Origin: Patiria pectinifera | Taxonomy: Eukaryota; Echinodermata; Asteroidea; Valvatida; Asterinidae | Direction of reading: 5' to 3' | Assembly: GCA_029964075.1 (NCBI GenBank) | Contig: CM057150.1 | Coordinates: forward strand, 3,511,717 to 3,575,716 | Length of the DNA stretch: 64,000 bases | Part shown: positions 1 through 64,000 of the stretch, one piece after another | Numbering within the stretch: the stretch's first letter is position 1 | Layout of the letters: each line of letters starts with the position of its first letter | Program-made: the position numbers and the translations under genes | The notes under the pieces: generated by a model | Databases searched by the model: none | Told to the model about the DNA's origin: nothing | What the model saw: only the letters and a program-made list of their open reading frames with translations

Positions 1-347
1 AAAACTATAAATCTGTTTACAAACTTTGCAAAACATTTAAACAAACCTTAATTACATAAAAAGGGACCTACGTTCATGTCATCTTCCGTTGAGTTAAACA
101 TACATGTAAATAGCACAAATAATTAACACTATTTTGTGTAACAATGTTAACGCACCACATTTTTCTTCTCAAGGGCCAGGCTAACGTTCTCCGTCTCATT
201 GAGACAATGACTGACTGAGTCACCGAGTGTAAATAATGTCCTAAACTGAGGTTTTGGGGTGCAGTTCGACTCGTCAAACCTGGTCTCTTTTTAATTGGGA
301 GAGAAACTTTCAATGCATTAAATTCGTTTTCAATTGCATCATTTCAG
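1..347 (+). other. Partial KMT2A intron at the left edge
   Basis: This is the 3' end of an intron whose donor lies left of the window. It ends in a TTTCAG acceptor at 342-347, directly before the first exon that can be recognised. I see no gene or repeat in it; the open frame on the minus strand here has no recognisable features. Confidence 0.7.
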
Positions 348-458
348 GAGGATTATGACATTGAGACAGCGTGGCAGCGCGGCATTGCCATCCTGTCGTC
401 AGAGCCGATGGTACCCCGCACTGTGTGTTACCTATGCAGCAGCACTGGCAAACATGAG
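348..458 (+). CDS. KMT2A: KMT2A exon: linker and start of PHD1
   Basis: Residues 1-37. The exon starts after a TTTCAG acceptor and ends in GAG before GTATGC, phase 0 on both sides. It encodes a Trp-containing linker and then VCYLC, the first zinc ligand pair of PHD1, ending STGKHE. Human KMT2A has the same layout (VCFLC followed by a short Gly-containing turn). The exon is certainly internal: the reading frame has no initiator and the N-terminal domains are missing. Confidence 0.93.
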
Positions 459-3400
459 GTATGCAATCGCATATATGTGAACGATTTCAAGATATTTTGA
501 TGAGTCGAATTCACCGTACATTTCACGTGCAATTTGTCATAAGTTACAATTAGTTTTAATCATTATAAGGCCAAAAAAAAACCCAGTCGGTCTCTGGTCA
601 GACTGAAGTTTCGGAATTGATGCGGCGACGCGTTTTTTTTTATTTATTTTTTATTTTTCAAGCTTGAATTGCACAGTCAGACAAGGTGGGTACTATTTTG
701 CTTTTTTGTGTCCTCATTATACATTGGTGTCCTCCATAATTTGCCTTGGTGCCCTTTATCATTTGCCTTGGTGCAATTTCCCCATTCCTTGGTGCTCCTT
801 GGTACAAAAATTTGAGGAGGTGCGGCAATATAGGGCGCTGTTGTAGCTTCCGTGTTAATTTGAAGGAAAAAAAGGTTAAAATTGACGTGTGCGCTGACCA
901 GAGACCGAGTATTTTTGTTTTGGCCTAACAAACAATATTCAGATCTACTTAAAAAAACATGAACACTAAAACAAGCAAAAAATATGGAGATAAATGAGTA
1001 TCCATCATCATTTCCTATGGTTGACTCCCACAGCTGATCTACTGCAACGTTTGCTGCGAGCCCTTCCACTCGTTCTGCCTGGAGGAGTATGAGCGCCCTC
1101 TAGAGGGGGAGAAGGAGAACTGGTGCTGCCGACACTGCAAGTTCTGCCACGTGTGTGGAAGGCAAGACAAGGTGAATGCCTTTTGCTTACATTTTTCGGT
1201 TATGCGAAGTCAAGAATTGTATCCTTAAAGGGAATATACATCATTTGCTTTTGCTGTAATTTTCAGAAATGGATGGAATTGGGGGGTTGGAAATATATAG
1301 CAAATATAGTTACACTGACTTTTTTGAGGTTTTGGGTTCGAAAATGCTATAAAAACCAAGAAAAACAATCATTTTCCTGTAGTCTGGTTCCCTGACTCCA
1401 TTTAAGAAGAAACAGAGCAGTTTACATATATTGGGGAATTGTAAGGTCAGGGAACCAGTCTAGCTGGCTTGTACCCGTTCATAGGTGTGTAATCGATTGC
1501 AAACAAGTGCGATGGTCAACTGGGGCCAGTATTTGAAAAAAAGCCAGTTTTTTTCCAACGCTGATCGGCCAATCAGCGTTGGAAATTGATTCAAAAATAC
1601 CACTTTTCTTGAAAATGACAGTATACCAGGCGCCATGATTTTACAGGATGCTTTACACTGTCATTCACTAACAGTCCAGCAAGGTATTTGATGTTTGCAA
1701 ATGTTGTATTTTCCCTTTAAAGTAGTGATAAATCTACATGCTGAAAGCTTCCCTCAGGTCAACCTTGGCTTTTTTTACGACCTGAGTGATATTAAGACGA
1801 TCGGCGTACATATACATGTAGTGTGCTTCTGATCCCTTACTCTCTCGAATACGACTCAAGAAATAGTTTTGGTATACCTCCTACAAAACTTTGTTGCTGT
1901 TTGCAGCTCTTGACGTGCGACAAATGCCACAGCAGTTACCACCCGGAATGCCTGGGACCCAACTATCCAACCAAACCATCCAAAAGGAGAAAGATATGGG
2001 TGAGATAATAATCCTATACATTGTTTCGTTAAATTCAAATATTTATCCTTGCACCCAGAGGCAATTAACAGAACCCTCCTTAATCCTCTAAAATCAACCT
2101 GGCCTTTTTTGGACGATCTTTTTGATAACCAGCTCTACAAAATTATAGACTTTGCTTCTGATTCCTTAATACCAGCCTTAAGACGCATTTATTTGAAAGT
2201 TGTTTTCCTTAGTTATATATTTAATTGTTTATGAATTGTAAAGCGCATTGCGAGCTCCGGCGGTCCTGAAATGCGCTATATAAGAATGTGTTATTTTTAT
2301 TATTATTAGTCTCGAAAAATACGACTTAAGAAATTGTTTTGGTGTAATTCCTACATAATATTTTTTTCTGTCATCAAAGGTATGCACAAAATGCGTCAAG
2401 TGCAAAAGCTGCGGTGCCACCACCCCGGGTCAGGTGCCCAACGCCCAGTGGTCACATGATTTCTCGCTGTGCCAAGATTGCGGTAAACTCTTCGACAAAG
2501 GTAGGGGGTAGAACCGGAACGTATTTCAAGTGTGGAAAGTTTATCGGTTTGCAGTTATTTGTAATTTTTGACGCTCTGTCTGTACTTGGGCAACCAAAAT
2601 TACTGCTGTAGTGTTAACGCGTAGTGCCGAGTCTCTCTCATGATGTGGTAAACTTAATTAAACTCTTAATCTCCCGTTGTCTAAAGGAAGATTACTTTGG
2701 GAATAGGTCTCTCTGAAAGGCAGTCATCTCTGTAGGAGATCTGCAACTGCGCATTTTATGCAATCACCCACACATTGCGCAGTGTTGAAAATGTTCCAAA
2801 CACGCGCTTGTTGCTCAAAATGTGTTCGAAATACGACGCAGCCGATGCCCGTTATGCAAGTTGACACTCAAAATGCTGATGCACGTGGCTGGTCTCTAGA
2901 AAATGACGTCATTTGAACGAGACCTATTTCCACTTGTATGCTTGATTTAGATTAAACAAGTTTATTTGGAACGAAAAAGCCTGTGTTGCTAGCACTGTAG
3001 TTTGACAATTCGGTAACAAGCAGAATTATTGCCATATGACTGCCGTAGGTGAACTTTTTCAAAAATTGCCATTGCATGTAAGGACTGGTTCATACAGACT
3101 GAATCCGAGTAGGAATTTGTAACATTGCCACAGGTAGTGGTGCTGTATATTTGTACAATGTAGAGAGTGGAATGGTCTAGTATGCAAACAAACTGTTTTG
3201 TTGGGAATGTTGCGACCACCCCGACTTTCAAAATGCTCCCTTAAAGATATAGTCCATCATTTGTAATTTGTGCATTTTGTTCGTTTGAAGCAATAAAAGT
3301 GTTCACAATCTAAAGAAGGGTACTGAACAACTAACCTGATGAAGTTTTAGTTCAGCTTCAGCTGTATATTCCAAGAAAAACAGCATTCTAGGATCTCAAT

Positions 3401-6400
3401 TTCAAATCAAAATTTTCTGAATCATGTTTTGAATTGTTTTGAAATGCAGCTATAGGCGATGTCGCGCACTGATCCGACGAATTATAGTAACCGCGCGTGC
3501 CTGTGCGTCGTTCCAATAACTTGCGTGCGCTGTGCCGAATAACAAAACGAACTACTAATTTAAATTTTCCTACGGTGCGTTGGAAAGGCCTTCTTTCGTT
3601 GATTACTTCAAAATGAAAGTTTGCCAGAAAGATTAATTTCACAAGGAGTTTAGTCTACTTACTATCTTTCAACCAAGTATGTTTTTCAACAATAATACGC
3701 CAGTTACTTTTTCGGATGGCTGCAAATGATGGACTGTAGCTTTAAGCACATTAAATCGGCAGTCAATTTCGCTTTGCATTCAAATTTGCGTGACTTACGC
3801 ATGTCGGCCTTTAATTCATTAGTCACTGTACAGTTACTCCCTGTATAGTGTGATCGTAAAGCGGATCTGTTTGTGCTCAAAGATTTTAATTTTATTTATT
3901 TTTTTTCAGATTGTTGCATGCAGACCTCCAAAAAAGGAGAAAATACAGTTTTTGGTTGGAAGAAAACTTACATGTTCAAATTTGATAATAGGGAGGTTTC
4001 GCAAGCAAACGGATACGCTTACACTTACGTTTAGCTATCCGTATCCGTTTTTTACTTACGTGTAGCGAGCGAGATATGCGTGTCGTCTGCACGTATGACG
4101 TCATACGCCACTCACTATCCGCTAAACATGCAGACGACATGCATATCGTAAAAAACGGATACGATAGTGTAAGCGTATCCGTTCGCTTGCGAAACCTCCC
4201 TAGTAGAAAAAAAAACAATATTCGCTGAAGACCACGGGGAGCACCACTTTTACAGCAGAATTTACAGCAGCAGTTCTGTATATTGAGTTGCTCATTTTTA
4301 TTCTCTTGTTTTTTTTTCCCTGCAGGGAACTACTGTCCGATTTGTAGCCAGTGCTACGAAGATGATGACTACGTCTCCAAGATGATGCAGTGTGCACAGT
4401 GCGACCGATGGGTTCACGCCAAATGCGAGGGGCTGACAGGTATGGCAGGATTGCTCTACATTCAATATTGAGTTTCACCCTTCACTGTTGTATTTTTATA
4501 AACACTGTATACTCAAACTATTCGGATGGGACTCGAACCCACGACCTCATGCTTGGTAATTCTGACATCTTACCTCTCAACCAGGATTGCTGTGGTCATG
4601 TTCTCTAGGCGTAGGCCTGCAGCTATAAACGTAATTTTCATGACATCACAGTGACTGCGTCTGGATTGATTCGTCAGATTGAGTGACGGCATAGTACCCA
4701 GCAGTTATGTGTGAACTTGTGGTTTTCATAAAAATGACCCTCCCAATCGATTCCTCATGCCCAAAATGACTCTGAAAAGTGGGGTCATTTGTCTCTGTGC
4801 GATGTCTAAATTCAAAGTTATGGCAGTTATCGATTTTCATTGGAAATCCAAGATGGCCGCCAAGTGGACCCCGTGAAACAATATTTCAAAAGGGGAGCAC
4901 ACAAATTTACTAGACACCTTGAGGATTACAAAAAAAAGTAAGTTAAAAAAAATGTATCATCGGGTGCATGGGGACCCCTGTTTCCTACTAGACTATGCTT
5001 TCAGCGCGCAGATATGGTGTAAAGGCCACCATTCAAAAAGTGACGGCACAAACTAATAGGTCTTTACTATTATTAGTTTGATAGAAATTTAACCCAATCC
5101 TGTTCTGTCCCAAAGCCTTTTGCTCCTTATACCGCCCCAAACTGCCCTAGGACTCTATGGTTGCATGAATTAATCAGGGAATAAAATATCATGTAATACA
5201 AATGTAGTACAGAAGCTAGTTTCAAAATGTTGATGTGGTTTGGGTGATACACCACATTTTTATCATTTGTAAAGGCTCATCTGGCGACCAAAATAGAAGC
5301 AATTACTGATGTGCTCCTTTGACAAGTGGTGTTTTCAAAAAGCACATGCCTGAACTTAAAGAGGTTAAATTGCTCATTTTAATATGAGGTGTGATGAAAC
5401 ATGAACACAAATGAGTTTTCAGGTCCTGTTTCGACCAGCAATTTACAAACAAAACTTTAAACAGGTTGGTGTAACAATATTTGCTATAAATCACCAACCC
5501 CCAAATCCATCCATTCCTGAAAATTACAGCAAAAGCTGAAGCTGTATATTCCCTTTACGAACATGTTTGAAGTGTGTGGTGCCACCTTGGTAATGGTGAT
5601 CATTGGATTGCTCATAGTTGTTAATCACTATACACCTAACTTTTCCATTCATTGTTGGACCATTGCAGACGACATGTACCACATCATGACGGATCTACCG
5701 GAGAGTGTCCCGTACCACTGCACCAAGTGCGAGCCCGTCAGGCCAGCTAAGTGGCAGGTGGAGCTAGAGGAAGAAATGGAGGCGGGATTTCAGAACGTCC
5801 TACGGGCCATGTACCACTGCCGCAGCGCAGCACACCTGGTCAACGCAGAAAAGAAGGTATGTATTATCACATTAGTTTCAAAACATCCTACAGGCCAAAC
5901 AAGTGACTAGCACCCAACTTGCACCCAAGTTTTCTGATTTAGTAATCACTTAAAGACCACTTGCAACAGGTGAGACATAAAGTCGTGAATTTGTAAAACT
6001 CTGTTAAATTTTAAAGATTGTTGATGCTTACAGTGTCGTTTTCATTTCAGGTCAAGCACGGCCGGTCTGCCAACCGTTCGATCTCTCCCGCTAGTTCCAG
6101 TGGAGCAACCCGTGACCTCACAGCTTCCCCGGCCCTGAGTGAGACGACGTCTGTGGATTCGCATTCCAGTCACGGGGAGTCAAGAATGGACCTTGTCTCT
6201 CGCCGGGTCTCGCCCAGATTCTTAAAGGACCCCAAAGTTCACCAGGAAAATCCACCCTTGAGAGCTAAGGATAGGACCGAAGTGAAACCTTCAAGGACAA
6301 GCCCTGTCGACATGGTGATGTGCCACCTTGGAAACAAAGATGGGGAAGATGAAACCCGTGTTGAGAAAACCGTCAAAGTAGAGGCTTTGACAGATACAGC

Positions 6401-9400
6401 CGTTGAGGTTATGGAAACTGCCACAGACAGCCATGATGGGGTAGATGTCAAAGATGATGTTGCTATGGACACACAAATCAATGAAACAAAATCACCCAAT
6501 GAAATTGCAGCTGATACAGTGTTCTCTGAAGAAATGTCTGTTGCTGAAGCTGAACTATCATCCAGGGAGTATTGTGAGAGCCCTGCCATTCTGGATCATG
6601 CCCAAGCTGCATCTTCTGTCGTGCAAACAGAACAAGTTTCCTCGGAGGACAAACATCTTTCTGAGGGGATACTTTTGGGGAACAGGACTTCGGGGAATGA
6701 GCCACCCCTCCAGTTCCACTCACCGGTACCTCCCGAAACTGAGCACCATGAGACAAGGACAGTTGTTCTGTCATCAGAGACATCCGTGGAAGAGCTGGTA
6801 GAGTGTCAGCCCCTGGGAGAAAGTGTCCCTGAACTCATTGGCAAAGATCAAGAGGATGGTGATGACGCAGTGATGCCAAGAGTTGCTCATCCCACTTCTG
6901 ACACCAGTTTGGTTTCTGAACAAGTTGCAGCTTCTCCAGATGTTCAGCTGAGTAACGAATCTTCTGATGTAACAATGAAATCCCCTGAAGCTCCTTCAAC
7001 AGAAGAAGTTCCTCATCCCTCTTCGTGCAAAATTTCTTCTCCAGAACAGGTGCAGCAAAATGAAGGGAGAAGTGTAGAACTCAGTGAGACTAGTGAAGAG
7101 GTTATTCATGTTACGAGGGAGGAGTCTGCTAGTGTTGAAAATGCACTTGCTGAGCCAGGGCCCCAGAACATGGATAAACCTGCCCTAAGTGACCCAGCCA
7201 ATGATCATAAAGATGTAGAGGCTATTGACCAATCAGATGTCAGAACACCAGACACCAGGGAGTCCTCAAAAGAACAAATTGGTGTCCTAGCAACTGGTGA
7301 CATCACAACTAAAGATCCTTCTGGCACCTCTGGTATCCAAACACCAGAAAACTCCCCCCGAATAAAAAGTGAAGTTGCCCCTGGAGATAATGTCTCGCCT
7401 AAAGACGGAATCCAAAATTTAGAAGATTCCATTACCTCCGAGGTGAGTCTCTTCCGAGGTCTGACAGAGAAGTCACCAACTGAAGCGGACCACCCAAAGG
7501 ACTTGAAAGCAGTGAACAAGAGAGTGAAAAATAAACACTATAAGACTGTGGTAAGTTGAGAACATTTTGTGATGTGCACTGTTTTTGATTACACATAGGG
7601 TGGCATGGGTGGCTTGTGCGTAAAGCGCTCGCCTCTTACCAAGGTGACCACGGTTCGAATCCTGGCCGCGGATCGCATGTGAGTAGAGTTGTGCGTTGGT
7701 TCTCTCCTGTGCCACGAGGGTTTTTCTCCGGGCCCTCCGGTTTTCCTGCCTTCGGAAGAATCGAACACTTTCGATCTCAGGCTGTGCACGGTGGTCATAT
7801 ATGGGTCGATGTGGCCGGCAGCCATAGGCGCCTTCACGTGCCAGTGGCCCGACCACGTTGTAGCCACGTCCTTCGCAATTCAGCATACCAGCTGCGAGTA
7901 AGGATGATTAGCCTCCAAAATTATTATGATGATTATTATAAAATTAATTATAATTTTGTGGTGTTTCAAAATTCAAATTTTCCCCCCTGCCTAGGTGGAG
8001 TTTTGCGATGACTGCGTGCGTATCATTCAGCAGTCGCTGTCGTCAGAGTCGGACCAGTCACTGAATCTCAAACGCAACAATCGCGCCGCCTGCTCCCTCT
8101 TCCTCAAGAACATGGCCAAGATGTTCCCCTGGTACAAAGTGGAGACGTCGAGGTCCTGGGAGCAGAACCAAAAGTTTCCTGAGTGAGTGGATTGTTCCAT
8201 TTGAATCAGGGGGGTGGGGGGAGGTGGGGTGTCACTGCAGAATGTCTCACAGCATGTAAAAAAAAGTTTTAAAGATGCATTGTCAGGATGAACAAAAAAA
8301 GATGTGTAATTGAGAAGGCTCATATCAGATTTAATTTTTGAAAATCAAGTTAAATTTTTTTGTGTCTCACCCGATTGAAAAATAAAAAAATAAATTGCAG
8401 ACATGAGATTTTCCAGACTTTTTTTTTATCCCAATTCAGACTTTTGGAAACGTAATAGAGAAAGACATTATCATAGAGAGAAGTGCATCTTTCAGACCTT
8501 TAATCGGATTGTCAGACTTTCTCAACCCTGAAATTATGGTTTTTCAAAGTTGAGCAGTATTAGACACAGTATGTTGGGGGATTATTTACTAAACTGAACT
8601 ACTGTTTTTAAATAAACCAAATCATGATAAACCAAAAGCATTTTTACTTTCCCAAAAATAGCTGTGAATTCAATGAACCAATATCATCGAAAGTTTTCAT
8701 TTTTATGTTCAACTTCTTTAATTGATTTCTCATAAACAATGGTGTCAAATATGACCTTACTTTCAATTAACCAATCACATGCAATGTAACCATTTTTAAC
8801 ATGATGTATGGTGTTTGTTTTTTGGAAACCTTTCTGTCATTGGTCCAGAGTGATAGGGCCACTTCTAATCGGCCAATCATATGCTTGTTTTCATGATCCA
8901 GTGGGATGCTGTCCCAGGCTGTCCTACCACCACACAGTGATCATATGTACGCTCAGTGGAAGCACACCAACCATCCGTTACCCTCCATGTGCCAGCCGTC
9001 CATGTTGAAGCGTCTTCCGTTCTCCCCGACAAATAGAACGCCGGCTAGAATCATCGGTAAGGTGTAGTCCGACAAGCACCAGAATCTATACCTCAGCAAA
9101 AAAAAGTGATAACCTTTTTTTTAGTTAAAAAATTTTCTTGACTTTTTTGATTGCAACACTGGCAAATTTTTTTGCGCATCTTTGATACAAAAACATAAAA
9201 AATCGGACCATTTTCGTGCCACTAGTGAAAATTTTCGCTAGCGCCGTGAAAACTAATTTTTATATACGTCGTGTACACAGAGCAGGGTACCCATAATTAC
9301 ATAGTGATAATTAGTAAAAATAATTTAAAACCCTTTTGACCTAAAGTCATGAAATTTCTTGGCATGGTTTGGGGATTGCTCTATGCGTAGCATAGTTTGT

Positions 9401-12400
9401 CAATTTTCGTCGATCGATGGCGGCGGAACCCCCCCCACACCATTGATGAGAGATGGTCAAAATAACCCGGCCCCTTTAGGGTTAACAGAGGGTGAAATGA
9501 ACGTCTTTCTATTGCTGTGCAGACCTCAATTAATTTGATTTATTTATTTTTTAAATCGGCATTGCGATAGCATGTTGTTAGCGATTTGGTTCGGCAATTT
9601 GAGTTCGGCAGGGCACCATCCTTTGGCTTGACAGGATCTGCCGTTCTATCGTCATTCCATGATAGCACGGCAACGACATGGCTGTTTGAAACACTGTGTC
9701 AATTGAAAGTTGGGGCAAACTTTTTAGGGAAAAAATGTAGCGTCCGGACACCACTTCAGCGGTTGTGAGCAAAGTCTACGGAGAGTCAAGAAAATTTTCG
9801 AAGTATTTCCTGACAAAATAGGAAATGTTTCTCAGTCCCAGATTCATGTCTTTTCAACATATTTGCAATGACTGACCTTTATTGAGATGATATATGTCAT
9901 GCGATCAAGCTAAATGAGTCGTTTGTCGGGAACTTTCATTTGGAGAATCAGGCCAAAATATGGCCACTTCATCACATCACTTCATCACATCTCTTGATGT
10001 TCCGACTTCCATAATTTTTGAACTAAAGTTGGTATCAGCATGCGGTTTTCACAGCAGTAATGCTGAGATTGTGCTTTTTTCAAATCTGTAAACAAAAATT
10101 TGATCAGGGTCGACAAACGACTCATTTAGCTTGATCACATCACATATGTAGAAAAAGTGGCGTCAGGTTGCAACATTCTTTCCCATTTTAGGGATGCGCA
10201 TGCTCTGTTATAGTGATCTCTGTTGCATCCCGATCACGGGGATTAAATTGACGTGAATTGTTGATTGTGCCAAAAGTTCATTGAACTTCTTGAATGTTAT
10301 ATTTAACTTGGCGTGCTACTCTAGATGCATTTAGTTTGACTATTAAGTTCGGCGTTCAGAGCAACTGCCGTGCTATAGACAAGCTATTGGCGAGCTCATT
10401 TCAATGAGTTTGGCACAGTAGTCCGTAGCACAGCATTTAGAACGGGCCTTATCTGTTACAACTACTTCATTCTTTGTTGACATTTTTGTAAACATACTAA
10501 ATTATCTCAATTATGATATACATGTATATTTACTTTTGCAAATACAAAAGATACTAGACCCAGGCCATGTTCGGCCATTGATGTGGCGCGCTTGCCTGGA
10601 TCCATTGCTCCAGTGCCAATTTCAAACCCTACTCATGAAAACCTAATCCACAGGAGTTGTCGTTCTAAATCTCTTTTCAGGAGGGAATGCACAATTGACT
10701 CCATTGGCTGAGCCGAGTACAGACGATACTAGGAGATGCTGTTTGTGCGGTCGCTTCTCGGATGAGGACCCCAACGATGGCGGAAGGTTACTCTACTGTG
10801 GACAGGTATGCACCGTTCCTGCCCATCAATCAAGCAGTGCCTATTGACCAATTAGATAAAGAGTTTTCGGTCAGGTGACCAAGGTAATACAGTGGAACGC
10901 CGCTATAACGAACATCGCGGGATCCACAGAAATTTTTTTTAATAGCGATCATTCGGTATAGCAATTTTAAGCTGTCAGTGCTCCGGTACTCACTTTTCAA
11001 TATATGGCGCCCTTCATAACTTCACCCTGCACGCCCTGGTAGTTACTGCAAGACAACTTGGAACACGTGCCGACTATTGAATTATGTAATTACACAGTTG
11101 TGAGCTTACGACCTCCATCAGTGGGTGTCTTTCCCCTTCTATGCCTTGGGGAAATAATAGCCATTTGTCGCTCTTCTGTTGGCATTTTGAACAACAATGT
11201 TCGGTTCGTTTTGTACACAAAAGTCAGGAGCCAAGAAAGATGTTCGGTATAACCGAATGTTCGGTAAAGCGGTGTTCGGTATAGCGACGTGCCACTGTAC
11301 TGGAGTCTTATATAGCGTATGTATCTACCAACAATTAGTACGTAATTATGAGGCACCAATTAGGTAACAATTAGGTACTCTATTTTTTATTAAAAGACTG
11401 GTAGCTCTAAACGATTTTGAGAAATGTACATGTAAATGTAATTTTAAAAGTTATTAACAATAAAATAACTGTAACAAAATAAATATTCTACTGCTGACCT
11501 CACCCTATGTACTCCCAAAATTGTAGGGTCGGTTAGGTTACCGAAAACAGTTTTAAAAAAAAAAAAGTTGTTACCTGTGATTGTTAAGGGTCTTGCTCCC
11601 TGACTTCTTACATGTTTGTCTGGTCCCTCAGGATGAGTGGATCCACATCAATTGTGGGCTGTGGTCGGCAGAGGTCTTTGAAGAAATGGATGGATCACTG
11701 ATCAACGTCCATGCAGCCATTTGGAGGGGGCGACAATTGGTGAGTCAAATTTAAAGCCGCAACGTTAATTACCTTTTTTCAATGAACTCTTACCCTTTTT
11801 CCAGTTAACTCCTACCTTTAACCCTAACCTCCCCAACTCCATCAAAATCCATCCCCCCATTTTGGTTGATGTTAGGGGACTTGGTCCGGCAGACCTGGTT
11901 TGACTATATTTTGATGGAGTATGATGGACTTGGGCCTGGGGGCCTAAAGCAAAGCATGCATGGGAAGCAGTGTGATTGATGGATTTTGGCGGCCTTGGTC
12001 CAGTACTTTAGTAAAAAGACAGTTGGAAGTTTGGGTAAATGCCAGATGCAACCAGTGTTGTAGTCGAGTCCATCGCAAGTCTCCACAAGTCCATCACAAG
12101 TCCATCACAAGTCCATCACAAATTACGAATAAAAGAGGAACAATAGGGGGTCCCCGACTGCAGGCAAACACACCTGCTTGGGTGGGCATGGGGTAGGGGC
12201 TGGGTTAGGGAGTGTAATCAATCATCTCTTACTTGGTTACATTTTCCAGTTTGATTGACCCTAGCCGCCAAGGCTTTTTTGGCTAGGAACCATCCTGATT
12301 CCTGCAAAATCCTCCAGTTGCCACCCTGTACAAATTTGATACAGCCTCAATCCTCCAAAATCAATCCTCCAAAATCATCCGTTAGTTCTTGAATTTATTC

Positions 12401-15400
12401 CGTGGAGGGGTGACCACTGCCTCAATCCTTCAAAATTCTCCGACTCAGTTTTACACACGTTGGAGCACAGTGGATATATTATCCAGAAGCAGTGCAGATG
12501 ATATCTAGTATAACCTATAATTATGCATAATGTCTGCATGGCTAAGCATAAACAACACAAGGCACAGCTTAACACCTTGACACAATGCATCCTCCAAAAT
12601 CAATTGGCACAAAAATAGATACATTCTTAATCCTCCGAAATCCCCTAAAACAGCCTGATTGATTTGGGAGGATTGAGGAGGTAATCGAAAACCGTGGGAT
12701 GAAAATTAAGTCTTCCTTTTAGAAGACACAAATTCTTAAACTAAGAGCCTAAAAATCCTATGCAAGAATGTTTGTTCACTGGGACGAAGTCAAAGCGGGA
12801 CGTTCTTGGTGAAATTAATTTTGAGACCAATGATTGGAAAGGTTAGTGAACGGCTGGTTATTGAAATTTGCCCTTTTGAAATCCCACAGCGTTGTGAGGG
12901 GTGCAGCAAGTTTGGCGCGACAGTTGGCTGTTGCCAGAGGGGGTGCCCGGCCAACTTCCACTTCATGTGCGCTCGGGAGAAAAAGTGCGTCTTCCAAGAA
13001 GACAAGAAGGTTTTCTGCGACACCCACCGAGATAAGGTGGACCGAGATGTAAGTTGAGGGTTTTTGCAGGCACAAAAAGAGGGGGCCTGTATTATATTTA
13101 TCTTTATTAATTTTATCAGTTTGTATGTTCTTCTCATATGTGATATTGGAAAGTGATAAAAGTCGTCTGAAAATGATACATTAATAACTTATAAATTTTT
13201 GTCACTGAATTCACACCAAATTCTGCCAAAATAATGCATTCATCAATCTCACATTGTGTGTGAGATATATCAGATTGTGGGGTTTTTTTTTGTGTGGAAT
13301 GTTTTGTGACTTTCACATTTTTGTAATGGGTGGCATGGGTGGCTAGTGCATAAAGCGCTCGCCTCTCATCACGTGTGATCCTGGTTCATTCCCAGCAAGA
13401 ACCACGTGTGAGTAGAATTGTGCGTTCGTTCTCTCCTGTGCCACGAGGGTTTTCTCCGGCCCTCAGTTTTCTTCCCTCCACAAATTTTTTACACTTTGGA
13501 TCGGTGGCTAATCTACGTAGTCATATATGAGTCATTTGGCTGGCATGTCTGCGGCTCGACCACGTTGTAGCCGTGTCCTTCAAAATTTAGCTTCTCTGCT
13601 GAGAGTAAGGATGATTAGGGCCCGTGACCATTCAGCCCCGGTATTAAAAGGTCCCCCCAGTAAGCCCGTCCCCTCCTAAGAAGTCCTCTCGTACCGTGCC
13701 AACTACCTAGGAGCTGGTCCGGTTGCTAATCAGGAACTCCTCTGTCCTGGGGTTTGTTGTTTGCAAGTATTGACACATGTAATATATCCCAGAAGAAACC
13801 CGCTTGTGGTTTTTATCTCTTAGCGCGAAACAATAGAACACTTTTGTTGGCACAGATCAAAACCCCTGCCATGCGGTTTCGCACAGAATGGGACCGTAAA
13901 TCACCTAGGCGTTATGGAAGGATTTTATCTTTAATCCAGTAAGTCTGCTATTGTTCTGCTCTGGACGTTCTCTGAAGGGCAATAAATTGATGCGCCCGAC
14001 TGACTTCAAAACTTCTTGTCAGACAGGACCATGTACCGGACGAGACTGGGCTGAAGACTGGACTGGCTTTTGACCGGACGAGGTACGGGGGGCCCTTTTC
14101 ATACCAGGGCTGAATTGTCACGGTCCCTTTGCCTCCCAAATTATTATCATTATTAATGTTATAATATTGTCCCCTGAACAATACTTGTTTTGTCTTTGTC
14201 CAGACCATCCAGGAAGGCAACTTTGCTGTCCTGCGGCGTGTCTGCGTCAGCTTGGACAACATGAAGCTCAACCGCAACTTCACCCAGGGTCTGGAGGTCA
14301 GCCGCATCAACGTGATGGTAGGGTCACTGACCGTGGATGACCTGGGTCGCCTGGGACCAGCTTCGGACCAACACGACGCTCTGTACCCCTTAGAATTCAG
14401 GTAAGGCTAGATGCACAAGGTGATTGACCGTATAGGTCTCTCTCAAATGATGTCATTCCCTACAGACCAGCCACGGGCATCAGCATTGCATAACGCGCAT
14501 CGGCTACGTCGTATTTCGAACACATTTCGGGCAACAAACATGAGTGTTTGGAACATTTAAAACACTGCGCAATGTGTGTTTGATTGCGTAAAATACGCAG
14601 TTGCATTTCTCCTACAGATATTGCCGTCTTTTAGCGACCTGAACACAACCATGCTCCCTCTGCTCTGGAAAAAATGTACATAATCATTTGTTAAAAGTGG
14701 CAAAGTGCCCTAAGTAGTTACCGGAACAGATTTAATCGACTGTTATGTAGTTAAATGAGACGGGTCCTGTTTTTAGGCTACTTATTTACACCAAGAATTT
14801 TTGAGCTGCAATCATAGCCAATTTTGACCAAAAATGTAATGGTTTTATTTGTTTTTTGCCTTAAGTTCATTGGCTGTTAGTACTCCGGATGGTAGTAAAA
14901 GTCGCTTTTATCACTGTTTTCCTGAATGCCCCTTTTGGCTTCTGTCTTCTGTGTATAAAGTATGCGTGTTAAGCCAGTATACCATCCTTGCACATATTTT
15001 GTTAGTGTAATTCATGCTTTGTCTTTCCTTTGTTGGTTTTCTAAAACAGGTGTCAGAGAGTTTACTGGAGTACATTTGATGCCCGACGCCGCTGTGTGTA
15101 CACCATCCGCATCTTTGAGTACAAAGCAGTTGCTACTCCGAAGTCTCCCCTGGACGTCAACCACACCACAGCCCACAGCCCTGGTATCCTCAACAAGCGG
15201 GGGTTAGGAAGGTCGCACGCACAAATCACAGAGCTAGGCAGCGACATGCCCAGCATCCCAGAGATGGACGAGGAAGGCTCTCAGCTCGGGATGGAGAAGC
15301 CTGGGGTGGAGACTATGGATGGGGTCTTTGAGCTGTCGTTGGATAGCACAGGACTGGAGTCCTTGCTGGATCCGGAGATGCTACTGCAGTGCGAGGCGGA

Positions 15401-18400
15401 GCTCCGCGATGGAGGCGTGGACCCAGAGGCGGTGCTGTCTGCGGCCTTGGATCAGGTTGAGGCAGAGATTGCCATGGAGATGGGTGATGCCTTTTCTGAC
15501 CAGATGCAAACTGCACACCTAGAAACACCAGCTGCTTCCTTAGAGTTTCCTGAAGACTCGTTTGATACATTAAGTAAAAGCTCTCCGATGTTTGAACCAG
15601 GAGAACTTCTTGAGTCATTCAAGACCTCTGCTGAGGATATCAGGCTTACTCAGTCTTTTCCAGCACCCTCTACCAGTGTTGCTCTTAACAGCACTGGCTT
15701 ATCGGAGAAAACTCTCAAGAGCTTGCCTGTAAGTGCCTTTACAAATCAAAGCTCCCTGATATCAGATGCTCCGGATGGAGGATCTGATCTCTCACAAAAC
15801 CTCGGTCGGATGGTTATGAATTTGAACTATGCAGCACAGAGTGGACAAATTGAGGAGGCCAGGAGAAGATCATCCCAAGACAGTGTTGCCTCTGCAAAGA
15901 GTGGGTCTGAGACCAACACATCAGAAATGCAGACAACGGTGCCTTCAACAGGGTTGGAACTGACTGAAGAGCTAAATCAAAGCCTTCAGACTTCATCGAA
16001 TGCTGCAACACCAGTCAGTTCAGAGAGCCAAGACTTCAGACTCATAGAAGTCAATGCAGGTATCACCTCTGGGAATGCTATGGAAGTATCATCAACAGAT
16101 AGAGTATCACCTTCTGATTGCACTAAAACAAATGCTGGATTGTCAGTAGAAACATCAAACCTTTTGTCACAGTCTTCCACATCCACAGAAGCTCTTCTTC
16201 CAATGAGTCCAATTCTCAATGTAGGACAATCACCTCCTACCACAGCAGGACAGGTTTTAGATCTGATTAAGCTCCAGGATGTGTCAACATCTCTCAGGCC
16301 TGCCATCACTTCCATCAATAGCACCCCTTTGAGCATCCCTGCTACAAAACCTGATAACCAAGACGTAATGGTTTTATCAGGGGACACTCCCACAAGATCT
16401 ATATTCAAGTTCATTGACAAGCTGTTGACTGAAACAGGCACCAAAGAGACTCATAAGTTTGACTTGCCTCCCTCAGTTATACCACAGGAGATCACGAACA
16501 GCTCAAAACTGGACCCTAATAAAACTCTCCCTTCAAGTGGCTGCGAAGCACAATCCACCATAAAAGAAAGCCACCCACCTGCTTTTGGAGGTGCTGCTAG
16601 AATAGGACTAGTGAAAAATGATAGCACAGTTTGTTCCAGAGGTCCTGAGAATCCAGTAGCGCTTATTTACGACAGGGATGATACTTTGTCAACAGACATT
16701 AAAAACGATGACGGCGACCTGCTGAGAGGGTTCTCAGTATCGTCAGGTGTTGAATCAGATACAGGCTGCTTGAGTTCCCAAGAAAGTACTAATGCTTCAA
16801 AGAGTGCACAATATACCTGCTCAGATGAGGACACTGATCTGAGCCAGCGCACACGAGACATAGTCACAGATGTTATTGAGCTGGAGAATCTGTGTGAATA
16901 TTCAGCTCTTGCCTCCGCAGAGCAAGAACCACCCTCAAGTGTCACTGTGATGGCTGTGTCCCAGCCGAGCCAGAGCGACATGGATACCTCCATCTGCACA
17001 TCTGCTGGTCAATCGGGCAACCTTGAAGTGACCTCAGATCTGACAGTGAGCCGACCATCTGTGGATTGTCAAGAGGTGCCAGATAGGGCTCTGTCAGAGA
17101 TTGCAAACGATCAGAATGCCCCAACTGATGATAAAGTCATGCCTGAAAAGGATAGCCAAACACCATCAGAAGAACTATCCAGAAAAAAACACGAAGGGGT
17201 CCCTGCTGAACCTCATTTGGGTGACCTTAATGATAAGGTCAATGAAGCTATTGATGAAGGGAACATAAGTAATGTCAATTCTAAGCCAGTATCTGCAACT
17301 ACAACAGTGCCAGACGATGTTGGAATAGAGTCAACGTTAACTGATGACATAAATATTGATGCAGATTCTGCATTAGTTGCTAATGCTACAGTGGCTTCAG
17401 AAGATGTAACTTCCGTTTTGGGAGGAACTGAAGAGCTTGAGAAGTTGTCTGAAGAAAGTAAACCTAGTCCTGACACAAACTTGATCTTGAGCTCCCATCC
17501 GGGTGGAAAGAAGGACTCAGGGGTGGATGAAGTGTCTCAAGTCACAGTAATCGATAAACGGTCTTCAACCAGCATCACAGAGCAAGATGCTGCTCCTAAC
17601 CAGACTAGCGACAAATGCGGTCTGGACGTGGAAACCATGGAGGTAGATGTAGATGTCCTAACATGTGTACCAGCAGGAGAAGAAAAGGAATCGTCCAAAG
17701 AGCCAACAGACTTGATAGCACCTGAACATTCTGTGGCAGAGGGTGGCAAATTGTCTCAAACGATACAGTCTGCTGTATCCAGAGAGGGTGTTCAGGGAGA
17801 AGATGAGATGTCAACTGTGAAAGAAGTGGTTTTAATCGACTCAGACATTCAAGGCCAATTCTGCGATCATAAGAGACACCTGAATGAAGTTGATGGTTCT
17901 GAGGGCGGCCCGAGGTCTGAAGTGGAGATTCAGGAAGCTTGTTTAAATGAAGCGGCAGAGCCAGCTGCAAAGAGAAGAAAAATAGAAGACCCAGTCACTG
18001 ATGAACCCTTTGAGAGCCTTGAGTCATCTCAAAGTGCTAGAGTGACTGTGAACTCGGAAGGTCCAATTGAGCATGAAGGATACACAAGTTTGCCATCTCA
18101 GGTGCCGCAACTCAGTGGTACTGATGAACACATTGAAGACACTGGTGGTTGTACTCTTCCTGAGACCAACTTAGCCACAACTCTGGCAGTTGAGTCTAGC
18201 AAACTAGTAGTACAATCAGGTACGAGAGATGATGAAGAGGATGTAGCAGATACAGGTGGTAAGCAGTCTGAAGTTGGAGCCCATCTGGAAATGGAGGTGG
18301 ATGAGCCCTTGCAATCACAAAAAGGGTCAGGAGATTCAGATGGAAGCGTGTCAGGTTCAAGTCAAATGAAGGCCACACCAAATCCAGGGTGCAGTAAAGA

Positions 18401-21400
18401 AATTGAAACAAAGACCTCAGAGGCCTTCTTCATTAAAACTGCATCTGAAAATCAGGTTTGCTTCACTTTGGAAGACACAGATGACGACGTTTTTCTTAAG
18501 AGCAGTGATGAGAAGAAGCAAGATGCAGACAGGCAGTTGGATAAAAGTGACCAACACCAAAAGTCCAACCAGACTATTATTTCCCAAACACTGCCAAAAG
18601 CAGTTGTCGTCCTCCACGATATTTGTAAAGTGCAGAATAACAGAGTGCGCAGTATGTCTTGCAATCTGGCATTGGAGTCTTCAAATGATTTGGAGAGTTT
18701 CGCACCAAGTTCACCCAGACCTGACCAAAGCCTGTCGTTTTCCTCCACACCCAATTCAGCAAAATCGAAATCTTTGCCAAACACACCTTCCTTTGTTCGA
18801 AGTCTCTCAAAGGAGTTACCTTTCCTAACAGAAGCAAGGACCAGCGGAGGAATTGCTGAAGCAGAGTTCACCTCCAGGGATTCCAAAACAGAGGGAGATA
18901 TTGTCAATGAGGTATTGAAATCCTGCCAGGAGGAGTCTTACGAGTCATCTGATGAACTGCCTCTGACACGACTGTCTGAGAAGCTCAGTAGGAGCAAGGT
19001 GCAGGGGAGTGCAGACTTAAAGGAGGTAAAGAAGGAATGCAAAGACATCAATGAAGTTTCAGGGGACTTGATGCTGGATGAGAAAACTGGCCTTTTTGTT
19101 GTTTCCCCAGTTCTCACAAACCAAAGTCCCGGAGAGCGCAAGAAGTACCCTATGAGGTCAACCTTCTCCCGACTGACCCGCATCATTGAAAATCCAGAAG
19201 ATAAAGTCCCTCGTCGCAAGAGTAGCTCAAGCAGTTCCTCTGCATCCAAAGAGAAAGGCCATCAAGAAGATGACCAGAGTGAGACTAAACTTGATGAAAC
19301 ACCTCAGAGTCATGTAAAAAGACGTGGTCGGCCATGTAAGAGAGGTCGGCCATGTAAGAGAGGTCGGCCACGTAAGATACAGCCTCCAACTGACCAGAGT
19401 GAGCCTAAACTTGCAGAAACACCTCAGAGTCATGTGAAAAGACATGGTCAGCCTTGTAAGAGACTTGGTCTGTCACATAAGATACAGCCTCCAACTGAAC
19501 TCGATAAAGAAGACGAGAAAAATGTTGCGGTAAGCCAACCATGTGATACTCCCAGGCAGTCTGAGAGGAGGGACACGGATGCATCTCAAGAAGTTAACCA
19601 GAACAACAGCAGTCCATCACATGGGCTGACTCTAAAGAGTGTCCACAAACGACTGCAAATTTCAATGCAAAACCAGGGGTCTGATGGAAAGGATGACATT
19701 AATGATGATGATACACCTCGGTCTTTGAGGAAGAGAACTCCAGGGATCATCTACTGCGATCCTTACAGGATACGGGATGCTCCCACACAACCCCAAAAGT
19801 CCTCCAAAGAATTGGCGGAAACAGATTCAACTGAAAAAGGAGAGCAGAAAGCTGAGGAAGAACCTAAGAAAAACTCAGTAAAGCCTGTAAAGACAGAGGA
19901 GAACAAGCAAGCCGCTGAGAGTAACAAGAGTGTTGGAACTAAGACCTCATCTGAGGTTCCAAAAACTGTTGGGAAAGGAAAGGACATTGGTGTAGATACT
20001 GTTAAATCCTCTGAGGAGAGTAAGGCACCAGCTTCAGAACCCGTCAAGCTCAGCAGACGATGGCCACTCAAACGAGTCATGGGGGATTTCGTATCCAATG
20101 AGGCACTCCTCGATCTCTGGACAGGTTTGCAACCAGATTTGGGCCCCTTGAAGCAGAAACCAACAACCCCTACAGAGGTTGAAAATCCAGAAGGATCCAA
20201 CAAGAAACCAACAACTTCCACAGAGGTTGAAAATGCCAAAGTGTCCCTTGGCCAAGCTGAAAGCACCTTGCAGAAAAAGCCTCTCAGCACTGGACCAAAA
20301 GCTACAGCAAAGGTCATAATTAGCCCTAATCCAGTTTCAAAAAGTGTTCCCTCAACATCTTCTGCTGTAGTAACTACCAGTTCAGGAGTCGCCATCCCAG
20401 CAACATCTGGTCGAAAGGACTACCTAAAATGTCTCTTTAGGAGCAATGCCAGCAACCAAATGCAGAGGGTAAAGACGGCCACAAACCAGCTGAACCTTGG
20501 GTACAAGCCCGGAACTTCCGAATGTGTCATCATGAGCCGTCAGATTATCACACTGAAACCTGGTCAGGTTGTGCATATGAAGAACACAGATAAGCAACAG
20601 CGACTTGGGTCAAGGGGACGAGGCTATGGTGTGGGAAGGGGGCGTGGAAGGGGAAGACAAAGCGGAACGCAAGAGGTGCATCAAAGAGCAGATGCAACAT
20701 TCAGACAGACTACCATTCAAGATCCTCCCCGTACTAATGTGGACACAAATAACAAACTCGGAGACAAATCAGTCATTTCCATCTCAGGGCAGAGTTTCCC
20801 TCCTATCACCCAAACATCAGTTGATGCTGCAAAGAGTAACATTGCAGTTGATACTGCAGAGAAACAAGACAAACAATTTAAAAGGACAGCTACATCACTA
20901 GGTTTACATTTTGGTCAGAATTCATTGGATAAGAGTGCCAGTTTGAAGAATGAGCAAGGAAAAGCTGGCCCAACTTCTCTTACAGTGAAAAATGTGTCCA
21001 GGGACGTATCGCAAGTAACACCTCACACCTTCACCACCATCAAGACTCCAAGAGTCTCCACATCGGTAACAGCTAGAACTCTTGCCCCCCAAATGACCGT
21101 GGTCACCATGATCCCTGTCTCGGGTGCCCAGTCCTTTCCTATTTACTCATCTCTAACCCAAGTGAGTGCAACACCTACTTGGACTGTTCCCCTGCCAACA
21201 ACCTCTGGTTTCCTGCAAGCCCCTGTGTCATCCCAGCCTGATGTTACACTGGTACCCACAACTAAGATACTAGATGCCAGCAGCCAAGTTCTGTTTGCTG
21301 TACCAACGGTAAACAATGAATTAGACAGCTGTACGAGGTTGGTACAAAATCTGCCCTCTGTTCAACAGGTGGTAACGAGGCCATATCCCAAAACATATCC

Positions 21401-24400
21401 CGTTTTCTCCAGTACCAACACGTCATCTGTTCACCCAGGCTTAAATCGGAGTATAACACCGAGATTCATGAAGCCTGCATCAGCAGCCATCATACCTCCT
21501 GCATCCAGCATTGTCCACAATCCCATCCCCATGTGCAATACAATCGTGCCAAGACCCACCAGATCTCCCTTAGCCCAGGTCATGTCGACACATTCTCCTT
21601 CCCCGTTCATGTCCGAGAGGGCGCTGCTTACACCGGTGTCGACCCTTACAGGGAGTGGGATGTCATCAATTAGTCCCTTCCCAGTTCCCATCATGGCAGC
21701 CCAGCCGTCCATGTCGCTGTCATCTCCCAAGAATGCAGTGGACCAGCTCTGGTCCATCATCCAGCAGCAAGCTCAGCAGGCTCAGCGCATGGGTATCATC
21801 CCAGTCCAGCAGCCACCTGATCCAACTCTCATCCACTCTTACGCCACCACCAGTAGCCTTCCAGCAACCCCACTGGTCATCTCCAATCCACTGAAACGAT
21901 CTGCACCGGATGACACGGCCAAGAGAGTTGGGGCCAAACGGCGGAAGAACCCCCTTGAGGAGCGGATCTGGTTTGATGAGTTCGGTCAGCTGCGTGCAGA
22001 GCCCGAGTTGGTGAAAAACTCACCACCCAAACAAGCCCCAGCCAGGGAGAAGGCACCAAAACCATCTCGCTCACGACCTCGTATTAAGAATGCCTCAGGT
22101 CCAAGGATGAAGATGCCAACATTCACAGGAATCTACCAGGAGGACAAAATTGGTGAAAGAGCCCCAAACAAACCCGGTGACACCAAAACTGAATTCAGGA
22201 AGCCAACAACATCAGGTAAGAAAGTTCCCTTTTTCTTCTAAACAATTGAACAACTCTTGCTCTTTGAAAATGTATCCGTTCACAAATGATACTCGATTTT
22301 AAATTGCGATTCCTTTTTTCTTAAGACTGGTACCCTGCTAACAGGTTACTTGCCAAACTGCCGTGCAATTCTCCTTTGTAAGTGGCTCTGTGATTCTGCT
22401 CAGCACACAAATTTGTTGTTAAAGTACCTTACTTAGCCTAATAAAAAAGGTAGTTCATCCATCCAAAATTCTGGTTTTCAAACACTTTTCTCGGCAGAAG
22501 AAGGCCACGCTTCAAAGAGACCCACAAGAGTGCCAACCCGCATCCCGCCGAAAACTCCTCTCTGCAAGGAGGACCCAAAGAACCTCCGAGCATCGGTTGA
22601 GAACAAGGAGAACTTGGGTGATAGAGGGAGCCCTCCCGGTCCCGCCCAGGTACAGGCCAATGATGGTTTCAAGCTGCTGTTTGAGGTCAAGAGCGACGAC
22701 GGGTTTGAGACCAGGGCGGAGTCGATGGAAGAGGCGTGGTGCCAGGTGGTGGAGAAGGTGCAGGAACGGCGCAATGACACACGCATGAAGAGCCTGTCGT
22801 TTGCTGGTAAGGAAAGCAGTGTCTTCTATTATTTCATAAATCTGTTAGCTCATGAGCTCCGATATCGCTCCAAACAACCCTGCCTGTTACTTTCTGTACC
22901 ATGCCAAACCACCCTGCCTGTTTCTCCCTGTACCGCCCAAAACCATCCTGCCTGTTCCCTGTTACGCCCTGTACCACCCCAAACCATCCTGCCTGTTACT
23001 TCCCCAAACCACCCTGCCTGTTACTCCCTGTACCACCCCAAACCATCCTGCCTGTTACTTTCCCAAACCACCCTACCTGTTACTCCCTGTACCTCCCCAA
23101 ACCACCCTGCCTGTTACTCACTGTACCACCCCAAACTGCTCTGCCTGTTACTCCCTGTACTGCCCCAAACCACCCTGCCTGTTACTCCCTGTACCACCCC
23201 AAACCACCCTGCCTGTTACTCACTGTACCACCCCAAACCACCCTGCCTGTTACTCCCTGTACCACCCCAAACCACCCTGCCTGTTACTCCCTGTACCACC
23301 CCAAACTGCCCTGCCTGTTATTCCCTGTACCACCCCAAACCACCCTGCCTGTTACTCCCTGTACCACTCCAAACCATCCTGCCTGTTACTTTCTGTGCCA
23401 CCCAAACCGCTTTTAAGTCCCTGTACCACCGGAAATCACCACAGCACTTTGCATGTATAGATCCATCAGGGAATAAATACAATGACTTACAATGTAGTGA
23501 AGGTACTGATGGGTTAAGTCTAACAGGCTGTCCTTTTCAGGGTAAGTTTACTTTCTAGTTACTTGGCAGTATCTGTTTGCATTTGTTGGCACCTCTGCGT
23601 CAAGTTCTTTTGTATTACCCACAATGCATAGCCCATTATACAGAGCTGCAATTTGAGTGAAGTGGCCTGATAAAATTGGACCACTGAGTCTTATTGTTAT
23701 TTTGTTTTTATGTTTCTCCGAAGGTGTGGCTCCGATGAAGATTTTGGGTATCAAACATGACGCCCTGGTTTTCCTGATCGAGCAGCTCTTCGGTGCCAAG
23801 AACTGCAAGCGTTACCAATTTAAGTTCCATCAACGGCATGCAGGAGCCGCTACAGAAGAGGTTTGTAGCCGCTTCTCTGTCTGTCCAACATGCAATTTGT
23901 TTTTTTTCCCCACCTTGCGGGTTTAAAGGGATCATGCAATGTAATTTGTTTGTGCAATACTTGAAAATGAACCTTTGAGTCCCATTTGACCTTATTTTTT
24001 AGTTTCTGTGGTGCCATTTTCACGGGTATTTTAGTGCCTTTTTGGTTTTCATGCTAATGCAAATTCCCATATTCTTGACCAAAAGTTGAATGTTATTTCA
24101 GGCAGAAACCTCAATGTTACAATTTTTTCAGCACCAAGAGTTGCCAGAATTTTGGATATTTTGCTGCCATAAATGTTCTTTTCTGTGTTGATTCGTTGTT
24201 GTGTCAGTACATGGCAGTAAGCCAGTGAGCAAACTTTTCTCACAACTGCTTCCAATGAGCAAATTTAACAGGGTATTTGTTACTAGTCCTATCTTCGCTT
24301 TGAGCAAAGTTTCCGTCATTCCAAGTAATTGAAAATTATCATGCATGGCTTTAAAATAATGATGTGCATCGGGTCGGGTCGACCAGGTCAAACCGACCCG

Positions 24401-27400
24401 AAACATTATAGATATAAACCGAATCCGAACCGAAACCGATCTTAACTCCCTCAAACCGACCCGACCCGACAAAAAATAAGGTAAAACCGACCCGAACCGA
24501 AGGAAAAAAAACCCCGATTAAACCCGAATATCTGGCTAGGACAAAGTGATCACTTTTTTGTGCCTGCCCTTACACACGTGGCATGAATTCTTTTGCAAAA
24601 CCATCGTCTCTCTGTCTGTCATACTCAGTGGGTTGATCGAGAGATCACTCCGCTTTTAACAGAGGCATGGTATCATCAGGCGGTATCATGAAAACTGTTA
24701 CAAGGTATCTATTTCACTGTCAGTCCCGATCCGACTGGAGAAATTAATACCGTGGGAACTTGATAGTGCGCTCGGTGGCCACACCACACAATGGGCTGTG
24801 GTCACAGTGACTGTCAATAATATTGCATCACCTAAATTTTTTAACTGTTTCGGTTTATTTCTGTTTATTTTTTTTTTTTTTCAAAATATGGCTAAAGCGA
24901 ACCGACCGACTCTAAAACGAAAATGCAAAACCAAAACCGACTAGACCCGACTAAAAAGATGGACAAACCGACCTGACCCGACCTGAAGTCGGTTTCGGGT
25001 CGGGTTGGTTTCGGTTTCGGGTCGGGTGTGCACGTCTTTACTTTAAAACAAACGTGCATGAAATCCTTCAAAAAAGTAGAAACTGGTTTTCATTTTCCAA
25101 TGTTGTTTTCCTGCAGGAGCCCCCGCTGAACCCACACGGCTGTGCGCGGGCTGAGCCCTTCAAGACTCGTTCCCATCGCGACATATTTGACTTCCTGGCG
25201 TCCCGCCACCGCAAACGGCCGGAACTGGAGGAGGACACGCAAGAGCAGGACGTGCAGCACAAGTCCTCCAAGTAATGAGCCAATCAGAAATGAGCTATCC
25301 AAGATCACATGATACTTGTTATCCAATTAGGATATCTTTTGATACAAAAGATTTTTTTTCCCCACGAATCAGATTTCACTATGAAAGGTCACCTGGTTTC
25401 TTTTTTTTTAACCATCAGAAATGATATTCGTGGTCATGTGATCTTGATAAGCCAATTAAATTTATGCTGGCATTAAAGGCCGAGTGGAACAAGTAGTCAC
25501 AGTGTACCAAAATGGGGGAAGAATATTGCGTCCAGACGCCATTTTTTTCATCATGTGTTATCTCAATGAAGGTCAGTCATTGCAAAAATTGTTGACAGAA
25601 CATGAATCTGGGACCGAGAAACATTTCCACTTTTGTTAGAAAATTCTTAAAAAATGCACTCAACTCTCCAAAGACTTTGTACATGGCCAAAGAAGTGGCG
25701 TCTGGATACTACATCCTTTCCAAAATGGGGCCCTAAAAAATCTAAAAGATGTACATTTTGTAAGCCTGAGGCCGTGTCCGAAACGGGCTTCCACAGCTAC
25801 GGCTACGTCTATTGTCAGCGCGTCCCCGCGTATTTTCAATGGGTGCAGACCTAGACCTAGCTCTAGACAACTGATTCGGATGCAGCCTGATTTTCAGGAA
25901 ACAAATTTGGAAATCTTTGAAAAAGTTTACAAAAGAATCACATATGTAGGGACCTTTTCTGTAAAAATTTGAAAGTTTGGAGGGTGCAAAATACTTTTAG
26001 GCCGTCTACCTCATTCGAGCCATACCAAAGGTTTGTTATTCACTGAGATCAACCCTTCAAAGCAGTGTCCTCACTCGTACGCCTCAAAAAGTAGCTTTGA
26101 ATAATCTGTAAAGAGGATCTTTTACCTTCCCCCCCCCCTTCCCATCACAGACGACCCACTAGTCTTGATCTTCCCATGGCGATGAGATTCCGTCATCTTA
26201 AGGAGACGGCCAAAGAGGCAGTAGGAGTCTACAGGTCAGTACTTGCCTTCTAGAGTATGGACTCCTCGCATCAACAGTATATGGCGATTCTTAACCGCTA
26301 CAGGCGTAATTTGTGTGACATCCGTCTGTTTTCAACTTTGAAAAAGTTATGATAATGCACATGTGGCTTATTTGAAAATTTGTTTTGATTCCTGAACTAA
26401 ATATTTGATTTTCATTTACTTAATTTATTTGTTTGGTTGCAGGTCCCACATTCATGGCCGTGGTCTGTTCTGTAAGCGACCCATCGAAGCATCCGAGATG
26501 GTGATTGAGTATTCCGGTACCGTCATCCGCTCCATGCTGACAGACAAAAGAGAAAAATACTACGAGAGCAAGGTAGGGTCTGGCAGTGCTGCCGACAAAT
26601 TGGTAGATGCTCCTAAGCGTCTGAACCTTTTAGTTGTATGAATGGAAAGCTTGCAGTCTTCTTTACATCCATTTGCTGTAGCTATCCCCAGGTCTAAAAA
26701 TGGAATTATGCAAGATTTTTTTTTTATGATTTTTTTTTTACTTGTTGCCTGAGGCTTGCATTTCTTCATCCTATGATATGCTCTTCTTCTAGGGAATCAT
26801 TAATTCTTCAGAATCCTTGAATTTGGCCCATCCCTGTTATTTCTGTCCCCTTTACGTAGAGTGGCTTTCAGCCTTGTGATGGATGACTTCCACAAAACAA
26901 AAAGAAAAAGGCAGGTTCTAAAATGCCATTACATGTGTACTACATTGTATTACATTGTATTACATTGTATTTATTCACTGATGAAGCCACACGTACTATT
27001 GAGTGATCAGGTGGTTTCCGGTGCTACATTGAGAAATAGGTAGGGCAGTTTGGGGCACTATCATGAATAGTGGCTGGCTCTTGCACCCCTGAATTTTCTA
27101 AATGCTGTTAAAAACCTTGCTTACGACTTTGATTAATTGAAAGGAATATAAGAATGTTCGTCTCAACCATTACACTGTATTACATTGTATTTAGTATTTA
27201 AACAAACCTGGATCATAATGGAGCTTTTCTTTTGTTGTAGGGCATTGGTTGCTACATGTTTCGCATTGATGATTTTGACGTCGTGGATGCGACCATCCAT
27301 GGCAATGCTGCAAGGTTCATCAACCACTCTTGCGACGTGAGTATAAGAAAAACTTTGTACAGGGGAACGTTGCTATACTGAACACCGCTATACCGAACAT

Positions 27401-28364
27401 CGCCTTTGGCTCCCGATTTTTGTGTACACAACGTTCTGAACATTGTTGTTGAAAAATACAAACAGAAAGTGACAAGTGGCTATCATTTCCCCAAGGAATA
27501 GAAGGGGAAAGCCACCTATCGCCATAGGTAGTAAGCTAAAAAATTGTGTAATTACATAATTCAATAGTCGGCATGAGTTCAAAGTCGTCTTTCAGTAACT
27601 ACATGTACATGTACCATGGCATGCAGGGTGAAGTTCTGAAGGGCGCTATTTATTGAAAAGTGAGTACCGGAGCACCCCCACCTTAAAATCGCTATACCGA
27701 ACGATCGCTATTACGAACAATTTATGTGGATCCCGCGGTGTTCGTTAAAGCAACGTTCCACTGTATCTAAAAGGGGTGTGGCTGTTATCGTTTTTAAAAA
27801 AAAATGGGCACCGGGATTAGAAATGTTTGTGGTACCAAGTGCTTAACCAGGACCTTGGAATATCATTGGAAGTGAATGCCATTGGACTCACAGTCGGACT
27901 TGAGCTTGATTGAGTCAGATTTTTGGTGACTCAGACTTTGAATTTATACATTGTGCTGAAGTAAAAATTGGACTGGAACTCTTTACGTTCTCTGCACAAT
28001 ATGTGGTTTTCATTTTCAATTTTGCAAAATTTAACTCTTTGAATGCGAACTTACTGCTGTAATAAAACAGAATTAAATCAGAACCAAGCCAATCTGTCGA
28101 TTTCATTTAAATCCAATTCATTGGCTTTCCAGTTTCAAAGAGTTCAAAATTCAATTAGAAATGTCATTATTTTGTCCTTTTTCAAATCAGCCCAACTGCT
28201 TCTCGCGAGTCATCCAAGTGGACGGTAAGAAGCACATTGTCATCTTTGCCAGCCGTAAGATTCACAAAGGGGAGGAGCTGACCTACGACTACAAGTTCCC
28301 CATCGAAGACGTCAAGCTTCCCTGCAACTGTGGTGCGCCGAGGTGCCGCAAGTACCTGAACTAA
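348..28364 (+). CDS. KMT2A: KMT2A / Trithorax histone H3K4 methyltransferase, 5'-partial, 21 exons
   Basis: Exons: 348-458, 1034-1171, 1907-1999, 2380-2500, 4326-4439, 5669-5856, 6051-7550, 7995-8182, 8902-9056, 10681-10805, 11632-11739, 12890-13048, 14204-14400, 15050-22215, 22498-22806, 23724-23860, 25117-25271, 26151-26234, 26443-26572, 27241-27336, 28191-28364. They join in one frame to 3,815 residues plus TAA. The family is the catalytic subunit of a nuclear COMPASS-like complex (WDR5, RBBP5, ASH2L, DPY30) that methylates H3K4 and maintains active transcription, for example at Hox genes. Approximate residues counted from the first one here: PHD1 27-83, PHD2 76-125, PHD3 155-225, split bromodomain 225-255 plus 736-805, extended PHD4 890-1000, FYRN 1004-1085, FYRC 3510-3603, WIN about 3611-3616, SET/post-SET 3683-3815. 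PHD and SET blocks match human KMT2A closely (from memory). The part of human KMT2A from PHD1 onward is about 2,540 residues, so this one is much longer, through the bromodomain insert and the giant exon. The N-terminus is outside the window. Confidence 0.95.
459..1033 (+). other. KMT2A intron
   Basis: GTATGC donor and CCCACAG acceptor. It holds A/T-rich runs at about 630-660 and simple sequence at 715-800, where words like TTGCCTTGGTGC recur imperfectly. No gene is seen; open frames on both strands are short and lack domains. Confidence 0.7.
1034..1171 (+). CDS. KMT2A: KMT2A exon: rest of PHD1 and first ligands of PHD2
   Basis: Residues 38-83. It reads [18 protein letters not shown], then [19 protein letters not shown]. 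This supplies the Cys-x2-Cys, His-x2-Cys and Cys-x2-Cys ligands that complete PHD1, and the CHVC pair that opens PHD2. The run [15 protein letters not shown] is nearly identical to human KMT2A, which makes this the most diagnostic exon on the left side. Both junctions are phase 0 (CCCACAG acceptor, AAG before GTGAAT). Confidence 0.96.
1172..1906 (+). other. KMT2A intron containing a MITE
   Basis: GTGAAT donor and TTTGCAG acceptor. About 490 bp of it is the TTAA-flanked MITE described separately. The rest shows nothing recognisable. Confidence 0.75.
1229..1716. mobile_element. TTAA-flanked MITE, family T1
   Basis: The element lies between TTAA at 1225-1228 and TTAA at 1717-1720. Its ends are inverted repeats (AGGGAATATACATCATTTG at the left, its rough complement at the right). 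Internal landmarks include CTGGTTCCCTGACTCC and a local hairpin around CCAACGCTGATCGGCCAATC. A related copy is at 57726-58329 and partial copies are at about 5300-5558 and 46480-46740. TTAA flanks are typical of piggyBac or Kolobok families. No transposase is present. Confidence 0.75.
1907..1999 (+). CDS. KMT2A: KMT2A exon: core of PHD2
   Basis: Residues 84-114. It reads [20 protein letters not shown] followed by a basic stretch ending in TRP before the donor. Cys-x2-Cys and His-x2-Cys ligands of PHD2 are present, and the [13 protein letters not shown] motif is characteristic of KMT2A/KMT2B. In the family PHD2 binds the CDC34 and ASB2 ubiquitin machinery, as known for the human protein. Both junctions are phase 0. 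Confidence 0.96.
2000..2379 (+). other. KMT2A intron
   Basis: GTGAGA donor and TCAAAG acceptor; the acceptor lacks a strong pyrimidine run, but the frame requires it. The text around 1845-1885 before the previous exon (CGAATACGACTCAAGAAAT) recurs near 2313-2340, so the two introns share a short duplicated upstream segment. No gene is seen. Confidence 0.6.
2380..2500 (+). CDS. KMT2A: KMT2A exon: end of PHD2 and linker to PHD3
   Basis: Residues 115-154 plus the first base of 155. It starts [18 protein letters not shown], giving the last PHD2 ligand pair, and continues through [20 protein letters not shown]. The [10 protein letters not shown] block is shared with human KMT2A. It ends in phase 1 before GTAGGG and the next exon completes the glycine codon. 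Confidence 0.95.
2700..2940. repeat. Dispersed repeat with GGTCTC ends
   Basis: GGAATAGGTCTCTCT near 2698 faces its complement near 2918-2934 (AACGAGACCTATTTCC), so the segment has terminal inverted repeats. A partial inverted relative lies at about 14430-14640, sharing the stretch around GTGTTCGAAATACGACG and the ACACTGCGCAATGTG region. It is likely a non-autonomous DNA element; no target duplication was resolved. Confidence 0.5.
3245..3741. mobile_element. TTAA-flanked MITE, family T2
   Basis: It is flanked by TTAA at 3241-3244 and 3742-3745. The left end AGATATAGTCCATCATTTG matches the complement of the right end CAAATGATGGACTGTAGCT. The internal block GCATTTTGTTCGTT and the GATGAAGTTTTAG block recur at 37742-37860 and 43115-43370, so the three form one family. 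No coding capacity is seen. Confidence 0.72.
3991..4200. mobile_element. Palindromic TA-flanked MITE
   Basis: The left end GGGAGGTTTCGCAAGC is complementary to the right end GCTTGCGAAACCTCCC. Dinucleotide TA flanks both sides (3989-3990 and 4201-4202). Internal words such as AAACGGATACG recur in inverted order, so most of the element folds back on itself. A TA target suggests a Tc1/mariner-type origin. Confidence 0.72.
4326..4439 (+). CDS. KMT2A: KMT2A exon: PHD3 (H3K4me3 reader), main part
   Basis: Residues 155-192 with split codons at both ends. It reads [19 protein letters not shown], then [19 protein letters not shown]. In the human protein PHD3 binds H3K4me3 through an aromatic cage of two Tyr, a Met and a Trp. 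The equivalent Tyr (CYEDDD), Tyr (DDDY), Met (SKMM) and Trp (DRWVH) are all kept, so methyl-lysine reading is likely retained. Acceptor CCTGCAG; phase 1 exit before GTATGG. Confidence 0.96.
4440..5668 (+). other. KMT2A intron with SINE head and partial T1 element
   Basis: GTATGG donor and TTGCAG acceptor, phase 1. Besides the tRNA-like head it holds a minus-strand partial copy of the T1 MITE at about 5300-5558: its right end reads as the complement of AGGGAATATACA, and the homology continues inward. The remainder is unremarkable. Confidence 0.65.
4527..4602 (-). repeat. tRNA-like SINE head, minus strand
   Basis: Read on the minus strand it contains a perfect B-box core, GGTTCGAGTCC, preceded at tRNA-like distance by TGGTTGAGAGGTAAGATG, which resembles an A box. 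The flanks do not pair as an acceptor stem, so this is better called a tRNA-derived SINE head than a tRNA gene. Confidence 0.5.
5669..5856 (+). CDS. KMT2A: KMT2A exon: end of PHD3 and first bromodomain helix
   Basis: Residues 193-255. [18 protein letters not shown] with TKCEP supplies the last PHD3 zinc pair. The following acidic, amphipathic stretch ([20 protein letters not shown]) lines up with the first helix of the human KMT2A bromodomain, and the exon ends AEKK before GTATGT. In human KMT2A the PHD3-bromodomain pair acts as one module that also binds CYP33; the close packing is retained here. Confidence 0.93.
6051..7550 (+). CDS. KMT2A: KMT2A exon: 480-residue insertion in the bromodomain ZA loop
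   Basis: Residues 256-755, exactly 500 codons, phase 0 at both ends (TTTCAG acceptor, GTAAGT donor). About 480 residues are low-complexity, rich in Ser, Glu, Thr, Pro and Val and strongly acidic, with no domain I recognise. Only the last 20 or so ([20 protein letters not shown]) belong to the bromodomain, matching the human segment that precedes the second helix. Human KMT2A has a ZA-loop extension of only roughly 50-60 residues here. Adjoining exons fit in frame and no stop interrupts 1.5 kb, so this is coding rather than a retained intron. Confidence 0.9.
7551..7994 (+). other. KMT2A intron almost filled by a SINE
   Basis: GTAAGT donor and CTGCCTAG acceptor, phase 0. The SINE at 7598-7960 makes up most of it, leaving only about 30-50 bp of unique sequence on each side. 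Confidence 0.8.
7598..7960 (+). mobile_element. tRNA-derived SINE, copy 1
   Basis: A tRNA-like head at 7598-7670 contains a perfect B box, GGTTCGAATCC at 7652-7662. A conserved body follows (CTCTCCTGTGCCACGAGGG and TAAGGATGATTAG) and the element ends in an A/T-rich simple tail. A second copy is at 13324-13625 with the same body but a decayed B box. The open frames that cross it on both strands are chance. Confidence 0.8.
7995..8182 (+). CDS. KMT2A: KMT2A exon: C-terminal half of the bromodomain
   Basis: Residues 756-817 plus two bases. [15 protein letters not shown] continues helix two, and [15 protein letters not shown] with SRSWEQN closes the domain; human KMT2A has FPWFSV and SRFWEPN at the same place. 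The acetyl-lysine pocket of human KMT2A is atypical, so acetyl binding should not be assumed. It exits in phase 2 (CCT GA before GTGAGT). Confidence 0.94.
8183..8901 (+). other. KMT2A intron
   Basis: GTGAGT donor, ATCCAG acceptor, phase 2. A/T-rich with poly-T runs near 8410-8430. No repeat family or exon is recognised. Confidence 0.65.
8902..9056 (+). CDS. KMT2A: KMT2A exon: HCF-binding motif linker
   Basis: Residues 818-869. It begins [19 protein letters not shown] and continues into a basic proline-rich linker ending PARIIG. Human KMT2A has a closely similar LPP-DHNYAQW stretch. It connects the bromodomain to the extended PHD4. Acceptor ATCCAG with a phase 2 entry (codon GA-T) and a phase 1 exit before GTAAGG. 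Confidence 0.93.
8939..8950 (+). other. HCF-1 binding motif (DHMY)
   Basis: The four residues Asp-His-Met-Tyr fit the (D/E)-H-x-Y motif used by human KMT2A (DHNY) to dock host cell factor HCF-1. The neighbouring AQW is also conserved, so the site is probably functional. Confidence 0.75.
9733..10190. mobile_element. MITE family M1, interrupted by a second MITE
   Basis: The left end (AATGTAGCGTCCGGACACCACTT) matches the complement of the right end around 10158-10190 (AAAAGTGGCGTCAGGTTGCAACATT). Uninterrupted relatives lie at 25514-25722 (inverted) and about 53860-54017; they share GAAATGTTTCTCAGTC and GCAATGACTGACCTTTATTGA. In this copy the sequence is broken at 9898-10145 by another element, so it is older than that insertion. 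Confidence 0.7.
9898..10145. mobile_element. MITE family M2 nested inside M1
   Basis: Terminal inverted repeats of about 30 bp: GCGATCAAGCTAAATGAGTC near 9901 and GACTCATTTAGCTTGATC near 10119. A possible 6-bp flanking duplication ATATGT is present on both sides. A second copy is at about 56580-56835 with the same inner text (TGGTATCAGCATG, CACAGCAGTAATGCTGAGAT). No coding capacity. Confidence 0.75.
10681..10805 (+). CDS. KMT2A: KMT2A exon: start of extended PHD4
   Basis: Residues 870-911. After a linker it reads [20 protein letters not shown] and then LYCGQ. The CxLC pair and the acidic run ending NDGGRLLY match the pre-PHD zinc knuckle of the extended PHD finger in human KMT2A (RQCALC, ANDAGRLLY). 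Phase 1 entry, phase 0 exit before GTATGC. Confidence 0.95.
10806..11631 (+). other. KMT2A intron with MITE
   Basis: GTATGC donor, CCCTCAG acceptor, phase 0. About half is the TA-flanked MITE; the remainder is A/T-rich with no recognised content. Confidence 0.75.
10890..11297 (+). mobile_element. TA-flanked Tc1/mariner-type MITE, copy 1
   Basis: It starts CAGTGGAACGCCGCTATAAC and ends with GCCACTG; TA flanks both ends (10888-10889, 11298-11299). The right half repeats TTCGGTATA words. Other copies are at 27360-27763 (opposite orientation) and 62316-62802. The ends resemble pogo/Tc1-type termini common in invertebrates. No transposase frame. Confidence 0.8.
11632..11739 (+). CDS. KMT2A: KMT2A exon: middle of extended PHD4
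   Basis: Residues 912-947, phase 0 at both ends. It reads [20 protein letters not shown] and ends RGRQL. The W-x-H-x2-C and LWSAEVFE block is the hallmark of the extended PHD finger; human has [18 protein letters not shown]. The human C at the next position is replaced by Gly, which is not a zinc ligand. Confidence 0.96.
11740..12889 (+). other. KMT2A intron with simple repeats
   Basis: GTGAGT donor, CCACAG acceptor, phase 0. A short tandem of the word AGTCCATCACA lies near 12090-12120. Recurrent CCTCCAAAATC words between 12300 and 12600 face AGGATTGAGGAGG near 12670, suggesting a decayed inverted repeat. No exon is seen. Confidence 0.6.
12890..13048 (+). CDS. KMT2A: KMT2A exon: end of extended PHD4
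   Basis: Residues 948-1000, phase 0 at both ends. It reads [20 protein letters not shown], then [20 protein letters not shown] and FCDTHRD. All zinc ligands of the PHD part are present (C-x2-C, GCC, H-x2-C, FCDTH). The family's extended PHD4 mediates protein contacts and, with FYRN, lies upstream of the Taspase-cleaved region in vertebrates. Confidence 0.96.
13049..14203 (+). other. KMT2A intron with SINE
   Basis: GTAAGT donor, GTCCAG acceptor, phase 0. The SINE fills 13324-13625. Nothing else is recognised. Confidence 0.75.
13324..13625 (+). mobile_element. tRNA-derived SINE, copy 2
   Basis: It shares GGTGGCATGGGTGGCT, AAAGCGCTCGCCTCT, CTCTCCTGTGCCACGAGGG and TAAGGATGATTAG with the SINE at 7598-7960. 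Its B box is degraded (GGTTCATTCCC), so this is an older copy. Confidence 0.78.
14204..14400 (+). CDS. KMT2A: KMT2A exon: FYRN domain
   Basis: Residues 1001-1065 plus two bases. [20 protein letters not shown], then [10 protein letters not shown] and LYPLEFR. Human KMT2A has FEVFRRVFVDFEG, IGSMTIDCLG and LFPIGYQ in the same order. FYRN pairs with FYRC near the C-terminus to hold the two parts of the protein together. Acceptor GTCCAG, phase 2 exit before GTAAGG. Confidence 0.95.
14401..15049 (+). other. KMT2A intron with partial dispersed repeat
   Basis: GTAAGG donor, AAACAG acceptor, phase 2. Positions about 14430-14640 are an inverted relative of the repeat at 2700-2940. No other content is recognised. 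Confidence 0.65.
15050..22215 (+). CDS. KMT2A: KMT2A giant exon: FYRN end and 2,350-residue disordered region
   Basis: Residues 1066-3454; 7,166 bp with one open frame. The first 28 or so residues ([20 protein letters not shown]) finish FYRN and are nearly identical to human. The rest is Ser/Glu/Asp/Thr-rich and likely disordered. Notable patches: an AT-hook cluster (19317-19380), a YP-x-RS-like basic block near 19144-19180, an RG-rich patch (20613-20657), VQQPPDPTL at 21804-21830 and basic clusters ([19 protein letters not shown]). Human KMT2A also encodes this span in one large exon of about 4.2 kb, so the layout is ancestral while the length is expanded. Exits in phase 1 before GTAAGA. The listed start GTG at 15096 is internal, not an initiator. 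Confidence 0.95.
19272..19496 (+). repeat. In-frame tandem duplication carrying AT hooks
   Basis: Two adjacent units (19272-19391 and 19392-19496) encode [14 protein letters not shown] followed by a basic block and IQPPT. The first unit carries three GRP cores in a row (RRGRPCK, KRGRPCK, KRGRPRK); the GGTCGGCCA-based repeat is 18 bp. In the second unit the hooks have decayed to HGQPCK and LGLSHK, and one 15-bp step is missing. AT hooks bind the minor groove of A/T-rich DNA. Confidence 0.85.
20613..20657 (+). other. RG-rich patch
   Basis: The frame reads [15 protein letters not shown]. Such patches bind nucleic acid and are arginine-methylation targets in other proteins. I recall no equivalent in human KMT2A. 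Confidence 0.6.
22216..22497 (+). other. Short KMT2A intron
   Basis: 282 bp, GTAAGA donor and TCGGCAG acceptor, phase 1. No repeat seen. Confidence 0.8.
22498..22806 (+). CDS. KMT2A: KMT2A exon: start of FYRC
   Basis: Residues 3455-3557 (split codons at both ends). After a basic proline-rich linker comes [20 protein letters not shown], then [20 protein letters not shown]. Human has FEISSDDGFQICAESIEDAW and KVQEARSNARLKQLSFAG. FYRC packs against FYRN. The frame stays open into the intron by chance because of the minisatellite. Confidence 0.95.
22807..23723 (+). other. KMT2A intron carrying the minisatellite
   Basis: GTAAGG donor and CCGAAG acceptor, phase 1. The acceptor follows a T-rich run and is fixed by the reading frame of the next exon. 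The minisatellite occupies 22870-23425. Confidence 0.85.
22870..23425 (+). repeat. Intronic minisatellite, unit about 34 bp, 16 copies
   Basis: The unit is built around CCTGCCTGTTACTCCCTGT followed by ACCACCCCAAACCA. I count 16 occurrences of the CTGCCTGTT core, including one CTACCTGTT variant. Some units are shortened to about 23 bp, and substitutions such as TCACTG for TCCCTG mark subfamilies. The unit is not a multiple of three and contains no stop in any forward frame, so all three forward frames stay open across it and read as Pro/Thr/Leu/Cys repeats. Confidence 0.92.
23724..23860 (+). CDS. KMT2A: KMT2A exon: core of FYRC
   Basis: Residues 3558-3603. [20 protein letters not shown], then [15 protein letters not shown]. 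Human has MLGILHDAVVFLIEQL and SGAKHCRNYKFRFH. Phase 1 entry, phase 0 exit at GAG before GTTTGT, a less common but acceptable donor. Confidence 0.95.
23935..24300. repeat. Dispersed repeat shared with 47540-47800
   Basis: The text around TGCTAATGCAAATTCCCATAT and GATTCGTTGTTGTGTCAGTA appears in inverted orientation at 47540-47800 (CACAACAACGAATC, ACTTGCATTAGCAT). The element's ends and class are not resolved. Confidence 0.5.
24357..25040. mobile_element. hAT-like non-autonomous element with 8-bp target duplication
   Basis: CTTTAAAA at 24349-24356 is repeated at 25041-25048, an 8-bp duplication. The inner ends TAATGATGTGCA and TGCACGTCTTTA are imperfect inverted repeats. Both ends carry runs of the word CCGACCCG (or its complement CGGGTCGG). 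Eight-bp duplications are diagnostic of hAT-type insertion. No transposase frame remains in the 684 bp. Confidence 0.8.
25117..25271 (+). CDS. KMT2A: KMT2A exon: WIN motif linker
   Basis: Residues 3604-3654 plus two bases. [18 protein letters not shown], then [15 protein letters not shown] and an acidic tail. Human has [18 protein letters not shown] and MFNFLASKHRQPPE. It holds the WDR5-binding WIN motif just upstream of SET. A stop would follow if the exon were read through; the donor AA before GTAATG keeps the frame with the next exon (AA-A CGA). Confidence 0.95.
25138..25155 (+). other. WIN motif (GCARAE)
   Basis: Gly-Cys-Ala-Arg-Ala-Glu. The central arginine inserts into WDR5 in the human complex. 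Human KMT2A has Ser where Cys stands here; Cys at this place is known in KMT2C/D, so binding is expected to hold. Confidence 0.85.
25272..26150 (+). other. KMT2A intron with M1 element
   Basis: GTAATG donor, CATCACAG acceptor after a C-rich tract, phase 2. Outside the M1 copy nothing is recognised. Confidence 0.75.
25514..25722. mobile_element. MITE family M1, uninterrupted copy
   Basis: GAATATTGCGTCCAGACGCCA at the left faces AAGTGGCGTCTGGATACTACATCC at the right as an imperfect inverted repeat. Inner text CAATGAAGGTCAGTCATTGC is the complement of that in the 9733-10190 copy, and there is no M2 insertion here. Confidence 0.68.
26151..26234 (+). CDS. KMT2A: KMT2A exon: pre-SET (n-SET) segment
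   Basis: Residues 3655-3682 with split ends. It reads [20 protein letters not shown] and KEAVGVYR. Human has ATSMDLPMPMRFRHLKKTS and KEAVGVYR. Entry is phase 2, exit phase 2 (TAC AG before GTCAGT). Confidence 0.95.
26443..26572 (+). CDS. KMT2A: KMT2A exon: SET domain, first part
   Basis: Residues 3683-3726. [20 protein letters not shown], then [20 protein letters not shown]. The HGRGLF loop binds S-adenosylmethionine. Human has RSPIHGRG, so Pro is replaced by His just before the loop. The EYxGxVIR and DKREKYY blocks are intact. Ends in AAG before GTAGGG, phase 0. Confidence 0.96.
26573..27240 (+). other. KMT2A intron
   Basis: GTAGGG donor, TTGTAG acceptor, phase 0. A short tandem of TACATTGTAT lies at 26942-26970 and recurs at 27176-27190. 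No exon or transposon is recognised. Confidence 0.7.
27241..27336 (+). CDS. KMT2A: KMT2A exon: SET domain, middle
   Basis: Residues 3727-3758, phase 0 at both ends. [20 protein letters not shown], then [12 protein letters not shown]. The NHSC motif supplies active-site residues and the Cys that joins the post-SET zinc site. Nearly identical to human ([21 protein letters not shown]). Confidence 0.97.
27337..28190 (+). other. Last KMT2A intron, with MITE
   Basis: GTGAGT donor, AAATCAG acceptor, phase 0. Contains the MITE at 27360-27763, only 23 bp downstream of the donor. Confidence 0.8.
27360..27763 (-). mobile_element. TA-flanked Tc1/mariner-type MITE, copy 2
   Basis: Opposite orientation to copy 1. 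Left end CAGGGGAACGTTGC, right end GCAACGTTCCACTG, with TA at 27358-27359 and 27764-27765. Internal text is the complement of copy 1 (for example CCAAGGAATAGAAGGGGAAAG and the TTCGGTATA words). Confidence 0.8.
28191..28364 (+). CDS. KMT2A: KMT2A last coding exon: SET end and post-SET
   Basis: Residues 3759-3815 and [23 protein letters not shown], then [11 protein letters not shown], then [15 protein letters not shown]. The catalytic TYDY and the post-SET C-x-C-x4-C zinc ligands are complete. The SET to post-SET linker (EDVKLPC) is two residues shorter than human (EDASNKLPC). Human N3861 and Q3867, which shape KMT2A's low intrinsic activity, are Gln and Lys here by my alignment. Confidence 0.97.
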   Translation, partial: PNCFSRVIQVDGKKHIVIFASRKIHKGEELTYDYKFPIEDVKLPCNCGAPRCRKYLN

Positions 28365-29990
28365 GAGAGGTGTTCATCCTGCAACTGTGGCACCTTTAAG
28401 GAACTGTGAGAACCGGAACTGAAGAGAAGTACAAATCCGATGAGTCAAGAACATCCCCTTCAACTGCGGCGTGCTGCCGTGAGGCACGTACATGAACTAG
28501 GAGAGGTATCATTTTACCAGTCAAGCATTTAAGATCTGCAACTGTCGCTCAATATCCCCATCGAAGACGTCAAGCTTCCCTGCAACTGTGGCGCACTGCA
28601 GTGCCGCAAGGACCTAAACTAAGAGAGGTGTTCATCCTGCAACTGTGGCACCTTTAAGGAACTGTGAGAACCAGACTTGAAGAGAAAGTACGAATCCGAT
28701 GAGTCGAAAACATCCCCTTCAACTGCAATGTGCTGCCGTGAGGCACATAGAGGTATCATTCTAATAGTCAAGCATTTAAGATCCACAACAGTGGCATCTT
28801 CAGGAACTGCGAGTACCTGAACTGAAGAGAAAGTACCAAATCTGATGATTCAAGAACATCGCCTTCAACGGCTGCGTGCTGCCGTGAGGCAAGTACCTGA
28901 ACTAAGGGAGGTGTACATTTATCTGTTGCGTACAGTGATGCTGCAAGTAAAAGAGAATTATATATTAAGGAGTCAAGAACATCTGCTGCACCTGTGGCAT
29001 TTTGCAGTGCCACAAGTACCCAAACTAAGAGACGTCCAAGTTATGTTCATTCGCAAATTCAAGATGATTCCAAGCTAACACGGTAGTGCAAAGTGTTTCT
29101 GCAAGAACCCTTGTGTAGAGAAACGTGTATTTGAGAAGTTGAGAACATCAAGTGCAACTGCGGCACAACGTTATGCCCCGGGTACCTGAACGAAGAGATG
29201 TACCTTAATGACGACAGATATGCATTCAAGAAGTTGCAAACCTCCCAAGGAATTGTGGCACCCAGCGGTGCAACAAGTACCTGAACTATGAGATGCATAT
29301 TCAAGGAGTGAAAAACATTCTGTTCACCTGTGCTGCACAGTACAGTAGTGCCACAAATGCCCGAGTGCCAAGAGATATACATTCAAGAAGTTGAGAACGT
29401 CCAGTAAAATTGTGGCACACTGCCAGGCATGCAACTTTTCCTCGGATTAGCTGATTTCCTCTTCTGTTAATACCATGTGTACCATTCAAAACAGAAAAAC
29501 ACTGTACAAAGTCTTGGAAAGATTTGAAATCCCTTTTTTTTTTGTGACTTCCCAGTTGCATGCCTGACTGCTGTGCCACAAGTAAAGACTACTGTACCGT
29601 CAAGGAGTTCTCAAGAACATTCCCTTCAACTGTGGAGTACTGGGGCGTCACAAGTCCCCGGGCTAAGAGAAATTGGACTTTGAAAAATCAGGTCGCTGCA
29701 AGTACCAGAACTCCACGTTATTATCACAAACTTCGAGATCATCTGCAACTTTGACGCACTGCGGTGTCGCAAGCACCTCAACTGAGAAAGCCATGCAGTA
29801 TGGGATAATGCAACAGTGAAAAGTCTTAGTTTTTTTGTCCATGGGCACAAGGTATTTCACAGTGTTACTTAGAGTCTTCTAAAGTAGTATCAGGGTCCTG
29901 GAAAAAAGTCCCGGACATGAGTATCGCTTTCAACTGCAATTCCCTGAGATGCAACAAAGTACATGTAATACCTCTGAACTGAGACTGTGC
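28365..29990 (+). repeat. Decayed tandem array derived from the KMT2A post-SET tail
   Basis: Segment 28298-28547, which begins inside the last exon, is repeated almost exactly at 28555-28790: offset 258 bp at the start and 247 bp at the end. In the copy, 28562-28622 still reads [20 protein letters not shown] and TAA. Degenerate units built on the words ATC, TGCAACTGTGGC, TGCCGCAAGTACCTGAACTAAGAGAG continue at about 28371-28430, 28447-28510, 28629-28687, 28706-28757, 28775-28832, 28851-28913, 28971-29034, 29139-29200, 29231-29296, 29304-29376, 29386-29425, 29609-29672, 29731-29790 and 29919-29986. Most have stops or lost cysteines. The stretch probably lies in the 3' untranslated region. Confidence 0.82.
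28555..28622 (+). pseudogene. Duplicate of the post-SET coding tail with an intact frame
   Basis: This copy of the last coding segment keeps the three post-SET cysteines and the stop, but changes APR to ALQ and the Tyr near the end to Asp. No SET domain sequence precedes it and no good splice acceptor is seen, so it is most likely untranslated. Confidence 0.7.
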
Positions 29991-32900
29991 AGCGATAGAG
30001 AATAGGAATGTTAAAAGTAAATGCTGTTTTGTTGTGAATTCACATTTTCCCGGTGGTTTTGCTGAATATGGTTTTCGGTCAGTAAATAGGTAATGCGTAG
30101 CACTCGGAACATGAGGATTCCTTGCAAATGTACTTATCCTTCAATACCACACGTACCTTAACCAAGATTGATATATTCAGATGTCGTTTTGTTGCAAACT
30201 TGCAACGTTCTTTTCTGTTTTTATGGAAACGTGCAGAAAATTGGTTGGGGTGTCCACTTTTCCTGCTAGCTGCCATGTGCCGCGATGCCTGAATTTAATT
30301 TGGAAGTGAATTACTTTACTTCACCCTGCAATAACACTAGTGCCAATAGAAGCAGCTGGAGCCAATTCACATAGACATCTTTGTTGTATTGCCATCTGTC
30401 GCCAATTAATTAAGACGTATGGCCGTACTAAGACCAAGGTTTGCATGACGGAAAGTTAGGATGTTCTTTTATTGTGTTTTTTTTTTAAAAGTTGCATCAG
30501 GTTTTTTCTGCTTTGCTTGAGATTGTTTAATTGGCGTCCTGGAACATGTCGAGAAAATGATTTGTCCAAAGATTGCTGCCATTGAAAAACATAAAGAGTG
30601 GACGATAATTTGTAGTTCAAAGACGCTCGTGAAATTCGCACAAAAGGCAAACGGCTGTGATTAAGTCTTGATTTAAATGCAAGCTTATTAGCTATACCGG
30701 GTTTAACAATTTGTCCCCCCAAAATATTAAAAGTTTTGCAAAATTGTACATATTTTATAAACAGTTTTTAACATTACTATGCATATCCTTCGATATACTT
30801 TGGCGATGGGAATCAGTTTTGAACCATGTGTTGTTATCAATGGACAATGATACACCTTTTTCTAAGAGATTTCAATTGAATGCATTGAATGCAATTTTGG
30901 TAATTGTACAGAATTTGGAGGTCACGTTTCTATTACCCGAGTGCCCCTGATATGTATTCTGTCTCGGAAATAAGTAAAGGAAAATCACAGAATTTTCAAG
31001 CTTGCCCAGTAAATTGGAAACATGGCAAGTAGGGAAGTTACAGTTTGAATTTGAGAGATATCCGGCTGGGGGAAAAAAAGGTAGTGAGTTCACTGGTTTG
31101 TCAATAGCGTTGTGTTGCATTGCCAAATTGTTTGGGGGAAAGTATTGGATTTCAGAACGGAAAGTAGGAAAATGTGAAGGAGAGTTAAAGGAAACTGCCA
31201 AGGAGAACCTCAGGACACGGAACTTGGTTAAAAAAAAAACTGGGAAATCCGGTTTGTAGAATGTGGAAATTTCAAGAAGGAATTGGGATTCAAGGAGATG
31301 TTTAATTCGGAAAACATGGAAAGAGACGGAAATGTTGGCAAACAACGGAACTGAAATGTCAAAAAAAGATCTCTTTTTACATTATGGGTAACAAATTGGG
31401 AAATCACTAGATGTAAATTGTCATCCATATATGGACAATATTATGTTTTTCAATTTTTGGATCTTCCATGTAAGTTTTGCGTTCTGCTCTGTTGATTTTA
31501 TATTTTACAATTTCTAAGTAAATTTTCACTGTGTTATATTTCTGATATTTTGTTTTTCAGCGTTCAGTGTATAAGTGTAAACTTGAAGATTGGTATTATT
31601 ACTATTAAAATAGTTGTATTTATTGTCTCCATTATTTCTAGTACTTTGTTAAAATGATTTAAGAGATATTAAAATGAGAGATGTTGCTTTTTTATATAAA
31701 AAAAACTTGGCTGCATTGTGTTTTGTTTTCATTATGATTCCTGATGCTATAACTTGTTTATTGATCTGGTACACGGTACCCTGTGGAGACATGGGTATAA
31801 TACGGAACAAAAAATTGTATACATGTGTGCGTCTCCACAAAACAATTCGTATAGGTGAGTAACCTTGTCTCCACAAGGTTATCACGAAATAGATGTATGG
31901 ATTTTACTCAAAAAGTAGGAATGTCCAAGGCGTGTTGATCCGTCGCAAATTGAAGTACTTGTACATTGTATGTTATGTAAGGCATATCGAGTCCGAATTC
32001 AGAACAGGAAATTAATCCTGGTTAAAATAAGAGCATTTTCAATTTTTTTTAAAAAATTTTCAGTACAAAACAAAGAAATGGCTTCACAAGGGTACAAATT
32101 CCAGTACGGGTGCTCTCCAGACGTTCAGCTTTATAATGAAGATAGTAAGCATCATACCGCTAAGCCCTTTTAGGCTTTTCAGGCCAAATGCTATTCTTGG
32201 CAGGAATTGGCCCAGTGCAGACATTTTCCTTAATATCAGAAGCAGGTTTATTACCAAGCCGAAATGTCTTGCAGTGTTTGTCATGACCGATTGGCCTACT
32301 CGCCTTCTCTGCACCACCTCATAAATACAAATATAAATTTGCTGAACAGGTTTTCCGTCGAGCATTTCCCCAAAAGTGGCATGCAAAAAAAAGTAGCCTA
32401 TATTTGCACAATGCGAAATTCGATTGAAATTTGAGAAAGTGTCGACCTCGTCCCAACCTCATCCCCACGGCCTACTTTAGTTTCAATCTGTAGAAGCAGA
32501 TAGCGGGAGCGTTCTGCTCGACACCATGGAAACAAGGTTGGATTTAGTGTGCCCCTGAAACGGTTTGCGAAATCTCGGCTTCGTCTTTGTATCGACTCCC
32601 GGCCCCAGATTCATGATTTTCGTCCCTGACCTGACAGACTCCAGTACAATATTGATCCATTTGCTGTATCAGAGACGCCCTGCAAATACACAAGGCTAAT
32701 GGTTAATGTTGAAAGTCGCGTCGTTTTCATTAATCTTGGAATGGAGACGAAGTTGGAGACGAAGACGGGATTTCGTACACCCTTACAAAGTTTCAATTTA
32801 TCCACCTCATCTGTTTAGCATATATCAACGCCCGTCGCGACCTGTGGGATCTCTGCTTTTGGGGGCACCGCGCGCGGTCGTCAAGGATCTATGCAAATGA

Positions 32901-35900
32901 TCGACCTTTGCACCTCTGTTTTGACAGTTGGCTTTAATTATTGCGCGACTGAAGAAAAATAGTTCACGAAGGTCGCGTAAACGTCGCGTGTGTTAGATGA
33001 TCTTGCCTCGGGGGATGAAAAATAAAAATATAATCAAGGTTGACCATAAAACTGAAAATTGTGTCGCAGGTGCTTGAAATTCTCTTTGAAATAAAATCCT
33101 GCATTTGGAAACTGTCGGGGCTGCCACTAATATAGAAAACTATTGAATTATTTTCAATTATAATTTCCAATCGAGTGTGTGGGTTTTTTTTTTTTTTACA
33201 ATAATGATGTTCTTGAAAGAATGGATCGTGTTGTTCTCATTTTGTTTTGCTTTCAGCATTGTTTAGGCAACGGTTCCTTTAAAAAAAAAAAGAGAATTTT
33301 TTTATATACACCTTTCTTTTGTTTGTAAACATTGATGCCATCTTCAAAACATAGTCAAAAGGCATGTGTAGAAAATATGTTGTATGTTTGTTGACAATGT
33401 TGCATTTCCTACTATAAAATAATATTTGGGTTATCTGTAATAACTCTTCTTCATTTGCAAAAAAAACAGTTTGCCAACCAAGCGTAGAAAGGTCTATTGC
33501 GCGTGCTTGTTTCACGTTCCAGCTGAATTAGACTTGACTCCAGCCGGGTGTAACACGCTGGTGTGTGCAGTGTAGACGTCTTCAATCAAATTAGGTTTTG
33601 CCCTTCTTTTGTAGATGTCTTGTTATAGACAAACGTTTTGACCACCTGCATTGGCTGTTTTCTTCCGAGTGCAGTGATAGGCCCATACCATTTCAGGTAG
33701 AATAACTTCACATGGTATTTGGTTCCAGTCCTATTCTCTCGTAATTGGTATAGGCAAATTTAAATGTACAGGTAGCCTTACTGCAATTATTCACATATTG
33801 CTTTTTGGCAAGATGAACTTTTTTCCCTATACGAGGCCGCAGCGTCAGGTCATTTAGTTCAGACATTGAAGGCTTATAGTTCTGGAGTAAGAGGTGTAGT
33901 CAAAGCCGAAGTTGAGCCATGGTTTGGAAATTGCCTTATGCCGGTTTAGGACACTAATGGAGAGTCGCACAAACCGAACATTGAAAGACTTTCACGTTTA
34001 AACTAACATTAAAAAAATGACTAGTCTGCAAGTACTGTATGGGAGAATGTCGATCGAGCCAAGCGTGAAATAACTCACATAAATTGAGATCCGTCGAATG
34101 ATATTTTAATTAAAACTTCTATGGACCTTTTAAACGTCAAAGTTTAATGGGCCTCCCTCCCAAAAATCGTTCAGGGACGCACTTGTGAACTGAAACTAAT
34201 TCATTTGCACTTTTTTTGTGAATGGTCGACAAAGGGATTGTGACACTCGCTTTCCGCATTCCAACAAAAAAAAAATAGAAAAAAAAAGATGATGGATGTC
34301 TGGTTGAAGCTCACAAAGAACCCGTCGACAAGGGGAAGCAATCGGCAACAAAAGAAAGGTGTTTGGGCCGTTACCTAGGAAACTAACTTGCCGGGTCGAA
34401 ATTCGTTTGCGAGGTTGCTTGAACAGAAGTGGCTGCGAATGCTATATCCACGCATGTCGCGGGCGAATCAACTGGGAAGTGCAAGCGTACAGAAATCCGG
34501 TAAATAAGATGGATTTATCATGTCATTGTCGAGTTTTCCATGACATTGTACAATGATTGCATGCTAATACAAAAGCCAAAAAGGATGATGCTCATAGATT
34601 TTTTTTACTGAACTTTACAAATAATTCAGTTACAGGAGCTCTTTAAGTACAAAGGCTACCTTTCAAAGTAATTATCCAATTCTTAAATTTCGAGTTTCAC
34701 CCTATAAAATCGATTTTGTAATTGCTATTTTTCTAGCAACACAAAAGTGGTTTACTTTCGAACGAAACACCGGGCGAAAAATCCGTCTTCGTCAAGGTAT
34801 AAAATAGGCCTACATGGGAATTCAATTTACAAATTGTGTGTGTTGGGCGTTAGATGGAGGCACAAAAGCAACTATCAGAATAAAAGCCTTCTTTTTAGAG
34901 GGTTGCAGACCCCAAATAAAAGAAAAATGGAAACTTCGTCGGCAGGGGAAAAAAAATCGCATTTGTTGAAGAGTGTAGGGAGAGCAACATTAATTCCTTT
35001 TTCTGAAAATCTGAAAGCTTCGCCCCATCACAAAAGCTATTTCTTTTTACTTGCACATTGTTGCAGCTCTTCGTTAATTTTTACCCCCTCCAAAAAAGTG
35101 TGTCTTTGACCGTGTGCGCCCCTAGCCCTGCAAGGTTACCAAATGGCCGGGTGAATATGCAGAAAGGAATGGGATATGCTGTAGTTGCGTATGACAATGA
35201 CTTAATTCCTTTTTCGCCTTTGCATTGTGTGGGGGAAATCGCGAATAACAATGCAAATACCATAAAAGAAAACTATTTCATTTAACTGAACGCAGTCTGT
35301 CGAGGCTTGTTTGATGACACCTGTGAAGTGTGACGATGGTGTGTGTACCGGAAAAGATATTCTAGTGTTCATTACAGTCATTTGGCAGTTGTGTGCGGTA
35401 GAAGTTTTAAAAGTACAGGTGTTACTGTTAGTTCGCATCTGTTGCCATCCAGATTTCCTCAGGATTATTTGTTGAAGACACTGTTTTCTTGGGACTAGAA
35501 CGAATGGTTGAAGAGCCCATTTTCATGAAGGTAAGATCCGTTTATTATGGTACGTGCCTAGCGGGCCGTTTTAGGTCTTCCAAAACGACTGTGTGGTTGA
35601 TATATTTATAGACTGTGCGAATAGGTACAGGGTATGGAACTATGGGCCTATTATAATAAGAGTAGATACTGCTTTATATTATGTTTGTATTTAATGTTTC
35701 TTGTTAAAACGATGCATTTGTATCAGGAGCTACCATGTGGTTTTCTACCCTCCCAACGTTAAACATTTTACCATTGTATCTGAGGGCCATGATTATTGTG
35801 TTATATTGGATGGTTTTCAGGGGGATACAAAATATATTGCACGAGCTATGACAATATTGCACGATGTGCGAGTTGAAGGCGAGTGCAACATTGTCATAGC

Positions 35901-37741
35901 AGGTGCAATTTATTCTTTGATCCCCCGAAGAAAACCGTCCAATATTATTGTTATTTATATCAGGCAGATTTGATTTGCAAGAAATACAATTCAAGACACT
36001 GTCTACACTTTTCATTTCTCCTAAACCTGACGATCCTCATCACGCGTATTTATGGTGATTAATTTGATCGATAGCGCTTTGCAACAACCATAGAACAAGG
36101 AACTATAATCATCGGTATACCTGAGCCGTTGAGACCGAGGACTGTGACTTCAGTTGACTTTTCATACAAGCCACGGCAAGGGGCTAGCCTAGCCCCGCTT
36201 GTATGAGTTCTGCGAACAGATGTGACTAGGAACGACAGGTGGTATAGTGGGGCTTAAGAGTTAGAAACAACACACCTGACCCGTCAACTGTCATATACAG
36301 TGAATGTATCGAGAGTTTCAAGCCGCATGGCTCACAATCATGTTTGTATACCCAGTCAGAAATTTATCAGCGATCAATCGACCTTTGGAAGGCACCAACA
36401 AAATTGTTATCAAAGTGCAAATCGAATCGCTACATCACTGCTCGTGGCATAAGCGAGAAAGTACCATTGGAAGGAAGGTGTGCGTACAAGTTTTTAGTTT
36501 GAGCTTGTCAGTCACGGCGGATTTAAATTTGATGAGTCCGCGAGGAAACATTCCAAGTTGCGTTGAATGCTGGTACTGCCCCCGGCGAACGGTGCGCTAG
36601 ACGGTATGTGGGTTAGTGATTCTCTCGGTGTAGTTGAAGCTGGTGGAAAACTTCACGTAGCTACAATGTGGATCACCCGATGGCACAGCGCACATGCAGT
36701 TTTGTACTCTGCTGGTACTTCCACATAAAATACATTGAACCGTGTCCAAGTTTTGCCGTATCACGGCACAATAGAAATTGATACGACTATTACTGCATTG
36801 TTGAATTCGCTCTTTGAAACAAGTTCAACAGCAGTTCGTACACGCGCGGCCATCCAATGCAGTTCAGTTTTGTAAACCCTTGCATAGAGCAAGGAACAAA
36901 CCATGGTGTACACTAACTTCGGATCATTGCCGTCGCCAAGAGTCAGCGTCAACCGATAAACCTAATCCGACCTGTGTACACATCGCGGACGCTGTGATGC
37001 AAGTGTGGTCTTCTGGAATACTAGTAAAAAGTAGTAAGGAAATATATAAATACTCACATCGTCCGTTGGAAAATTCAGTGGCTGAATACTTGACACACGA
37101 GGAAAACTGTGAGTATGCTGTTTGCTTGATTGCGTGTGACAATTTTATGACTGGGATTCATAAGCATATCTTGATTCGTAAATTTGAATCGGTATAGTAA
37201 AACACATACCACGACTGCCACTGTGTGACGTACACGTTTTACTGCAGGTGTTTGTACTCATCCCCAGGGCTAAAACAGCATGCGACAACTTGACATAACC
37301 CAAATTGTACGGGGAACTGAATGAATCATTCATTCGCCGCACGCGTAATTACATCTGATGGACACGATGTTGACGAACTCTGTTGTGAGAAGTACGAAAA
37401 TTGGCGAAAAACCAGGTATTTTAAAATTACAATTTACATTCTAACATCGCATTTACGGAGCTTCGACAGCAACTGTGTTTAGTTTTAAATTAGCGGACGA
37501 CAAAAATGAATGACTGGACAATATACTTATATCCTACCTGAGTTTTAGTTTAGAAAGGTTTGTTTTGTACGTTGAGATCAAGGAAATACATTGAAATAGC
37601 TTCAAGTGGATTGATAATAGTTAGTTTTGATTTTCGATGACTTTTAACCGAAATAACCAAGAATTGAGGTAATTAAATACTTGTACTTTGCAAATTGCCC
37701 GACAGAGGTTATCCAGCTTGTTTTTCGTCTTACAAGGCTCG
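29991..37741. other. Region with no gene recognised; KMT2A 3' end probably inside
   Basis: No open frame here shows a domain, a consistent splice pattern or homology I recognise. The KMT2A cleavage site is not fixed. An ATTAAA at 31604-31609 followed by a T/G-rich stretch, and AATAAA near 33018 and 33088, are candidate polyadenylation signals. A/T runs at 33185-33200 and 34264-34290 are simple sequence. Confidence 0.5.
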
Positions 37742-37900
37742 TTAAAGGCATGTAGGATAATTTTCTGTTCTTGCATTTTGTTCGTTACACCGTAACACCA
37801 CTCAAAATCAAAAGAAGATAGTTAAAACCTTTCCTGCTGAAGTTTTCAGTTAGGCCTATATGAATACTGCACTTTTTGAGAAAATTACGAAAATGCACCT
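37742..37900. repeat. T2-family repeat, copy lacking the nested insertion
   Basis: It begins TTAAAGGCATGTAGGAT and shares GCATTTTGTTCGTT, TAACACCACTCAAAA and TGAAGTTTT with 43115-43370. It is uninterrupted where that copy carries a 129-bp element, so it serves as an empty-site comparison. Confidence 0.6.
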
Positions 37901-38171
37901 TCATTTTTGTCGATGCGAAGTATATAGGTTTCTGTTTGACTGCGCAATGGTTAGCGCCATTGTTAGGTCCTAACCATCGCTAGGTTATGATGATTTGTTC
38001 CTCTTTCCTTGAAAATGACAGCATCCGATTGCACAGGATGTTTGATCATTTTATTGTCTTACAACCGAGTAGCATATTTCACAATATTTTTGGCAGTTTT
38101 GCAATCGATCCTATGTAGCCCCCCCCCCCTGCCTTTCAGTCAGAAAATATTTTGCACCACAGAATGTCTTC

Positions 38172-39005
38172 AGTCATCAATCACTGAGAATGCGGTAAGC
38201 GTAAATTCCGCCTCTAGATCGCGGGGCCCTTGGAGTACCTTGCCCGTTGTTATCATCCCCTCTTTCTCGCTGGCGGTACTCAACTTCGTAAAAGTCCCTG
38301 TCCACCAGCTTTTGACTTTAGGCTCTAGTGAAAAAGATCGAATCATTCGTCATCGACCAACGACTGGAAATGCGGCAGCATTTTGACGTATTGGACTTCA
38401 TTTCGATAGCAGGCGAGCCTGGTAAAGCTGGTCCCAGAGCGCGCAAAGCTACACTCTAAAAACTGAAGTGATGAATTCAACACTTACATGTGTTCGGTCA
38501 GTGCAACACTTTGAAAGTGTTAAATCCAGCATTTTAAATGTTAAAGCCAACACTTACAATGTTAATTCAACATTTTAAATGTTGTAAAGTGTTGATTCAA
38601 CATTTTTCAACTTTAACACTTTGAAAGTGTTGAATCAACATAATCAACATTCAAAATGTTGAATTAACATTTTAAGTGTTGGATTTAACATTTAAAATGT
38701 TGAATTTTAACACTTTCAAATTGTTGCACTGACCGAACTTATGTAGGCCTAAGTGTTGAATTCAAGTCTTCAGTTTTTAGAGTGTATAATCAACTGATTC
38801 ATCGATCAACGAGAATGCGGTAAGCGTGAATTTGGCCCCAAGTTCGTGGGGCCCTCGCGGGACCTTGCCCGTCATGTCATCCCCTCTTTCCCGATGGCTG
38901 TGACTCAGCCCCGTAAAAGTTCCTATCCGCCAGCTCACTTTCGGGCTCTAGTGTAAAAGATCGAATCATTCATCTTCGGCCAACGACTGGAAATTCGGAC
39001 TTCAT
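38172..39005. repeat. Pair of diverged direct repeats around a palindromic element
   Basis: Segments 38172-38402 and 38796-39010 are direct copies of about 210-230 bp. They share GAGAATGCGGTAAGCGT, ACCTTGCCCGT, GGCTCTAGTG and AAAAGATCGAATCATTC. The space between them holds the palindromic element at 38452-38784. Confidence 0.75.
38452..38784. mobile_element. TA-flanked fold-back element of AACACTTT words
   Basis: Ends CACTCTAAAAACTGAAGT and ACTTCAG-like TTCAGTTTTTAGAGTG are inverted repeats, with TA on each side (38450-38451, 38785-38786). The interior is made of repeated AACACTTTGAAAGTGTT and AACATTTTAAATGTT palindromes, so nearly the whole 333 bp can fold on itself. Confidence 0.8.
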
Positions 39006-39010
39006 TTAAA

Positions 39011-41547
39011 GATTTAGATTTATTTATTGGTGTTACAGGGTTATCATATACGAGAGCACTGCCCAGCTGACACTACAGTTAACAATGAGTCAGCCAGTGT
39101 GGAGTACAAAGAGGACAGTGTAAAACCAACACGTTTAGTGTCCTCTGAAATAACATCCCAAAGTACAGTCACAATAGATAATTCATGAAAAAAATTCAGT
39201 TTATTCATTTGTGGCACTATTTCATATAACTCACCTTTTATTGCGTCCATTTTCAAATGCGACAACCAGAGTAATTTGGCCCTGACAAAACTATACCAAT
39301 TTCGTTCATCAGAGCTGCCATATTTCTACAGCGAAGTTCTTTCATACGTGCTGGTGACACGCTTATGGGCGTTTTTCGAGTATTTTCCACTCCTCGACGA
39401 TATTGTGTAACTATAGCCTATTCACATCGGGATTTTTAAGCCACCATCTTACAACCTTGCATGCATTTTTTTATTTCGATAAATACCCCTGCATGGAATT
39501 ATTAATACCTACTTTCCTTTGCAACTTCTTTCAATGCCAATTTTTTTCGGCTGATTGAACGAAGCGTTAAATCTACAACCCTAGCTAGCAATATACTAGA
39601 CCTTGGTCTTTTCATTTCGACAAGTCAGCATAACAAACCGAGGGCGACGAAGTGTGTGAAAAGGAGACTTTTTGAGGATTTGTGCAGCTGTGTGATTTTA
39701 CGTTCGATTTGGCAGCAAACGAACCAGAGAAATGAAAATACCAGATCGCTGTACCTTCATATATCCTCTGAAATCACCTGTTCAGATCCAATGTGATGTT
39801 CAACTGACTGAAAATCTAATGAGCTGGAATTTATCGTACAAAAACGCGGCCTCACGGCCTTGTGTTTTTTTGCTTGAAGTTGGCGCAAACGTATAGCATC
39901 GATGTTACATCCCAGCTAGGGACCATTCCGAGCAAGCACTTTCACTCCGCGCAGGCCCCCTTTTCTTCAGTTGGGGTGTAACTCCGACATTGTGAAAGTG
40001 AAAACATTGCCGAAAGTGAAAAGGTTTGCTGGTTCAAGACCTCGCGCAGCGTGTTACCAATTTGCTTGAAGTTTCGGAACTGCGCACGAGACAATTTCGA
40101 ACAATAAGGATTCTGTTCGTCAAATATAAAGCCACTACTGTTATTTTTTTTTAACTATGAATTATATATACGTGCTCATATGTGTACATGGCTTGCGCAT
40201 ATACTAGAAATCGCAGAAGCGCTAAAAATTGTCGGTCTGCCGAAAGTGCATGTTTTAACCAATGTTCACGTATACATGCTCACATTTTGTTAACAGGCAG
40301 TCAAATTTGTTAGACCATGGTTAGACATTAGTATCAGTTGAGTGCGATTAAGGGAATAAATGTGTGCTACGGAGGTTTTTATCACTCTGTTTAATACCAC
40401 TTAGAGTCTGGGTGCTGATAATTACCCGAGCCGGAGGCGAGGGTAATTATCAGCACCCAGACTCTATGTGGTATTAAACAGAGTGATAAATACCGACGGA
40501 GCACATATTTATTCCCATTCATAAATACCTTTTCGGTAAAAAAAAATCATAAAATTCGTTCAAAACATCCCAATTTTGTTCAACAAATTCACTTTATGCT
40601 TTTTGAAACATCCCTCCTGCAAAATAATGGAGTGTTCAGCTGGCGAGTAAGATGTAAACAACCCTTTTATGGAGATTGACGCGCGCGTATCATGTTCTAC
40701 GCGATGTCGCGCAGAACGCACCTGGTGCGTTGGGTTGTGAATTTAGAACTATAAAATTCTAACTTCCTGGTAGTGTTGCGCATGCCTACGTGAGGATTGT
40801 GAACGTTCAACCAATGAAACGATAAGAGGCACTGGATTTTTAGGAGTCCACATTTTATTGTGACACTGGAAAAGTGTTTAAGACCAGCTAGCCATGTCTT
40901 TATCATCCGTTTAAGACTGGCCACGTGATGGGCTCTCGACCAATAGGAATGCGTAAACTGTCTTAGGTATTTATGAATGAGAGATAAAATAGACTTGTGT
41001 TGCAGACAATACATCTCTGCTATGTGCAAACATTTTAGTTTCTCCAAAATGAAACGGAGCATCGTTCTATAGAAGAAGGTCATATCACGGATCCTATGGT
41101 TACATCGAGACACGTCTGGCCTGCATTCCAACGTAATTACGGTATTACGGTTGGATGCTCTTCAGGGACGTACTTTGATCGGTCCCTCGGTAGCGGGTCA
41201 ATATTTGATAGCTCCAAACGAAAGAGCGACTTCATTAATGTTCCTAAATTGAATTAGATTCCGGAATTTTATTTTGCACCATTAACTGCGACACTTTTCT
41301 ATTCTCTTTGAAAGAAACATCGTAATTCTTCAGTTTTTGGAGACCTTTGCTCAATTGATAGTAGTCTTCTGCCGTTCTATTATAAGAGGTTTATGCAAGT
41401 ATCTGCAGACCGCATCATCACTAACTTCATCGAGGAATACTTGTTTCAAAGTCTGAAAGACATGTAGGCCTACGTGTGGTGGGCATATTTTGACGCATAA
41501 ATCTTAATAAATATAGGCCTATACCTATACGTCTGTCCCATCATATC
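39011..41547. other. Region without a recognised gene
   Basis: Apart from the hairpin at 40352-40516 I see no gene or repeat family. The minus-strand frame at 40697-41131 has no domain and no promoter evidence. Confidence 0.5.
40352..40516. repeat. Long near-perfect hairpin
   Basis: Arms of about 75 bp (40352-40428 and 40440-40516) separated by a short GC-rich loop. Landmarks are GGGAATAAATGTGTGCTACG against GAGCACATATTTATTCCC, and CTGATAATTACCC against GGGTAATTATCAG. Possibly the end of a longer DNA element; no flanking duplication found. Confidence 0.75.
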
Positions 41548-41555
41548 ATCATTGT

Positions 41556-41784
41556 CATGGGCGTCGCCAGGATTTTTTCTAGAGGGGGGCAAACATTTTT
41601 TTTGCCAAAACATGCTTCTATTTCTCAACACATTCTCGATTTATCAGTTTTAGAGGGGGGGGGAGGGACATTTTGCCCCCCCCCCAACTCATTAAATTTA
41701 CACCACTTTGTCTTCGCGCCTCTTTTTTTTTTTTTTTTGCTTTTCCGGGGGACATGGGGCACTTGCCCCCTCGCGACGCCCATG
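41556..41784. mobile_element. hAT-like MITE with perfect 8-bp target duplication
   Basis: ATCATTGT at 41548-41555 is repeated exactly at 41785-41792. The element begins CATGGGCGTCGC and ends GCGACGCCCATG, a 12-bp perfect inverted repeat. The interior has G-runs, C-runs and a T-run. The 8-bp duplication points to hAT-type transposition, and its perfection to a fairly recent insertion. Confidence 0.85.
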
Positions 41785-41977
41785 ATCATTGTTTAATAAT
41801 CAGAATGCGGAGTGGTTATTTAGGACAGGGAAGGTTTAACTAATCATTTTCTGTGCATTCCACAGTTGCGTACCATCTGTCGACGGAGCTAGATTGCCAT
41901 GGGACACAGTGGGCATAGACACGGATACACACGCTTTGGAGATCATGAAAATTGCACGTCATGTCTCGCCTCTGGAG

Positions 41978-41987
41978 TATATAAAAG
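41978..41987 (+). promoter_or_regulatory. TATA box upstream of the 42028 exon
   Basis: TATATAAAAG is a strong TATA box. Transcription would start about 25-31 bp downstream, near 42002-42009 (a TCTTACTG initiator-like word covers 41999-42006). That leaves a 5' leader of only about 20-26 nt before the ATG at 42028. Confidence 0.6.
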
Positions 41988-42027
41988 GGAAATTTCGTCT
42001 TACTGAAGCTGATACGTTTATACCACA

Positions 42028-42684
42028 ATGAGCCAAAACAGAAACCCAAAGATGCAAAGACCGGCCAGGCGCAGTTTAGGGTACGGGTCGGACACCCGGC
42101 CGGAGAGCCCCCTGGCTCGCCCGTCCAGTCCCCACTTGTCCGGCACCCACCACGGAGTCACCAGCGGGAAACAGGCGTGGTTATCCCCGGTGACCGACCC
42201 CAGTAGCCACCACAGACACGTCCACACGCCCCGCACGGGATCCCCTAAACCAACCCGCAAAATCTCCTCCACGTCGTCACCAGCGGCACGGCTGAACAAG
42301 ACCTACCCATACGGTCGATTCTCCGATGTCGAATACTCGTCTGGAGAATCGGATAGTCGGAGTGGCTACGATTCCTACGACAACGCTTCACACAACAGCG
42401 CCAGGCGAGACCGTAGTCCGCGATACTACCCGGCACACGACAACGATTATTCGGTCGGCGGGAATCACAGCCCGGCCATCGTTTATCACGATGAGGATTA
42501 CTCGTACGGCGGGAGCCAGACCGGGAGTGGATACTTATACGACAGACCGGATGTGTACCATTGGAACTCAACGCCACCAGTTGACCAGTCTGGTGGACAC
42601 TCACCCCGTTACAGTACACCAGTGTATGCGTACAGTGAGGATCTGGACGGAACAGTCGATGTGGCAAGAGAAACAAAGAAAGCG
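42028..42684 (+). CDS. First coding exon of an unrecognised Tyr/Ser/Pro-rich protein
   Basis: ATG at 42028, preceded by an in-frame TGA 18 bp upstream and a TATA box about 50 bp upstream, then 219 codons to a GTAAGT donor (AAAGCG before GTAAGT), phase 0. The first 90 residues are basic and Pro/Ser/His-rich (many SP and RP pairs). Residues 95-205 are rich in Tyr, Asp, Gly and Ser, with repeated motifs of the YD, YG and SGY kind. It ends VDVARETKKA. There is no signal peptide or membrane segment in this exon. I do not recognise the protein; a cytosolic or nuclear disordered N-terminus is all the sequence supports. No following exon was identified. GC content and codon use are clearly higher than in the surroundings, which supports coding. 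Confidence 0.7.
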
Positions 42685-43176
42685 GTAAGTGCAACAATTT
42701 ATTATTACTGAACGAAGTAAAGGTTTCCCAAACTTTAAGCCCCGCCCATGATATTTTGACCAATCACATCACAGCTGCGATTAAAGTCCGACTTGCGTGC
42801 CCGCGGGCATGACGCGCGCAGCTGTTGTTGCCCATTGTGCGCAGTGCAGTGGGCGGGCCCGAATGGATCGGTCTGTTAATCATGTAATTACTTGGTACTT
42901 GGTTGGCGATCCTGCAAAATATTCCATCTGGGCAATTTAAACTGGACACTATTGACATCAGCGCGTTTTCTATTACCAGACACCAGCATCACCATTACTG
43001 TCGCTACCACCATGTATCTAACAGTTATGCACAAAGTACCGGTCACAGTTCGTGTTTTAAATTACATGTGTATGTGTTTGAATAGACAAAGATGCCCAAC
43101 TTTCGTACGTGGTTTACAGGCATGTAGGATCAGGATCCTTTTAGATCTTCATGCATTTTGTTCGTTTCCGATAGTA

Positions 43177-43305
43177 CACTGCAAAAACTGCAGTGTTAAA
43201 TTTACGCTGTTGGTATCTATATAGGACCATCTGATGTTAAATTTTACTGGTGTTATCCTATATAGATACCGAATGATGTTAAATTAACACTACAGTTTTG
43301 CAGTG
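43177..43305. mobile_element. 129-bp TA-flanked MITE nested in a T2-family repeat
   Basis: Ends CACTGCAAAAACTGCAGTG and ACTACAGTTTTGCAGTG are inverted repeats, with TA on both sides (43175-43176, 43306-43307). The interior is also inverted (TATCTATATAGGA against TCCTATATAGATA-like words). The flanking T2-family sequence continues on both sides, and the 37742 copy shows the empty site. Confidence 0.82.
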
Positions 43306-44284
43306 TAACACCACTCAAAACCCAAAGAAGAATGTGTAAAACCTAACCTGTTGAAGTTTTAGCTCAGTGGATACTACACTTTTAGAGAAGACAGTGGAAA
43401 ACCATGCACAGTGATTCGGTGGGTTACCGGTACATGTGGGATAAATGCAAATGATCCTATATGTCTTGAAGATGATGTCGAACCGAGGTTCTCCCTCGAA
43501 CAACACCTTGACGCTGCAGTACACCCATTGCACAGTACAGCCCCTTTGAAGGCAGGTTTTGTTATTTAAATTCAGTCACAACGAAAGTACAATGTGTCAA
43601 TCATGCTTTTCACATGGAAAAAGATCTGCCCTCAATGTGGAATGCGATGCAAAACGTCTATTGGATATTATTGCAGTTGGTTAATGATTGAAAGGAGCAG
43701 GTTTTAAAATCCAGCCCTGCCGCTATGATATGTCATCTATTTGCACTGCTGAACTTTTCGCACTTCAGAACAACACATAAATAACGCCGGTTGAGCGGTG
43801 GCGAGCCGCCGAGCGGCTCCGCAACGGTTCTACTGTTTCATGTTCTGTAACCACGCCGCATAAATCACCATAGAAGTACATCATTTATGACTCTTGGGGC
43901 ACAGGAGTGCGAAATTTGGCGCCGTCCCACGGGGACACACACCAAAAAAAAATCAAGAAAATTTGGATATGTCACAACGTCAAAACGTCATGTCACATGT
44001 GAGCATACTAATAAAAAGAAGGAGTTAGGAAAAAGGGTTGGCATTATACCAACTGCCTTCACTCTTGGGCAAATTCCTCCCGATAGTTTATCAGTTTTTA
44101 CCCGAATTAACCAACAATTAGGTAAATTCACACCAATGTTGGGCAAATAACATTGCTACAGTGTTTTACCCAACTTAAAAAAAAAGTATTATAGGTGTTT
44201 AATACTGTGCAGTTTATGTCATATCTTTGAGACAATGGTTACCGTTTTTCTCATTTACATTTAAATGGAAATTGGAATTATACA

Positions 44285-44615
44285 ACGCCTGTATAAATCC
44301 CCGTCGTCTGATTGGTAGGTCGTTGATCACAATGTCATTGAAAGTGAGTTAATCGTCTTAACCCACCTCCCAGCCGCGCCGCAGAAATAGAAGTTTTATA
44401 GAAGTTTTATTCACATTATTGGTGGCTCTGACCAATCAGATGACGAGGATTTATTCAGATGCATATTTCACAATCGTGTAATGGAAATAATAATTCATTC
44501 GGTGACAAATGAAATGACATTGTTCCATTCACTCGGCTTCGCCTTGTTGAATATGGAACATTCCATCTGTCACCTCATGATGAAATTATTCTTACCATTG
44601 CACTCTTCAACATTG
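44285..44615. repeat. Two adjacent inverted-repeat segments
   Basis: AAATCCCCGTCGTCTGATTGG near 44296 faces CCAATCAGATGACGAGGATTT near 44433. Next to it, GTAATGGAAATAATAATTCAT near 44476 faces a partly complementary ATGATGAAATTATTCTTACC near 44577. Likely remnants of DNA elements; boundaries are uncertain. Confidence 0.5.
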
Positions 44616-44929
44616 ATTGAATAATAATACACTTTTTGTTGGTCCCTGAGGGGCCTGCCTATAGTCTTTTTTGAACCTGACTGCATGACTTACTAGAGAC
44701 TCTCATTTGTAAAGTAGATTTGCTTGAGTCTTACGTTATTATTAATGAATAATATTAATGAACGAGTATGAATGAGCTAAATCCCGCCTATTGTGTGGAC
44801 CACTTGTGCATGAAAAGACCTCGTTTGTAAATAGCCATTTTGAATCAATATTATTGCATATAAAAGTTTGTGCGCTCGGGTACTTCATGCACCTTTACAT
44901 TCTGAGGCTAGCCTTGCCTTACATTTGGG

Positions 44930-45205
44930 GAGTGGCGTAGCGGTACTTTTCCCGCCTTCCACTGCTGTTGACCCGGGTTCGAATTCCGCCTGGGCAAAAA
45001 CATGTATGTGGATTGGGTTTCAGTCCCTGCCTGCTTCCGTGGGTTTTCCTCGGAAAATTCTTCTGGGCTTTTCCTCCCACTTGTAAAACTGTAACGTACT
45101 TCTTCGCATTATCTTAATTCCACAGTTGCTTTCGTCCGAGCTTTGCACTGTGCCTCGAGCGCTTTTGAGAAATCCTTGGTTTCATTACCAGAAATGATTA
45201 GTAAT
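44930..45205 (+). mobile_element. tRNA-derived SINE, different subfamily
   Basis: TGGCGTAGCGGTACTTTTCCCGC resembles an A-box region and GGGTTCGAATTCC a B box, at tRNA-like spacing. The body (GGGTTTCAGTCCCTGCCTGC, GGGTTTTCCTCGG) differs from the SINEs at 7598 and 13324. Confidence 0.62.
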
Positions 45206-46479
45206 AACGTTGCGTATACTAACCATAATATGTAGTGGTAACGGACGAAATATTGTTTCAGGGTTAATTCTGGGGTTTTTTTTAGTCAGGTTTCGACAAA
45301 GTGATGAATCTTCAATTCTATACAGTTTTCGGTGTGGTGGTTTATGTAGTGGGTTTGTTGATTCTAAAGCAACTTGTGATAGTTATGTACTTCTGGGAAC
45401 CAATTATTTCTGAAGTTTCGGAGCACTCAATGACGAAAGATCAACAGAAACTTAATTCAAAACTCGTTTCTTTGTAACTTGGACTCTGTGCCTCAAGAGT
45501 AAATTTAAAGCTTTATTTGTTCATTTGAAGACAAGTTGTGAAGTGTTGAAAACTACGAAGTGTCAACACGAAGCGGACAATTATAAACTTGTATTGATAC
45601 TGTTCCGGTTTCGTTTGACTCTACGAAACTTGTGTAGTGTTTTTTTTCTATTATTTATTTACCAATATTGGAGATATGACGAATTGAAATGAACCATGAA
45701 CCATACTTATTAAGCCCAAATTTGTAACGATTTGGAAAGACGTTTATAAAATTTTGTGAATGGAGGCAAATTGTGAGCAGTAATATGTTACAGTCACGTG
45801 GTATCACAAATCGCTATAAATCTAGGTACGGTGTTCCATATGTGCCATCGGCGTCGCATTTTTGGGCGACGCATTCTAAAGCTCTGGCAAGAATCGTTTT
45901 GATAGATTTCATGCAAGACTTTTGTGCAAGACTTTTTGAGCACTCGCCCTTGTTAATATTGCACCCAGCTGACCCACTGTAGGGTCAAGCGGGAGTCAAG
46001 TTTGACTGTGTAATTTGTTTCCAGTCAAATCTATGCTTAGGCCTACGTGTTTTAAGAGGTGTGTCACCCTTTTTCTGCGGTGTGTTTGCATTATTACTTT
46101 AGGATAATAATAGTTCTTTGTCGCAATTGTAACCGCTCAGAGTGTATATGACTTGTTTAGCCATGGTTTAGCCTTGCCTCGGGGCTCACTCGGCATTGTG
46201 CAAAAAAGACCCATGGCCTGCGTTATGGTTCGTGAGTTTTCACGGACGCCACGCAGCAGTGTGCCTTGAACAAAGCTTAAAAATTCGGCATGAAAAATTG
46301 AATCCTTTAAATGAAATCTCTTTAAATCCAGGAAGGTATATGCCCTATGAAGGACAATCATTAACAAGGGCGGATCCAGAACACAATGCGAAGGGGGGGG
46401 GGGGCAAAAATAATTTTACCAAAAAGTGGGTCCAAAAAATTTAGGAAATGATCAAATTATCACGAAAAACCTTACCCGA

Positions 46480-46740
46480 TTGTTGGGAGAGACAGCCTAA
46501 ACATCCTGAAAAATCGTGGCTCCTGGTGTGCTGACATTTTCAAGAAAAAACATATTTTTCCAACGCTGGTCGACCGACCAGCTTGCAATTGATTACACAC
46601 CTGTGAAGGGGTACAAAGCCAGGTAAACTGATTCTCTGACCTTACAATTCCCGTTTCATCTTAAGTGGGGTCAGGGAACCAGACTACGAGAACATGATTG
46701 GTTTTCTTGCTTTTTCCAGCATCTGCAAGCCCAAAAGGTG
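46480..46740 (-). mobile_element. Partial T1-family element, minus strand
   Basis: It shares in inverted order GGTCAGGGAACCAG, TTTTTCCAACGCTGGTC and GATTACACACCTGTGAA-like text with 1229-1716. Its TTAA ends are not preserved. Confidence 0.6.
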
Positions 46741-47539
46741 AAACTGTAATACAAGTGTAAAGACTGGTCCAGAGCTGGGTTCTTATTACCCCTTCCCCCT
46801 CCATTTTTTTTTTATAAAGAAACCCTCAAGTGTATTTACATATTTTTCAAATGCTATATTAACAGAGACATTGACAGTACATGTCACAGACACACATTGT
46901 GGTTTGGTTGGTGACCGCACTTCTTGGCCTGCAGGCTTTATAATACAGACACAGACGGCCATTAATTTTACAGTACACATTAACCACCAATAAATGCCAC
47001 CGTGTTAATCGCTTTATGTCGGCGATAAAACCCGCCAAAAAATAACGGGGCCAGGTGTGGACTTTACGCTTTGCGGCTTAAAAGCGCTCGGCAGTTGCCG
47101 AGAAACTGACGCTTGTCTCCCCGCGGATTTCACTGGAATACACGGTGAACAGTACTTATGAACGACATACCTCCACCAGTAATTAAAGATATTTAGGATG
47201 ACTAATTGCCGCGAATAGTGTCCGGTTTATGTTGTAATCAGTCTTGTTGAAAGGCGTTTGTTTGCTTGTCTTTTGGAATGTTGGCATGTATCCAAAGTTG
47301 GTTTAAAGGGCATGAAATGAATTTTATTTGGGCTCATATTTGTGCAAACTTCTACTCCTCTTAAATGTATGAAAGCCATTTGACATCCCTTTTTGGTTAT
47401 TTGTATTGAAAAGCGCACTAAAATTTCAAATGTCCATACTTTTAGACAAAGGAGGGCACTGTTGCTATGATGTCATTTCAGGAAGACACTGTTCAGTTTA
47501 AGGTTTTTCTGTTTAACTTGTGACCCCAACCTTGCTTAT

Positions 47540-47800
47540 TGAAAACATTAGTTTTTGTGGGAAAACAAATTTGCTCATTGGCCTATTAGGCCTACTGACA
47601 CAACAACGAATCACCAAAGGAAAGAAAATTTACGATAGCAAAATGGCCAAAATTGTGGCTAATTTTGATGCTGAAATAGCTTTAATATTGCCGTTTCTGC
47701 CTGAACTTGACATCACACTTTTGTTCGTAAATATGGAAACTTGCATTAGCATAAAAACCAAAACGGCACCAAAATATACATTACAATGGCAAGACGAAAT
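47540..47800. repeat. Dispersed repeat, inverted copy of 23935-24300
   Basis: Shared words in complement include CACAACAACGAATCA and ACTTGCATTAGCATAAAAACC. The 94-codon open frame over it is chance. Confidence 0.5.
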
Positions 47801-48890
47801 TTAAAGGTTCAATGGAACACACAAGATGCATTTTGTAGGATTGCATTAAGACATTACATTTTCATGGGCCCTTTAAGTCGGAGTTGTGCTGTCGCGAACA
47901 TCAGAACGTTTTTTATTTTACTTTAATTCAAAGGTCTTGATTACTTTTCCAGATTTCTATTAACTGCGCCGTTTGTTTAGAAGAAAATACGAGACCATTG
48001 GCAATCAGACGTTCTTTTTTGTTTTTAAATAATTGTTTGGTTTATTTTCGTGACGGTGACCTACTTTTGGAAGTCTATCAATTCCTGATCGTTCCAGATC
48101 AAGTGCGATATTATTGTGTTCAGAGTCTCTAGGCCCATACGGAGAAACGCTATTTACGAAACACAAAAGATCTTACAAAGATCCCGTCCGGGACTATTGG
48201 GAACGAGCATTTGATACTGTTACTTAAGACTCGACCCCGCGAGGCCGTGGTTATTGAATAACTGTTTGTTCACTTCATTCACAGATGTATTATACTTTGG
48301 AGTATTAGTCTGAAATCAGAGCAATCTGGGTTTTCTTTCTGTGTGGGGGATTGTACAGGGCAAAGTATTCCCTTTGGCGCTTTTCTCATTATTATCTGCT
48401 CGGAGTTGTGAGATCGACTTACGACTGTCAAAGTTGTAAACGAGGGGACTTTAGCAGCGACGCAGGGCCGGAGGATCGGGGTTGAACTTGTGCATTCGTC
48501 GCGCTTTGCACGTCCGCCACGTCAGCTTGGGTTGCCAAGATGTGACCTGCTTTTTCGGGGGCGGATTCGGGGACATAATGGGTGTTGCTCCATATCTTGT
48601 TCAAAATTTTAACAAAAGCCAAATGTACATGTCTTTTTAAATGTGATATTTACGTCATTTTCTATCTGGATAGTGCTCTAACACGTTCAAACAAAATGTC
48701 CATTTTAACATCCTGAAAACTAAGGCGGTTAACGGGTTATATACTATTTCTTAAACTTCTCGGTCGGCCCTGTAGACTTGTACACTTATGCGAATTAAAG
48801 CTGTACACTTCCTCTTGACTAAACTAGTCAAAATGTATGGATCATATTATGGGGCTACACAACTCATTAATGTTTTCCCCTTTGACTGTA

Positions 48891-49375
48891 CAGGGTGAGT
48901 AAAAATAAAACGAAATCTGAATGTCAGGACAACTGTTTTAGTGAAGTTCTACATGTAGCACTTTCCAAATCTATGATATGAAAGCCCAATTCATAAGCTA
49001 TCTTTTAGTACAAGAATCATTCAAATCACTTATGTACTTTTCAAGTTACGGAATTTTAAACACAACCACCGTTTTAAAGTTCTGTCCACAAATCAGAAAA
49101 AGGTAGTTTTCTTTCAGCAAAACGAATACAAATCACATAGGGATGTGTGTGAATTGTTTTCGTTCTGCTGAAAGAACACACACCTTTTTGTGATCCGTGG
49201 ACAGAACTTTAAAACGGCGGTTGAGTTTAAAATTGCGTAACTTGAAAAGTAGACGAATGATTTGAATGATTCTTGTACTAAAAGAAAGTGTATGAATTGG
49301 GCTTTTATATCCTATATTTTGAAAAAAACTTCACTAAAACAATAGTCCCGACATTTGGTTTTTTTACTCACCCTG
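48891..49375. mobile_element. 485-bp full-length palindromic MITE
   Basis: CAGGGTGAGTAAAAA at the left and TTTTTTACTCACCCTG at the right, with TA at 48889-48890 and 49376-49377. Arms of about 230 bp pair nearly throughout, for example TAGTACAAGAATCATTCAAATC against GATTTGAATGATTCTTGTACTA, and AAAGTTCTGTCCAC against GTGGACAGAACTTT. Confidence 0.85.
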
Positions 49376-49494
49376 TACACTTATTTAGTTGGAGGAAACA
49401 CATTATTTGCTAAGTATGATGACATTTTCCAATTTGAATTTAGGTCACGATCCCCAGCCACAAAAATATAAATGAATATATAAATAAAACTAGA

Positions 49495-49815
49495 AAGCAG
49501 AGTCAGAGAGCGCAAACCTCCGCCAAGGCTAAACAATTCCCCGCCATATCGTCAGTAGGGCCTATACACGGAAAAGAAACACTCCCATAAATGGTTAAAA
49601 ACACTCAAAAGAATCAGATATCCAGACCCGGATCCAGATCATTTCCAGAATCAAATCGATTTGTACCAAGGACCACCCCTAAAAACATGTCCATGCAAAT
49701 CCGTCCATAACTTTTTGAGATATCTAAATTAACAGACAAACCAACCAACTAACCAACAAACCAACAAACTAACCAAATCAGATGAAAACATGACCTCCTT
49801 TGGCAGAGCTAATGA
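49495..49815. repeat. Interspersed repeat resembling a SINE/LINE 3' tail
   Basis: CAAACCTCCGCCAAGG near the start, TCCGTCCATAACTTTTTGAGATATC in the middle, a CAAACCAACCAAC tract and ACATGACCTCCTTTGGCAGAG at the end. This pattern is familiar from retroelement tails in many marine animals. Class and orientation are not certain. Confidence 0.5.
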
Positions 49816-52800
49816 CAGTAAAATAACAATAGTATCGATCAGTGAAAGTGCAACTGGTTTACAGTATGAAGCAGCGGCGGTGGGGTCGCAACATTTTTGA
49901 AAGTTGGCGATGAGGTCAGACAGTATCGTTTATGGGGTTTATCCCGGGAATTAATTTCGTGTAACGGTGGGGGTCGCTTAAACGGTATAACATTAATGAG
50001 CTCATTTCAGTGTTGCCGGCTGGCAATAAATTCGATTGTAACTGCCAGGTTTTGTAGAAAACAAAACACTTTTTTTATAGCAGTATACTTGAGATCCGGT
50101 AGTTGTGTGACAGAGAGGCTGTTGTAAATTACAGGTTTTATGGAGTAATAAAAACAGTTCAAAGCAGAGCGCGCAAGCAACGAATGATGGACGGATGTGC
50201 TGAAGGATTTAAAGGGGCAAACTGGTTTGGACTTTATTGTTAGAAGAGGACCACGAACCTTAAAGAAACATAGATATACAGAATGTATTGTAGCTAAGTA
50301 TTTCACAATAATACCAGTGCTGTGCTTAAAAACAAAATTAATTTAATTTAGTGTGTCCCTGCATACTAATGATAGAGTAATAACTATTGCTAACGGGAAA
50401 AAGATAGGGACCTATGCAACAATATTAAAAATTGTGGGTTATTCTAGTTGGCTTCAAATAGACTTTCACGGTTTTGTTTTGTGGAAAACTGCATGAATCC
50501 TAGGGAAAAGCATGGTTGGTTGGTTCTGACTGATATTTCTTCATGAAAAATTCTTCTGACTGTTTTGATTATTTAAAGTTCCCTTTTGCAAGACCGTTGA
50601 AACATTTAGGCCTAAGCCGTATGGTCCAAAGTTACGGTACTTCGTCATTAAGACTTTATAGTTAGCTCTGCCACAAACTTGGGGAACGGCAAACGGGGAT
50701 CACTCAGAGATCGAGATATTGCTTAATTTGGTGATCCCCCAGAGGGCCACTGACTGGCTCATGCACTGTCACTTGTCAGCTGGGCAGTACATTATAATCT
50801 GGCTCATATTTTAATGTATAGACCAGCTAGATGCATACCTGAAAATTTCCAGTGGATAGCCATTCTGAATATCAAGTGAATATAAAAGTATAGCACGGAC
50901 AGCATAATATACATTAGCTTTAAAGTCTTACCGAGAACCACACGTTGTTGGATATTCTCTCGGGGGTTTACGTTTCAAATGAGTACCGTGTGTGGCACAA
51001 CCTCGACCCCAGGGTGTCGAGCAGTACGCGCCCATCACTACCTGCTCTCTCACCCTGGTATTGGATCATTTGCATGTGCAAGATTTTTGAACACGTATGC
51101 AAATGAGGAATAGTCTGGTGCCTGCATGTGCGTTATATTATCGTTCGTTTTTGTATGCGGTGTCTGGGGTAAAAACAGAGTCAATTCGTCGCAGCGTGAG
51201 CACAGCGTGAGTTACAAAACACGATTTTTTAAATTAAACTGTTGCGATCTTATCGAGACAACGTGCAGTATCACATTTCATATTAATATTATGAACACAT
51301 TGGAAGAGATAAGAGTATTTTCGAGAAGGCGTGGACGAATGATCGCGAAAACACGTACTGCACGTTGTGAATAACAACACCAAGTACACGATAAAAATCC
51401 ATATTAGCCAATTGCGATATCGAATCAGGATACAGGAAGAAAGTTTCCTATCCAGGGCTTACTATTGGAAACAATGTTGGAAATAAAGTAAGCACTGGGG
51501 ACGAGGTTGTGTGTGATTCCGTATAACGACTCCCTCGGCGACGCTAACATCTCTGCTTGGGATAAAATGCGCAGACGCCGTTGCCATGGATACGGTGTAC
51601 GCTATTTATGCCGGCAATATATCAGCGTGAAAAATGGGGGAGATCCGTTGCCGCAGCGTTGAACCAACAACTGCCAGAAATCCAGCAGTTGTCGTGCTAG
51701 TAGTTGTTATATTGTCCAGTCGTTCATGAAATATTGGCTGTATATTATAGTGGTCTTGGGAGATCGGGACTGTGTGATTTACTGGGTGAAATAAAACCAA
51801 TGCTTCCTGGTTGTGAGTGAAGGGATTTTGTAGTTTTTAGCTGCGGCACGCAATTGACAGTCACGACCACGTGAGTAGTGGTGCATTTATAAGAACAAAC
51901 CTTTATATCATGTATATGACTTAGTAATGAAAGGTTTGCGGAAACACCATGTGCGAATAATTTCTCAACTAAGAGAATGGTTCTGAAAAGAACCAGAGGT
52001 ATAAACTCGACGTTCCGGTCAGTATGCTCTGACCGGAGAGTGCCTAAACTCTAAGAAAGTGAATACTGGACTTAGGCTACAGCAGGTCCACAGCCTCCGA
52101 GATCATTGGAGCTTGTTCTTGGGGGACGTGCGACCTGGTTCTTGTGTGTCCTTCAGTCTATCTATCGTACCGAATGCGAGCCAGCTGACTTAAACTTTAA
52201 GACTTCAATCGTTGGTTGTGATAAACAATAAAGGCGGAATTTGAGATATTTGTCGAACTGGCCCACTGACAACCAAAACGTATTCAGCACTGAAAAAAAT
52301 ACAAAGGAAAAAGCAACAAAAACTTTAAAGTTAAATAACTAAACATATATCGGTATAGATGTACATGTTGTACATCTGTATCATAAACAGCCCCCCCCCC
52401 CCCGCTTTTCGATTGGCCAACTGGGCAATTTTTGGATTTTGGTCACCAACCATCCCCCACTCCCCAGCACAAATACGCCACTGGTAACGTGTAGTAGTCC
52501 TTAAACCCCGGTCATGAAGTCCAGGTTCGGGCTTGGAGTTTTTAGACTAGGCTAGGCTTGGGAACTCGAGCTCAGTGTAAAACCACCTATTATTGGATAC
52601 GCAATCACCCACTGAGAGGCAGCAGACGATCGCGTAGTATAGAACAACATCCTGGCCATGGTCGGTCTGCTTCAGAACATCAAATCCGAAGCCGCTACAT
52701 ATATACATGTACATAGACGGAGCCGAGGATTGGAAAACGCCTCAGATGAGGTCAATCATCGCAAACGCCCTCATTTTCAAGGAGGGGCATTTTGCAGACT

Positions 52801-53859
52801 TTACAAATTCTTTGGTGGCTTTTCACCTTGTGTTTCTTGACGTGAACCCTTTGATACTTCCCCTTTCCCACGACTCTACGCCCCAGGTGCGGTCTCAAAC
52901 TGACAGTTGTGATATAGTGGTCTTCTCGGAAATTTTGTTGTCGTGGACATAAATCTGACGACAGAGGGCGCACTTTACAAACGCCGTTAATTTTTCCCTG
53001 ATCACTTGCCCTTCGCGCGTACAGCGTCGTGTAACCAAGTCAATTCTCGCACCAAAGGCGGCCGAATTCTGGCTGGATTTTATCGCTGGAGTGAAGAATT
53101 TTATCATTTTGGAGGATTTGAATGAACCCAGAGGGTATGTGGACACGGACCGTCGGCTTAACGGTAAAATCAAACTCGAATTGCCAGTGAATATCGCAAA
53201 AAATATTTCGAGGCTGAAAACTAAAAAAGGAGTTGTGATTCGCCATTTTGGTTCGTTGTAATAGTTCGACTGCTTTCATTGATCATGCTTCATCAGTCAC
53301 TTTCCAGGTCGAGTGCCTTTTAACTTTTGACCCTCGAGGCTGAGTCGGTAAATAATGTCCCACTGTGAATGTATGTACTTTGCAGTCGTAGCTAGGCAAC
53401 AGTTTGTAATGAGACAGGAATGTCCAAGTTTTGTGTACGCGCCCGACCACCCCCGACCCACCCTTCATTTGGGCACTAGGCCATGGTGTGTAGCGGCCTC
53501 CATCAGCATGATCAGGCATCAGCCATCATGGCCATGTGAATACCGAATGTGTTTCTTTGCTGTTTCCAGAAGTAGAACATAGGCCTACTCCTTCTTAGTG
53601 TGGTGATAGGCTCATAACTCTGATGATTTTGACTACTTTTTTTCTGGCTTATTTTAAATTATACTATAGGGAATGAAGTTAGTGCTTTCAGCGGTAGGCA
53701 TATTCCTGAGGAACAATTATTTGTGTTTAAAGTAATTCTGGCACAATTGTGTAGTTACGTGCCCCTCTTTAGTTGTGATTTATTTAGAGCCAAGAGTGAT
53801 ATTTTTGATCATTCCAAATTGACTTCTGCAGCCTAAGGCTAAGCAGACTTCTCTACGAT

Positions 53860-54017
53860 AAGGAAATAATGTGCATGTAGCATCCAGACGGCACAAAGTT
53901 AGTATATTGGAAATGTTTCTCAGTCCACGGTCCATGTCTTTTTGACATTTTTGCAATGACTGACCTTTATTGACATGATGAAGAACAAAAGTGGCGTCAA
54001 GTTGCAACATTCTTTCC
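53860..54017. mobile_element. MITE family M1, third copy
   Basis: GTAGCATCCAGACGGCAC at the left and AAAAGTGGCGTCAAGTTGCAAC at the right are imperfect inverted repeats. GAAATGTTTCTCAGTCC and GCAATGACTGACCTTTATTGA match the other two copies. No nested element. Confidence 0.65.
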
Positions 54018-55063
54018 TCTGTCTCTGATGACACTGTTTTGATTGTAATTTTGAACAATATGTTTCGTTAGAAATTGTGCTTTTCTTACGCTACGCATTT
54101 TGTAGTTGATGCCATGAGAAAGTAAACGGTTTTACGCATTCACGGTGCATCGCGGTGATCTCCATAATTATTTTTGTGTTGCATTTTGTCGTCCTCATCG
54201 TTATTTTGAGCAAATCTCCCTTAAAAAGAAAATGAAAACCCTGCCCTGTTTTCACGACACTCCTGTTGCTTGTAAATTATGCTGCTAACTAGTTTGGCTG
54301 GTCCAATAACCTAAAAGTAGATATGTGTTTTCATAGGAACAGGGCTCGTAACTACACAATTGCTATATTTTATCTGTTCTAGTTGTAGCTGTGTCACATA
54401 GCCTACAAGAACAGGCCCATCCAAAGTTTTCTTCAAGTTCAGGACGTTCTAACAAATTCACTTGGTCAGACCAGCTTTTCCAGTAAAACCGGGAGGGCCT
54501 GATGGTGGTAGACCCTGGCACAATTGTTCTCTTTATATTCACACTAACACAAAGAAAGTTAGCAATAAAACGCGCCTTTTTTTGCACACGTTATCAACAA
54601 TTCTTATTCGAAAGTATAATTCTGATGTTTGTATTCTACCTCATTTTTGGATGGATTTGATATTTGAAAATGATAAAAACATATTAGGCCTATACGGTGT
54701 ATTCGAATTCTTTGCAGAGTCAATATATTATTATGTACTGTTGTGCCATAATCAGGTCATAATCTGTAACTTAAGGAAGGCAATTCCAAACCGCTTGACC
54801 TTTAAGTGGTCCGTGTCCACCATCCTCCAGGGAAGTACACTGACCCTTGACCCCAGCGAAGCATCAATCAGTCACCGGAGGAGAAAATTGAGACGAGACG
54901 AAACATTTCATGGGAGCACTGTCTGCTGAAGCAGAGACTAAACGGAACAAACCCTGAAAAAAATACTGCGAGTTTTCGGAGAAATGCAAACGATGAATCG
55001 AGGATTGCAAGGAACTGTTGACCATAGCAGAATGTGATCAACTGTAGACTTTACCGGGTTAAC

Positions 55064-55141
55064 ATGTCAACTACTGCCTCCCCTGCTCCCCTGGCTCCCA
55101 AGGGCAAAGCGGGGTCATCGCACTCTTGGGAGGAATGGACC
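55064..55141 (+). CDS. Candidate short first coding exon, possibly an alternative start
   Basis: ATG at 55064 with an in-frame TAG 36 bp upstream, then 26 codons (MSTTASPAPLAPKGKAGSSH, then SWEEWT) to a GTAAGT donor, phase 0. The 250 bp before it are GC-richer than the surroundings and could be a leader. It shares strand and exit phase with the 42028 exon, so both could splice to the same downstream exons. The protein is not recognised, and the exon could be spurious given its length. Confidence 0.4.
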
Positions 55142-56579
55142 GTAAGTACCAATAGTACACATTTGTGCGATTTTGTAATGTTAAAACATGTTTGTTTTTT
55201 TTGTGAATGGCTAAATGGAGGTGTGGGATCGGTCGATTACGCTGTGCTATCGGTCGATCATGACGGATATCTTGGGCTTTAAAAAGATTCTCCGGAGCTG
55301 TGAATTAAAAAGAAAAGATGTTTGACTGGTTGCAGCGCGATCGACCGATAGTGTCATGATCGACCGATCGAGGAGCGAACCAGACCAGGCCGTGCGCAAA
55401 GAAGCGTTACCGTGGTTATCGGCATAATTAACGTTTGGTGTGATTCCTGGCATGACCCTGACCCCCATCTCATCATCCCGATACAGTTGGTGGGGCTTTC
55501 AGAGTTGCAAGCAAAAATGGCGCTGGAAAATTTCAAGGAGAAACTTTCACATTGGATACAGGATGGTAAGACGCATGAAGAAGTTGCAGCTATAGTCTAG
55601 ATATGTTGAAGGAAATTTGAGTTTGGCGCGGCTCTTCAATAGCCAATATTTGAAAATTCTGTCTTGAGAACGACATAAATGTAAGAAGGGCAATTTCCCA
55701 GGCAGTGACTGGATCCCAAGGACACAATAACAATAACATTCCAAGTTGCATTGCTTTATTGCCAAACCTGAATCCAAACATTGTCGACGACTATTGACCG
55801 TTTTGTCATTGTCATGATTTTGTAAAACAACACTCTAAAAATAAAGCATCAAACCGTTTATCAATTGTACAATAAAAAAAAAAAAAAAGGGTAATTGTTT
55901 TTTGTGACTTAATACTGTTTGACCATTTTACAAAACTGTAAAACGACAAAACGGTCAATGGTTCGTTTACTGTTTTTGTTTTTGAGGAAATACAAAACGG
56001 AAAAACGAAATAACGGTATTTACCAGGATTATACCAGTAGGCCTACTGTTCACAAGTTTACACCAGGCCAGCTCTAGGTTTTGGATTTTCCCAGGTCCAA
56101 CGTGGAGATTATAGATACATGTAGTATGAAAGGTTCTTACATAAAAGAACCAAAGCAGATGGTTCTTCATATACTCAAAGGTTGTTTAAACAGTCTAGAC
56201 TCACTAATCTTCCTGTTTACTGTGATAATTGCACTCACACTGTGAAACAGTGGATTGTTTACAAACATACTGATACAGTGATAGCCTAACTGGTGGCCTT
56301 GCTTAAGGACATCAGTCAGTCCAAAGGTTTAGCCCAGGTGCACTTTGCTGAACATGTACATGTACTGTAGCCTACATTTGTACCCAAGTTGAAATCGCCA
56401 TGGGCCTGAACCATTGAGCAGAACCGGGTCTGATGGTGCACAGGTAGGCAAGGCATTTACACCGTTCACGCTTACACTGTAAACGGGAAATTTGTACGTG
56501 GGTTGGGCGTAGATTTTGGATTTCCCACCAGGGTAGAGCCTTTCTCGACCTTGGTCTCGACGAGGGTTGAATTCATTTG

Positions 56580-56835
56580 TGATGCGATCAAGCTAAATGA
56601 GTCATTTGTCGGGAAGTTTTATTTGGAGATACAGGCCAAAATAAGATCACTTCATAACATAACTTCATGGCATCCCCTGGTGTTCCGATTTCCATAATTT
56701 TTGAACTAAAGATGGTATCAGCATGTGGTTTTCACAGCAGTAATGCTGAGATTGTGCTCTTTTCAAATCTGTACAAAATTAAAAATTGACCAGGGTCGAC
56801 AAACGACTCATGTACGGTACCTTGATCGCATCGCA
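56580..56835. mobile_element. MITE family M2, second copy
   Basis: GCGATCAAGCTAAATGAGTC at the left and GACTCATGTACGGTACCTTG followed by ATCGCATCGC at the right. The right end has a few extra bases relative to the 9898 copy. Internal text matches that copy closely. Confidence 0.72.
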
Positions 56836-57725
56836 TTTGGGAACAGTTCTGGAAAGAGGTTTTCCAAAATCTTTAGGTTTGGCACGGTTTGACTGAACGG
56901 CTCTTGGTTTAAAAATCAGAGAATGTTCCTGTTGATAGTGCACTACATGTATACGTAAACACTCAAATATACCGGTATTGCTTCATTACAAAAGTTCACG
57001 GTACATTGTAGTACAATACATGTACATGTACGTGTACATAAGTATGTGTACATGCCACATGAATTTTCAGTTGAATAGGCCCTTGTGCACCCCATTATCA
57101 GCCACTGTTGTTGCTTTCTCTCTCACATGGACCAACTTGGGCCAGCCCTTTTGTGAGATGATTTTTTTTCCATCGCGTTCAGAGAAACTGCATCCACATT
57201 TGTGGTTGACTTGTTGCAATGAAAGCCTATGAGAGAGGATTAGTAGGAACGCATTGACAAGCGCTCTTTTTTGGTGTTTGATAAAATAGTCTGCTTGGAT
57301 GAACACCTCGGGCCCTCTAATTGGGCCCATATTTCGGATACCATTTACAAAGCTGTTGTCAACTTAACAAAATTGATGTTCGGTGTGGAAGGTCACAAAA
57401 TTTCTGATTGTTGACTGTCAATCGTACAGGTATGTTTTATAGTCCAGTATTCAAAATTGTAATGTAAAGCACTACATGTACAATGTACCGGTACATGTAA
57501 TTCAGTAACTAAACATCCAGTGTTTTTTTTTTTTTTTTTGTCGGTCGACATTTCATTCAAAAGTCAACTTGCTAGAAAAATAGAAATTTAGAAAGGGAAT
57601 CTACTTTTTGGGATGGAACTAAAAATTAGTACGAGAACTTATCGTACCCCCACCCAATGTGCAGTAAATGTACCTTAGTAGTACATGTACCTTACATGCT
57701 GTCAATGCATACATGTAGCGCTTAA

Positions 57726-58329
57726 AGGGAATGTACCAGTACATCATTTGCTGTAATTTCAGAAATGAACTACATGTATATATTTGAGGGTTACTACATT
57801 GTTTAATAGATCAAATATTGTTACACTGACATGTTTGAGGTTTTGTGTTCGAAAATGCTGGAAAAACCAAGAAAAACACTAATGGTGGAGTAGTCTGGTT
57901 CCCTGACTCCACTAAAGATACAATGGATCAATTTATACATGCCGGAAAATACATATATGTACCGGTATACATGTACATGTAAGGTACGTGTACGTGTACA
58001 TGTACATGTAAGGGAACCAGTCTAGCTGGCCTGCACACGTGCATGAACATGTAACCAATAGCAAACAAAATTTGAACTGAAAAAAATGGTGAATTTGGAG
58101 TGGTACATGTAGTTGAAAAATAGCTAAAGTTTTTTCTAACGGTGGTCGGCCAACCACCGTTGGAAATTTATACAAAAATACCATTTTCTTGAAAATGACT
58201 TCACACCAGGTGCCATAATTTTACAGGATGCTTTAGACTGTCATTTACCAACATCCTTGTAAGGTACATGTATTTCGTAAACACTTGGTAGTTTTATTTT
58301 TCAATGTTTGGAAATGTTGTATATTCCCT
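57726..58329. mobile_element. TTAA-flanked MITE, family T1, expanded copy
   Basis: TTAA at 57722-57725 and 58330-58333. It shares the ends and landmarks of the 1229-1716 copy (CTGGTTCCCTGACTCC, CCAACCACCGTTGGAAATT). It is about 115 bp longer, largely because of ACATGTAC-type simple repeats near 57960-58012. Confidence 0.75.
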
Positions 58330-60386
58330 TTAAACTTTAAATGTGTATTAATTTTCTTTGATTGGTACCAGTACATGTACCAGTTGGAGGGCATGATCCC
58401 ATGTTCGTCAATAACCCGGGTACAATGTACAATGTATGTGTTTGCCCCAAAGATCCAACCTCTATTGAATTGGGTGTCATTCTTAATCTGGCCACGGGCA
58501 GAGGGAGCTGAACTTGGGCCAAGACTAAAAGCCTGAAATATGAAACCTGTTTGCCAAAATGTACACATTGTATCACAGAGTTCACAGACATGTTTACATT
58601 GTATTACAGAGCAACACAAAGTAATTCTACATTGTTGCACATTCAAAGGGGTTGGGAATTGATTGAGGCGTGGTGGATTTTCATTCTTGAAAATTGTGCA
58701 AAACTGCACGTACTGGTATGTGTACATTGTTCATGGTCTTGTCACACGTGTACACTCCTGGGGTAGATTAATCTGGACAATTTGTTCAGACAAAGGGGCG
58801 TACGTACATGTTGCACAATCAGTTTTGAGCTGTTTTATTCAGAGTATCAGATTCCTTGTTTCCTCTACTAATTTAAACACACAACTATTACAAAAATTTG
58901 TCAGAGAAGATCCATTTTTGTTGCCAGAAATAGCCTATTGTAAAAGCTTGGGAAACGTCAAAGTTCACACTCTGTACAAAGAACATGCTAATTGCATTTC
59001 CGAGATCTCTGTAGTAAATATTAGCACCACTGGCAATGTAACATTTGACCCCTCTTTTAACCCTCGTATAAATGTACATGTATCTCCAGTTTGAGGCCCA
59101 CTCTTCAAAATTGTCAGCCTAGAATTGCACCTTAAAAATGGAAAGAAATGCATACTACAGAGTACTACCGGTACTCAGTAGTATTTTGTAGCTTTAATTG
59201 TACCGATGGGTGGGCATATCTATAAAAGAAAGCTGTTTAATCCCATGCCGCTCCCATTGACTTATATCCCCATCCAATCCCCCAAGTTGCAAAAAAAAAA
59301 CACCCAAAAACCCCCACAATTTACTGAAACAAAACAAACAGGAGAATAACCCCCAAATAGTGCATTCCTGCAGTGCTAAACCCCATCTTGATCTAGCTAT
59401 TAAATTAACCCAGATCCGCCCTGCCCTTGGCTATTAGGTTGCTGCAAAGTATTTTTCCCTGGACATAATTTAAGCATATTATGCATGTCTGACACATATT
59501 TAGTGCCCGTTTGCTGACTTGTAAGCCTCACCCAGAACAAATCTTATTATGATTTTTGCAGATCTCATATCAGGCTTAAAATGCCAGGCCTGCACACTAA
59601 ATTGCCTTAGCATTGAGATGGGAATCTGATGGCATTTCTGCCTGTACAAAATGTACTCCCTTGTGATGCTTTCAGTGCTGTGTGCATGTTAACTGGGGTC
59701 TGATTGATTGGTTTATTGTAGAACATTATTCATTTATAAATGATAATGAAGGCGGTAATTGATGGTATTACATACGTGTACGTACAATTTGAATTCATGA
59801 GGCGTTCAGTACATTACACACAATATGTGCACATGTATGGTGTGCAGTCACAGTACATGTTTTACTAAGTTTAGTACCTTTATGGTGTTGCTGTACCGGT
59901 ATGCATAAACAGAAAATATTTTGTTCAAATCAAAAATACAAATGTACAACACAAAGTATTGTACATTTGTACCTACACGTAAGGTACCGGTACGGTATAT
60001 GTAATCAGCCATACATTTGTACAATGTCCAATATTGTACACAATGTGTCTGTGGGCGGGCCGTCACCCCGTTTATGGGAGATGTTTTTATTGTTACACAA
60101 TGTAGGCAAATTAGGACTGAGTTATTGGGACTTTCTGCTGTCCCCTCCCCCCCTCCACAGCGTAGTCGGTCCCCGTACCTTGGGACAACTCATGTGTAGT
60201 CCGCACAAAGTTCTGCGGAACGTGTTACGGTGCACAGTGTACACAAACATTGTGTGTTTTTACACTGGTTTCCCTGCTATCCATCCATTTATAAATGATC
60301 TAAAATGATTGAAAATCTGAGCAAAACTCCAATACTTCAGCTTCTTGCTACATACTACATTTGTACATTTTTTTGTCAGTAGTTTG

Positions 60387-60788
60387 CAGGGTTCGACCTT
60401 AACTTTATTGTTCACTAGCCAGCCAAGCTACTGAAACAGACTCTTAACTAGCCCGCGGGCATTGCCACAAGCCCGCATTGTTTTTAGCTCAAATACAAAA
60501 TGCCGTATTTCAGGCTCAATTCTGAGGCAATTTTGTCAGTGTTTTAAATTATAAACAGATCTAATTTAACCCTTTAATTTAATAAAAACAGTTGATAAAA
60601 TTAGACAAATTGGTGAGGTTTTCTTTCTGAATTCAATGATTTATTTCTTCCTGTCCTTTCATCTTTGCCGTATCCCAGTAATTTTTGACTCTCCAGCCGG
60701 GCTACATGTACTTAAGAAATAGTTTGACTAGCCTGCCGCTGTTTTGACTAGCATCTTGGCTAGCGGGCTACCGCTAATTTGAACCCTG
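60387..60788. mobile_element. Candidate hAT-type element
   Basis: It begins CAGGGTTCGACCTTAAC and ends AATTTGAACCCTG, inverted termini of a kind common in hAT elements. GCTAGC/GACTAGCC words recur inside. Only a 5-bp flanking match (GTTTG) was found, not a full 8-bp duplication, so the class is tentative. Confidence 0.5.
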
Positions 60789-62315
60789 GTTTGTAAAACA
60801 AATTGAACAGTCACATTTCGTCTGACATGGACATGAGTTGTCATGGATATTAGTTGACAGAGAAACTTACATGTACATGAAGTTTACTTGTTGAGGAACA
60901 AGTTTGCTAATTCAAATTAACAGTCACCAGATCACAGACCAACATTTTGTCAAGGGTAAGTTTTGTTCAAACAAGTTCAAGCTTTAAGCATTGGAACTGT
61001 TTAGAACACACATTCAAGGACTAAAATATGTGACAAGTAGGCCTACTGCACAACAAAATGAAAACCTAGTTGCAGAATCAATATTACGATGTCACACATG
61101 TAAAGTCAAATTCCTTCTCTAACTTAGAATTCTCAATATCCGGGGGAAAAAATGCCTGAGTACTTCTTTTTTTTGTCCAGACATACCTGATTTCCAACTG
61201 TAATTTCATCTGCTCGTCACAGTTAGTTGCTGCGTCAAAAGCTAATTCATTTCAAAAATGAAATTCTTCTGTTTTCCACTGAAGCAGAAAATTATTGGTC
61301 TTACATGTACACCCAGTTTCTGAAATACTTGTACAGGATTAACATACCAAGAACAGAAACAAAATCAATACATTGAATTACCAATGATGACGTAATAATG
61401 TCCATGTCTCGCTGGCACTGAGTAATGTCGCTCAGGTACATGGAACAGTGATTTCAACCTGTTGACACAAAAGATGTACACGTACACAAAAATCCATTAA
61501 TTGACTTTCTGAGCGCGACGTTTACAAAAAGAAAATCCATAGAGATTATGCCACTGTGAATGGCAAGGGACACGGATGACATACCGGTAGGTCTTCCACT
61601 TGTTTTAAGAGCGTGACATACAGACGTTCTTCAACCCCGTTAGTAAAAGGTCAGAGCAAGTTTGGCTGTTTTGAGTCAAAGACTGTTCCACTGCATCTGA
61701 AAGAAAAGTGGAAGTGCTTGGGATCGAAAGGCCAAATTCGTTGAAGTTTTGTAGTAATAACAACATTCTTTCTGCAACTGGTGTTCCAGTGCGATCTGTG
61801 TGGCTTGCCACCCAGTTTGTTACTTTCCCAAAATCTGTGGGGATGTGTAAGTTGATGATCGCTCTGGAGTGATTGGAGCAAAACTGGGCTGGTGATAGCG
61901 ACGAGGCAGCATGGCATGATGGCAGGATGGTGTAGTTGTCAGACTGAGCGATACGAGGTATGTACAGCAAGTGCCGGTAGGTGGTATGGTGCTGTTTCTG
62001 TGGAAAAATCTTCGAGTTGGAACTCAATGCTTCTCATTCTCAAGGGTTGAAAATTCCCCCCAAAAAATCTTTGGCGGTTTGGTTTGGTTTTTGAAAGTTT
62101 TTTGGGGGGTAGTAATGTTGTTTTTATGCTTTCTGTGTCAGTTGAAAAGTGTGGTGTTACAAGTTCAAGGGTAATACTTGGAATTGATGGTTTTTGGATT
62201 TTGCTGTTGTTTTTAAGTTGTATTTACTTACTTATTTTTTTTTATTTTTTTTTTTATTCTGCAACATCCTTGGAAACTTCCTCCAAGATGTGTATATTTA
62301 ATGTGTTTAAAGCTA

Positions 62316-62802
62316 CAGTGGAACGTCGCTATAATGAACATCGTTGGATCCACAGAAAGTGTTCGTAATAACAATCGTTCGGTACAGCGATTTTGAACCG
62401 CCGGTACCCTCTTTTGACCAATAGTGAAGTCACTGAACTGGCACTTCTCACATCCCGCCGCCGCATGAGGAGTCGTCACAAAACTTTAGCAACCGGTGGT
62501 TTTCCCTTTTATTCCTTGGGGAAATAATAGCCATCTAGATCGCTCTTCAGCATTCAAACATGATGTACATGTAACCATGGGTGGTTTGATGTTCGGGAAT
62601 TAAAAGTGGCCCAAACAGTGTTTAATACATGTACAACCGATAGGTTTTTTTTGTTAATCTGTTGATTTTTTTCAACAACGATGTTCGGTAGGTTTTATAC
62701 ATTGAAACCGGGAGCCAAGGATGATGTTCGGTATAGCCGAATGTTCGGTATAACGGTGTTCAGTATAGCGGTGTTCGGTATAGCCGAAGCGGCGTTCCAC
62801 TG
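62316..62802 (+). mobile_element. TA-flanked Tc1/mariner-type MITE, copy 3
   Basis: CAGTGGAACGTCGCTATAATG at the left and GGCGTTCCACTG at the right, TA on both sides (62314-62315, 62803-62804). The right end carries several TTCGGTATA words, more than in copies 1 and 2. Confidence 0.8.
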
Positions 62803-64000
62803 TACATTGATGTGCAAACTATACATTCTGAAAAAAAAACCTTGTACACTATATTTAGGCCTACTGGTTATATTCTCTCAGCAAAATTATTTATTCCCCA
62901 GATCTTCTAAGAATTTGCTACCCTGTAGGTTCAATTACCAATAGACATGTCCATAAAAAGCTCTTTTTATTACTGGCACAGAAAGCAATTCAAAGCATGG
63001 TAAACTAAGCTCAGTCAATGTATCTGCTGCCCTCTTGCACCCAATTTATTCGTCAGCAATTTTTTTCCTCCAAAACTGTAAACAGCCCCCTCTCTTGGCC
63101 AGCACTTGCCATAATTGTGTTTTGTAAACAGTGCCATTTGTATTGACATTGTGCCTGTGCCATATAAACTGCACACACTTTATCAAAGCACTTGTACGTT
63201 GCCTGTCCACGCTTACAATGCTAAGGTCAACTCTTTTTTATTGTCGTGTTTTAGATAACCTCTATCACGAAAGGTGAAGATGAGCTCTTCTTTTTTGAGA
63301 TCTAGATAAAGTTAGGCATCTGTTGGGTTTTGTTTTTATTGGGATGGGAGTTAAAAAAAACTTGTTTCTAGTAGCACTGGTTATTAAAGGCAATTTTAAG
63401 GTGAACGTGTACTTGTAACACTTTGGTCACCCGTGTACCACTAAAGCTTATAAATTCAAAGTCCATTTTAATTTTTAGAGCTTAAATTGATTTCATCCAT
63501 TTGAAAACTGTTTTGGCCAATTTTATCCTTTAATCTTTTTTTAGGTGTTGTGGTATTGGTGTATACTTAAAATACTTAAATTATTTTAATATACTCAAAA
63601 ACATTAATTTGCCTTAGAGACATTTTTACTGAAAAGAAGTTACAAATTTGGCCAAAATGTCAAATCACAACTCATTTCTAGATTACCATTTTAAGCTGTA
63701 GTATCAGCCTGCTGTAGTCGGACTTTTAATATTCCAAAAACAAAAGAAGGGGAAGAAAAGCTTCAAAATTAAATTAAATTGTGTCAACAAAATTAGAGAA
63801 AGAAAAAAATAGTCTTGTTCAGTTTTCAACCTAATACAGTAACTCTAAACAAGTTTAAGTTTGGCCTTGGCCTCAATTGCCCTTGTGTTGCACAGGTAGT
63901 GAAACTGGAGTGCAACACAAGGATATATCAGCACAGCACTTCCAGTTATAGTTGTGAACATGTGCAAACTTTGCTATCTGGATAAATCCTCGTACAAAAA

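Follow-up and report, generated by a model that had tools for sequence, protein, structure and literature searches.

A tandem array built from the end of a KMT2A/B gene lies directly in that gene's 3′ flank, and is very probably an old minisatellite from the gene's own end that is decaying neutrally. The array was confirmed in the 64,000-nucleotide stretch of Patiria pectinifera DNA analysed here (the window), and is larger than an earlier note on this DNA had described (Table 1).

Table 1. Features of the gene end and its repeat array (positions within the window)
Feature	Position	Strand	Evidence
Last coding exon of KMT2A/B (Trithorax-type) gene, as assigned by homology	28191..28364	+	acceptor, Pfam SET, PDB matches
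Unbroken head-to-tail run of 21 units as parsed, with a 75-nt consensus period (29463-29532 unconfirmed)	28305..29787	+	wrap-around alignment, leave-one-out
Unit 1, the gene's own functional end (19 codons, stop, 7 nt)	28305..28371	+	wrap-around parse
Probable later block duplication, first copy (units 28305, 28372, 28438, part of 28514)	28297..28548	+	self-BLAST
Probable later block duplication, second copy (units 28563, 28630, 28697, start of 28769)	28555..28795	+	self-BLAST, global alignment
Best extra copy, reading CNCGALQCRKDLN-stop	28563..28629	+	wrap-around parse, codon comparison
Unit pair 28769, 28843	28769..28915	+	identities, tree, direct repeats
Outlying decayed unit	29915..29984	+	profile match
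Outlying decayed unit, far end of array	30110..30186	+	score vs null windows

Host gene and repeat units

The last coding exon follows an acceptor at 28191 (...tttcaaatcag, then CCCAAC) and contains the end of the SET domain (Pfam SET, E 2.7e-10), the post-SET CxCx4C motif and a TAA stop at 28362-28364. Judged from these matches, the host gene is a Trithorax/KMT2A-B orthologue with its SET end intact. The earlier note's choice of KMT2A was too narrow, as the joined SET domain matched KMT2B (PDB 7bre, E 6.3e-90) and KMT2A (PDB 6pwv, E 8.9e-90) indistinguishably; Trithorax-type KMT2A/B is the safer name. Nine exon stretches, placed approximately, were searched against the window, and the last alone had a match outside itself.

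A wrap-around profile, whose EM starting consensus was composed by eye after the whole region had been read, parsed 28305 to 29787 into 21 head-to-tail units (score 793.7; 1426 bases aligned in the best segment, 28288-29787). The basic unit is about 75 nt and not the roughly 250 bp proposed before, and the "at least a dozen" weaker units become 20 besides the exon's own. Translated in one frame, the consensus reads QEVKNIPCNCGALRCRKYLN-stop, which is the post-SET tail. The proposed origin in the last exon and the repeated tandem duplication are both supported.

The dot-plot check, run as self-BLAST of 28298-30200, gave 20 off-diagonal matches (best 291 bits); 1 of 100 dinucleotide-preserving shuffles had any such match (a single one, 34.6 bits). 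Leave-one-out scoring, with unit boundaries taken from the parse of all units and a profile omitting the scored unit and its named siblings, placed 20 of 21 units (the exon's unit and 19 of the 20 extra units) above every one of 139 to 149 null windows per unit. The exon's unit scored 66.8 against a null maximum of 17.9, units 28514, 29052 and 29533 passed narrowly, and unit 29463-29532 did not exceed all null windows. Further out, 29915-29984 was found at E 0.0078 by a nine-unit seed that excluded it, and at E 2.3e-5 in round 3, when it was itself in the profile. The piece at 30110-30186, outside the training segment of the wrap-around profile, scored 33.3 against a maximum of 21.4 among 110 null windows. 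The array therefore extends to about 30186, beyond the end first placed near 29990.

Fate of the copies behind the stop

Copy 2 still reads CxCx4C and then a stop, as had been noted; all three Cys codons and the in-place stop are retained in two of the 20 extra units (28563, 28966). Over the 13 codons from the first Cys, the exon's unit differs from the consensus by 3 synonymous and 1 replacement changes, and the extra units by 14 synonymous and 125 replacement codons (Fisher p 0.005, with four changes only on the exon side), counts in which units are non-independent, multiple-hit codons bias toward replacement, and the consensus takes in the exon's unit and its sister. In the copies, conservation was 255/376, 269/381 and 282/378 at the first, second and third codon positions, with no difference among them (chi-square p 0.12), and the value beyond the stop, 159/224, did not differ either (Fisher p 1.0). 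Free of coding constraint, the extra copies are drifting like ordinary non-coding DNA.

An effect of the array on mRNA structure, also suggested earlier, found no support: the fold of 28365-29360 had z -0.25, with 7 of 20 shuffles folding equally well, and no consensus base pairs emerged when 16 of the 21 units were aligned. The array is a curious fossil minisatellite, and our sequence analyses indicate no function for it.

Duplication history

The repeated segment from the last exon exists but is not almost exact: the pair has 85.4% identity with gaps (E 4.7e-82), 26 mismatches in 246 ungapped columns, identical runs of 56 and 37 nt, and a 12-nt gap inside unit 28697 of the second copy. The pair is a probable later block duplication spanning three to four units, the exon's end included. 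An assembly artefact as source of the pair was rejected because the copies, only ~85% identical, are too diverged. Mismatch is 12% in 28292-28364, 5% in 28365-28428 and 14% in 28429-28549; its clustering (permutation P 0.0016 to 0.022) hints at possible gene conversion between the exon and the nearest copy, and lends the earlier idea of a conversion template for the real tail a hint and nothing firmer.

Units 28769 and 28843 are nearest to 28372/28630 and 28438/28697, respectively (pairwise identities 0.81/0.78 and 0.85/0.69). With tree support of 98/98 for 28372+28630+28769, and direct-repeat families D2 and D6 in line, this pair points to a probable earlier duplication in which two units (~146 bp) were copied together. 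The block pair is 5-14% mismatched, while eight selected older units lie at a mean JC distance of 0.57 from one another, and therefore at least two episodes are indicated.

A simple model with old units far from the gene and new ones near it predicts that decay increases with distance. However, identity to the exon showed no gradient over the 20 units (Spearman rho -0.25, p 0.28) or the 13 beyond the block pair (rho -0.12, p 0.70). Decay of old units and a later duplication, both proposed earlier, are supported; an age gradient away from the gene is not.

The founder unit of the minisatellite is the gene's own end: some 20 codons that encode the post-SET zinc-binding tail, followed by the stop codon and roughly a dozen further bases. 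For the duplications we infer the following mechanism and order. The first tandem duplication would have had one breakpoint inside the last exon and the other shortly after the stop; a CATC common to exon (28301) and flank (28375) may mark the site. Unequal exchange or slippage may then have raised the copy number to about 20, and near the gene a two-unit block, then one of three to four units including the exon's end, would have been duplicated. Since the first copy's stop codon ends translation, such duplications do not alter the protein and are tolerated; the extra copies, probably located in the 3′ UTR, are shielded behind the stop and would evolve neutrally.

Units and extent of the array

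Self-comparison of the segment from 28298 to 30200 gave 20 off-diagonal matches, the best of 291 bits, and a match (single, 34.6 bits) appeared in one of 100 dinucleotide shuffles of that segment. These matches bear out the proposal of the earlier note that a tandem array continues beyond a 258-bp pair. Among 1.9-kb stretches sampled along the window, 25 of 31 had no such self-match, and the only two with more than two were the array (20) and a 34-bp repeat (8). A profile search seeded with nine matches and run for three iterations found 20 array matches on a single strand, 18 of them with E ≤2.3e-4. A dispersed-repeat origin was checked for within the window: the best match outside the array had E 0.065 in round 2 (5342-5367), and the three outside matches of round 3 had E 0.28 or more.

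Wrap-around alignment, in which the profile repeats endlessly, aligned 1426 bases in 28288-29787 to a 75-nt consensus and parsed 21 units, named here by their start coordinates. The first row of the parse, 17 nt at 28288-28304, lies in the exon; it is an artefact of the wrap-around and is not counted as a unit. The total score of the array was 794, and the EM null was unclean: the same start reached 640 on the null window with the 34-bp tandem repeat, and on the other windows of the set of 22 it reached as much as 300. Therefore, we relied on leave-one-out scoring, in which each unit is scored by a profile built without the unit itself and its named siblings. By this measure, 20 of the 21 units scored above all null windows (139 to 149 per unit). 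Units 28514, 29052 and 29533 passed narrowly, and 28514 was scored with 28769 kept in the profile, although 28769 partly shares its block copy. The unit at 29463-29532 failed and may be an insertion. Moreover, 30110-30186, which lies outside the training segment, scored 33.3, whereas the highest of 110 null windows scored 21.4. With the default score, Tandem Repeats Finder does not list the array because the units are too diverged. The 21 units stand head to tail, and their consensus length falls in the range of roughly 10 to 100 bp that characterizes minisatellites. In the one assembly analysed, the array thus comprises about 1.9 kb of 75-nt units.

A pair of about 250 bp had been described earlier as an almost exact repeat and as the repeating segment itself. 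The pair is real, and at 85.4% identity (27 or 26 mismatches by two aligners) it is not near-exact; it is a block of several 75-nt units. A basic unit of 250 bp was rejected, since self-BLAST, the profile search and the wrap-around parse all place a 75-nt period inside it. Identities of corresponding units are 90% for 28305/28563, 95% for 28372/28630 and 76% as parsed for 28438/28697, where a 12-nt gap disturbs the figure. These three pairs apparently record a block duplication. In addition, 28769 and 28843 are closest in pairwise identity to 28372/28630 and 28438/28697, respectively, suggesting an earlier two-unit duplication step, and we infer the duplication steps of the array from such likenesses. 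In a tree of the 21 units, 2 of 18 inner branches are well supported, four units are long-branched and the bootstrap is unsettled; one trio of units, in line with the two-unit step, has support of 98/98. Eight selected older units (each 60 nt or longer, located past 28840, with 29052, 29463 and 29533 left out) have a mean JC distance of 0.57 among themselves, whereas parts of the block pair lie 0.05 to 0.15 apart. Identity to the exon was also tested for an age gradient, and it shows no fall with distance along the array.

The gene end and the proposed founding duplication

The gene in front of the array carries an extended PHD match (zf-HC5HC2H, 35.1 bits, cut-off 29.1) and an FYRC match (25.6 bits, cut-off 21). 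A long open stretch of 2398 aa starts with a match to the end of FYRN, which covers part of the domain only and scores 19.2 bits (cut-off 24). The joined SET and post-SET sequence (158 aa) matches KMT2B (PDB 7bre, E 6.3e-90) and KMT2A (6pwv, E 8.9e-90), two chains that we take to be human, and aligns to them up to its last residue. A SET domain with NHSC and a post-SET CxCx4C at the extreme C-terminus are present, and the gene end is intact. The gene is a histone H3K4 methyltransferase gene of the Trithorax type KMT2A/B, with KMT2A and KMT2B not separable.

Coordinates of gene, array and other repeat features in the window
Feature	Position	Remark
Extended PHD match	12740-13054	
Open stretch	15045-22238	
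FYRC match	22437-22820	
SET exon	26158-26238	approximate
SET exon	26447-26572	approximate
SET exon	27241-27336	approximate
SET exon, last	28191-28364	approximate
Stop codon TAA	28362-28364	
Array, profile matches	28307-30176	+ strand, all 20
Block pair	28297-28548 / 28555-28795	
Inverted pair	29488-29509 / 30200-30221	
34-bp minisatellite	22870-23408	
Interspersed repeat	27406-27766	
Interspersed repeat	10887-11234	minus strand
Interspersed repeat	62311-62718	minus strand, three pieces
Cluster of short tandem units	38504-38726	

Read in one frame, the array consensus is QEVKNIPCNCGALRCRKYLN-stop-EMYI, which is the post-SET tail by comparison with the end of PDB KMT2A. Hence, the founder would have begun about seven codons upstream of the first Cys and included the stop codon and about a dozen bases beyond it. 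The opposite direction, from array to exon, is excluded because the exon is homologous to KMT2A/B. The word CATC is common to the exon (28301) and the flank (28375), 74 nt apart, and is a plausible breakpoint of the first duplication. Such a tandem duplication across the stop codon would not alter the protein, as translation terminates in unit 1, the functional gene end. Minisatellites expand through unequal exchange or slippage and then decay. Units past the stop, being shielded, would multiply and decay in the same manner.

Constraint, decay and competing explanations

Within the 13-codon stretch that opens with the first Cys and closes with the last Asn, unit 1 departs from the consensus at three synonymous codons and one replacement codon. 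The 20 extra units carry 14 synonymous and 125 replacement changes over the same codons, a count that excludes the 17-nt row (Fisher p 0.005 against unit 1). Conservation in the copies is 255/376, 269/381 and 282/378 at codon positions 1, 2 and 3, and 159/224 behind the stop, with the 17-nt row inside the last count and a few of the codon-position counts. No difference was found in the copies between codon positions (p 0.12) or past the stop (p 1.0). All three Cys codons and the stop are in place in two extra units of 20 (28563 and 28966), at least one Cys codon is lost or absent in 17, and several units contain in-frame stops. A coding minisatellite is translated in one frame under coding constraint; here the stop lies in unit 1, Cys codons are lost and the units are not spaced by a constant multiple of three. 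These patterns fit purifying selection on unit 1 and decay of the others as non-coding DNA, with few changes on the exon side.

It is conceivable, and in our judgement unlikely, that the exon end and its nearest copy swap short tracts, so that the evolution of the enzyme tail is partly concerted with that of the array. Across the 246 aligned columns of the block pair, the 26 mismatches are clustered, leaving identical runs of 56, 37 and 31, and permutation gave P values of 0.022 for the longest run, 0.006 for the two longest and 0.0016 for the three longest. The 56-nt run spans the stop codon. However, clustering also arises from selection acting on the exon and from uneven mutation, and the data come from one genome. 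At the seven central coding mismatches, it is the exon that departs from the consensus in four cases and the copy in three; thus, no recent conversion has reset this stretch. The gene tail at 28332-28343 reads GGT GCG CCG AGG (within GAPRC), and the consensus reads GGC GCA CTG CGG (within GALRC), so an earlier version of the enzyme tail may survive in the array. A wider proposal, to which we give similarly little credence, is that the unit-1 stop acts as a shield, that the tail reseeds the array by block duplication and trades short tracts with it, and that the C-terminus would thereby evolve with a reservoir of untranslated copies keeping fossil tail states such as GALRC.

That the units are 3′-UTR regulatory elements, kept as RNA-binding or small-RNA sites, appears quite improbable. 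AATAAA and ATTAAA are absent from the stop to 30726, and therefore the array may lie in the 3′ UTR and be transcribed; however, both hexamers are also absent in 12.6% of 500 shuffles. The earlier note had suggested an effect on mRNA structure, which the folding results do not favour: the fold of 28365-29360 has a z of -0.25 against 20 shuffles, an alignment of 16 of the 21 units has 0 consensus pairs, and Rfam gives no match at the gathering threshold. No stable or covarying fold common to the units was found in these comparisons. Moreover, the equal conservation of coding-derived and flank-derived parts is what decay gives.

The use of copies for other C-termini, through alternative terminal exons or readthrough, is highly improbable. 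The CxCx4C tail and stop are still readable in 28563 and 28966, and the earlier note was right to say so of the best copy (28563), but the spacing irregular modulo three, the missing Cys codons, the in-frame stops and the predominance of replacement changes in the extra units all stand against it. An assembly artefact is scarcely credible, since copies that differ from unit 1 by 10 to 50% and by many indels are not a mis-assembly of one locus.

Related systems, meaning and neighbouring repeats

The array, most probably an old, decaying minisatellite seeded across the stop codon, is closest in kind to 3′-UTR minisatellites and to the coding minisatellite of Prdm9. SLC6A3 (DAT1) has a 40-bp VNTR in its 3′ UTR, behind the stop codon, with a unit that is not known to be of coding origin. 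As there, tandem units of tens of bases lie past the stop of a protein gene; unlike there, the first unit here is a conserved coding end with its stop, and the array is strongly decayed. PRDM9 is a histone methyltransferase. Prdm9 has an array in its last exon whose tandem unit is a zinc-binding motif; three stop-codon repeats end the array, and the units are translated fingers of 28 codons in which the DNA-contact codons show replacement variation (PMC3890296). The two arrays share a zinc-binding motif as tandem unit, whereas here the stop stands in unit 1 and units 2 onward are untranslated, irregularly spaced and unconstrained. The partial tandem duplication known as KMT2A-PTD is somatic and repeats N-terminal exons. 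It occurs in AML and myelodysplastic syndromes, according to one report (PMC13066730). Both cases are tandem duplications in a KMT2A-type gene, whereas the array here is diverged, at the 3′ end and presumably germ-line. Coarse word searches of open-access titles and abstract openings found no description of an array of this kind behind a KMT2 gene, which is weak evidence of absence.

The array leaves knowledge of KMT2 enzymes unchanged. It clearly illustrates how a conserved gene end can seed tandem repeats harmlessly, all later copies being shielded by the stop codon. The decayed copies also provide a built-in neutral yardstick: most of the few changes in the functional copy are synonymous, unlike those in the other copies. 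The consensus of the copies points to an earlier form of the enzyme tail. If relatives share the array, the duplications could be dated and conversion into the gene tested.

Several other repeats were observed. An inverted pair of 22 nt, 77% complementary, spans the far part of the array and is perhaps due to chance. The interspersed repeat of about 360 bp has three sites, one in the intron directly before the last KMT2 exon; this copy is 82% identical to the one at 10887-11234, and at each of the three sites one edge carries short tandemly repeated GTTCGGTATAGCG-like words. The 34-bp minisatellite has 16 copies with several open frames in the intron that follows the first FYRC exon, starting about 60 bp past that exon, which has no matches outside itself. 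Finally, the cluster of short tandem units further downstream contains palindromic AACATTTTAAATGTT-like words.
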